Shown here: piece after piece, positions 1-37,007 of the stretch
Position numbering within the stretch: position 1 is the first letter of the stretch
Layout of the letters: each line of letters begins with the position of its first letter
Source: Actinomycetes bacterium
Lineage (GTDB): Bacteria > Actinomycetota > Actinomycetes > Actinomycetales > Microbacteriaceae
DNA length: 37,007 nucleotides
Assembly: GCA_021779075.1 (NCBI GenBank)
Contig: JAJYBG010000006.1
Location: forward strand, 1-37,007
Reading direction: 5' to 3'
Notes under the pieces: model-generated
Told to the model about the DNA's origin: nothing
What the model saw: only the letters and a program-made list of their open reading frames with translations
The model's database searches: none
Translations under genes and position numbers: made by a program

Positions 1-2
1 CG

Positions 3-578
3 CTCTTCGGGGAGGACGCGAGCGCGAGCCCCGACTACGGTCGCATAGTCAACGAGCGGCAATTCTCTCGCCTGACCGGATTGCTCGGGGCCGGCACGCG
101 CGTGAGCGGCGGCGTGCTCAAGGAGTCCGAGCGCTACATCGCTCCGACCGTGCTCGCGGACGTGCCGCGCGACGCGCCGGTGATGCAGCAGGAGATCTTC
201 GGGCCGATCCTGCCGTTCGTCACTGTGAGCGGGGTCGACGAGGCGATCGCCTACATCACTGCGCACGACAAGCCGCTCGCGCTCTACGTGTTCACGGGCT
301 CGAAGCGCACCAGGCGCCGCTTCATCACCGAAACGAGCTCGGGCGGCCTCGGCTTCGGCATCTCCCTCGCTCACCTGAGCGTGCACGGTCTCCCGTTCGG
401 CGGTGTCGGCTCGAGCGGCATGGGCGCGTACCACGGCAGGCGATCGCTGACGACGTTCAGCCATGAGAAGGCGGTGCTCTCGAAGCCCCTCAGGCCCGAC
501 ACCATGAAGCTTGTTTCGCCGCCGTACACGGCGGCTAAAGACTCACTCGTCAGGCGCATCCTGAGTAAAGTCCTGTGA
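3..578 (+). CDS. Aldehyde dehydrogenase, ALDH3-like, C-terminal part (5' end outside window)
   Basis: NAD(P)-dependent oxidation of an aldehyde to a carboxylic acid is the family reaction. The frame is open from the first bases of the window, so the N-terminal cofactor domain and the catalytic Cys lie upstream and cannot be checked. Visible ALDH3 landmarks are YGRIVNERQF near the left edge, the RYIAPTVL and EIFGPILPF blocks, PLALYVFTGS, and the C-terminal LPFGGVGSSGMGAYHG signature followed by FSHEKAVL. The usual SGG-x-x-x-N segment before the His-Leu block reads GGLGFGISLAHL here, so the commonly conserved Asn appears to be replaced. The stop lies 4 nt before the next ORF, which suggests one transcript with the downstream hydrolase. 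The substrate cannot be told from this fragment. Confidence 0.93.
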   Translation, partial: LFGEDASASPDYGRIVNERQFSRLTGLLGAGTRVSGGVLKESERYIAPTVLADVPRDAPVMQQEIFGPILPFVTVSGVDEAIAYITAHDKPLALYVFTGSKRTRRRFITETSSGGLGFGISLAHLSVHGLPFGGVGSSGMGAYHGRRSLTTFSHEKAVLSKPLRPDTMKLVSPPYTAAKDSLVRRILSKVL

Positions 579-582
579 GCAG

Positions 583-1494
583 ATGAGTCTGGCCGAAACC
601 CGAGCCTACGCCGAAGGCCTCGACGCGCAGATCGCCGAGGTCGATTGGGCCGCACCCGATCCGGCTGCGGCGCCGTTCCGATTCGAGGCACCCAGCGGGT
701 CGCTCGCCGGCTGGTCGCTCGGCGACCCGGCGAACCCGCGCGTCGTGCTCGTTCCCGGCGCGACCGGCTCGAAGGAGGACTTCGTCCTGCTCGCCCCGCC
801 GCTCGCCGAGGCCGGCTACTTCGTGCAGACGTTCGATCTCGCCGGCCAGTACGAGTCGGCCGACGCCGGGCCGTCGCTTGCGACCGGCCGCTACGACTTC
901 GACATGCACGTCGCCGATGTCCTTGCCTTCCTTGCCGCGGGCGATGCCGCGCACGTGCTCGGTTACAGCTACGGCGGGATCGTGGCACAGCAGATCGTCG
1001 CCACGCGCCCCGACCTGGTGCGGAGCCTCACGCTGCTCACCACCCCGCCGGCCGTGGGCAACACTTTCCGCAGGGTCAAGGTCGTCGGGTTCCTCGCGCC
1101 GTTCCTCACGGCACACCAGGCGGGCGGTCTCATGCGCTGGGGCATCACGACCAACAAGAACAAGGTCGACCGGGCGCGGTTCGACTTCGTCGTGAACCGC
1201 CTGCGCGTCACCCGCCGCCAGAGCGTCGACGACATGATGGTCACGATGCTCGACGCTCCTGATCTCCGGGCGGCGGTAGCGGACTCCGGCATCCCGGCTC
1301 TCGTCGCCACCGGCGAGCACGATCTCTGGCGGGTCGCGCTGCACGCCGAATATGCCGACCAGATCGGCGCCGAGCTCGCGGTCTACCGCACCGGCCACAG
1401 TCCGTGCGAGAGGACGCCGAACCAACTCGCCTTCGACATGCTGCGGCTCTTCGAGCGAGCTGCCGCCGCCGAGAGCGCTCAGCGCGACAAGTAG
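583..1494 (+). CDS. Alpha/beta-fold hydrolase
   Basis: A 303-residue single-domain alpha/beta hydrolase. The nucleophile elbow is GYSYGG with Ser129; an acid (Asp247 in ATGEHD) and a His (His272 in YRTGHSP) complete a plausible catalytic triad. An oxyanion-type turn VLVPGATGSKEDF lies near residue 56. There is no signal peptide, so it should be cytoplasmic. It starts 4 nt after the ALDH stop, so the two are probably co-transcribed; an esterase/lipase feeding an alcohol-to-aldehyde-to-acid route would fit, but that is inference. Its last 16 nt overlap the 3' end of the convergent glycosyltransferase gene. The substrate is unknown. Confidence 0.9.
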   Translation: MSLAETRAYAEGLDAQIAEVDWAAPDPAAAPFRFEAPSGSLAGWSLGDPANPRVVLVPGATGSKEDFVLLAPPLAEAGYFVQTFDLAGQYESADAGPSLATGRYDFDMHVADVLAFLAAGDAAHVLGYSYGGIVAQQIVATRPDLVRSLTLLTTPPAVGNTFRRVKVVGFLAPFLTAHQAGGLMRWGITTNKNKVDRARFDFVVNRLRVTRRQSVDDMMVTMLDAPDLRAAVADSGIPALVATGEHDLWRVALHAEYADQIGAELAVYRTGHSPCERTPNQLAFDMLRLFERAAAAESAQRDK

Positions 1495-2246
1495 TCCTGC
1501 CTCTTTGCAGCTTCGGCACGGAAGAGGCGCCGCCGAGCAGCCCGACGGGCCCACGGGCTGGCGTCCGGCCAGTGCAGCTTGAAGGTGACGAAGGCCCATG
1601 CGACACGCTGCCAGAGTCCCGACCACGAGTCGAACGGACGCGCCGAGACCCCGACGCGGAGCGTGTGGTCGTAGCGGGTGACGACGTCGAGCGGAAGGTG
1701 GAGTGCGAGGTCGAGATCGTCGTGCACGTGCGGTGTATCGCGATGCACCAGGGGGCTCGTCTCCTGCCAGACCGAGCGCCGCATGGCGAAGTTCGAACCG
1801 AAGACGGGCACGTTCGTCAGCCATGGCCCGACCACGTTGAAATAGGCGCCGATGTACAGGTGCTCGGCGATCCAGTTCACCCAGGCGCGCGCGCCGTAAA
1901 AGTCGCCGGGGCCGGTGAGCACGCCGATCGCCGGGGAGGAGTCGAATTCCCGCTCGATGCGCTCGAGCCAGTCGGGGTATGGGCGGGAGTCGGCGTCGAG
2001 GCGGGCGATGACATCGCCGGTGGCGGCGTCGTAGCCGGTCGCCGCGGCCGACATGATGCCCTTGACAGGCTGGAGGAGCACGATCGCACCGGCTCCTCGG
2101 GCGACGTCGCCGGTGTCATCGGTGCTGCCGTTGTCGACGACGATGAGTTCGTCGGCGGGGCGGGTCTGGGCGGCGAGATCCGCAAGGACGCGTCGAAGCA
2201 TCTCACCGTCGTTTAATACCGGAATCACTACGGACAAGGTGGTCAA
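1479..2246 (-). CDS. Glycosyltransferase family 2
   Basis: A 255-residue GT-A-fold glycosyltransferase. It opens with SVVIPVLNDGEMLRRVL, then VVDNGSTDDT (37-45), and the metal-binding DxD is Asp84-Ala-Asp86 in ARLDADSRPYPDW. HDDLDLALHL (Asp176/Asp177) fits the catalytic base region. No clear transmembrane helix is present, so it is probably cytosolic or peripheral and transfers a sugar from a nucleotide donor to an unknown acceptor. The start is TTG: a GAGGAGGT Shine-Dalgarno lies just upstream at the right distance and MTTLSVVIPV is the standard GT2 opening. It converges on the alpha/beta hydrolase and overlaps it by 16 nt. Confidence 0.92.
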   Translation of the reverse strand: MTTLSVVIPVLNDGEMLRRVLADLAAQTRPADELIVVDNGSTDDTGDVARGAGAIVLLQPVKGIMSAAATGYDAATGDVIARLDADSRPYPDWLERIEREFDSSPAIGVLTGPGDFYGARAWVNWIAEHLYIGAYFNVVGPWLTNVPVFGSNFAMRRSVWQETSPLVHRDTPHVHDDLDLALHLPLDVVTRYDHTLRVGVSARPFDSWSGLWQRVAWAFVTFKLHWPDASPWARRAARRRLFRAEAAKRQDYLSR

Positions 2247-2321
2247 CGAACGACCTCCTCTCGAACCTTGAGATTACCTGATAGTGCGCATCAGGACCGG
2301 CAAGGTTTTCTGGAGTGAGTG

Positions 2322-2684
2322 TCAGGCGCCGAGCAGATCGATGACGAAGATCAGTGTCTGGCCGCCGAGCGGGTGGCCGCCGGCCGGGCCGTACGCGAGG
2401 TGCGGCGGGATCGTGAGCTTGCGGCGGCCGCCGACCTTCATGCCGGGGATACCCTCCTGCCAGCCTCTGATGAGGCCGGTGAGCGGGAAGCGGATGCTCT
2501 CGCCGCGGCTCCACGACGAGTCGAACTCCTCGCCGGAGTCGTAGCCGACGCCCACGTAGTGGACGTCGACGGTCCCGCCGGGGACGGCCTCGGTGCCCTC
2601 GCCGACGATGATGTCCTCGATGACGAGCGTGTCGGGGGCCGGCCCTTCCGGGGCGTCGATCTCGGGCTTGGTCTTGTCAGTCAT
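2322..2684 (-). CDS. FKBP-type peptidyl-prolyl cis-trans isomerase
   Basis: A 120-residue protein consisting of a short acidic N-terminus ([10 protein letters not shown]) and one FKBP domain. Diagnostic segments are [23 protein letters not shown], given here as separate blocks VDVHYVGV and GEEFDSSW, then [19 protein letters not shown] and PPHLAYGP, ending in [10 protein letters not shown]. It catalyses cis-trans isomerisation of X-Pro bonds, and without a signal peptide should be cytosolic. The ATG at 2684 is chosen because MTDKTKPEI is the usual start of actinobacterial homologues and AGGATGG lies upstream; an ATG three codons earlier (2693) is an alternative. The reading frame stays open far upstream into an IS30 transposase remnant, so an automatic call could give a false 245-residue fusion. 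Confidence 0.93.
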
Positions 2685-2726
2685 GGCATCCATCCTGCCG
2701 GGTCGGCGCCAAGTGCGGGTGCGTCG

Positions 2727-2811
2727 GTGCGCTCGGGCTGAGATCCGGCCGGCGCGCCAGGCATTTCCGCCTCGGCCGCGGAGTGTCGCCCAGAACTCAG
2801 CCCGAGCGCAC
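2727..2811. repeat. 16-bp perfect inverted repeat upstream of the FKBP gene
   Basis: GTGCGCTCGGGCTGAG (2727-2742) and CTCAGCCCGAGCGCAC (2796-2811) are perfect inverse copies with a 53-nt GC-rich spacer. They lie in the 535-nt gap 2685-3220, which otherwise holds only the IS30 remnant, a second inverted repeat and the rpsO promoter/leader. It could be a small palindromic mobile repeat or an IS scar. There is no T-run, so it does not look like a terminator. Confidence 0.5.
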
Positions 2812-2879
2812 GCCTTCGCAGCTGCGCGAGAACTTCCACCTACGGAAGCGGGTTCAGCGCGTCGTACCCCGTGGAACGT

Positions 2880-3023
2880 CTTCTGCCGCCGCTCCCGCGA
2901 GATCGTCGAGCGGTGCACGCCCAGACGACGCGCGACCGCCGCCTGCGGCAACCCCCGTTCCAGCAGCTGCTCGATCTCGACACGGTCATCCAAGGTCAGG
3001 TGTCGGTAATGTGCGGTCAAGGA
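2880..3023 (-). pseudogene. IS30-family transposase N-terminal remnant
   Basis: About 45 codons read [19 protein letters not shown], then [20 protein letters not shown], which is the N-terminal helix-turn-helix (HTH_38 type) of IS30-family transposases. Similarity ends just after STISRERR; the DDE catalytic domain is absent. A possible TTG start lies at 3020, directly beside an inverted repeat. The frame continues without a stop into the FKBP gene, but the residues between (2685-2879) have the Arg/Ala-rich look of untranslated GC-rich DNA. The element is a decayed insertion and cannot transpose by itself. Confidence 0.8.
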
Positions 3024-3082
3024 AGCGCAACCCCTCCGGTCGTCGGCGTGAACAACCACAACCTACGAGGCGTTGCGCTTCC
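3021..3082. repeat. Imperfect inverted repeat beside the IS30 remnant
   Basis: GGAAGCGCAACCCCTC (3021-3036) and GAGGCGTTGCGCTTCC (3067-3082) are inverted copies with 15 of 16 bases matching, separated by 30 nt. It abuts the presumed 5' end of the transposase remnant. The GCGCAAC core resembles the CAACGCAAC stretch in IS30-type ends, so it is probably the left terminal/subterminal region of the element; no matching right end was found. Confidence 0.55.
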
Positions 3083-3125
3083 GCCCAGAACCCCGGCCCG
3101 GGGGAAGTCATCCTGCCCATTCTGT

Positions 3126-3131
3126 TAGAGT
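3126..3131 (+). promoter_or_regulatory. Putative -10 box of rpsO
   Basis: TAGAGT fits the actinobacterial TANNNT -10 pattern and would give a leader of roughly 80 nt before rpsO. A clear -35 is not seen. The leader holds a small GCCGT-CTA-ACGGC stem near 3141-3153, which could take part in S15 autoregulation; that is only suggestive. Confidence 0.4.
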
Positions 3132-3220
3132 CAACAGGTTGCCGTCTAACGGCCGCGGGCAGAGAGCGTCAGGGCAGAAGGCCCGGGCACCGCGCAGCAA
3201 AACGAAAGGGGATCCTATTC

Positions 3221-3490
3221 ATGGCACTTGATTCAGAGGCCAAGAAGGCGATCATCGACGAGTACGCGACGCACCCCGGTGACACCGGTTCCCCCGAGGT
3301 GCAGGTCGCGATCCTCACCAAGCGGATCAAGGACCTCACCGAGCACCTCAAGGAGCACAAGCACGACCACCACTCGCGTCGTGGTCTGCTCATCCTGGTC
3401 GGTCAGCGCCGCCGCCTCCTCGGATACCTCCAGGAGATCGACGTCAGCCGCTACCGCGCGCTCATCGAGCGCCTCGGGCTCCGCCGATAG
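3221..3490 (+). CDS. rpsO: 30S ribosomal protein S15
   Basis: An 89-residue protein with the complete S15 sequence pattern: [20 protein letters not shown] at the N-terminus, [14 protein letters not shown], the HHSRRGLL loop and the RRRLLGYLQ block, ending in [14 protein letters not shown]15 binds 16S rRNA helix h22/h20 and starts assembly of the platform of the small subunit. AAAGGGGA about 10 nt upstream is the ribosome-binding site. It precedes pnp with one small gene between, the classic rpsO-pnp neighbourhood. Its final codons and stop form the first part of a 29-bp tandem repeat. Confidence 0.98.
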
Positions 3491-3636
3491 TTCCGCGCCT
3501 CCGGCGCGCGAGCCGATAGTTCCGCGCCTCCGGCGCGCGAGCCGATAGTTCCGCGCCTTTGGCGCGCGAGCCGATAGTTCCGCGCCTTTGGCGCGCGAGC
3601 CGATAGTTCCGCGCCTTTGGCGCGCGAGCCGATAGT
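3484..3636 (+). repeat. Five tandem 29-bp hairpin repeats downstream of rpsO
   Basis: Five contiguous copies (3484-3512, 3513-3541, 3542-3570, 3571-3599, 3600-3628) plus an 8-nt partial sixth (3629-3636). Each begins CCGATAGTTC and contains a CGCGCC-3 nt-GGCGCG mini-hairpin. Copies 1-2 carry TCC in the loop, copies 3-5 TTT; they are otherwise identical. The first copy overlaps the last codons and the TAG stop of rpsO. Because 29 is not a multiple of 3, successive copies place TAG in all three forward frames. There are no spacers, so it is not a CRISPR array. Confidence 0.95.
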
Positions 3637-3659
3637 CAATAGCTCGCCAAGCCTCAGAG

Positions 3660-3688
3660 CGGCCCGGCGCACAGTGTGCGACGGGCCG
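3660..3688 (+). terminator. Probable rpsO terminator hairpin
   Basis: CGGCCCG (3660-3666) pairs with CGGGCCG (3682-3688), and inside it CGCAC (3668-3672) pairs with GTGCG (3676-3680), with one G/A mismatch between the two stems and an AGT loop. It is followed by TCTCTCAT, a modest pyrimidine tract. Together with the upstream tandem hairpins this should end rpsO transcription before the VanZ-like gene. Confidence 0.65.
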
Positions 3689-3695
3689 TCTCTCA

Positions 3696-3701
3696 TAAGG
3701 T
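3696..3701 (+). promoter_or_regulatory. Putative -10 of a leaderless transcript (VanZ-like gene)
   Basis: TAAGGT ends 6 nt before the ATG at 3708. That spacing puts transcription start at the start codon. The intervening CAGGGG could also serve as a poor ribosome site, so leaderless use is likely but not certain. Confidence 0.45.
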
Positions 3702-3707
3702 CAGGGG

Positions 3708-4148
3708 ATGTTCCGCCGTCATCCCGTCATCGCCCCGATCACGATCGCCTACCTCGCGGCCGTGGCCTGGGTCACGCTGACCCCGGGCAACGTCGGCCAG
3801 AAGGACACGGCCGTCTTCTGGCTCTACGTGCACATCCAGCGCTACGCGGGATCATCGTCCGTGCTGGCGCACTGGGCGACGTACCCGCATCTCGAGTTCA
3901 CCCTCAACGTCGTGCTGTTCCTGCCGATCGGGCTGTTCCCCGTGCTGCTGCTCGGGTGGCGGCGATGGTGGGTGGGGCTTGCCCTCAGCATCGCGTCGAC
4001 CGGCGCCATCGAGTTCGTGCAGCGGTACATCCCGGGCCGCGTCTCCGACATCCGCGACGTCGCGTCGAACTCGCTCGGCGGGGCGATCGGGGTCGTGATC
4101 GGCATCGGGTTCGCGCTCGCCGCGTCAAAGAGGCTCCGGCGCCACTGA
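3708..4148 (+). CDS. VanZ-like membrane protein
   Basis: A 146-residue protein with four likely transmembrane helices (about 8-24, 60-82, 86-104 and 116-135). It has the VanZ-family pattern: a first helix followed by TLTPGNV, then EFTLNVVLFLPIGLF, and near the end GRVSDIRDVASNSLGGAIG, matching the family's R-x-x-D-x-x-D-x-x-x-N-x-x-G motif. VanZ confers low-level teicoplanin resistance in enterococci; the biochemical role of these small actinobacterial homologues is not known. It appears to have its own promoter and is flanked by the rpsO terminator and the pnp promoter. Confidence 0.85.
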   Translation: MFRRHPVIAPITIAYLAAVAWVTLTPGNVGQKDTAVFWLYVHIQRYAGSSSVLAHWATYPHLEFTLNVVLFLPIGLFPVLLLGWRRWWVGLALSIASTGAIEFVQRYIPGRVSDIRDVASNSLGGAIGVVIGIGFALAASKRLRRH

Positions 4149-4172
4149 CGGGGTTCGCCCAGACCTCTCTGA

Positions 4173-4178
4173 TAGCCT
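4173..4178 (+). promoter_or_regulatory. Putative -10 box of pnp
   Basis: TAGCCT, the same hexamer seen before dapB, dapA and pgsA, lies about 184 nt upstream of the pnp ATG. A start near 4185 would give a long structured 5' leader. Confidence 0.45.
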
Positions 4179-4184
4179 TGCCGT

Positions 4185-4340
4185 TCGTAGGAGTAGGCCG
4201 GCAGGCGCTGGTCCTCGGTGGTGGATTTCGGACGCGGTGCCGAGACCTTCTACTGGTGGCCAGTAAGAGCTTCGGGCTCGGCCCTGCCTGCATCCTGCTC
4301 CTGCATGCAACCCCGCATGCCGCATCCGGCGGCCGGGGAA
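4185..4340 (+). ncRNA. Structured pnp leader, probable Actino-pnp RNA motif
   Basis: The untranslated stretch before pnp folds into several stems: GGTCCTCGG (4210-4218) with CCGAGACC (4240-4247), one bulge; TACTGG (4251-4256) with CCAGTA (4260-4265); GAGC (4267-4270) with GCTC (4276-4279); and GCATGC (4303-4308) with GCATGC (4315-4320). A conserved leader called Actino-pnp is known upstream of actinobacterial polynucleotide phosphorylase genes and is thought to mediate control of pnp, perhaps through RNase cleavage. The match is by position and stem content only; the covariance model was not run. Confidence 0.6.
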
Positions 4341-4361
4341 AAGACAGGAGAAAAGACCTCA

Positions 4362-6623
4362 ATGGAAGGTCCTGAAATCAAATACGCCGAGGCTGTCCTC
4401 GACAACGGCAAGTTTGGCAAGCGCGTCATCCGCTTCGAGACCGGCCGTCTCGCTCAGCAGGCGCAGGGCGCCGTCGCCGCCTACCTCGACGGCGAGACGA
4501 TGCTGCTCTCCGCGACGAGCGTGAGCAAGCAGCCGAAGGAGCAGTTCGACTTCTTCCCGCTCACCGTCGACGTCGAGGAGCGCTCGTACGCCGCCGGCAA
4601 GATCCCCGGCTCGTTCTTCCGCCGCGAAGGTCGCCCTTCGACGGAGGCCATCCTGGTCTGCCGTCTCATCGACCGCCCGCTGCGCCCCTCGTTCATCGAC
4701 GGTCTGCGCAACGAGATCCAGATCGTCGTCACCGTTCTCGCCATCGCGCCGGACGAGTTCTATGACGCGCTCGCCATCAACGCAGCATCCGCGTCGACCC
4801 AGATCTCGGGCCTGCCATTCTCCGGCCCGATCGCCGGCGTGCGCGTCGCGCTCATCGGCGACCAGTGGGTCGCGTTCCCCAAGGCGTCGCAGCTGCTCGA
4901 CGCGGTGTTCGACATGGTCGTGGCCGGCCGCGTGGTCAAGGCCGCCGACGGCTCGTCCGACGTCGCCATCATGATGGTCGAGGCCGAGGCGACCGAACAC
5001 AGCTGGGAGCTCATCCAGGGCGGTGCGACCAAGCCCAGCGAGGCCGTCGTCGCGCAAGGTCTCGAGGCGGCCAAGCCCTTCCTCCGCGTCCTCGTCGCCG
5101 CGCAGGAGCAGCTCGCCGCCCAATCGGCGAAGGAAGTTCAGGAGTACCCGGTCTTCTTGCCCTACAGGGCCGAGACCTACGCCGCGGTCGACGCGCTCGC
5201 GCACGACGACCTCGCGAAGGTCTACCAGATCGCCGACAAGATCGAGCGCCAGAATGCTGACGACGAGCTCAAGACCCGCGTCAAGGCCGACATCGCCGCC
5301 AAGGTCGGCTTCGGCGAGCTGCCCGAGTCGGCGCTTTCCGAGGTCAGCGCCGCCTACAAGTCGGTGACGAAGAAGGTCATGCGCACCCGCGTGCTCCGCG
5401 AGGGCATCCGCATCGACGGCCGCGGCACCAGGGACATCCGTCCGCTGGACGCCGAGGTCCAGGTCCTCCCGCGTGTGCACGGTTCGGCCATCTTCCAGCG
5501 CGGCGAGACGCAGATCCTCGGCGTCACGACGCTCAACATGCTCAAGATGGAGCAGCAGATCGACTCGCTGTCGCCCGTGACGACCAAGCGCTACCTGCAT
5601 CACTACAACTTCCCGCCCTACTCGACCGGTGAGACCGGCCGGGTCGGCAGCCCGAAGCGTCGCGAGATCGGCCACGGATTCCTCGCCGAGCGTGCGCTCG
5701 TCCCGGTGCTTCCGAGCCGCGAAGACTTCCCGTACGCCATTCGGCAGGTTTCCGAGGCGCTCGGCTCCAACGGCTCGACCTCGATGGGCTCGGTGTGCGC
5801 CTCGACGCTCTCGCTGCTCAACGCGGGCGTCCCGCTGAAGGCGCACGTCGCGGGCATCGCGATGGGCCTCATCTCGGAGCAGACCGAAAGCGGCACCGAA
5901 TACGCGGTCCTCACCGACATCCTCGGCGCCGAGGACGCCCTCGGCGACATGGACTTCAAGGTCGCCGGCACGTCCGAGTTCGTCACCGCGATCCAGCTCG
6001 ACACCAAGCTCGACGGCATCCCGTCGGCCGAGCTGGCCCGTGCGCTGCAGCAAGCGAAGGAGGCGCGTACCACGATCCTCTCGGTGCTCACCGCCGCCAT
6101 CGACACCCCCGACGAGATGGCGCCCACCGCGCCTCGCGTTATCAGCGTGCAGATCCCGGTCGACAAGATCGGCGAACTCATCGGACCCAAGGGCAAGACG
6201 ATCAATGCCATCCAGGACGAGACCGGCGCTCAGATCTCGATCGAAGAGGACGGCACCGTCTACATCGGCGCCACCGACGGCGCGTCGGCCGAGGCCGCCC
6301 GCGCCCAGGTCAACGCCATCGCCAACCCGACGAACCCGGAGGTCGGCGAGCAGTTCCTCGGCACCGTCGTGAAGCTTGCCGCGTTCGGCGCCTTCGTCTC
6401 GCTGCTGCCCGGCAAGGACGGCCTGCTGCACATCTCCGAGGTGCGCAAGCTCGCCGGCGGCAAGCGCGTCGAAAACGTCGAGGACGTGCTCAGCGTCGGC
6501 CAGAAGATCCTCGTCGAGATCACGAAGATCGACGACCGCGGCAAGCTGTCGCTGGCTCCCGTCGTCGCCGATGGCGAGGGCGGCGCGTCGGCCGAGGCTG
6601 TCCTCGAGGCCGCTGTCGAGTAG
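4362..6623 (+). CDS. pnp: Polyribonucleotide nucleotidyltransferase (PNPase)
   Basis: A 753-residue PNPase, the phosphorolytic 3'-5' exoribonuclease of mRNA turnover, acting as a homotrimer. Domain order is normal: first RNase PH domain from [16 protein letters not shown] with the FFRREGRPS block, an alpha-helical linker, second RNase PH domain ([18 protein letters not shown] and [18 protein letters not shown]), a KH domain near 593-645 ([19 protein letters not shown]) and an S1 domain near 659-730 ([21 protein letters not shown]). ATG 4362 is chosen because [11 protein letters not shown] is the conserved start and GACAGGAG lies 11 nt upstream; the frame is open further 5' but that part is the structured leader. 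RNase J encoded at 29633 would be its 5'-end-acting counterpart. Confidence 0.98.
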
Positions 6624-6638
6624 TCGGTACCTTAAAGC

Positions 6639-6678
6639 CCGAGGGCGCTGCGCGGAGTGTTCCGTGTGGCGCCCTCGG
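6639..6678 (+). terminator. Stem-loop after pnp
   Basis: CCGAGGGCGC (6639-6648) is the exact reverse complement of GCGCCCTCGG (6669-6678), with a 20-nt loop. It starts 15 nt after the pnp stop. No T-run follows directly, but a second short stem (CCCC-TCTTTT-GGGG) lies about 10 nt further on. It is likely a terminator or a 3'-end stabiliser. Confidence 0.6.
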
Positions 6679-6803
6679 CGTACCAGACCCCTCTTTTGGG
6701 GATGGCGTTTTCGCACAACTCGGCAAATTTCTCGTAACGGTTCGGGTGCGCCCTCCGAGGATGGGGGGAGAGTGACTTACCCTCATCCAAAGCGCTGAGG
6801 GAA

Positions 6804-7904
6804 ATGGGGGCGGGCATGGTCGAGAAGCACGCCGATCCGGCTGTCCCCGCGCGCGCCTCCGAGTTGGACGCCGACGAACTCCAGGTGCGCTCTGACGCTC
6901 TGCTCGCCGGCGACGCCGACCGCACCGCTCCTGTCGCGATCGTCGCGCGCCGCCGGGTCGGCGAAACCGAACTCGACGTGTTCCCGATCGCACTCGGCGC
7001 CGCGCGCCTCGCCGCGCTCGACGACGCCGTGGCGTTTGCCATCCTCGACCGCTTCGCCGCCCGCGGAGGCACCCTCATCGACCTCGCGAGCCACGGCGGC
7101 CGCGGCCGCAGCGAGGCGCTCGTCGGCGAGTGGCTGGAGAGGCGTCGCCTCACCGACCGCATGCAGCTCTCCATCAGGATGTCGCCGACTGCCGGCGTGC
7201 TCGAGCGCGACGCCGCCCCGAGCGCCCAGTCGCTCATCGCCGCAGTCGCCCGCGCGATCGCGCGGCTCCGCGTCGACAGCGTCGACCTCGTCATCGTGGA
7301 CCTGCGGACGCCGGGCATCACCCTCGAGCACGGTCTCGCGGCCATCGACAGCCTCGCAACAGCCGGCCGGGCGCGGTACGCGGCCGTCGCCGGCGCGACG
7401 GCCGACGAACTGCTCAGCGCACGGGTGCTGGCCGCGGCGAACGGCCTGCCGCGCTTCGTGGGCGTCCTGGGCGACTGGGACCCGCTCCAACGCAGCGCGT
7501 TCGACGGCGAGGTCGGCATGGCCATCGCCGCGCAGAATCTCGCGATCCTGCCCGATGCGAGCCTCGCCGCCTCGCTCCTGTCGGCGCCGCCGCTGCCGCA
7601 GAAGGAGTTCGCCAGCCGTATCCTCGGCCTCGGTCTGCCGACCCGCGCGCCGGGCGAGCGCGCCGTCGATCTGCTGGGACGCGGCCGTCAGCACCGCGTC
7701 GCGGCGGTCCTCGACCGCGCCGCCGCCGAGCACCGCGTCCGCCCGATCGCCGTCGCGCTGGCCTGGCTGCTCGCCAAACGCGGCGTTGCAGCACCGATCG
7801 TGGGTGTCACCCGCCCTGAGCAGATCGACGCGATCATGACCGCGGCAGCGGTGCGCCTCACGCGCTCTGACATCCTCGACCTCGATCGCGCGGTCGAGGG
7901 CTAG
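6804..7904 (+). CDS. Aldo/keto reductase homologue with degenerate catalytic tetrad
   Basis: A 366-residue protein that aligns by eye to the aldo/keto reductase TIM barrel: VGETELDVFPIALGAARL, GTLIDLASHGGRGRSEALVG, ARLRVDSVDLVIVDL, and the C-terminal ALAWLLAKRGVAAPIVGVT block that normally helps bind NADP. Of the Asp-Tyr-Lys-His tetrad only Asp (LID) is kept. Tyr is replaced by Gly (ASHG), Lys by Arg (LSIRMS), and the His of the DLYxxH strand by Asp (DLVIVD). It is therefore probably not a working reductase and may bind a nucleotide or have a scaffold role. ATG 6804 is used, but GAGGGA sits too close to it, so ATG 6816 is possible. A TACCCT -10 candidate is at 6778. Its 3' end forms the left copy of a 22-bp direct repeat, and its stop shares CTAG with the convergent nagB stop. 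Confidence 0.8.
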   Translation: MGAGMVEKHADPAVPARASELDADELQVRSDALLAGDADRTAPVAIVARRRVGETELDVFPIALGAARLAALDDAVAFAILDRFAARGGTLIDLASHGGRGRSEALVGEWLERRRLTDRMQLSIRMSPTAGVLERDAAPSAQSLIAAVARAIARLRVDSVDLVIVDLRTPGITLEHGLAAIDSLATAGRARYAAVAGATADELLSARVLAAANGLPRFVGVLGDWDPLQRSAFDGEVGMAIAAQNLAILPDASLAASLLSAPPLPQKEFASRILGLGLPTRAPGERAVDLLGRGRQHRVAAVLDRAAAEHRVRPIAVALAWLLAKRGVAAPIVGVTRPEQIDAIMTAAAVRLTRSDILDLDRAVEG

Positions 7905-7905
7905 C
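7884..7905. repeat. Left copy of 22-bp direct repeat (candidate attL)
   Basis: Identical over 22 bp to 24693-24714. It covers the last codons (DRAVEG) and stop of the aldo/keto reductase homologue and supplies the stop codon of nagB on the other strand. The core reads GATCGCGCGGTC and ends in CTAGC. Together the two copies bracket the cell-wall scavenging block. Confidence 0.85.
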
Positions 7906-8644
7906 CGCCCGGGCGGAGCATTCGGCTCGCTTCCTCGTCGGCCAGGACGATCACATCCGGGTGGTGCTGCAGTGCAGACGCGGGCAGATCGGGCGTGACG
8001 GGGCCCAGGATCGCTGCCGTCAGGGCTTCTGCTTTGGCCGAACCGAACGCGAGCACGACGAGAGTTGCAGCATTAAGGATGGTCCCGATGCCCTGCGTGA
8101 TCGCCTGCATCGGCACCGCGTCCAAGGCCCCGAAGAAGCGCGCGTTGTCGCGCCGGGTGCGCTCGTCCAGATCGACCAGGCGTGTGCGGGAGTTCAACAG
8201 AGACCCGGGCTCGTTGAAGCCGATGTGTCCGTTGCTGCCGATGCCGAGCAGTTGCAGGCGGATTCCGCCGGCCCGTGCGATCTCGTCATCGTATGCAGCA
8301 GCGACCGCCTGTGGAGATGGCAGATGCAGATGGTCGGGGGCGAGGCCGACCGGTTCTGCGAACTGGCGCAACAGCGTGGCACGGTAGCTGTTCGCGTCGT
8401 CCGGAGGAAGACCGATGTATTCGTCGAGGGCGAATGCCTGCGCGCGGGAGACGCCGGATTGCAGTTCCGGATCGCCGGAGACGAGTATCGCGAGTTCTTC
8501 GTAGACGGCCTCGACGCTCGAGCCCGTTGCCAGGCCGAGGACGGGACTCTCCGTCCGGAGCACACCCGCCAGCAGATCCGCCGCCTGTCGGGACGCCTCA
8601 TCGCGGTCGGCGACGATCAGACGGAGCGAAGAACTGGCGGGCAT
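7901..8644 (-). CDS. nagB: Glucosamine-6-phosphate deaminase
   Basis: A 247-residue enzyme of the short Bacillus type, converting GlcN-6-P to fructose-6-P and ammonia. Visible motifs are GLATGSSVEAVY (sugar-phosphate loop), FALDEYIG with the proton-transfer Asp74, and GIGSNGHIGFNEPG with His140 and Glu145; Asn138 in place of the E. coli Asp is normal for the Gram-positive form. RTRLVDLDERTR and FPASALQ-like DLPASALQHH complete the pattern. AAAGGA lies 6 nt before the ATG. It is the only amino-sugar-phosphate step after MurQ present here; the deacetylase NagA is not in the window. It diverges from the dipeptide epimerase across a short region with TGTACA repeats. Confidence 0.95.
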   Translation of the reverse strand: MPASSSLRLIVADRDEASRQAADLLAGVLRTESPVLGLATGSSVEAVYEELAILVSGDPELQSGVSRAQAFALDEYIGLPPDDANSYRATLLRQFAEPVGLAPDHLHLPSPQAVAAAYDDEIARAGGIRLQLLGIGSNGHIGFNEPGSLLNSRTRLVDLDERTRRDNARFFGALDAVPMQAITQGIGTILNAATLVVLAFGSAKAEALTAAILGPVTPDLPASALQHHPDVIVLADEEASRMLRPGG

Positions 8645-8662
8645 GTGAGTCCTTTACCTTGA

Positions 8663-8691
8663 AATGTACAACTAGGAAAATAATGTACATT
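8663..8691. promoter_or_regulatory. Inverted repeat in the nagB/epimerase divergent region (candidate operator)
   Basis: AATGTACA (8663-8670) and TGTACATT (8684-8691) are exact inverse copies 13 nt apart. Each contains the palindrome TGTACA, and the right half extends to a 10-bp palindrome AATGTACATT (8682-8691). It lies centrally in the 112-nt gap between the two divergent starts and is A+T-rich compared with its surroundings. A dimeric repressor binding here could control both genes; which one is unknown. Confidence 0.6.
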
Positions 8692-8756
8692 GCGCTCAAG
8701 ACCGCCATGCCGTGAGCGATTCGAATGCCGTATGTCGGATGAATGAAAGGACCACC

Positions 8757-9845
8757 GTGTCGCGGATCGAGAGCGTGATCATGCACCGTCGAGAGATTCC
8801 TCTGGTGCGACCCTTCGTGACAGCCGTGAGAACCGCCTACACGGTCGATGCCCTGCTGGTCGAGGTGCAAGACAGCGACGGACGTTCCGGCTGGGGGGAG
8901 GCTCCGACCAGCTGGCGGGTCACCGGCGAGAGTCACGCGAGTGTGACCGCCGCGATTGAAGGACCGCTCTACGAGGCCATCCGCGGTATGCCGGTGGAAG
9001 ACCCGGTAGCGGTGAGCGCGGCTCTGGAGAGAGCGGTGGTGCGGAACTCCTCGGCGCGTATGGCCGTCGACTGCGCGGTGTACGACCTCGCAGCGCGCCA
9101 GGCCGATCTTCCGCTCTACAGGTACCTCGGCGGAGAGCGTGACGTGGTGCGCACCGACATGACCGTTTCCGCGGCGGCGACGGGGCGCGAGGTCGACGAG
9201 CTCGTGCGCAGTGCCGTCCGGCACGTCGACGATGGCTTCACCACCGTGAAGGTGAAGGTCGGAGCCGGAACCGACGACCGGACGGTTGTCGCCGCAGTCC
9301 GCGCGGCTGTCGGTCCGGAAGTCGCACTGCGAGTGGATGCCAATCAGGCGTGGCAGCCGGAGCAGGCCGTGCGAATCATCTCGGCCTGGGAGGATGACGG
9401 CATCGGCGTCGAGTTCGTGGAGCAGCCGGTGCACCGGGATGACGTGGCAGGCCTCGCGCACGTCACCGAGGTGGTGTCGACGCCGATCCTGGCCGACGAG
9501 ACGGTCTGGGCGAGACGGGATCTGCGCGAAGTGCTTCGCGTGCGGGCCGCAGATCTCATCAACGTGAAGCTCGCGAAGACGGGCGGCCTGCGCGAGGCGA
9601 TCGAACTCGCCGTTCTCGCTCGGCAGAACGAGGTCGGCGTCGTGATCGGCTGCATGTCCGAGACCCACGTCGGTATCGCTGCGGCGGCCGCGCTCGCCTC
9701 CGCCGTCGCCCCCGACGAGCCCCAGGATCTCGACGCAGGGCTGTGGCTGGTGAGCAGTCCGGCGCAGGGCGGCGTCTTGTACCAGGCCGAACTTCTCCGC
9801 TTGTCGGGGGAGCCGGGGACGGGAATCCTCGGGCTCAGACGCTGA
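8757..9845 (+). CDS. Enolase-superfamily epimerase, probable L-Ala-D/L-Glu (dipeptide) epimerase
   Basis: A 362-residue member of the mandelate racemase/muconate-lactonizing branch. The KxK acid/base motif is Lys165-Val-Lys167 in TVKVKVG; metal ligands are Asp194 (RVDANQAW), Glu222 (VEQPV) and Asp247 (LADETVW); the second base is Lys271 in INVKLAKTGGL. The start chosen is GTG 8757 because AAAGGA lies 5 nt upstream and SRIESVIMHRREIPL is a normal N-terminus; an in-frame ATG at 8712 lacks such a site. Motifs alone allow several MLE-group activities. The context of anmK, murQ, nagB and a peptide transporter favours epimerising L-Ala-D-Glu from murein to L-Ala-L-Glu for peptidase digestion. The specificity is inference. 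Confidence 0.85.
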   Translation: MSRIESVIMHRREIPLVRPFVTAVRTAYTVDALLVEVQDSDGRSGWGEAPTSWRVTGESHASVTAAIEGPLYEAIRGMPVEDPVAVSAALERAVVRNSSARMAVDCAVYDLAARQADLPLYRYLGGERDVVRTDMTVSAAATGREVDELVRSAVRHVDDGFTTVKVKVGAGTDDRTVVAAVRAAVGPEVALRVDANQAWQPEQAVRIISAWEDDGIGVEFVEQPVHRDDVAGLAHVTEVVSTPILADETVWARRDLREVLRVRAADLINVKLAKTGGLREAIELAVLARQNEVGVVIGCMSETHVGIAAAAALASAVAPDEPQDLDAGLWLVSSPAQGGVLYQAELLRLSGEPGTGILGLRR

Positions 9846-9914
9846 CGGATCCGGCCGGAATTCCGGTCGAGCCGACGGACGACGGACGGCCCGGTCGAGA
9901 AGCACGCCCGTCGA

Positions 9915-12710
9915 TCACCGCGTCGCTTCTTCCAAGAGCTCCAGGATGTGCCGGTATTGCTGCCCGGTGGCGCGGCTCATTCCGAGTTCGCAGGTGAGGT
10001 TGGCCGAAGCGTAGGCGCTGTAATCGCGCTGCCCGATCGCCGCCGCCTCGGCCCGGGTGGCGGATGCAGTGAGCTCGGGATGGAGCATCCCCCGGTCTCC
10101 GGCGAATCCGCAGCATCCCCAGTCGTCCGGGATGACCGCTTCGACGCTGATCGCTTCGCCGATCCTGATCAGCGGATCGGTCACCCCGAGCTGGGTGGAG
10201 GAGCACGTCGGATGCATCATGAGCGAGTCGAGACGCCGCGTGATGTTCAGACGCGGCAGAAGCTGCTGTTCGACGAACTCGACGGCGTCGATGATTCGCA
10301 GTCCGCTTTCCGCGGCCAGGTTCAGGAACCCCTCCGTGCACGAGACACCGTCGGAGATCACCGGGAGTCGGCCCCGATCGCTGGCCGCGAAAAGCTCAGG
10401 GACCACGTTCTCGGTCATAGTCTGGTGCCCGGCGTGGAAGCCCTTCGAGGCCCACGGCGTGCCGCAGCACATGTCACCGATCCTTTCGGGGATGAGCACC
10501 TCGACCCCGGCCCGGCGACAGAGGGCGAGAAACGCCTCGCGGACTCCGACTCCGCCGGCTGCGGGCGCGAACATGGTGCCGATGCAGGACGGGACATAGA
10601 CGGCGGCGGGGTCGGCAGCGGCGAGCGGGTGCCGCGGGCTGCCACCGGCGGGGAGGTCGGCACTGTAGCGCGGCACGGTGTCGGCACCGAGCACCGCACG
10701 GCCGAGCCCGGTCGTCGCGGATACCAGCGGCGCTGGCATCGCCTTGGCAGTGTTCATCGCCAGAGCCGCGACGTTGGTGACAGCCCCCCAGCGCTTGGCC
10801 GCCTGGTTCCAGCCCGTCTCAGCGAGCGCGTTGTTCCGCTCGCTTCGAAGCCTTTTGACGAGTTTGCCGGTGTCGATGTTCACCGGGCAGGCAGTGGAGC
10901 ACATGCCATCAGCCGCGCAGGTGTCCAGGCCGTCGTAGCCGTAATCCTTATCGATCTCCGCGACCAGGCCAGCGTCCCCGGCCAGCAGTGCGCGAGCGCG
11001 CTCGCGGCGTAGGACGATGCGCTGCCGCGGTGTGACGGTGAGGTCCTTGCTCGGGCATACCGGTTCGCAATAGCCGCATTCCACGCACCTGTCGACTTCC
11101 TCTTCGACACTGGGTGTGAGCTTCAGGTATGACAGCGGACCGTCGGGGTCTTCGTTGAGCAGGACCCCCGGGTTGAGTATGCCCGCCGGGTCGACAAGCC
11201 TCTTAACTTCGCACATGATGTCGTAGAGTTCGTCGCCGAACTGGCGGCGCACATAGGGCGCCATGATCCGGCCCGTGCCGTGCTCGGCCTTGAGCGTGCC
11301 GTTCTGGCTGAGAACCAGCTCGACCATCTCCTCGGTGAACGCAGCCGAGCGTGCGCGCGAGGCGGGATCGGCGAAGTGCTCGGTGAGCATGAAGTGGATG
11401 TTGCCGTCCTTGGCATGGCCGAAGATGACGCTGTCGTCGTAGCCGTGCTTGTCGAAGAGAGCGATGAGCCCCTTGCAGGTGTCGCGGAGTCGGTCGACGG
11501 GGACTGCAATGTCTTCCAGCAGTGCGGTCGTGCCCGAGGGTCGGTTTCCGGCCACCGTGGCATAGAGGTCCTTGCGGATGTGCCAGAGGGCGTTCCGGCG
11601 CGCGGCGTCCTGGGTGAGGACGGCAGGATGCGCCAGCGGCAGATGCGCTGCAAGCTGTTCCCACGCGTCAAGTCGGGCGGTGAGATCCTCGGTGCTCTCC
11701 TCCTGATACTCGACGAGCAGCGCAGCGTGCTGGTCGACGGGGAGGGCGAGAAGCTCCTCGTCGGCGGCGGGGTCGCGCTGCGCAACACGAAGCGCGGTCG
11801 CATCCAGCAACTCGATGGTGGCGAGACCTGACGCGACGAGTGCGGTCAGCGCGCTGGTGGCCTCGTCGAGAGTCGGGAAGTAGAGCATGCCGGTCGCGAC
11901 ATGCGGTTTCACCGGAAGCGTGTCGAGGACCGCCTCAGCGACGAAGGCGAGGGTGCCTTCGGAACCGATGACGAGGTGCAGCAGGATCTCGACGGGCTGA
12001 TCGTGATCGGTGAACGCGTTGAGTCCGTAGCCCATGGTGTTCTTGAACGCGTACTGCGTCGCGATGGCCTGGACGGACGCCGGGTTGCTGCGGATCTGAT
12101 CGCGCAGTCCGCGCAGACCCTCCCACAGTGCGGGCTGACGTGTGCGCAGCTGCTCGTCGGCGTCGGGAGCGGCGGTATCGATGCGCGTCCCGTCGGGCAG
12201 GACGAGGACGGCGGAGCGGATCGTCTTGTAGGCGTTGAACTCGGTGCCGCAGGACATCCCGCTCGAGTTGTTTGCAATGACCCCCCCCATGGTGCAGGCG
12301 GCTTCGCTCGCGGGATCGGGTCCGAGTTTGCGCTTGTGCCGGGCGAGGCGGGCATTGACCTGTCGGACCGTGGCGCCCGGTTGGACACGCACCGCCTCTC
12401 CGCCGTCGAGGATCTCGATGGCGCGGAAGTTGCGTCGGGTGTCGAGCACGAACGCGTCGGTGGAGGCCTGGCCGGAGAGACTGGTGCCACCGGAACGGAA
12501 GGACACCGGGATTCCGCTGTCGTGGGCTAGTCGCAGGAGACCGGCGAGGTGGCCGGCATCGTTGACGGTGATGACTCCGGCCGGCATCATCAGGAAGTGC
12601 GAGGCGTCATGGGCGGCCGCCAACCGGTCGGTCGCGCGCATGCGCAGGCTTCCCGCGGCGAGCGCTTCGATCTGATCGGTCAGCTTCGGGGTGAGGGTCG
12701 GGGTGGGCAA
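9915..12710 (-). CDS. FAD/Fe-S dehydrogenase, probable D-lactate dehydrogenase (Dld-II type)
   Basis: A 931-residue fusion. First comes an FAD-binding PCMH domain (about 40-220; FRSGGTSLSGQAS, GGVIANNSSGMSCG), then the FAD-oxidase C-terminal domain (about 255-520; HAKDGNIHFML, KAEHGTGRIMAPYV, DPAGILNPGVLL). A ferredoxin-like 4Fe-4S part follows, with CVECGYCEPVCPS and CAADGMCSTACPV, and two CCG-type cysteine domains (MCCGTPWASKGF, GCCGFAGDRG). The length and order match the Dld-II respiratory D-lactate dehydrogenases; D-2-hydroxyglutarate dehydrogenase is the main alternative. The TTG start at 12710 is supported by AAGGAGC 5 nt upstream. It lies 55 nt downstream of the transporter ATPase in the operon that encodes MurQ. 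MurQ releases D-lactate, so oxidation to pyruvate with electrons passed to the respiratory chain is a coherent role (inference). Confidence 0.88.
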   Translation of the reverse strand: MPTPTLTPKLTDQIEALAAGSLRMRATDRLAAAHDASHFLMMPAGVITVNDAGHLAGLLRLAHDSGIPVSFRSGGTSLSGQASTDAFVLDTRRNFRAIEILDGGEAVRVQPGATVRQVNARLARHKRKLGPDPASEAACTMGGVIANNSSGMSCGTEFNAYKTIRSAVLVLPDGTRIDTAAPDADEQLRTRQPALWEGLRGLRDQIRSNPASVQAIATQYAFKNTMGYGLNAFTDHDQPVEILLHLVIGSEGTLAFVAEAVLDTLPVKPHVATGMLYFPTLDEATSALTALVASGLATIELLDATALRVAQRDPAADEELLALPVDQHAALLVEYQEESTEDLTARLDAWEQLAAHLPLAHPAVLTQDAARRNALWHIRKDLYATVAGNRPSGTTALLEDIAVPVDRLRDTCKGLIALFDKHGYDDSVIFGHAKDGNIHFMLTEHFADPASRARSAAFTEEMVELVLSQNGTLKAEHGTGRIMAPYVRRQFGDELYDIMCEVKRLVDPAGILNPGVLLNEDPDGPLSYLKLTPSVEEEVDRCVECGYCEPVCPSKDLTVTPRQRIVLRRERARALLAGDAGLVAEIDKDYGYDGLDTCAADGMCSTACPVNIDTGKLVKRLRSERNNALAETGWNQAAKRWGAVTNVAALAMNTAKAMPAPLVSATTGLGRAVLGADTVPRYSADLPAGGSPRHPLAAADPAAVYVPSCIGTMFAPAAGGVGVREAFLALCRRAGVEVLIPERIGDMCCGTPWASKGFHAGHQTMTENVVPELFAASDRGRLPVISDGVSCTEGFLNLAAESGLRIIDAVEFVEQQLLPRLNITRRLDSLMMHPTCSSTQLGVTDPLIRIGEAISVEAVIPDDWGCCGFAGDRGMLHPELTASATRAEAAAIGQRDYSAYASANLTCELGMSRATGQQYRHILELLEEATR

Positions 12711-12765
12711 CGGTGCTCCTTGGTGGGTATGCAGCGGGCGGAACGGATCCTCCCGTTCGGGCCGG

Positions 12766-14400
12766 TCAGGCTGCGGTCAGGGTGCGGCCGGGAATCGCGG
12801 CGATGAGCTGCTTCGTGTATTCATCGCGCGGCGCCTGGAAGATCTCGTCGGGTTCCCCCGATTCGACGACTTTTCCGGCGTGCATGACGTAGACGCGGTG
12901 GGCGACCAGACGCACCACGGCGAGATCGTGGCTGATGAACAGGTACGACAGGCCGAGTTCACGTTGGAGTGAGACCATCAGGTCGAGAATCTGCTCCTGC
13001 ACCAGCACGTCGAGGGCGCTGACGGCTTCGTCCATGACCACGAGTTCGGGATTGAGCGCCAGCGCTCGTGCGATGGCGACTCGCTGGCGCTGGCCGCCGG
13101 AGAGCTCATGCGGATGCCGATCGGCGAACGAGGCGGGCAGCGCGACCTTGTCCAGCAGTTCACCGACGGTCTTCTCCCGCGACGCGGAAGTGCCGATCTT
13201 ATGCACTCTCAACGGTTCTGCGATGACCTGGGCGATGGTGTACCGGGGGTCCAGCGAGGCGTAAGGGTTCTGGAACACCGGCTGGACGGAACGACGGAAA
13301 GCCAGCAGCGCCCTTCCTCGCAGACTCGCGGTGTCGGTTCCGCGGTAGCGGATCGTGCCGCCATCGGCCTGCTCGAGTCTGAGCGCCAGCCGAGCGGTCG
13401 TGGACTTGCCCGAGCCGGATTCGCCGACGATGGCGATCGTCTGCCCTCGCGGTACGGTGAGGCTCACCCCGTCGACGGCGAAGAACGGTTCGGTTTGGCC
13501 GCGCAGACGGTACTTCTTGACGGCGCCGCTGATCTCCAGCAGTGTTTCGGGTGTATCGCGGTCGCTGGTGTCGACAGCAGGGGCGACCTTGAGGCTGGCC
13601 ATGCTGGGGGCGGCGGCGAGCAGCCGCTTGGTGTACTCGTGGTGAGGGTTGGCGACGATCTCAGCAGCCGGGCCTGATTCCACGACCTCGCCGCGGTACA
13701 TGACGACGACCCGGTCGGCGCGCTCGGCGGCCAGCGCGAGATCGTGGGTGATCAGGAGAACGGCGGCGCCGAGGTCGGCGGCGAGGCGGCCCATCTGATC
13801 GAGGACCAGCCGCTGCACCGTGACGTCGAGCGCAGATGTCGGTTCGTCGGCCAAGAGCACCTCGGGGCGGCAGGCCAGTGCCATGGCGATCAGGACGCGC
13901 TGGCGCATACCGCCGGAGAACTCGTGCGGGTATTGGTGGAACCTGATCTCCGGTGTGCTGATGCCGGCCTCGCCGAGCAGCCGGATCGCCTCCGTCTCGG
14001 CGGCACGCCCTTTGGCGTGCCCATGCACCTCAAGGGCCTCGACGATCTGCTTGCCGACCTTCATCACGGGGTCGAGATTCGTCATCGGGTCCTGCGGGAC
14101 CAGGCCGATGCGGTTCCCGCGGACGCTCGTCATGGTCTTTTCGCTGGCGGTGGTGGTGTCCAGATCCTTCAGCATGATCGTGCCGGACGAGATGCGCCCG
14201 TTCTCGGCCAGGAGACGGTTAACGCTGGCTGCGAGCGTGGACTTACCGGAACCTGACTCGCCGACGACCGCCACGGTCTCGCCGGCCGCGATGTCGAGGC
14301 TGACGCCGCGGATGGCTTCTACCTCGCCCCGAGAGGTCGAGAAGGTCACGGACAGGTTGTGGACGCTGAGCACAGGCTGTCGGGCCGGGACGGCGATCAT
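12766..14400 (-). CDS. Peptide-type ABC transporter, fused double ATPase (DppD-DppF fusion)
   Basis: A 544-residue protein with two complete ABC nucleotide-binding domains. Each has a Walker [10 protein letters not shown]. The first half carries the signature [15 protein letters not shown] with Walker [12 protein letters not shown]; the second has [15 protein letters not shown] with [11 protein letters not shown]. Both halves are of the oligopeptide/dipeptide (Opp/Dpp) class, the second with the usual [12 protein letters not shown] tail. It energises import by the two permeases encoded upstream in the same operon. ATG 14400 overlaps the stop of the upstream hydrolase as ATGA, indicating translational coupling. 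The upstream extension of the frame is Arg-rich antisense-like sequence and was excluded. Confidence 0.95.
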
Positions 14401-15569
14401 GGTAGCTCCGGGGAAATCGCGAGCGGACGGGTGGAGAGGGCGGCGAGGCCGGCGTCGAGCAGCGCGTCCTGGATCTGGACGACCGTGACGAGTCCTTCGC
14501 GCGCATCCGTGGTGCCTCTGCGGACCGGCCCGACCGTCCCGTGCAGGCGCATCGCGCCGCCAGCGATGACGAGCTCCTGCTCGAGGCCGATCCCGAACCA
14601 CGTGCCGGTGAAACCGCCATGGCCCAAGAGCGTCAACTCGCCGTCGGGCGTTGGACGGGTGCTCCGGCGGAAGCCGACCGCCTGCTCCGGATGGATCGGA
14701 GTCGGCGTCGCGAACCTGGTGAGCACCGGGCCTGGGACGAAATCGCCCTCGCGTAACGCTGCGCCGAGGATCAGAAGTTCTTCGACCGTCGCGAAGAGGC
14801 CGGCGTGGCCGGCGACACCGCCGAGCGCGTGTGCGGCGTTGCCGTCGTTGACCTGCCCGCGCAGCGGATAGTCGCGCCAGCCAGCGAACTGATCGACGGC
14901 GAAAGGGACCGGATACGGGATTCCGGTGGCGATCATGGCGAATTCGTAGGCGTCGCTATCGCTGCTGGTTGCGGTCTCCGCAGCCGGGCGCGGGCCGTAG
15001 CCCGCGCTCAGACCGAGTGGTTCGGCGATGAGGGAACGGAACGCCTCCGCGAGTTCCAGCGAGGTGACCCGTTCGATGACGATGCCGGCGAGGATGAGGC
15101 CGAGGTCGGAATACTGCCAGGCGGTACCGGGGGGCAGGTCCAGGGGGAGAGTCTGCGCCCACTGGAGCGCGGTGTCGCGGTCGCTCGTCTCGAGGTACAG
15201 CGGCCACCAGGCTCGAAGACCCGCGGTGTGCGTGAGCAGCTGTTCCAGGGTGACATCGTCCTTGCCCTCGCCCCGAAAATCGGGCAGATAGCGCTGGACG
15301 GGCGCCGCGAGGTCGAGCTCGCCTTCGGCGACGAGACGCATCGTCAGGGCGGTGGTCGACGCCACCTTGGTGACCGAGGCCAGGTCGAGGTCCAGGTCGA
15401 TCGTCATCGGCACACCTGGCGCGCCCGCCGCGGGAAGCCGGGCCCAGCCTCCGGCGGCGACATCTGTTCCCGCCGAGGTGCGGACGCCGATGATGGCGCT
15501 GGCCGGATGGCGATTGTCATCGCCGAGGGTCAGCAGTTGGTCGACGGCGGAGCTGAGGTGGGTCATCAT
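14397..15569 (-). CDS. Serine hydrolase, class C beta-lactamase fold; possible MurNAc-L-Ala amidase (AmiE-like)
   Basis: A 390-residue PF00144-type protein. The SxxK nucleophile motif is SVTK (in DLASVTKVASTTAL), the second motif is Tyr-Ser-Asp (WQYSDLGLILAG), and the third is HGG (LLGHGGFTGTWFG). LLTHTAGLRAWWPLY is the usual substrate-side segment. No signal peptide or membrane helix is visible, so it should be cytosolic, unlike classical beta-lactamases and DD-carboxypeptidases. Bacillus subtilis AmiE (YbbE), the amidase of the murQRP-amiE-nagZ muropeptide operon, belongs to this fold. Lying between anmK and the transporter ATPase, this protein may likewise split MurNAc (or anhMurNAc) from its peptide. 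That activity is inference; an esterase or D-amino-acid peptidase is possible. It overlaps both neighbours by 4 nt (ATGA). Confidence 0.85.
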   Translation of the reverse strand: MMTHLSSAVDQLLTLGDDNRHPASAIIGVRTSAGTDVAAGGWARLPAAGAPGVPMTIDLDLDLASVTKVASTTALTMRLVAEGELDLAAPVQRYLPDFRGEGKDDVTLEQLLTHTAGLRAWWPLYLETSDRDTALQWAQTLPLDLPPGTAWQYSDLGLILAGIVIERVTSLELAEAFRSLIAEPLGLSAGYGPRPAAETATSSDSDAYEFAMIATGIPYPVPFAVDQFAGWRDYPLRGQVNDGNAAHALGGVAGHAGLFATVEELLILGAALREGDFVPGPVLTRFATPTPIHPEQAVGFRRSTRPTPDGELTLLGHGGFTGTWFGIGLEQELVIAGGAMRLHGTVGPVRRGTTDAREGLVTVVQIQDALLDAGLAALSTRPLAISPELP

Positions 15570-16777
15570 CCGGCATCCGCTACCGGGACCACGGTGAGCC
15601 CTGTCGGCCATTGGGGGGAGCGGATCAGTGGCGGGAAACCGCCAGTCGGTGCAGGCGTGAGACGGCCGAGCACGCGGGGGGCGGTGGCACCGGTGCAGCT
15701 CGGGACGTTGCCGGGCAGTCCGTGGAGCGTCGCCCAGCCGATGAGCGCGAAGGCGATCGCCTCTTTGTCGTCGGCGGGCACGCCGAGAACATCGCTGGCG
15801 ATCACCTGCACCTCGGGCAGGAGTGCGTTGATGCGCTCCATGAGCACCGGGTTGTGAAGTCCGCCCCCCGAGACGACCAGGAGATCGAGACGGGCGGCGC
15901 GGATCGCGTCCGCGACCGTGACCGCGGTCAGCTCGGTCAGTGTCGCGACGATGTCGGGAAGCCGTGGATCGACGCCGGCCCGTGCGATCGCGGCGGTCAC
16001 ATGATCGTGATGGAAGAGCTCCTTCCCGGAGCTCTTGGGGGCGGGGAGCGCGTAGTACGGCTCCTCCAGCAGCGTCTGCAGTAGTCGTTGGTCGACGACA
16101 CCGGCTCCCGCGAGGGCGCCGTCCCGGTCAAAGGTGTCGTCCGTCACGGGGGAGGCGGTCACCACGGCGTCGATGAGGGCATTGGCCGGTCCGATGTCCC
16201 AGGCCACCGGAGCGTGGCCGGGTGCGCAGACGGTCACGTTGGCGATGCCGCCGAGGTTCAAAGCTCCGGCGCGCTGTCCCGCAGCGCGGGCCGGGCTCAG
16301 GATCAACTGGTCCAGGATCGGGACCAGCGGAGCGCCCTGGCCGCCGACGGCGATATCGGCGGCGCGCACGTCCGAGATGACTGGCAAGGCCGTCATCTCG
16401 GCGATCCAAGCGGCTTGTCCGAGTTGGAGGGTGCCGAGGGCGTGTCCGTCGTCCACCCAGTGGAAGACAGTCTGTCCGTGACTGCAAATAGCGTCGACAG
16501 GACCGGACCAGGGCAGTGCGGCATGCGCCTCGAGTGCGTTATGGGCCGCGGCGGCGAATGCCTGTCCAATGCGGGTATCGAGCTCGCAGACGGTCTCGAA
16601 GCCGACGCGCGAGGGCGGTAGAGCCTGGAGCAGACTCGAGCGTAGGTCCGCGTCATAAGGAATCGAGTCGGTGTACTCGACCGAGCCGGTGAGCTTCTCG
16701 CCGTCTTCGGTGAAGTCCACGACCGCGATGTCGATGCCGTCGTGCGAAGTGCCGGAGATCATCCCGAGGATACGCAT
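15566..16777 (-). CDS. anmK: Anhydro-N-acetylmuramic acid kinase
   Basis: A 403-residue sugar kinase of the ASKHA fold that opens the 1,6-anhydro ring and phosphorylates anhMurNAc to MurNAc-6-P. Motifs include MISGTSHDGIDIAVVDF at the N-terminus (phosphate 1), ICSHGQTVFHW, VGGQGAPLVPILD, ALNLGGIANVTV, WDIGPANALIDAV and the adenosine-site VVSGGGLHNPVLM; NxxDKEAIAFALIGW appears as PADDKEAIAFALIGW. The length is slightly above the usual ~370. The ATG overlaps the murQ stop by 1 nt (TGATG) and its own stop overlaps the next start, so it is made in step with MurQ. Its product is the MurQ substrate. Confidence 0.97.
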   Translation of the reverse strand: MRILGMISGTSHDGIDIAVVDFTEDGEKLTGSVEYTDSIPYDADLRSSLLQALPPSRVGFETVCELDTRIGQAFAAAAHNALEAHAALPWSGPVDAICSHGQTVFHWVDDGHALGTLQLGQAAWIAEMTALPVISDVRAADIAVGGQGAPLVPILDQLILSPARAAGQRAGALNLGGIANVTVCAPGHAPVAWDIGPANALIDAVVTASPVTDDTFDRDGALAGAGVVDQRLLQTLLEEPYYALPAPKSSGKELFHHDHVTAAIARAGVDPRLPDIVATLTELTAVTVADAIRAARLDLLVVSGGGLHNPVLMERINALLPEVQVIASDVLGVPADDKEAIAFALIGWATLHGLPGNVPSCTGATAPRVLGRLTPAPTGGFPPLIRSPQWPTGLTVVPVADAG

Positions 16778-17691
16778 CAGCGGCCGACGATCTTTCCCAG
16801 AAATCCGCCCGCTGCCTCGAGCGCGGCGCGAACCTCTTCGGCGTCCATTCCGGTAGCGATCATCGCGATGGCCTCCTTGGCATGCCAGTCGGTACGGTCC
16901 AGTGCTTCTCTCGCAGTCTCCTCATCGGCGCCGGTGGCCATGACGACGATGCGGATGGCGCGGCGGACGAGTTTCGCGTTGGTGGCCTTGACGTCCACCA
17001 TCAGGGTGCGGTACGACTTGCCGAGCTTGATCATGCTGACGGTGGAGAACATGTTCAGGACCATCTTCGTCGCGGTCCCCGCGGCGAGCCGGGTGGATCC
17101 GGTCACGATCTCGGGGCCGACCGGAATCTCGATACCGAAGTCGGCCGCCGCCGATACCGGGGTGTTCAGGTTGCAGGACAGCCCGACGGTGAGCGCACCC
17201 AGTTCGCCGGCGCGACGCAGCGCGCCGATGACATAAGGCGTGCGGCCGCTTGAGGCGATGCCGAGCACCACGTCCAGTGGAGTCGGGTTCAGGCCGTCCA
17301 CGTCCGCGGCGCCCGCGTCGTCGCTGTCCTCCGCGGCTTCGACCGAGCTGACGAGTGCGGCAGGGCCTCCGGCGATCAGGCCGATGACGACACCGGGGTC
17401 GGCACCGAAGGTGGGCGGGATCTCGGATGCGTCGAGCACTCCGAGGCGGCCCGAGGTGCCGGCACCGGCATAGATGAGCCGACCTCCGCGCCGCATCCTG
17501 TCGATGGTCGCCTCGATCGCGGTGGCGATGACCGGCAGAGCCTCCCGAACAGCGACGGGAATCGTAGCGTCGCGATCGTTCATGAGCGTGACGAGCTCGG
17601 CGACGCCGAGCTCGTCGAGCATGAGCGAGTCGTCGGCGACGGCCTCGGTCACGAGATCGTCGAGGTCGGTGTTCGGAGGATTAGTGGTCAT
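16777..17691 (-). CDS. murQ: N-acetylmuramic acid 6-phosphate etherase
   Basis: A 304-residue SIS-domain lyase that removes the lactyl ether of MurNAc-6-P, giving GlcNAc-6-P and D-lactate. Clear motifs are YAGAGTSGRLGVLDASEIPPTFG (given in parts: GAGTSGRLG, DASEIPPTF, with the Glu of the active site), EAAEDSDDAGAAD with the second conserved Glu, GIASSGRTPYVIGAL, and the phosphate-binding EIVTGSTRLAAGTATKM. The C-terminal helical domain ends in EALEAAGG-like RAALEAAGGFLGKIV. It sits between the inner permease gene and anmK, with 1-nt overlaps on both sides. Its two products are handled by NagB (after a deacetylase not seen here) and, probably, the FAD/Fe-S dehydrogenase encoded at the operon's end. 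Confidence 0.98.
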   Translation of the reverse strand: MTTNPPNTDLDDLVTEAVADDSLMLDELGVAELVTLMNDRDATIPVAVREALPVIATAIEATIDRMRRGGRLIYAGAGTSGRLGVLDASEIPPTFGADPGVVIGLIAGGPAALVSSVEAAEDSDDAGAADVDGLNPTPLDVVLGIASSGRTPYVIGALRRAGELGALTVGLSCNLNTPVSAAADFGIEIPVGPEIVTGSTRLAAGTATKMVLNMFSTVSMIKLGKSYRTLMVDVKATNAKLVRRAIRIVVMATGADEETAREALDRTDWHAKEAIAMIATGMDAEEVRAALEAAGGFLGKIVGR

Positions 17692-18584
17692 CAGTGGCTT
17701 CCGGTCTTGGGGTCGAGTGCGGCGCGCAGGCTGTCGCCGAGGAGGTTGAGCCCGATGACCGCGATGACGATCGCGGTGCCCGGGAAGTAGAGCATCCAGG
17801 GTGCGACCGAAGTGAGCGACTGCGCGTCCTCGACCATGCCGCCGAGGGAGGCAGCTGGCGGCGGTGTGCCGAAGCCGAGGAAGCTCAGGGACGCCTCCGT
17901 GAGGATCGCCCAGGAGAGGGAGAGCGTGATCTGCACGACGAGGATGCTGCGCATGTTCGGGATGACGTGCTCGAACAGGGTGGACAGTCGGCTTCGGCCG
18001 ATGGCGGTGGACGCCATCACGTAGTCGGCGCTGCGCAGAGTCAACACCGGTCCACGGGCGACGCGGGCGAAGATCGGCAGGTAGACGATCGCGATCGACA
18101 AGGCGACCGTTTCCCAGCTGCGCTGCAGGGTGGCGGCGAGGGCGAGGGCGAGCAGAAGCGAAGGGAACGCGAAGAGGACGTTGGTGATCACGCCGACGAT
18201 CCGGTCGATGAGGCCCTGATAGTAGCCGGCGAGGACACCGAGAGTCGTTCCCGCCAGGGCTGCTGCGGCCACCGAGACGATGGCGATCCGAAGCGAGTTG
18301 GCGAGCCCCGACGCGACACGCGCGAAAACATCGCGGCCGAACTGATCGGTCCCGAACCAGTGCGTGCTGCCGGGCCCCTCCAGCGCGCTCGAGACGGTCT
18401 GTTGTGCGGGGTCATGCGGGGTGAACCCGAACAGGCCCATGATCGCCAAGATGACGATCACGGTCATGAGGACGACGGAGGCGATCCCGGAAGGGGTGCG
18501 GAAAGCGGCACGCCAGACGCTCTTCCGGCGTGCGGAGCCCATCACGATGGTCGTCATATCGATCGTTTTGGCGGTGTTGCTCAT
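17691..18584 (-). CDS. Peptide-type ABC transporter permease (DppC/OppC class)
   Basis: A 297-residue inner-membrane permease with six predicted transmembrane segments: one near 33-55, then a loop with HWFGTDQFGRDVFARV (the diagnostic DppC segment), and helices from about 95 onward. The EAA cytoplasmic loop reads YVMASTAIGRSRLSTLFEHVIPN, with FLGFGTPPPAASLGGMV before the last helices. It pairs with the DppB-class permease encoded just upstream, whose stop it overlaps by 4 nt. It precedes murQ with a 1-nt overlap. The tight coupling of transporter and murQ suggests that the cargo carries MurNAc (inference). Confidence 0.95.
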   Translation of the reverse strand: MSNTAKTIDMTTIVMGSARRKSVWRAAFRTPSGIASVVLMTVIVILAIMGLFGFTPHDPAQQTVSSALEGPGSTHWFGTDQFGRDVFARVASGLANSLRIAIVSVAAAALAGTTLGVLAGYYQGLIDRIVGVITNVLFAFPSLLLALALAATLQRSWETVALSIAIVYLPIFARVARGPVLTLRSADYVMASTAIGRSRLSTLFEHVIPNMRSILVVQITLSLSWAILTEASLSFLGFGTPPPAASLGGMVEDAQSLTSVAPWMLYFPGTAIVIAVIGLNLLGDSLRAALDPKTGSH

Positions 18585-19558
18585 CGGACGCGCACCCTCG
18601 GGTCGACCACGCGATAGACGAGGTCAGTGAGCAGGTTCACCAGGACGAACATGGTCGCGATGATGAGCACTGTGCTCTGCACGACTGCGTACTCCTTCTC
18701 GTTCAGGCCCAGCAGGACCTGTCGTCCGATGCCGGGGATGGAGAAGATCTGTTCGGCCACGAGCGCTCCGCCGAGCAGGAATCCGAACTGCAGACCGCTC
18801 ATGGTGACGACCGGGATGAGGGCGTTGCGCAGGATGTGCCTGAATTGGAGCCGACGCTCGGGGACACCCTTGGCGCGGGCGGTGCGCACGAAGTCCTCAG
18901 CGCGAATGTCGAGGATGGCGGTGCGGGCGGTCTGCATCACCGGAGGGGCGATGCTGATGCCGAGGACGAGCGCCGGCAGGATCATCTGCTCGAGGTTCAG
19001 CGCGGGGTTCTCGAGGAGGGTGTTGTAGCCGGCGCCGTTCGGATACCAGTTGAAGGTGTTCGCAAGCCAGCTCGCGACGGCTGTTGCCAGCAGGAACGAG
19101 GGGATCGACAGCGCGAGAAGGCTGCCGAACTGGGTGAGGTTGTCGCGCGTCTTCCCCGGCCGACTGGCGGCGAGTACGCCGAGTGGCACGCCGAGCAGGA
19201 GACCGACGACGATCGAGAGCACCGCGAGTTCGAGGGTGTTCGGCAGCGACTGGGCGGTCATCTGCAGAACGCTCAGATGAGACGTTGCGGATACTCCGAG
19301 ATTGCCGGTCAGGACTCCGCCGAGCCAGCTGAAGTATTGGGCGATCAGGGGCTTGTCGAGACCGTAGTAGATCTCGAGCGAATGGAGTTGCGCAGGGGTC
19401 AACTCGCCAGCCGCGGTGCCGTAGGCGGCAGTGATCTGGTTGCCCGGCACGACGCGCAGCAGGATGAACGTCAGAATCGAGATCCCGAGAAGGGTCAGGA
19501 GCGTCTCGCCGACTCGGCGGGTGACGGGGTGGCGCGCAACGGCGCGGAGCTGGTTCAT
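18581..19558 (-). CDS. Peptide-type ABC transporter permease (DppB/OppB class)
   Basis: A 325-residue permease. It begins with the canonical first helix LLTLLGISILTFILLRVVPGN, split here as LLGISILTF and LRVVPGN, followed by LDKPLIAQYFSWLGGVLTGNLG, typical of DppB. Helices follow from about 95, and the EAA loop is FVRTARAKGVPERRLQFRHILRN. The end reads VNLLTDLVYRVVDPRVRVR, the conserved C-terminus. ATG 19558 is chosen because MNQLRAVARHPVTRRV is a normal short N-terminus; the earlier in-frame ATG lies inside the strong hairpin upstream. The Shine-Dalgarno is weak. It is separated from the binding-protein gene by that hairpin. Confidence 0.95.
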   Translation of the reverse strand: MNQLRAVARHPVTRRVGETLLTLLGISILTFILLRVVPGNQITAAYGTAAGELTPAQLHSLEIYYGLDKPLIAQYFSWLGGVLTGNLGVSATSHLSVLQMTAQSLPNTLELAVLSIVVGLLLGVPLGVLAASRPGKTRDNLTQFGSLLALSIPSFLLATAVASWLANTFNWYPNGAGYNTLLENPALNLEQMILPALVLGISIAPPVMQTARTAILDIRAEDFVRTARAKGVPERRLQFRHILRNALIPVVTMSGLQFGFLLGGALVAEQIFSIPGIGRQVLLGLNEKEYAVVQSTVLIIATMFVLVNLLTDLVYRVVDPRVRVR

Positions 19559-19578
19559 GGGATACGTCTTAAGCGGAG

Positions 19579-19613
19579 AGTGTGGGGCGGGCGCGTGGCG
19601 CCCGCCCCACACT
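19579..19613 (-). terminator. Perfect 16-bp stem-loop between binding-protein and permease genes
   Basis: AGTGTGGGGCGGGCGC (19579-19594) pairs perfectly with GCGCCCGCCCCACACT (19598-19613) around a 3-nt loop. No T-run follows. In ABC operons such hairpins after the binding-protein gene act as partial terminators or 3'-end stabilisers, so that far more binding protein than permease is made. Confidence 0.75.
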
Positions 19614-19619
19614 GGATGG

Positions 19620-21170
19620 TCAGGAGATCGATGCCTTCCACAACGTCATCAGGTCGGCGTCGACCCGTGGCTCGAACCCGTGAACCGAGGTGTTGAGGAC
19701 GATGTACTCCTTCGGGGTGAACAGCCAGATCCATGCCGCGTTGTTGACGAGCTGCTCGGAGATCTGCTTGTAGATGGCCGTGCGCTGTGCGGTGTCCGTG
19801 GTGGCGATGCCCTGGGCAAAGAGGTTGTCCAGTTCCGGTGAGCGGTAGCCGGCGACCTTGTTGTATGTGCCCGTCGATGTGAAGTATCGGGCGTACATGG
19901 TGTTCGGGTCCGGGCTGCCGCTGTTCTGCGCGATGGCGGCGTCGAAGTCACCGGCCAGCCACTTCTGCACATAGGTGTTGGAGTCCAGGGTCTGGACGTT
20001 CACCTTGATACCGACCTTGCCGAGTTGCGCCTGGATGTTCTGGGCCTCGTCGACCGCGCTCGAGTAGAGGCCCTGCGAAGTCATGAGGTTCAACGTGAAG
20101 CCGTTCGGCGTTCCGGCCTTGGCAAGGTACGACTTCGCCTTGGCGAGGTCCTGCGTCGGGCAGGGCTGATCATTGGTGTCGGATTTGAACTGTGGCGACG
20201 TGATGGGGCCGGTGATGTCACCGGCGCCGAGAGCTGCCGAGTCGACGACGTCCTGGCGGGAGATCGCGCACTGGATCGCGAGGCGGGTGTTTACATTGGA
20301 GAGCACCGGGGACGCTGCGCGCAGCTGAAGGGCGTGGTACTGAAGCGAGCCGACCGAATCGGTCGTCACCGTCGGTGATGTTGCCGTCTTCGCCGTGACG
20401 GGGTTGTCGAAGACCGCGATGTCCACGGCGCCGGTCTTCAGCGCCAGGACCATCGACTGATCGTCGGGGATGATGCGGAACTCGAGTCCCGCTGCTCCCG
20501 GCTCGCCGCCGAAGTAGTCGGCGTTGCGCTTGAGCGTGATCGATTCGTTCGGGACGCGGCTGACGAACGTGTACGGGCCGGAGCCGTCGGGCTTCGTCTG
20601 CAGGCTGTCGACCGAGACGTCAGACGGCACGATGCCGGTGTTCGGCTGGGTCAGGCCGGCGGGGAACGAGGCGTCCGCCTTCTTCAGCTTCACGACGACC
20701 GTCTGCGGGTCCGGGGCCTCCACGCTCGCGACCGAGGCGAAGTAGGACGTCGAACTCGCCTTGGAGGCGGGATCCATGATCTTGTCGAACGTGTACTTCA
20801 CATCGGTCGAGTCCAGCGTGGATCCGTCGGCGAATTTGACGCCGCTGTGGAGGGTGAAGGTGTAGGTCAAGCCGTCGGAAGACACCTTCGGCAGGTCGGC
20901 GAGGCCGGCGATCGGCTCCTTCTGAGCATTCGAGTCCAGCAGCGGGCTGTACAGCTGCGACAGCACCTGCAGCGACTGCTCGGACGTCAGTGTCCACGGG
21001 ACCATCTGAGTGGGGTCGGCGGTGATGCCAAAGACCAGCGTTCTGCCGGAGTTCGACGAGCCGGTGCTGGAGTTGCTGGTGCCGGAACACCCTGCGAGCA
21101 GCAGAGTGGCGGCGGTAACCGCGGCGCCGGCGACGAGCGCACGGCGGGTGGAGCGGCTGACCTGATTCAC
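19620..21170 (-). CDS. Solute-binding lipoprotein, family 5 (peptide/muropeptide uptake)
   Basis: A 516-residue extracellular binding protein. The N-terminus is a lipoprotein signal: basic RSTRR, hydrophobic stretch, then lipobox LAGC with Cys at about 28, followed by a Ser/Thr/Asn linker. The mature part has SBP_bac_5 features: SEQSLQVLSQLYSPLLDSN, the YTFTLHSGVKFADGSTLDSTDVKYTFDK block (given as HSGVKFADGS and DVKYTFDK) and DIAVFDNPVTA. It captures the substrate for the two downstream permeases. The GTG start at 21170 has AAGGAGA 6 nt upstream. It is the first gene of the operon leading to murQ and anmK, and diverges from an RpiR-type regulator. Murein peptides or anhMurNAc-peptides are the likely ligands (inference). 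Confidence 0.95.
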   Translation of the reverse strand: MNQVSRSTRRALVAGAAVTAATLLLAGCSGTSNSSTGSSNSGRTLVFGITADPTQMVPWTLTSEQSLQVLSQLYSPLLDSNAQKEPIAGLADLPKVSSDGLTYTFTLHSGVKFADGSTLDSTDVKYTFDKIMDPASKASSTSYFASVASVEAPDPQTVVVKLKKADASFPAGLTQPNTGIVPSDVSVDSLQTKPDGSGPYTFVSRVPNESITLKRNADYFGGEPGAAGLEFRIIPDDQSMVLALKTGAVDIAVFDNPVTAKTATSPTVTTDSVGSLQYHALQLRAASPVLSNVNTRLAIQCAISRQDVVDSAALGAGDITGPITSPQFKSDTNDQPCPTQDLAKAKSYLAKAGTPNGFTLNLMTSQGLYSSAVDEAQNIQAQLGKVGIKVNVQTLDSNTYVQKWLAGDFDAAIAQNSGSPDPNTMYARYFTSTGTYNKVAGYRSPELDNLFAQGIATTDTAQRTAIYKQISEQLVNNAAWIWLFTPKEYIVLNTSVHGFEPRVDADLMTLWKASIS

Positions 21171-21246
21171 GGGGTCTCCTTGGTATCGGGTGATGCGCCT
21201 GCTGTGGTCGGCAACACTGGCGGCGCTGCCAGCATCGACGTTATGG

Positions 21247-21291
21247 CAAATTTGTTTCCCAAATTGTTTCTAAGCTGTAAATTTTTTTACA
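21247..21291. promoter_or_regulatory. A+T-rich operator region between transporter operon and rpiR gene
   Basis: TGTAAATTTTTTTACA (21276-21291) has 6-bp inverted arms, close in form to the TGTAATTAAATTACA site of the RpiR-family regulator HexR. Beside it lie two near-identical direct elements, CAAATTTGTTTC (21247-21258) and CAAATTGTTTC (21260-21270). This A+T-rich patch stands out in GC-rich DNA and sits 76-121 nt upstream of the binding-protein start. It is a likely binding site for the adjacent MurR-like regulator. Confidence 0.65.
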
Positions 21292-21342
21292 TGGTGTTGG
21301 GGCCAACGTCAACTTATGGACCATCCGGCTCCGGAGAGCCGA

Positions 21343-21360
21343 ACCGCGGCTTGCCGCGGT
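21343..21360. repeat. Short GC-rich palindrome upstream of rpiR-type gene
   Basis: ACCGCGGC (21343-21350) and GCCGCGGT (21353-21360) are exact inverse copies with a 2-nt centre. It precedes a possible -10 (TATACG, 21384-21389) of the regulator gene. It could be a second operator or a hairpin ending transcripts that enter from the left; nothing decides between them. Confidence 0.4.
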
Positions 21361-21424
21361 CCCCTAGCGACCGCGCGATTCGATATACGGTGATGTCCTA
21401 CACGAGCACGGATGGGGTGAGCTG

Positions 21425-22309
21425 ATGACGGAGGACGTTCTGGTGCGATTGCGCCAGCAGCTGCCGGCGTTGCGGCCCAGCGAGCAGCGAATAGCGCGAA
21501 CCGCGATCGCGGATCCCGCCGGAGTTTCCGGCCTGAACATCACTCAGCTCGCGTCGCGAAACGACACCTCGACGACCACGGTCGCACGCTTCTGCCGCAA
21601 CATCGGCTTCGACGGATACAAGAGCTTCTGCCTTGCGCTGGCGCGCGCGGCGGTCGACGAAAGCGGTCGCCGCGTCGAGTTCGGTATCTCGGAGGGTGAC
21701 ATCGACCCGACGGATACCACCGCCGAGGTCGTCCGCAAGCTCGCCTATCAGGAGGCCCGCGCTGTTGAGGAGACCGCGGCGATGCTCGACCTCGCCGAGG
21801 TCGATCGCCTCGTCGCCGCGATCAGCGGTGCCCCCGTGATCGACCTCTATGGTTCCGCCGGCTCTGGACTCGCCGCGCAGGACCTCCAGCAGAAGCTGAG
21901 ACGCATCGGCTATCAGGCCAACGCGTGGACCGATGTCCACCTTGCGCTCACGAGCGCCGCAGTACTGCCGCCCAATGCCGTTGCGATCGCCTTCTCGCAC
22001 TCGGGCGAGACGGAAGAGGCCATCTCGTCCATTGAAACTGCAGCCCGCAGCGGCGCCTTCACGGCGGCGGTCACCAATTTTCCGGACTCGCCGCTGGCGC
22101 AGATCGCCGACGCTGTCCTGACCACGGCCTCGCGCGAGACGCGCTTCCGCTATGGGGCGATGTCGAGCCGCATGGCTCAGCTGATGATCGTCGATGTGAT
22201 CTTCATGGGCGTAGCGCAGCGCAAGCCCGAGGCGATCTCCGACCTGCTGTCTCGCACGCTCGCTGCTGTCGCAGGCCGGCGTCGGCCGCGGAAGAACGAC
22301 ACGCTTTAG
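21425..22309 (+). CDS. RpiR/MurR-family transcriptional regulator
   Basis: A 294-residue regulator with an N-terminal HTH_6 domain (about 1-77; LRPSEQRIARTAI, then TSTTTVARFCRNIGFDGYKSF, the typical recognition helix) and a C-terminal SIS domain (about 125-250; IDLYGSAGSGLAAQDLQ, AIAFSHSGETEEAI). SIS domains bind phosphosugars. E. coli MurR, of the same family, represses murQ-murP and responds to MurNAc-6-P. Divergent placement from the murQ-anmK transporter operon, with an RpiR-like palindrome between, makes the same role likely. No symbol is given because the family also regulates other sugar-phosphate pathways. Confidence 0.92.
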   Translation: MTEDVLVRLRQQLPALRPSEQRIARTAIADPAGVSGLNITQLASRNDTSTTTVARFCRNIGFDGYKSFCLALARAAVDESGRRVEFGISEGDIDPTDTTAEVVRKLAYQEARAVEETAAMLDLAEVDRLVAAISGAPVIDLYGSAGSGLAAQDLQQKLRRIGYQANAWTDVHLALTSAAVLPPNAVAIAFSHSGETEEAISSIETAARSGAFTAAVTNFPDSPLAQIADAVLTTASRETRFRYGAMSSRMAQLMIVDVIFMGVAQRKPEAISDLLSRTLAAVAGRRRPRKNDTL

Positions 22310-22346
22310 CCTTGTCCAGCGGCTGCGGCGGCGGAAGCCGCCGTGC

Positions 22347-22847
22347 TCATCCGCCGAGCGTTTTGGCCATCCCCAGTTGCGGCTGGCCCCACTCGGCGAG
22401 GGTTTCCACGCGCCCGTCGGGCTCCCAGCCCTGACGGCGATAGAAGGCTATCGAAGGGGCGTTCTGCTGAAAGACCCACAGCTGCCCGGTCGCGGCGCCC
22501 ATGGCGTACAGTCTGGTCTCGGCTGCGGCGAGCAGGAGCCTTCCTGCCCCGCCGCCCTGGAGGAACGGAGAGACATACAAAGAACTCACATATCCCACGT
22601 CGTCCGGCTCGAGCCGGAAGCCGACGAAACCGCAAACCTCGTGCAGGTCGGCGTCTGAGACCGCGACGACAATGGGGGACGCGCGCCGCGTCAAGGCATC
22701 GGCCCACAGGGACCGGGCCTTCTCGGGAGTCATGGTCGCAACCAGTTCCTCCGGGAGGGCCGCGGGATAGCTGATCCGCCAGCAGTCCGTGAACACCGTG
22801 ACGATCTGCTCCAGATCGGAGCGTTCCGCATTGCGAAGGGTGACCAT
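22347..22847 (-). CDS. GNAT-family N-acetyltransferase
   Basis: A 166-residue GNAT protein. It opens with VTLRNAERSDLEQIVTVF, and the acetyl-CoA loop is VSSLYVSPFLQGGGAGRLLL, matching the Q/RxxGxG/A motif A. LWVFQQNAPSIAFYRRQGWE is motif B with the usual Asn and Tyr. The target is unknown. ATG 22847 is preceded by TACAGT ending 7 nt upstream with no Shine-Dalgarno, so it may be translated from a leaderless message; the longer open frame was rejected on those grounds. It lies downstream of ald on the same strand, 58 nt away, and may also be co-transcribed with it. Confidence 0.85.
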   Translation of the reverse strand: MVTLRNAERSDLEQIVTVFTDCWRISYPAALPEELVATMTPEKARSLWADALTRRASPIVVAVSDADLHEVCGFVGFRLEPDDVGYVSSLYVSPFLQGGGAGRLLLAAAETRLYAMGAATGQLWVFQQNAPSIAFYRRQGWEPDGRVETLAEWGQPQLGMAKTLGG

Positions 22848-22905
22848 GCACGCCACTGTAGGCGAACTGTTTTCTATCATTCGCTCTAAATGAAAATAGT
22901 TACCA

Positions 22906-24018
22906 TCAGCGTCTGCCGTCGGTGTTTCGGAGGATGGTTCTGCCGAACGCGGCCGCAACCCCGGGGTTCATTACGCGCCCGGCGTGGATGTTGAGTCCGT
23001 TGGCGAGAGCAGGGTCATTGCTGGCCGCGGCCTCCCAGCCGTGGTCTGCGATGGCACGGACGTAGGGCAGCGTCGCGTTGGTCAACGCTCGCGTCGAGGT
23101 CTCCGGTACCGCGCCGGGCATGTTCGCGACGCAGTAGTAGAGGGCGTCGTGCACGGCGAACGTGGGGTCGTCGTGGGTCGTCGGATGGGATCCCTCAAAG
23201 CATCCGCCCTGATCGATCGCGATGTCCACGAGTACCGAACCCGGTCGCATCGCGGCGACCATGTCGTCCGTGACCAGCTTGGGAGCTGCGGCCCCGGGGA
23301 CCAGCACCGAGCCGATCACGAGGTCGGCGCCAGCGAGCTGCTCGGCGATCTCGTAGCGGGTTGATGCGCGCGTTTGAAGGCCGGGGTAGCGTTTCTCAAG
23401 CCCGCGCAGGCGGGGGAGCGACACATCGAGCACGGTGACCTCGGCGCCCAACCCCAGTGCGTTGGCGGCCGCGTGTTCACCGGCGACGCCGCCACCGATG
23501 ACGACGACTTTAGCCTTGGGCGTGCCCGCCACTCCGCCGAGCAAGGTGCCCCGACCGCCAGCCGTGCGCAGCAGCGCCTGCGATCCGACGGTGATCGACA
23601 GCCGTCCGGCGACCTCGCTCATGGGTGCCAGCAGCGGAAGGCTGCCGTCGAGCAGCTGCACAGTCTCTAATGCGACTGCTGTTGTACCGGCGGCCAGCAG
23701 GGCCTCCGTCAGCGGACGGTCGGCGGCAAGGTGCAGGTAGGCGAACAGAGTCTGGCCCTCGCGCAGCCGCGGATATTCGGCCGCGATCGGCTCCTTCACC
23801 TTGACGAGCAGGTCGGACTCGACCCAGACCTCGTCGGCGGTGTCGACTATGAGCGCGCCGACCGTGCGGTAGGCGGCGTCGTCGATGCGCGAGCCGGCGC
23901 CGGCCCCGGCTTGCACGCGCACCGTATGGCCGACGGACACCAGGGCATCCACGCCGCCAGGGGTGATCGCCACGCGGTTCTCGTTGTTCTTGATCTCGAC
24001 GGGGATGCCGACGTCCAC
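22906..24018 (-). CDS. ald: Alanine dehydrogenase
   Basis: A 370-residue NAD-dependent enzyme that interconverts L-alanine with pyruvate and ammonia; the family is about 371 residues. Catalytic Lys75 (LVKVKEP) and His96 (AYLHLA) fall at the canonical numbers once the GTG at 24018 is used as start. AAGGAG lies 6 nt before that GTG, and [20 protein letters not shown] is the standard N-terminus. The Rossmann motif is [14 protein letters not shown], and [12 protein letters not shown] holds the Asp of the active site. It is divergent from an Lrp/AsnC regulator, like ald-aldR in mycobacteria. Within this block it could turn L-Ala released from murein peptides into pyruvate. Confidence 0.96.
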
Positions 24019-24077
24019 GGGTGACTCCTTCACTTCCTGTTCGACGAAGATGATCGTCGTCGCTGACAAGGATCGAT

Positions 24078-24158
24078 GAGACTCCGTTTCTGGAACGTAA
24101 AATCAGAATATTCTTCGCCAGAACGCGGGGTTTGCAGCTGAAACAGAAAGCGAGTCTC
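24078..24158. promoter_or_regulatory. Nested inverted repeats in the ald/lrp divergent region
   Basis: GAGACTCCGTTTCTG (24078-24092) and CAGAAAGCGAGTCTC (24144-24158) are inverse copies with 13 of 15 matches. Between and overlapping them, TTCTGG (24088-24093) mirrors CCAGAA (24118-24123) around the A+T-rich AATCAGAATATTCTTC. Paired sites about 66 bp apart fit the multi-site binding and looping of Lrp/AsnC octamers such as AldR. Confidence 0.55.
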
Positions 24159-24205
24159 CGTATGCCGAACACTCGAGCGAAGGATCTTCACGCCCGCGGG
24201 GCGGG

Positions 24206-24664
24206 TTGAACGACACTGACCTCAGGCTCATCGAGCTGCTGGCCGCCGACGGTCGGATGGCGAATGCCGAGTTCGCCTCGCGTCTCGGCATCGCGGCATC
24301 CACATGTCACGCTCGGTTGCGCTCGCTCGTCGACCGCGGAATCATTTCCGGCTTCCATGCCAGCGTCGACCACCACAGTCTCGGCCGGGGGCTTCAGGCG
24401 ATCATCGGCGTCACGCTCCGCCCAGGCTCGCGCCAGAGCAGCATTACGGCGTTCGCGGAATCCGTCCGCCGACTGCCTCAGGTGCTGCAATTGTTCTTCG
24501 TCGGCGGTGTTGACGACTTCCTGGTCCATATCGCCGTCGCAGATTCGAGCCAGACACGGGAATTCGTCGTCGAGCACCTGTCGGCTCAGCACAGCGTCGC
24601 TTCGACGCGCACGAGCATCATCTTCGAATATCATCGCAACACCGTGTCCGCATCGTTCGAGTGA
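24206..24664 (+). CDS. Lrp/AsnC-family transcriptional regulator
   Basis: A 152-residue regulator. The N-terminal winged HTH reads DTDLRLIELLAADGRMANAE then FASRLGIAASTCHARLRSL, the classic AsnC pattern. The C-terminal RAM ligand domain (about 65-140) includes VLQLFFVGGVDDFLVHIAV, matching the family's G-x-x-D block. The TTG start at 24206 is the only usable start in frame just before NDTDLRLIELL; no good Shine-Dalgarno is seen. Divergence from ald suggests that it activates ald in response to alanine, as AldR/Lrp does elsewhere (inference). It is the last gene before the right copy of the 22-bp repeat. Confidence 0.93.
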   Translation: MNDTDLRLIELLAADGRMANAEFASRLGIAASTCHARLRSLVDRGIISGFHASVDHHSLGRGLQAIIGVTLRPGSRQSSITAFAESVRRLPQVLQLFFVGGVDDFLVHIAVADSSQTREFVVEHLSAQHSVASTRTSIIFEYHRNTVSASFE

Positions 24665-24692
24665 GACGCATCGCGCAACGTCACGCGCCGAT

Positions 24693-24714
24693 GATCGCGC
24701 GGTCGAGGGCTAGC
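24693..24714. repeat. Right copy of 22-bp direct repeat (candidate attR)
   Basis: Identical over 22 bp to 7884-7905. It lies in the 45-nt gap between the lrp and tetR stops and supplies the tetR stop codon on the other strand (24710-24712). Eight further bases, TCACGCGC, occur just upstream of both copies (7858-7865, 24681-24688) at different distances, so this copy may be a degenerate longer duplicate of the aldo/keto reductase 3' end. Confidence 0.85.
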
Positions 24715-25291
24715 TGTCCGCCTTTAGCATCCGGCGGACAGCACGGTGGAGTGCCGCTCCCACGGCGGCCGATTCGCCGACATCCGTTCCCATCAGGCTG
24801 CCGTCGCGCAGGAGCATGAGCTCCTCGACAGCGCCGTCCAGGTCGCCCCGGTAATCCGCCTCGGTCAACAGTTCGCGAAGCACACCGCGCTCCCAGGAGC
24901 GGTGCTCGGCGACGACGATACGGACGGCGTGTTCCGGATCGTCGAAAAAGGCCGCGGCGTCGAAGAACGGGTCGCCGTGGAATCCCTCGCGCCGGGCGAC
25001 GTCGCCGACGAACTCGGCGATGAGCAGCAGCGCCTCCACGGGGCTCGCCACGGAATCCCGCACCAGCTGGATGTCCCGCTGTACCATCTCGTGGCGGCCG
25101 CGCACGTAGGCGATGATGAGGTGCTCTTTGGAGCGATAGTGCTTGTAGAAGGTCGCCCTCGTCACGCTCGCCTGCTCGAGGATGCGCTCGACGCCGACAT
25201 TGCGGATGCCCTCGTGGTAGAACAGCTCATCGGCGACGGCGAGGATACGCACCTTGGCAGGAGCGGGCGGGCGCGGCGCATCGATCGGCAT
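24710..25291 (-). CDS. TetR-family transcriptional regulator
   Basis: A 193-residue regulator. The HTH is at about 20-60: KVRILAVADELFYHEGIRNV, then VERILEQASVTRATFYKHYRSKEHL, whose TRATFYKHYRSK recognition helix is typical. The C-terminal ligand domain is unremarkable. ATG 25291 (MPIDAP) is chosen because TAGGAT ends 7 nt upstream, the spacing seen for leaderless genes here; an earlier ATG lies at 25321, upstream of that box. It diverges from dapB and converges with the island's right edge. By the direct-repeat reading its original convergent neighbour was the aldo/keto reductase homologue. Its targets are unknown. Confidence 0.9.
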   Translation of the reverse strand: MPIDAPRPPAPAKVRILAVADELFYHEGIRNVGVERILEQASVTRATFYKHYRSKEHLIIAYVRGRHEMVQRDIQLVRDSVASPVEALLLIAEFVGDVARREGFHGDPFFDAAAFFDDPEHAVRIVVAEHRSWERGVLRELLTEADYRGDLDGAVEELMLLRDGSLMGTDVGESAAVGAALHRAVRRMLKADS

Positions 25292-25298
25292 GGGTGCG

Positions 25299-25304
25299 AT
25301 CCTA
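25299..25304 (-). promoter_or_regulatory. Putative -10 of leaderless tetR transcript
   Basis: TAGGAT on the minus strand ends 7 nt before ATG 25291, and no Shine-Dalgarno is seen. Transcription would start at the initiation codon. Confidence 0.5.
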
Positions 25305-25386
25305 GGGGGCTTGTGCCGCACATTCTGCCCCCTTTCGAGGGCGGCCGGGCCGCGAGGTCGGACGGGACGAGCCTATCTCCGCCGGG

Positions 25387-25392
25387 TAGCCT
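25387..25392 (+). promoter_or_regulatory. Putative -10 of leaderless dapB transcript
   Basis: TAGCCT ends 7 nt before ATG 25400. There is no purine-rich Shine-Dalgarno in the TGTCTTC between, so translation probably starts at the 5' end of the message. Confidence 0.6.
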
Positions 25393-25399
25393 TGTCTTC

Positions 25400-26161
25400 A
25401 TGACGATCCGCGTAGCGGTGGTCGGCGCGACCGGCAAGCTCGGTTCTGCGGCGGCGACCCTGCTGAGGGCGACCGAAGGCATCGAGGTGGTCGCCGAACT
25501 GCGCTCCGGGAGCGCCCTCGACGAGATGCTCGGCACCGCGGATTCCCCTAGCGACGTCGTCCTGGACGCGACGAGCTCCGCGGCATCCCCTGCGATCGTC
25601 GAGTACGCGGTGGCGAACGGCCGCGACGTGGTCGCCGGGAGCTCCGGCTGGACGCAGCAGCGCCTCGGAACGCTGCGCACCCTGCTCGAGGCGCACCCCG
25701 AGCGCGGCGTCCTCGTCATCCCCAACTTCTCGCTCGGCGCGGTCCTCGGGACGCTGTTCTCGGCCTATGCCGCGCGGTTCTTCGACGCCGTCGAGATCGT
25801 CGAGACGCACGGTGCGGGCAAGAGCGACTCCCCGTCGGGCACGGCCATCCGCACGGCGGAGAGCATCGAGGCGGCGCGCGGTGATCTCGGCCCGGTGGAG
25901 GCTCCGCATGCCGATCAGCGCGCCCGCGGTCAGCTGGTCGCCTCGGTTCCGGTGCACTCGCTGCGCCTGCCCGGCGTCGTGGCGCAGCAGCGCGTCGTTT
26001 TCGGCGGCGACGGCGAGACGCTCACGATCAGCCACGAGACCGTGAGCAGTTCGGCGTACTCGAAGGGCATCGTCGCTGCCGTCCGAGCCGCCCCGACCGC
26101 GACCGGCCTCGTCGTCGGCCTCGACCGAGTGCTCGGCCTCGACCTCGGCCACCGCTCGTGA
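25400..26161 (+). CDS. dapB: 4-hydroxy-tetrahydrodipicolinate reductase
   Basis: A 253-residue NAD(P)H-dependent reductase of the lysine/diaminopimelate pathway. The Rossmann start is IRVAVVGATGKLGSAAATLL; VVAGSSGWTQQRL and IPNFSLGAVLG are conserved. The catalytic motif, normally E-x-H-H-x-x-K-x-D-x-P-S-G-T, reads ETHGAGKSDSPSGTA: the key His and Lys remain while the second His is Gly, as in several actinobacterial enzymes. The ORF starts right after a TAGCCT box and its stop overlaps the next start (GTGA). DapA is encoded about 2.5 kb downstream in the window, so two diaminopimelate steps lie close together. Confidence 0.97.
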   Translation: MTIRVAVVGATGKLGSAAATLLRATEGIEVVAELRSGSALDEMLGTADSPSDVVLDATSSAASPAIVEYAVANGRDVVAGSSGWTQQRLGTLRTLLEAHPERGVLVIPNFSLGAVLGTLFSAYAARFFDAVEIVETHGAGKSDSPSGTAIRTAESIEAARGDLGPVEAPHADQRARGQLVASVPVHSLRLPGVVAQQRVVFGGDGETLTISHETVSSSAYSKGIVAAVRAAPTATGLVVGLDRVLGLDLGHRS

Positions 26162-26619
26162 AGAACCGCGTCGCCGCCCTTGTCATGGCGGGGCTGCTGC
26201 TCATCTATATCGCCATCGCGGGCGACCGGGCCGTGATCCTGCTCGCCTCGCACTCAGTCGCCGGCATCGTCGGCGGCATCGCGCTGGCCGTGTTCCCCGT
26301 GCTCATGATCTGGCTGCTCTGGCGCGAGCTGCTCTTCGGTTGGCGCACTCAGCAGCTCGTCACCCGCCTCGATGTCGAGGGAGGCCTGCCGTATGAGTCC
26401 GGCGACCGGCTGCGTGGCCTGGAGCGCCGGGCCGCGGCCGACGAGACCTTCCCGAAGTACCAGGCCGAGGTCGAGGCGGATCCGCACTCGTGGCGCGCCT
26501 GGTTCCGCCTCGGGCTCGCCTACGATGCCTCGGGCGACCGGAGGCGCGCGCGCTGGGCGCTGCGGGAGGCCGTGCGGCTCGAACGCGCCGAGCACTCCGC
26601 GAGACCCGCGCCGCTGTGA
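26158..26619 (+). CDS. Small membrane protein with TPR-like C-terminus
   Basis: A 153-residue protein of unknown function. Two transmembrane helices (about 5-22 and 34-57) are followed by a cytoplasmic tail in which DPHSWRAWFRLGLAYDASGDRRRARWALREAVRLE (here in parts: AWFRLGLAYDASGD, RARWALREAVRL) has the spacing of one tetratricopeptide repeat. It uses a GTG start overlapping the dapB stop, and its stop overlaps the apt start, so all three genes are translated from one message. Such proteins recur next to dapB in related genomes, from memory; a scaffold role is only a guess. Confidence 0.8.
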   Translation: MKNRVAALVMAGLLLIYIAIAGDRAVILLASHSVAGIVGGIALAVFPVLMIWLLWRELLFGWRTQQLVTRLDVEGGLPYESGDRLRGLERRAAADETFPKYQAEVEADPHSWRAWFRLGLAYDASGDRRRARWALREAVRLERAEHSARPAPL

Positions 26620-27143
26620 CCGGGGACGCCGCTCTCGTAGAGAGCCTCATCGCGACCATCCCCGACTTCCCCGCGCCGGGCATCGTCTTCCGCGACCTCA
26701 CCCCGGTGTTCGCCCACGGCCCGGCCCTGCAGGCTCTCGGCCGCGCGCTGGCCGAGCCCTTCGAGGGCTCCTACGACACGATCGCGGGGCTCGAGGCGCG
26801 CGGATTCCTCATCGCCGGCGCCGCCGGCGCCCTCAGCGGCACGGGCGTGCTCACGGTGCGCAAGGCAGGCAAGTTGCCGCGCGCCGTCCTCAAGCGCGAG
26901 TACGCGCTCGAGTACGGCACCGCGGCGTTCGAAGTGCATGCCGGCGAACTTCCGCCGGGTTCACGCGTGCTCATCGTCGACGACGTGCTCGCCACCGGAG
27001 GCACGGTGTGCGCCGCCGCCGATCTCATCGAGGCAGCCGGCTGGGAGGTCGCCGGCATTGCGGTCGCGCTCGAACTCGCCGGTCTCGGCGGCCGCGAGCG
27101 CATCGGCGATCGCGCGTCGGTGTTCTCGCTGCTCAGCTACTGA
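26616..27143 (+). CDS. apt: Adenine phosphoribosyltransferase
   Basis: A 175-residue purine salvage enzyme making AMP from adenine and PRPP. The PRPP-binding motif is VLIVDDVLATGGT (about 120-132), preceded by FPAPGIVFRDLTPVF and GLEARGFLIAGAAG, the usual Apt substrate blocks; VRKAGKLP is the flexible-loop start. GTG 26616 overlaps the upstream stop as GTGA and gives the family's normal length, so longer in-frame starts were dropped. It is the last gene of the dapB operon and converges with osmC after 8 nt. Confidence 0.96.
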   Translation: MTGDAALVESLIATIPDFPAPGIVFRDLTPVFAHGPALQALGRALAEPFEGSYDTIAGLEARGFLIAGAAGALSGTGVLTVRKAGKLPRAVLKREYALEYGTAAFEVHAGELPPGSRVLIVDDVLATGGTVCAAADLIEAAGWEVAGIAVALELAGLGGRERIGDRASVFSLLSY

Positions 27144-27151
27144 TCTCGATG

Positions 27152-27580
27152 TCAGGCGAGCGAGGCTTCGAGGGTGATGGGGATGCCCGCGAGCGCCTTC
27201 GAGACGGGGCATCCGGTCTTCGCGCCCTCGGCGATCGTCTGGAACTGCTCGGCGGTGATGCCGGGCACCTCGGCGCTGACGAGCAGGTGGCTGCCGGTGA
27301 TGCCGCCCTTGGAGATGTCGAAGGTGACGGCGGCGGTCGTCGCCACCCGCACCGGGGGGAATCCTGCGCTCGTCAACTCGTTGGAGAATGCCATCGAGAA
27401 ACAGGCGGCGTGGGCCGCGCCGAGCAGCTCCTCAGGGGTGGAGACCCCGGATTCACCCTCCGACCGGGCCTTCCAATTGTACGCGAACGTCGCCAGATGC
27501 GACGAGTCGAGGCTCATGCTGCCGTTGCCCTCGGCGAGGGTGCCGTTCCATACCGCGGATGCTTCGCTGGTGAGAGCCAT
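27152..27580 (-). CDS. OsmC/Ohr-family peroxiredoxin
   Basis: A 142-residue thiol peroxidase that reduces organic hydroperoxides. The two catalytic cysteines are Cys60 in AAHAACFSMAF and Cys124 in KTGCPVSKALAG, at the expected spacing; the GESGVSTPEELLGAAHAAC region is typical OsmC. The ATG has AGGAGG 8 nt upstream. A TAGGCT box at 27626-27631 (minus strand) would give a 40-nt leader, so it has its own promoter. Its neighbours are a thioredoxin-like protein and a DUF4395 membrane protein, which suggests a small redox-defence group. Confidence 0.94.
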   Translation of the reverse strand: MALTSEASAVWNGTLAEGNGSMSLDSSHLATFAYNWKARSEGESGVSTPEELLGAAHAACFSMAFSNELTSAGFPPVRVATTAAVTFDISKGGITGSHLLVSAEVPGITAEQFQTIAEGAKTGCPVSKALAGIPITLEASLA

Positions 27581-27625
27581 GGTGCGTCCTCCTGCTCGGT
27601 TCAGCCGGCGATCGCCGACGGCCTC

Positions 27626-27631
27626 AGCCTA
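27626..27631 (-). promoter_or_regulatory. Putative -10 box of osmC
   Basis: TAGGCT on the minus strand lies 45 nt upstream of the osmC ATG. Unlike its neighbours this gene has a conventional leader with a strong Shine-Dalgarno. Confidence 0.4.
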
Positions 27632-27651
27632 AGCAGGGGGCGCGCGGCGCG

Positions 27652-28143
27652 CTACGCGTGCAGTGTCTCGCCGCGCCGCGACCGGCCGAGCAGGCCGGCG
27701 TGCGCGAGCAGCAGGTAGATCTGGCAGCCGAGGCAGTACGCGAAGACCGAGTTGAGGAACGCGGCCACGAAGGCGAAGGCGGCGAACAGCCAGACGCCCC
27801 ACTCGACGCCGCCCGCGCCGAGGATCACGCCGACACCCGTGAAGAGGAGGCCGACGAACTGGGCGAAGGTCGGCGGCGCCGGATTCTCAAGCTCGGCCGG
27901 CGGCGCGAGGCGCGGACGCACGAGGTTCTTGAACAGCAGTCCGTAGGGGTGCCGCTGGATGCCGGCGAACGTGCCCCAGGCGAAGAGCAGCGCGATGACG
28001 ATGAGGAGGACGAACGCGGCGAGCTTCGCTCCCGCGGTGGGCAGCAGCGCGAGGAAGATCGTCACGAGCAGGAGCACGGCGGTGATGCCGGCGCCGAACC
28101 GGGGTCCGCGCGGGTCGATTCCGCGCTGTTCAGGCTGCGACAT
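27652..28143 (-). CDS. DUF4395 membrane protein with CxxC
   Basis: A 163-residue integral membrane protein with four likely helices (about 18-36, 40-60, 94-112, 114-140). RGPRFGAGITAVLLLV is the characteristic DUF4395 opening. In the last helix AYCLGCQIY carries Cys137-x-x-Cys140, a possible redox pair at the membrane face. It overlaps the thioredoxin-like gene upstream by 14 nt, so the two are co-translated. The function of the family is not established; partnership with the thioredoxin-like protein in moving disulfides or electrons across the membrane is inference. Confidence 0.88.
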   Translation of the reverse strand: MSQPEQRGIDPRGPRFGAGITAVLLLVTIFLALLPTAGAKLAAFVLLIVIALLFAWGTFAGIQRHPYGLLFKNLVRPRLAPPAELENPAPPTFAQFVGLLFTGVGVILGAGGVEWGVWLFAAFAFVAAFLNSVFAYCLGCQIYLLLAHAGLLGRSRRGETLHA

Positions 28144-28573
28144 GGGTTTCTCCGAGGATCTGGTCGAGGCGCTCGGCGAGTTCGCGGGGGCGCGGCGCAC
28201 CGCCGATGCGGGCGCGAATCGCCCCCGCGCCGTCGAGCACCAGGGTGGTGGGGGTCTGCAGGACGTTGAAGCGCTTCGCGACGGCGGGCGCGTTGGTGAG
28301 GTCGATGTCGACATGCTCCACGCCGTCCCGCTCACCGGCGAGGCCGCCGAGCACGCGCCGCGTGGCCGGGCAGTAGGCGCAGAACTCGGTGGAGAACTGC
28401 AGGAGGGTTGCTCGCTCGCCGAATCCGCCGTCGACGCCCACGTCAGAGGGGCGGACGAGCGCGGGATGCACCGTCGTGCGCACCCGCCCCTGACGCGAGC
28501 GCCAGAGCACGCCGAGGAGCGTCGTCGCGGCGACGAGCGCGACGACGACTGCTGCTGCTGCGAGCGGTGACAT
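28130..28573 (-). CDS. Membrane-anchored thioredoxin-like protein
   Basis: A 147-residue protein. Residues 4-24 form one hydrophobic helix, either a membrane anchor or an uncleaved signal. A thioredoxin fold follows with active site STEFCAYCPATR (Cys65, Cys68) and the cis-Pro loop VLQTPTT (Pro108). The CAYC dipeptide differs from CGPC of classical thioredoxins, so its redox potential may differ. TACCGT (28581-28586, minus) ends 7 nt before the ATG and no Shine-Dalgarno is present, so the message is probably leaderless. It is co-translated with the DUF4395 protein and diverges from dapA. Confidence 0.88.
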   Translation of the reverse strand: MSPLAAAAVVVALVAATTLLGVLWRSRQGRVRTTVHPALVRPSDVGVDGGFGERATLLQFSTEFCAYCPATRRVLGGLAGERDGVEHVDIDLTNAPAVAKRFNVLQTPTTLVLDGAGAIRARIGGAPRPRELAERLDQILGETHVAA

Positions 28574-28580
28574 GTTTCAC

Positions 28581-28586
28581 ACGGTA
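28581..28586 (-). promoter_or_regulatory. Putative -10 of leaderless thioredoxin-like gene
   Basis: TACCGT on the minus strand ends 7 nt before ATG 28573. Confidence 0.5.
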
Positions 28587-28643
28587 GGTCGCGACGGGCC
28601 GCGCGGACCCGGTCGTGACGAACGGTTACACCACGGGGGCCGG

Positions 28644-28649
28644 TAGCCT
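28644..28649 (+). promoter_or_regulatory. Putative -10 of leaderless dapA transcript
   Basis: TAGCCT ends 6 nt before the GTG at 28656. The hexamer is identical to those before dapB and pgsA. Confidence 0.6.
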
Positions 28650-28655
28650 TGTGAG

Positions 28656-29633
28656 GTGTCCGCTCCCGAGAACCCGTTCGGCCAGGTCCTCACCGCCCTG
28701 GTGACCCCGATGACGGCCGACGGCGAAGTCGACTGGCCCGGTGTCGAGAAGCACATCGACGACGTCGTGTCGAACGGCGTGGACGGCATCGTCGTGTCCG
28801 GCACGACCGGCGAGACCTCGACGCTGACGGATGCCGAGAAGCTCCGGCTCGTGGAGGTGGCCAAGTCTGTCGCGAACGGGCGCGCGAAGGTGATCCAGGG
28901 CGGCGGCTCGAACGAGACGGCGCACGCCATCCAGCTCTACACGGCGAGCGAGAAGGCCGGCGCGGACGCCGTCATGATCGTGACCCCGTACTACAACAAG
29001 CCGACGCAGTCGGGCGTGCTCGCGCATTTCCGTCTCATCGCCGACGCCACCGACCTGCCCGTCATCCTCTACGACATCCCCGGCCGCACGGGCATCCCCA
29101 TCGCGTACGAGACGATCCTGCGCGCGGCCAAGCACCCCAACATCCGCGCCATCAAGGACGCCAAGGGCGACTTCGCGCAGGTGAGCCGGGTGCTCAACAA
29201 CACCGACCTGCTCTACTTCTCGGGCGACGACGCCAATGTGCTGCCGCACCTCGCGATCGGGGCGGTGGGCCTCATCGGGGTGACCAACAACGTCGCGCCG
29301 CGGCCGTACCGCGCGATCGTCGACGCGGTGAACCGGGGCGACCTCGCCACCGCCACCGCCCAGCACCAGAAGCTCGAGCCCCTCGTACGCGCGCTCATGA
29401 CGCACGTTCCCGGAACGGTGGCCGTCAAGTACGTGCTCCACGGTCTCGGCCGCATCGGCAGCCCGCGGGTGCGTCTTCCGCTCGTCGGCCCCGAGGACTT
29501 CGAGGCGGCCCTCATCGAGGAGGAGCTCGACCTCGTGAAGGATGTCGACGGCGTCGACTTCAGCAACTTCCGCCCCGACCGCAACGCTGCGGCCGGCGGC
29601 GCGCTCCCGAAGGTCGCAGGCGCGACCCGCTGA
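28656..29633 (+). CDS. dapA: 4-hydroxy-tetrahydrodipicolinate synthase
   Basis: A 325-residue class I aldolase that condenses pyruvate with aspartate semialdehyde, the first committed diaminopimelate step. The Schiff-base Lys is Lys167 (IRAIKDAKGD); Tyr139 (VILYDIPGRTG) and the GTTGE loop (Thr50/51) complete the active site, and MIVTPYYNKPTQ is conserved. The C-terminus runs some 25 residues longer than usual. GTG 28656 is chosen because SAPENPFGQVLTALVTPM is the actinobacterial N-terminus and a TAGCCT box lies 6 nt upstream. Its stop overlaps the rnj start by 1 nt (TGATG), a common actinobacterial pair. Confidence 0.98.
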   Translation: MSAPENPFGQVLTALVTPMTADGEVDWPGVEKHIDDVVSNGVDGIVVSGTTGETSTLTDAEKLRLVEVAKSVANGRAKVIQGGGSNETAHAIQLYTASEKAGADAVMIVTPYYNKPTQSGVLAHFRLIADATDLPVILYDIPGRTGIPIAYETILRAAKHPNIRAIKDAKGDFAQVSRVLNNTDLLYFSGDDANVLPHLAIGAVGLIGVTNNVAPRPYRAIVDAVNRGDLATATAQHQKLEPLVRALMTHVPGTVAVKYVLHGLGRIGSPRVRLPLVGPEDFEAALIEEELDLVKDVDGVDFSNFRPDRNAAAGGALPKVAGATR

Positions 29634-31309
29634 TGGTCGACGGCATCTTCGAGCCGCCCGCACTCGAACCGGGCACCCTGCGGATCATCCCCACCGGCGG
29701 TCTCGGCGAGGTCGGGCGCAACATGACCGTCTACGAGATCGACGGCAAGATCCTCATCGTGGACTGCGGCGTGCTCTTCCCCGAGCCCGATCAGCTTGGC
29801 GTCGACCTCATCCTGCCCGACTTCTCGCCGGTGAGGGACCGGCTCGACGACGTCCTCGGCGTCGTCCTCACCCATGGCCACGAGGACCACATCGGCGCGG
29901 TTCCGTATCTCCTCAAGCTCCGCCAGGACATCCCGCTCATCGGCTCGGCGCTCACCCTCGCCTTTGTCGAGGCGAAGCTCAAGGAGCACCGCATCAAGCC
30001 GTACACCCTCACGGTGAAGGAGGGCCAGGTCGAGCAACTCGGGCCGTTCGGCCTCGAGTTCGTCGCGGTCAACCACTCCATCCCTGACGCCCTCGCGGTC
30101 GCCATCCGTACCACGGCGGGCCTCGCCCTGCACACCGGCGACTTCAAGATGGACCAGCTCCCGCTCGACGGCCGCCTCACCGACCTGCGCGCTTTCGCGC
30201 GTCTCGGCGAGGAGGGTGTCGACCTCTTCCTGCCGGATTCCACCAACGCCGACGTGCCTGGCTTCACGCCGCTGGAGCGCTCCATCGGCCCCGTGCTCGA
30301 GGACATCATTGCGCGCGCCCCGCGCCGGGTCATCGTCGCGAGCTTCTCGTCGCACGTGCACCGGGTGCAGCAGGTGATGGACGCCGCAGCCCGCAACGGC
30401 CGCCGCGTCGCCCTGCTCGGCCGCTCGATGGTCCGGAACATGGGCATCGCCGCCGAGCTCGGCTACCTCAAGGTGCCCGCCGGCGTCCTCATCGACTACA
30501 AGTCGGCCGCCGACCTGCCCGACGACGAGATCGTCTACATGTCGACGGGCTCGCAGGGCGAACCGATGGCGGTGCTCGCACGCATGGCGAACCTCGACCA
30601 CGAGATCGAACCGGGCGAGGGCGACACCGTCATCCTCGCCTCGAGTCTCATCCCCGGCAACGAGAACGCGGTGTACCGGGTGATCGATCGGCTCACCAAG
30701 CTCGGCGCGACCGTCGTGCACAGGGGGAACGCCGCGGTCCACGTCTCAGGGCACGCGGCGGCGGGCGAACTGCTCTACTGCTACAACATCGTGAAGCCGA
30801 AGAACGTCCTGCCGCTGCACGGCGAGTTCCGCCACCTCGCGGCGAGCGCGCGACTCGCGATCGACACCGGCGTCCCGGCATCCCGCACCCTCGCCGGCGA
30901 GGACGGCACGGTGGTCGACCTCCGCGACGGTGTGGCGCGCATCGTCGGCCAACTCGATCTCGGCCTCGTCTACGTCGACGGCTCCAGCGTGGGCGAGATC
31001 ACCGACGCCGACCTCAAGGACCGCCGCATCCTCGGCGAAGAGGGCTTCATCTCAGCCATCGTCGTCGTCGACGCCTCGACGGGCCGCGTCATCGCCGGAC
31101 CCGAGATCCACGCGCGTGGCTTCGCCGAGGACGACGCCGTCTTCGAGGCCGTCAAGCCGAAGATCGAGGCGGCGCTGCGCGAGGCGGCCGCGAACGGCGT
31201 GCGCGACAACCAGGCCCTCACCCAGGTCGTCAGGCGCACGGTCGGGCGCTGGGTGAACACGAGCTATCGCCGCCGGCCGATGATCGTCCCCCTCGTCGTC
31301 GAGGCGTAG
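29633..31309 (+). CDS. rnj: Ribonuclease J
   Basis: A 558-residue beta-CASP metallo-beta-lactamase RNase with endonuclease and 5'-3' exonuclease activity in mRNA decay and rRNA maturation. Metal ligands are in LTHGHEDHIGAVPY (His81, His83, Asp85, His86), HTGDFKMDQLPLDG and, later, PLHGEFRHL. Beta-CASP motifs include LPDSTNADVPGF, VASFSSHVHRVQQVMD and STGSQGEPMAVLARMA. The C-terminal domain ends RRTVGRWVNTSYRRRPMI, as in other actinobacterial enzymes. It is translationally coupled to dapA. PNPase from the same window would supply the 3'-5' activity. Confidence 0.98.
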   Translation: MVDGIFEPPALEPGTLRIIPTGGLGEVGRNMTVYEIDGKILIVDCGVLFPEPDQLGVDLILPDFSPVRDRLDDVLGVVLTHGHEDHIGAVPYLLKLRQDIPLIGSALTLAFVEAKLKEHRIKPYTLTVKEGQVEQLGPFGLEFVAVNHSIPDALAVAIRTTAGLALHTGDFKMDQLPLDGRLTDLRAFARLGEEGVDLFLPDSTNADVPGFTPLERSIGPVLEDIIARAPRRVIVASFSSHVHRVQQVMDAAARNGRRVALLGRSMVRNMGIAAELGYLKVPAGVLIDYKSAADLPDDEIVYMSTGSQGEPMAVLARMANLDHEIEPGEGDTVILASSLIPGNENAVYRVIDRLTKLGATVVHRGNAAVHVSGHAAAGELLYCYNIVKPKNVLPLHGEFRHLAASARLAIDTGVPASRTLAGEDGTVVDLRDGVARIVGQLDLGLVYVDGSSVGEITDADLKDRRILGEEGFISAIVVVDASTGRVIAGPEIHARGFAEDDAVFEAVKPKIEAALREAAANGVRDNQALTQVVRRTVGRWVNTSYRRRPMIVPLVVEA

Positions 31310-31325
31310 CGTCTCTCGCGCGGCG

Positions 31326-31331
31326 TAACGT
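31326..31331 (+). promoter_or_regulatory. Putative -10 of leaderless GNAT transcript
   Basis: TAACGT ends 7 nt before ATG 31339; the CCTGTTC between has no Shine-Dalgarno character. Confidence 0.5.
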
Positions 31332-31338
31332 CCTGTTC

Positions 31339-31830
31339 ATGGCCGGTTTCGAGATCCGCGAGGCGACGCCGGCCGACTCGCGCTTCATCGGCGACATGCT
31401 CGTGGAGGCGCTGAACTGGCATCCCGTCCGCCGCCGCCCCCGCGCGCAGCTCGTCGCCGACGGCGAGTTCCGCCGTTACATCGAGGGCTGGATGCGGCCC
31501 GGCGACGCCGGCGTCGTCGCGGTCGACGGCAACGGCGCCCCGATCGGGGCGTGCTGGTACCGGCTGTTCGCGCCCGACGAGGCCGGCCACGGCGGACTGG
31601 GCCCGCGCGTGCCCGAGCTCACTCTCGGTGTCGTCAGCGTCTGGCGGGCGCAGGGCGCGGGCCGCGCGCTGCTGCGCGCCGCAGTCGACCTCGCCCGGAC
31701 GCAGGGCTACCAGCGCCTCAGCCTCAGCGTCGAGCGCGAGAACTACGCGCGGCGCCTTTACGTCAGCGAGGGCTTCGCCACCGTGTCGTCGGGCCCGGAT
31801 TCCGACATCATGGTCAGGCGCCTGCGCTGA
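31339..31830 (+). CDS. GNAT-family N-acetyltransferase
   Basis: A 163-residue acetyltransferase. It begins GFEIREATPADSRFIGDML, the common GNAT opening. The acetyl-CoA pyrophosphate loop reads LGVVSVWRAQGAGRALLRAA, with the QGAGRA motif near residue 110, and the end LSLSVERENYARRLYVSEGF is the Asn/Tyr motif B. The substrate is unknown. It appears to be a stand-alone gene with a leaderless promoter, 29 nt after rnj. Confidence 0.9.
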   Translation: MAGFEIREATPADSRFIGDMLVEALNWHPVRRRPRAQLVADGEFRRYIEGWMRPGDAGVVAVDGNGAPIGACWYRLFAPDEAGHGGLGPRVPELTLGVVSVWRAQGAGRALLRAAVDLARTQGYQRLSLSVERENYARRLYVSEGFATVSSGPDSDIMVRRLR

Positions 31831-31948
31831 CCGGGCCCGGGGCTGCAGGTGCAGTTCCCTGCGCTCTGTCTCGCACCGGCCGCCGACACCGGAGGTGGCG
31901 CTCGAGCGTCGCCGGAATCCCAGGGGGGCTCCCGGCGTTGGGCAGGGC

Positions 31949-33064
31949 GTGAGTGAAGAGTCCCGCCGCGCGACGGTCGCCGTCATCGGCGGCGGCCAGG
32001 CGGGGCTCTCCGCCGCCTACCACCTGCAGCGCCGCGGCTTCGTCAGCGCCGTGGCGCAGCCCGATGCGCCGCGCACCTTCGTCGTGCTCGACGAGAACCC
32101 GGTGCCCGGCGGGGCGTGGCAGCACCGCTGGGAATCCCTGCGGATGGCGACCGTCAACGGCATCTTCGACCTCCCCGGCCTCCCCAAACCGGCCATCGAC
32201 GATGCCGAGCCGAGCCGCGACGCCGTACCGCGCTACTTCGCCGAGTTCGAGCGCGAGTTTGCGCTGCCGATCCTGCGCCCGGTGCGGGTGGACCGGGTGA
32301 GCAGGGCGGATTCCGATCCGGCAGGCGACCTCGTCGTGGAATCCACCGCAGGCCCGTGGCTCGTCCGCGCCGTCATCAACGCCACCGGCGCCTGGGACAA
32401 CCCGGTGCTGCCGCACTACCCCGGCGCCGAGGCCTTCGCGGGTCGCCAGCTCCACTCCCGCGACTACGTCTCGAATGCGGAGTTCGCCGGCCGGCGCGTC
32501 GCGATCGTCGGTGGCGGAATCTCGGCGGTGCAGCTGCTCGAGGAGATCTCGCGGGTGGCGAGCACCTTCTGGTACACCCGGCGCGAACCCGTCTTCATCG
32601 AGGGCGAGTTCAGCCCCGAGACGACCGGCCGCGATACCATCGCGAAGGTCGTCGCCGACGTCGAGGCGGGCCGCCCGCCCGGCAGCGTCGTCGGCTACAC
32701 CGGCCTCGTCTGGACACCGTACGCGCTCGCCGCGAAGGCGCGCGGCGCACTGGAGCGCCGGCCGATGTTCGCGGCGATCGAGCCCGGCGGGGTGCGGGAG
32801 GCGGACGGCTCGTTCACGCCGGTCGATGTCATTCTCTGGGCGACCGGGTTCAGGGCATCCCTCGCCCATCTCGACGCGCTGCAGCTGCGGAGCGAACTCG
32901 GCGGCATCACGATGCGCGGCACCGAGGTGCTCGGCGAGCCGCGCGTGCAGCTCGTCGGCTTCGGGCCGTCGCAATCCACCGTCGGCGCGAACCGCGCCGG
33001 CCGGGAAGCGGTGAGCAGGCTTGTGAAACTCTTTGAGAACACTCCCGAGGGGATCCGCGGCTAA
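31949..33064 (+). CDS. Flavin-containing monooxygenase-like FAD/NAD(P) oxidoreductase
   Basis: A 371-residue flavoprotein. The FAD-binding Rossmann fold is TVAVIGGGQAGLSAAYHLQ near residue 9, and the NAD(P) fold is RRVAIVGGGISAVQLLEEI near residue 183. FVVLDENPVPGGAWQHRWESL and INATGAWDNPVLPHYPGAE resemble class B monooxygenases, and ILWATGFRASLAHLD is the usual C-terminal ATG motif. It is shorter than Baeyer-Villiger enzymes and nearer to the small FMO/CzcO-like group. GTG 31949 (MSEESRRAT) is chosen from the position of the first glycine motif. The 118 nt upstream hold no clear promoter. The substrate is unknown. Confidence 0.88.
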   Translation: MSEESRRATVAVIGGGQAGLSAAYHLQRRGFVSAVAQPDAPRTFVVLDENPVPGGAWQHRWESLRMATVNGIFDLPGLPKPAIDDAEPSRDAVPRYFAEFEREFALPILRPVRVDRVSRADSDPAGDLVVESTAGPWLVRAVINATGAWDNPVLPHYPGAEAFAGRQLHSRDYVSNAEFAGRRVAIVGGGISAVQLLEEISRVASTFWYTRREPVFIEGEFSPETTGRDTIAKVVADVEAGRPPGSVVGYTGLVWTPYALAAKARGALERRPMFAAIEPGGVREADGSFTPVDVILWATGFRASLAHLDALQLRSELGGITMRGTEVLGEPRVQLVGFGPSQSTVGANRAGREAVSRLVKLFENTPEGIRG

Positions 33065-33079
33065 CTTCACCCTCTCGTT

Positions 33080-33085
33080 TAGGTT
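33080..33085 (+). promoter_or_regulatory. Putative -10 of leaderless ftsK transcript
   Basis: TAGGTT ends 6 nt before ATG 33092, with no Shine-Dalgarno between. Confidence 0.5.
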
Positions 33086-33091
33086 CATGCC

Positions 33092-35830
33092 ATGGCCACC
33101 GGCACCAAGTCTTCGCGCGCCCGCAGCACTTCTGCGCGTCAGACGGCGCGCGCGCAGGCCCAGCCGACCAGGAAGCTTCCCGTGCCGGCCACCACGACGC
33201 GCGAGCACGGGGTTCTGGCCCGCGCGTGGCTGGGTCTGGCCCATCTGTCGGGCGGAGCCGCGCGCGCGTTCGGCCCGGAGACCCTCGCGAAGGAGGACCG
33301 CCGCGACGGGGTGCCGTTCTTCCTCGTGCTGCTCGCGGTCGCGGGCGCAGTCGTCGAGTGGTTCCTCATCAACGACCGCACCGCCCGAGTACTCGAGGCG
33401 TGGACCTTCGGCGGCCTCTTCGGCCGCGTCGCGTTCGGGCTGCCCGTGGTCTTCCTCGTCTTCGCCGTCTGGCTGTTCCGCCATCCGTCCTCCGTGCACG
33501 ACAACACGCGCATCGGCATCGGCGGCGTCATCGGCCTCGTCGCGATCTCCGCACTGTGCCACGTCGTCGGCGGCCAGCCGCAGCCCGCCTCCGGCATGGA
33601 GACGCTCGCCGGAAGCGGCGGCGTCCTCGGCTGGATGCTCGGCCAGCCGCTCATCGTCCTGACGACATCCGTCGGCGCGTGCGCCCTCGTCATCGCGCTG
33701 CTCGTCATGAGCATCCTCATCGTGACGAAGACGCCGCCGAATCGCATCGCGCGGCGCCTGCGGGAACTCTACGGATTCCTCTTCGGTGCCCGCGTGCCGA
33801 GCGAGGAGCAGTACGAGGCGAAGCGCGGCAAGGCGCTCAAGGGCAGGCCGGTTCCCACCGAGCTCGTCGGACTGGAGTCGCTGTTCGACGCCGACCAGAC
33901 CGGCGAGATCCCGGATGGTTCGACCAGCGGCCAGCTGCCCTGGTGGCGCCGCAACACGAGCGGCCGCGAGCAGGACCCGCAGTTCGGTGCTGCGCCGGAC
34001 GCGCTCACCGCGGTCTTCGGCGACTCCCACACCGGCGGCTTCGACTCGCCGATCGCGCCCGCGACCTCCGTTCCGGTCGTCGGCTTTGCGGCTCCCGCCG
34101 AGGTCATCGAGGACCTCCAGGCCGCCGAGCTCGCCGTCAGGCACTTCACTGGCGAGGTCGGCGAGCGCGGCCTGCGCTCCGACAACGCGACCGACGTCAT
34201 CCTGCCCGCCGATGGCATCGCCGACGCAGGCTCGTCGGCGCCGGCCCCCGTCATCAGGCCGCCCGTGGCGCCTGCGCCGTACCGGCTCCCCGCGGCATCC
34301 ACCCTCGTCGCCGGAACGCCGGTCACGGCGCGCTCCGGTGCCAACGACGAGATCGTGCGCGCTATCACCGGCGTCCTCGACCAGTTCGGTGTCGATGCGA
34401 GAGTCACCGGGTTCTCGCGCGGGCCGACCGTGACGCAGTACGAGATCGAGCTCGGCCCTGGCGTCAAGGTGGAGCGCGTGACCGCGCTCTCGAAGAACCT
34501 CTCCTACGCGGTCGCCTCCAACGAGGTGCGCATTCTCTCGCCGATCCCGGGCAAGAGCGCGATCGGCGTCGAGATCCCCAACGCCGATCGCGAGATCGTG
34601 TCGCTCGGCGACGTGCTGCGCTCGCAGGCCGCGGTGTCGAGCACGCATCCCATGACCATCGGTGTGGGCAAGGACGTCGGCGGCGGATTCGTCGTCGCCA
34701 ACCTCGCGAAGATGCCGCACCTCCTCGTCGCCGGCTCCACCGGCTCGGGCAAGTCGTCGTTCATCAACTCGATGATCACCTCGCTGCTCATGCGCGCGAA
34801 GCCGAGCGAGGTGCGCATGGTCCTCATCGACCCGAAGCGCGTCGAGCTGTCGAACTACGCCGGCGTCCCGCATCTCATCACGCCCATCATCACGAGCCCC
34901 AAGAAGGCGGCCGAGGCGCTGCAGTGGGTCGTCAAGGAGATGGACATGCGGTACGACGACCTCGCCAGTTTCGGATTCCGCCACATCGACGACTTCAACA
35001 AGGCGGTCGTCTCGGGCGAGCTGCAGCTTCCGGCCGGCAGCGAGCGCGTGCTCAAGCCGTACCCGTATCTGCTCATCGTCGTCGACGAGCTCGCCGACCT
35101 CATGATGGTCGCTCCGCGCGACGTCGAGGACTCGATCGTCCGCATCACGCAGCTCGCGCGCGCCTCCGGCATCCACCTGGTCCTGGCGACGCAGCGCCCG
35201 TCGGTCGACGTCGTGACGGGATTGATCAAGGCGAACGTGCCGTCGCGGCTGGCGTTCGCGGTGACCTCGGTGACGGATTCCCGCGTCATCCTCGACCAGC
35301 CCGGTGCCGACAAGCTCGTCGGCCAGGGCGACGGGCTCTTCCTGCCCATGGGGGCGGCGAAGGCCGTGCGCGTGCAGGGGGCCTGGGTGAGCGAGGCCGA
35401 GATCAACAGGGTCGTCGCGCACGTCAAGCAGCAGGCGCGCCCCGACTACCGGCAGGACGTCGCCGCCCCGACCGAGCGGCGCGAGATCGACAGTGACATC
35501 GGCGACGACCTCGAGCTGCTTCTGGCAGCGGCAGAGCTCGTGGTGTCGACCCAGTTCGGTTCGACGTCGATGCTGCAGCGCAAGCTGCGCGTCGGCTTCG
35601 CGAAGGCGGGCCGCCTCATGGACCTCCTCGAATCGCGCGAGATCGTCGGCCCGTCGGAGGGCTCGAAGGCCCGCGACGTGCTGGTGAGCCCCGACCAGTT
35701 GGCCGATGTGATGGCCCGGCTCCGTGGCGAAGACTCCGCGCCCGACCCCGTCGCCGCCCAGTACGCGGGCCTGGACGAGGTCGAGCCCGAATCCGACGAG
35801 GACGCCTGGGGCCTGACGGGTCGCGACTAG
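33092..35830 (+). CDS. ftsK: FtsK/SpoIIIE-family DNA translocase
   Basis: A 912-residue septal DNA pump that clears and aligns chromosome termini at division. The N-terminus has a basic cytoplasmic stretch and about four membrane helices (roughly 70-90, 100-130, 145-165, 190-215). A Pro/Ala-rich linker runs to about 425, followed by the FtsK alpha domain ([20 protein letters not shown]) and the RecA-like motor: Walker [19 protein letters not shown] and Walker [19 protein letters not shown], then [20 protein letters not shown]. The C-terminal gamma winged-helix domain, which reads KOPS-type DNA signs, is [20 protein letters not shown]. Its TAG stop is also the first half of the pgsA -10 box. 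Confidence 0.97.
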
Positions 35831-35833
35831 CCT
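35828..35833 (+). promoter_or_regulatory. Putative -10 of leaderless pgsA transcript, overlapping the ftsK stop
   Basis: TAGCCT ends 6 nt before the GTG at 35840. Its first three bases are the ftsK stop codon. Confidence 0.55.
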
Positions 35834-35839
35834 GGTGTC

Positions 35840-36439
35840 GTGACAGAGGCCGCGGCGAAGCCGTCCAACTGGAACGCACCCAACGCGATCACGGTCGTCC
35901 GGATCTTCTTCGCTCCGGCGTTCCTCTGGCTGATGCTCGCCGACGCCGGCCAGGGCGGGAGCGAGCGCTGGTGGGCCGGCGGGCTCTTCATCGTCGGCAT
36001 CGCCACCGACGGCGTCGACGGCTACCTCGCTCGGCGCAACAACCAGGTCACCGAGCTCGGCAAGCTGCTCGACCCCATCGCCGACAAGGTGCTCACCCTG
36101 GGCGCGCTCATCGGCCTCAGTGTCCTCGGCGAGCTGCCGTGGTGGGTGGCGATCGTCATCGCGGTGCGCGAGGTCGGCATCACGGTCTACCGCTTCGCCG
36201 TCATCCGCGGCGGGGTCATTCCGGCCTCCCGGGGCGGCAAGGCGAAGACGCTCCTCCAGGCGATCGCGATCTCGGCCGCGCTGCTGCCGTTCACCCAGAC
36301 GCTCGGCTCCGGCGTCACGTTCTGGCCGGACCTCGTCCTCATGGGTCTGGCCCTCCTGCTCACCGTTCTCTCCGGGCTCGACTACGCGTGGAACGCGGCG
36401 AGGCTCGCGCGCTCGCACGGGAGCGGGCCGGATGCCTGA
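35840..36439 (+). CDS. pgsA: CDP-diacylglycerol--glycerol-3-phosphate 3-phosphatidyltransferase
   Basis: A 199-residue membrane enzyme making phosphatidylglycerophosphate, precursor of phosphatidylglycerol and cardiolipin. The CDP-alcohol phosphotransferase motif DGx2ARx8Gx3Dx3D is complete: DGVDGYLARR starts it and GKLLDPIADK ends it (about 55-80). NAPNAITVVRIFFAPAFLWL precedes it as first helix, and four further helices follow. The GTG start at 35840 matches the leaderless box and the length. It overlaps the next gene by 8 nt. The ftsK-pgsA-cinA order is typical of actinobacteria. Confidence 0.95.
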   Translation: MTEAAAKPSNWNAPNAITVVRIFFAPAFLWLMLADAGQGGSERWWAGGLFIVGIATDGVDGYLARRNNQVTELGKLLDPIADKVLTLGALIGLSVLGELPWWVAIVIAVREVGITVYRFAVIRGGVIPASRGGKAKTLLQAIAISAALLPFTQTLGSGVTFWPDLVLMGLALLLTVLSGLDYAWNAARLARSHGSGPDA

Positions 36440-36932
36440 CGCGACGTCCGCGTTGCTCGAGGACCTCGCCGCGCGCGGCCTGACGATCGCCGTCGCCGAA
36501 TCGCTCACCGGCGGTGCGCTCACCGCGGAGCTCACCCGTCCGGCCGGCGCCTCCCGCGTCGTGCTCGGGGGAGCGGTCGTCTACGCGACCGAACTCAAGC
36601 ACACCCTGGCCGGCGTCGACGCCGCGCTGCTCGCCGAGCGCGGGCCGGTCGACCCGGATGTCGCGCTCGCGCTCGCGCGCGGTATCCGCGAGCGCCTCGC
36701 CGTCGGCACCCGCCCGGCCGACCTCGGCATCGCGACGACCGGGGTCGCCGGTCCCGACGAGCAGGACGGGAAGCCGGTCGGGCTGGTGTACATCGGTTAT
36801 GCGACGGCCGATAGTGCGGACGTGACGACCCTGCTTCTCGAAGGGGACAGGGCTGCGATCCGCGCTCGCAGCGTGTCGGAGGCCGTTGATGGAATACGAC
36901 GGTTTCTGTCGCGTTACAGTTCTACGAATTAA
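36432..36932 (+). CDS. CinA-family nicotinamide-nucleotide amidohydrolase (PncC domain only)
   Basis: A 166-residue protein equal to the C-terminal domain of CinA; PncC-type enzymes deamidate NMN to nicotinate mononucleotide in pyridine-nucleotide recycling. Motifs are TIAVAESLTGGALTAELT, GGAVVYATELKHTLAGVD and TTGVAGPDEQDGKPVGLVYIG. The N-terminal molybdopterin-like domain is absent, as in most actinobacteria. ATG 36432 overlaps pgsA by 8 nt, so the two are coupled. The stop is followed by a 65-nt promoter region for the next gene. Confidence 0.93.
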   Translation: MPDATSALLEDLAARGLTIAVAESLTGGALTAELTRPAGASRVVLGGAVVYATELKHTLAGVDAALLAERGPVDPDVALALARGIRERLAVGTRPADLGIATTGVAGPDEQDGKPVGLVYIGYATADSADVTTLLLEGDRAAIRARSVSEAVDGIRRFLSRYSSTN

Positions 36933-36965
36933 CATGAGTCGCGAAGGATTCGTGAATTACAGTTC
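36914..36965. promoter_or_regulatory. Direct and inverted repeats upstream of the next gene
   Basis: TTACAGTTC occurs at 36914-36922 and again at 36957-36965. Between them ACGAAT (36924-36929) mirrors ATTCGT (36948-36953), around GAGTCGCGAAGG. The stretch is A+T-rich and lies 33 nt or more before the next start, so it probably holds the promoter and operators of that gene, perhaps for autoregulation. Confidence 0.45.
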
Positions 36966-36997
36966 AAGCAACCGTCGGACGGTGAGGAGGGTCCCCA

Positions 36998-37007
36998 TGA
37001 TTCTGGT
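36998..37007 (+). CDS. Start of next gene, probably clgR-type HTH regulator (truncated by window end)
   Basis: Only ATG ATT CTG GT is visible, after a strong GAGGAGGG Shine-Dalgarno 5 nt upstream. M-I-L-V is the usual beginning of the Cro/C1-type regulator (ClgR/PopR group) that follows ftsK-pgsA-cinA in actinobacteria. The call rests on gene order and four residues, so identity is inferred; the presence of a gene start is well supported. Confidence 0.6.

Follow-up and report, generated by a model that had tools for sequence, protein, structure and literature searches.

A Dld-II-type dehydrogenase recurrently linked to MurQ in Actinomycetales and its probable role in oxidising D-lactate from the cell wall

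Discussion of the etherase MurQ usually centres on the sugar that it yields. That D-lactate is the other product is textbook knowledge (PMC5061867, in excerpt), and the question of what becomes of it is raised by a locus from a bacterium of the Microbacteriaceae. The locus lies on a stretch of 37,007 nucleotides (hereafter the window; contig C17 of a 1.78 Mb assembly that is 89% complete), in which a murQ operon ends in a gene for a large FAD- and Fe-S-containing dehydrogenase. The initial annotation held that this enzyme is placed to use the D-lactate released by MurQ. If so, then the dehydrogenase should be linked to MurQ recurrently, members of its family should be found in lactate contexts, and its active site should carry a pocket of the lactate type. 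Each of these expectations was borne out, and the proposal is supported. We consider it probable that, within this order, MurQ clusters have repeatedly recruited a Dld-II-type enzyme, which there most likely oxidises the D-lactate that MurQ releases.

The operon and its terminal dehydrogenase

Eight genes on the minus strand make up the operon, in the order solute-binding protein, two permeases, MurQ, AnmK, serine hydrolase, fused ATPase and dehydrogenase. A regulator gene is divergent from them, and two further genes lie beyond the dehydrogenase.

21425..22309, plus strand: MurR-like RpiR/SIS regulator, divergent from the operon (HTH_6 and SIS domains; MurR/RpiR models under cut-off)
19620..21170, minus strand: solute-binding protein, SBP_bac_5 (Pfam), first gene of the operon
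18581..19612, minus strand: ABC permease, DppB-like (named by sequence and by the aligned counterparts in Leifsonia L130 and L131, without a Pfam scan)
17691..18584, minus strand: ABC permease, DppC-like (named in the same way, likewise without a Pfam scan)
16777..17691, minus strand: MurQ (TIGR00274, 352.5 bits, cut-off 302)
15566..16777, minus strand: AnmK, anhydro-N-acetylmuramic acid kinase (522.1 bits, cut-off 440)
14397..15611, minus strand: serine hydrolase, PF00144 (top NCBIfam match PBP4B, 86.4 bits, under the cut-off of 385)
12766..14412, minus strand: fused two-domain ABC ATPase of oligopeptide type (domain scans; frame open to 14601)
12716..12721, minus strand: AAGGAG, Shine-Dalgarno-like, 5 bases ahead of the dehydrogenase TTG (read directly)
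9915..12710, minus strand: Dld-II-type FAD/4Fe-4S/CCG dehydrogenase, predicted D-lactate dehydrogenase, last gene of the operon (reading frame, Pfam, alignment)
8712..9845, plus strand: L-Ala-D/L-Glu-epimerase-like protein of the enolase superfamily, convergent with the dehydrogenase (top model 190.7 bits, under the cut-off of 500)
7901..8644, minus strand: NagB-like glucosamine-6-phosphate deaminase (TIGR00502, 190.4 bits, under the cut-off of 236.9)

The dehydrogenase reading frame begins with TTG and encodes 931 amino acids with no internal stops. Pfam places FAD_binding_4 at residues 43-179, FAD-oxidase_C at 269-515, a 4Fe-4S dicluster domain at 538-612 and CCG at 832-910; all four lie on a single chain of about 930 residues, the composition by which the protein is assigned to the Dld-II type. 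The domain order and length given in the initial annotation are thus borne out by reading frame and Pfam, as is its placement of the gene at the end of the murQ operon, where it is the last of eight genes on one strand. Models for two other families gave scores under cut-off: the GlcD glycolate oxidase subunit (TIGR00387, 182.1 bits against a cut-off of 567.9) and the D-2-hydroxyglutarate dehydrogenase YdiJ (NF049975, 173.9 bits against 1350). A second CCG-like stretch receives no Pfam score; its C709, C748 and C749 are each cysteine in 140 of 141 rows that carry a neighbour label (labels derive from BLAST hits and clusters, and from a Pfam scan of representatives only). The Fe-S half is unusual in having an invariant Asp, D601, at the position of a cluster cysteine.

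Upstream in the operon the genes overlap or nearly touch, and the gap between ATPase and dehydrogenase is 55 bases; the serine hydrolase more likely starts at an in-frame ATG close to 15569 that overlaps the stop of AnmK. A simple scan of 7800-22400 returned no terminator-like sites (4.8 expected from shuffles), and the promoter scan gave two matches, both on the plus strand inside genes and neither usable for the operon. No common palindrome convincing as an operator was seen in the gap between solute-binding protein and regulator (the window and eight loci) or in the 250 bases 5' of the regulator (11 more). From the layout we infer that the dehydrogenase is transcribed together with the genes ahead of it. 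MurQ, a kinase, a transporter and an RpiR regulator lie in one cluster, the make-up of a murQ-type recycling operon; NagA is encoded elsewhere in the genome, on C146, with a score over cut-off. Judged by the dehydrogenase protein, the nearest named relatives belong to the Microbacteriaceae genera Leifsonia and Humibacter. The identical eight-gene order, with a divergent RpiR regulator, is found in Leifsonia virtsii (L130) and Leifsonia sp. C5G2 (L131), and all eight genes are kept in genome G055; the arrangement is therefore not due to chance.

Recurrence of the MurQ linkage

To quantify the association, the dehydrogenase and MurQ were located in two sets of genomes. Of 150 family genomes, the dehydrogenase is present in 38 and MurQ in 32; 20 carry both, 18 the dehydrogenase only, 12 MurQ only and 100 neither (Fisher p 3.6e-7). 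These counts include two matches of 40-41% identity as dehydrogenases (G065, G070) and leave out fragments of the gene in G081, G112 and G038, a second copy in G084 that is broken, and YdiJ-like matches of ~27-33% identity. The two genes are less than 10 kb apart in 10 of the 20 genomes with both, drawn from nine genera, against an expectation of 0.14. In 297 genomes of the order, at stricter cut-offs (E 1e-120 and 1e-60), the dehydrogenase occurs in 92, MurQ in 110 and both in 63 (Fisher p 9e-14); the two sets overlap in genomes, so that the p-values are not independent, and neither is corrected for kinship, which is handled partly by the tree below. Here 15 of the 63 genomes that carry both have them less than 10.5 kb apart (0.47 expected), spread over four families: 8/9 in f9, 5/8 in f1, 1/13 in f12, 1/4 in f3 and 0/29 in the others. 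As controls, the unrelated window genes DapA, RNase J, FtsK, PNPase and Ald were sought around 40 and 80 dehydrogenase loci and found at none of them; at the same loci MurQ was found at 9/40 and 9/80. Among named loci (the best 80 of at least 570 confirmed stretches), MurQ was in reach in 9, a lactate permease in 13 and both in none.

In 10 of the 20 family genomes that carry both genes they are unlinked, and 12 of 32 MurQ genomes lack the dehydrogenase; within the same genus as the window, G053 has MurQ without an orthologue of the dehydrogenase, and G123 has neither. MurQ loci with no dehydrogenase nearby (12/12 of the MurQ-only and 8/10 of the unlinked genomes, that is, without G016 and G129) gave no match to the dehydrogenase or to lactate permease; an FMN_dh-like match was found at one, in G003.

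Whether the pairing arose once or many times can be judged from the phylogeny. On a FastTree of 146 proteins, in which long branches are flagged, the label "MurQ in reach" (32 rows) requires 13 changes, at least 10 of them on well-supported (starred) branches; shuffling the labels on the same tree gave 28.9. The share of 32/141 is not a frequency, because 20 loci of the order were chosen mostly for linkage. The gene layouts are diverse. Leifsonia has SBP-DppBC-MurQ-AnmK-hydrolase-DppDF-dehydrogenase; in three Cryobacterium a regulator-dehydrogenase pair is divergent from SBP-DppBC-MurQ-AnmK-epimerase; Plantibacter has AnmK-MurQ-NagB-dehydrogenase and Arthrobacter sp. B2a2-09 MurQ-dehydrogenase-NagB-AnmK. 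Locus L110 reads GH3-AnmK-Na+ symporter-MurQ-BadF kinase-dehydrogenase, and in L099 MurQ and a kinase-type gene accompany a sugar-binding protein and permease-type genes. Tree and layouts together suggest that the pairing was assembled recurrently; part of the 13 changes may be losses, and a single ancestral pairing would be a poor simple fit.

The window protein falls in a 48-row clade (support 94). This holds the window clade of four (window, G055 and two Leifsonia), Humibacter, whose dehydrogenase has no MurQ linkage, 14 rows with a sugar-acid dehydratase context and 29 labelled "other" (30 with Humibacter), near which no partner gene covered by the labels lies. Since the window clade lies within a clade that includes sugar-acid contexts, its dehydrogenase may descend from an enzyme for another hydroxyacid.

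Substrate and rival explanations

Elsewhere in the family the dehydrogenase keeps company with lactate transport. Of 141 labelled rows, 22 have a lactate permease near it, none of them with MurQ in the same stretch, and such a gene adjoins it in 6 of the 11 enzyme-bearing family genomes that have such a permease. By alignment, the catalytic residues R379, H432, H439, E476 and H477, those for metal and substrate in FAD-type D-2-hydroxyacid dehydrogenases, correspond to R347, H398, H405, E442 and H443 of mouse LDHD (PMC10589216, in excerpt); the Arg and the three His are present in 141/141 labelled rows and E476 in 139/141. L78, Y383, L398 and M441 align to V101, W351, S365 and I407 of the LDHD hydrophobic subsite. 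A sequence-profile search of the PDB places D-lactate dehydrogenases first (E 5.8e-42 and 4.8e-40) and D-2-hydroxyglutarate dehydrogenase (D2HGDH) lower (7.8e-24). A fold search with the AlphaFold model (mean pLDDT 83.7; below 50 at 148-155 and at 76-80, which includes L78) returned mouse LDHD first (3.9e-25) and D2HGDH at rank 18 (5.6e-21). The nearest proxy for placement among Dld-II enzymes, itself not a characterised Dld-II, is an Azospirillum protein adjoining LutB-type genes, with 39% identity. Pocket and modelled fold point to D-lactate or small hydrophobic D-2-hydroxyacids, short of proof for D-lactate.

Searches of the genome, which is 89% complete, turned up no further FAD-type D-lactate dehydrogenase. 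Its remaining two FAD_binding_4 genes encode a sugar-lactone-oxidase-like protein and MurB, and profile searches gave no matches to Lact-deh-memb, LUD or lactate permease. There are two strong FMN_dh matches, one being mycofactocin MftD and the other L214. Eight matches to 2-Hacid_dh_C mean that an NAD-type D-lactate dehydrogenase may be encoded elsewhere in a genome of this completeness.

The hydrophobic pocket is also compatible with a general dehydrogenase for D-2-hydroxyacids whose side chains are small and hydrophobic, such as 2-hydroxybutyrate and 2-hydroxyisovalerate. D-lactate would then be a possible substrate, the main load would not come from MurQ, and the place in the operon would reflect a loose association. 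Mouse LDHD, the best fold match, is equally broad and has a better kcat/KM for several larger substrates (PMC10589216, in excerpt). Such breadth does not, however, predict MurQ linkage on at least ten well-supported changes, nor the tight operon of the window clade, and we regard this explanation as unlikely. The phylogeny raises a different possibility, namely that the gene originated in sugar-acid clusters (dehydratase, lactonase, fumarylacetoacetate-hydrolase-like protein and short-chain dehydrogenase, a layout exemplified by Cryobacterium lactosi L133) and that its enzyme still acts on what those clusters yield (lactate or glycolate, of either hand), as a bystander beside MurQ. These clusters could be a source of lactate or glycolate, and the dehydratase family is in reach of 18/141 labelled rows, 14 of them within the window's 48-row clade. 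Yet the window clade has Met at position 441, as do 31/32 MurQ rows and 22/22 permease rows, against Leu in 11/18 dehydratase rows, a split between contexts that we read as a hint only. Moreover, Ala396 (Ala363 in LDHD) stands where GlcD has the Tyr that accompanies glycolate specificity of the GlcD type (alignment; PMC10589216, in excerpt), and there is no ILVD_EDD-type gene among the scanned genes of the window. We hold this origin and present role to be very improbable.

Most improbable of all is a D-2-hydroxyglutarate dehydrogenase removing a side product of serine biosynthesis. The superfamily is shared, and E. coli YdiJ, annotated with this function, is similar in domain order; identity to it is 23%, though, and the score against its model falls far below cut-off, as given above. 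The positively charged pocket of D2HGDH is not matched: its Lys401 and Asn443 are replaced by Leu398 and Met441 in the alignment, and a count from the shared Arg puts Y383 opposite Thr390, where the printed alignment has a gap. Other genomes of the family also encode second, YdiJ-like proteins of ~30% identity. The preferred reading is oxidation of MurQ-derived D-lactate. The gene product would be a Dld-II-type respiratory D-lactate dehydrogenase, dependent on FAD and Fe-S and passing electrons to a respiratory acceptor as the final step in an operon for muropeptide salvage. In this way the wall sugar's lactyl arm would be retained as pyruvate and reducing power and not lost.

Known systems and significance

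The MurQ reaction is reversible. We suggest, tentatively and with some doubt, that wall recycling in this order has repeatedly been wired to respiration. Unrelated layouts would have converged on MurQ with a dedicated D-lactate dehydrogenase, removal of D-lactate would pull the etherase forward, and shed or foreign wall would become an electron donor, so that a single regulator would govern the harvest of sugar, peptide and lactate from every muropeptide. Should a dedicated dehydrogenase accompany MurQ, half of the MurQ output would be fuel and not waste, and muropeptide-eating actinobacteria of soil and plants could respire cell wall. The repeated, separate pairing also makes a strong case for assigning a function to the many proteins next to MurQ that are annotated as "FAD-binding and (Fe-S)-binding domain-containing".

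The initial annotation called the link between lactate oxidation and murein recycling one not usually drawn. For metabolism this goes too far: in Corynebacterium glutamicum MurNAc-derived D-lactate is used by the quinone-dependent Dld (PMC6165865 and PMC3022706, in excerpt), and in a strain engineered for MurNAc lactate builds up transiently, its consumption being ascribed to Dld (PMC6165865, in excerpt). Growth of M. bovis BCG on MurNAc has likewise been ascribed to the lactate part (PMC6572805). On the coupling of genes, our searches of open-licence literature found no report of a D-lactate dehydrogenase gene joined to murQ. The C. glutamicum Dld is an enzyme of a different type (Lact-deh-memb matches there and has no match in the window genome), and no linkage to murQ is described in the accessible parts of PMC6165865 and PMC3022706.

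E. coli murQP, with PBP4B and a divergent murR (PMC5061867, in excerpt), resembles the window in having an etherase, a transporter, a serine hydrolase of the PBP4B/beta-lactamase superfamily and a divergent RpiR regulator; its transporter, however, is of the PTS type, whereas in the window operon a peptide-type ABC transporter takes that place, and AnmK and the dehydrogenase are present as well. The MurT-MurK-MurQ set of Tannerella forsythia (Na+ symporter, MurNAc kinase and etherase) resembles the symporter-MurQ-BadF kinase layout of L110; the accessible part of PMC5790795 mentions no dehydrogenase there, and the window has the ABC layout. Mouse LDHD, alike in catalytic residues, side pocket and fold, differs in being mitochondrial and in lacking the Fe-S/CCG half, with ~22% identity across the flavin half. 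Shewanella oneidensis Dld-II (SO_1521), a respiratory D-lactate dehydrogenase, resembles the window protein in carrying FAD-binding, FAD-oxidase C and Fe-S domains on one chain (PMC4481167, in excerpt). In the Shewanella lldP-dld operon (PMC5432575, in excerpt) a lactate permease adjoins dld, as it does in relatives of the window protein; the window enzyme, in contrast, closes a murQ operon in a genome without a lactate permease match. Further afield, relatives of the window dehydrogenase on alpha- and gammaproteobacterial plasmids share 35-39% identity with it.

Second Fe-S motif of the dehydrogenase

The predicted Dld-II-type D-lactate dehydrogenase that ends the murQ operon contains an aspartate within its second Fe-S motif.

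Enzyme residues 598-608 (gene at window 9915-12710, minus strand): second 4Fe-4S motif, C-x2-D601-x2-C-x3-C-P

The D601 position is occupied by Asp in all 141 actinobacterial sequences labelled by their neighbouring genes. YdiJ and a relative from Azospirillum have Cys there, and the Vibrio and Pseudoalteromonas relatives have Thr. The motif resembles Asp-ligated ferredoxin clusters.

Candidate partners in MurNAc use

Window 14397-15611, minus strand: serine hydrolase PF00144, in the murQ operon
L110:8214-9155, L171:7965-8921 and L183:9135-10001: BadF/BadG/BcrA/BcrD-family kinase
L110:5792-7291: sodium:solute symporter, flanked by AnmK and MurQ

The serine hydrolase is nearest to PBP4B (NCBIfam, 86.4 bits, below the cut-off of 385), and is possibly a cytoplasmic muropeptide amidase; PBP4B likewise occurs in the E. 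coli murQ operon (PMC5061867). Lying between MurQ and the dehydrogenase, or adjoining them, the kinase is a candidate MurNAc kinase; at L183 and L190 it stands beside the regulator and the dehydrogenase, with no match to MurQ. The symporter is a candidate MurNAc carrier, comparable to MurT of Tannerella (PMC5790795).

Regulator flank and dehydratase-linked relatives

Window 21170-21424: AT-rich stretch containing AATTTGTTTCCCAAATT, between the solute-binding protein and MurR-like regulator genes

This stretch has no clear counterpart in the relatives' loci compared. At four of the relatives' loci (L099, L104, L197 and L075) a serine hydrolase-like coding end reaches the MurR-like gene on that gene's own strand, an abutment suggesting that hydrolase and regulator may share one transcript, opposite MurQ.

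Members of the family of the operon's dehydrogenase adjoin an ILVD/EDD dehydratase at L133 (Cryobacterium lactosi), L103 and 16 further loci, L133 additionally carrying clusters of lactonase, FAA-hydrolase, dehydrogenase and short-chain dehydrogenase; these loci probably encode sugar-acid pathways whose end product is lactate or glycolate. In one genome a second copy of the operon-type dehydrogenase (G084:C1:2741794-2744565) is broken, with in-frame stops.
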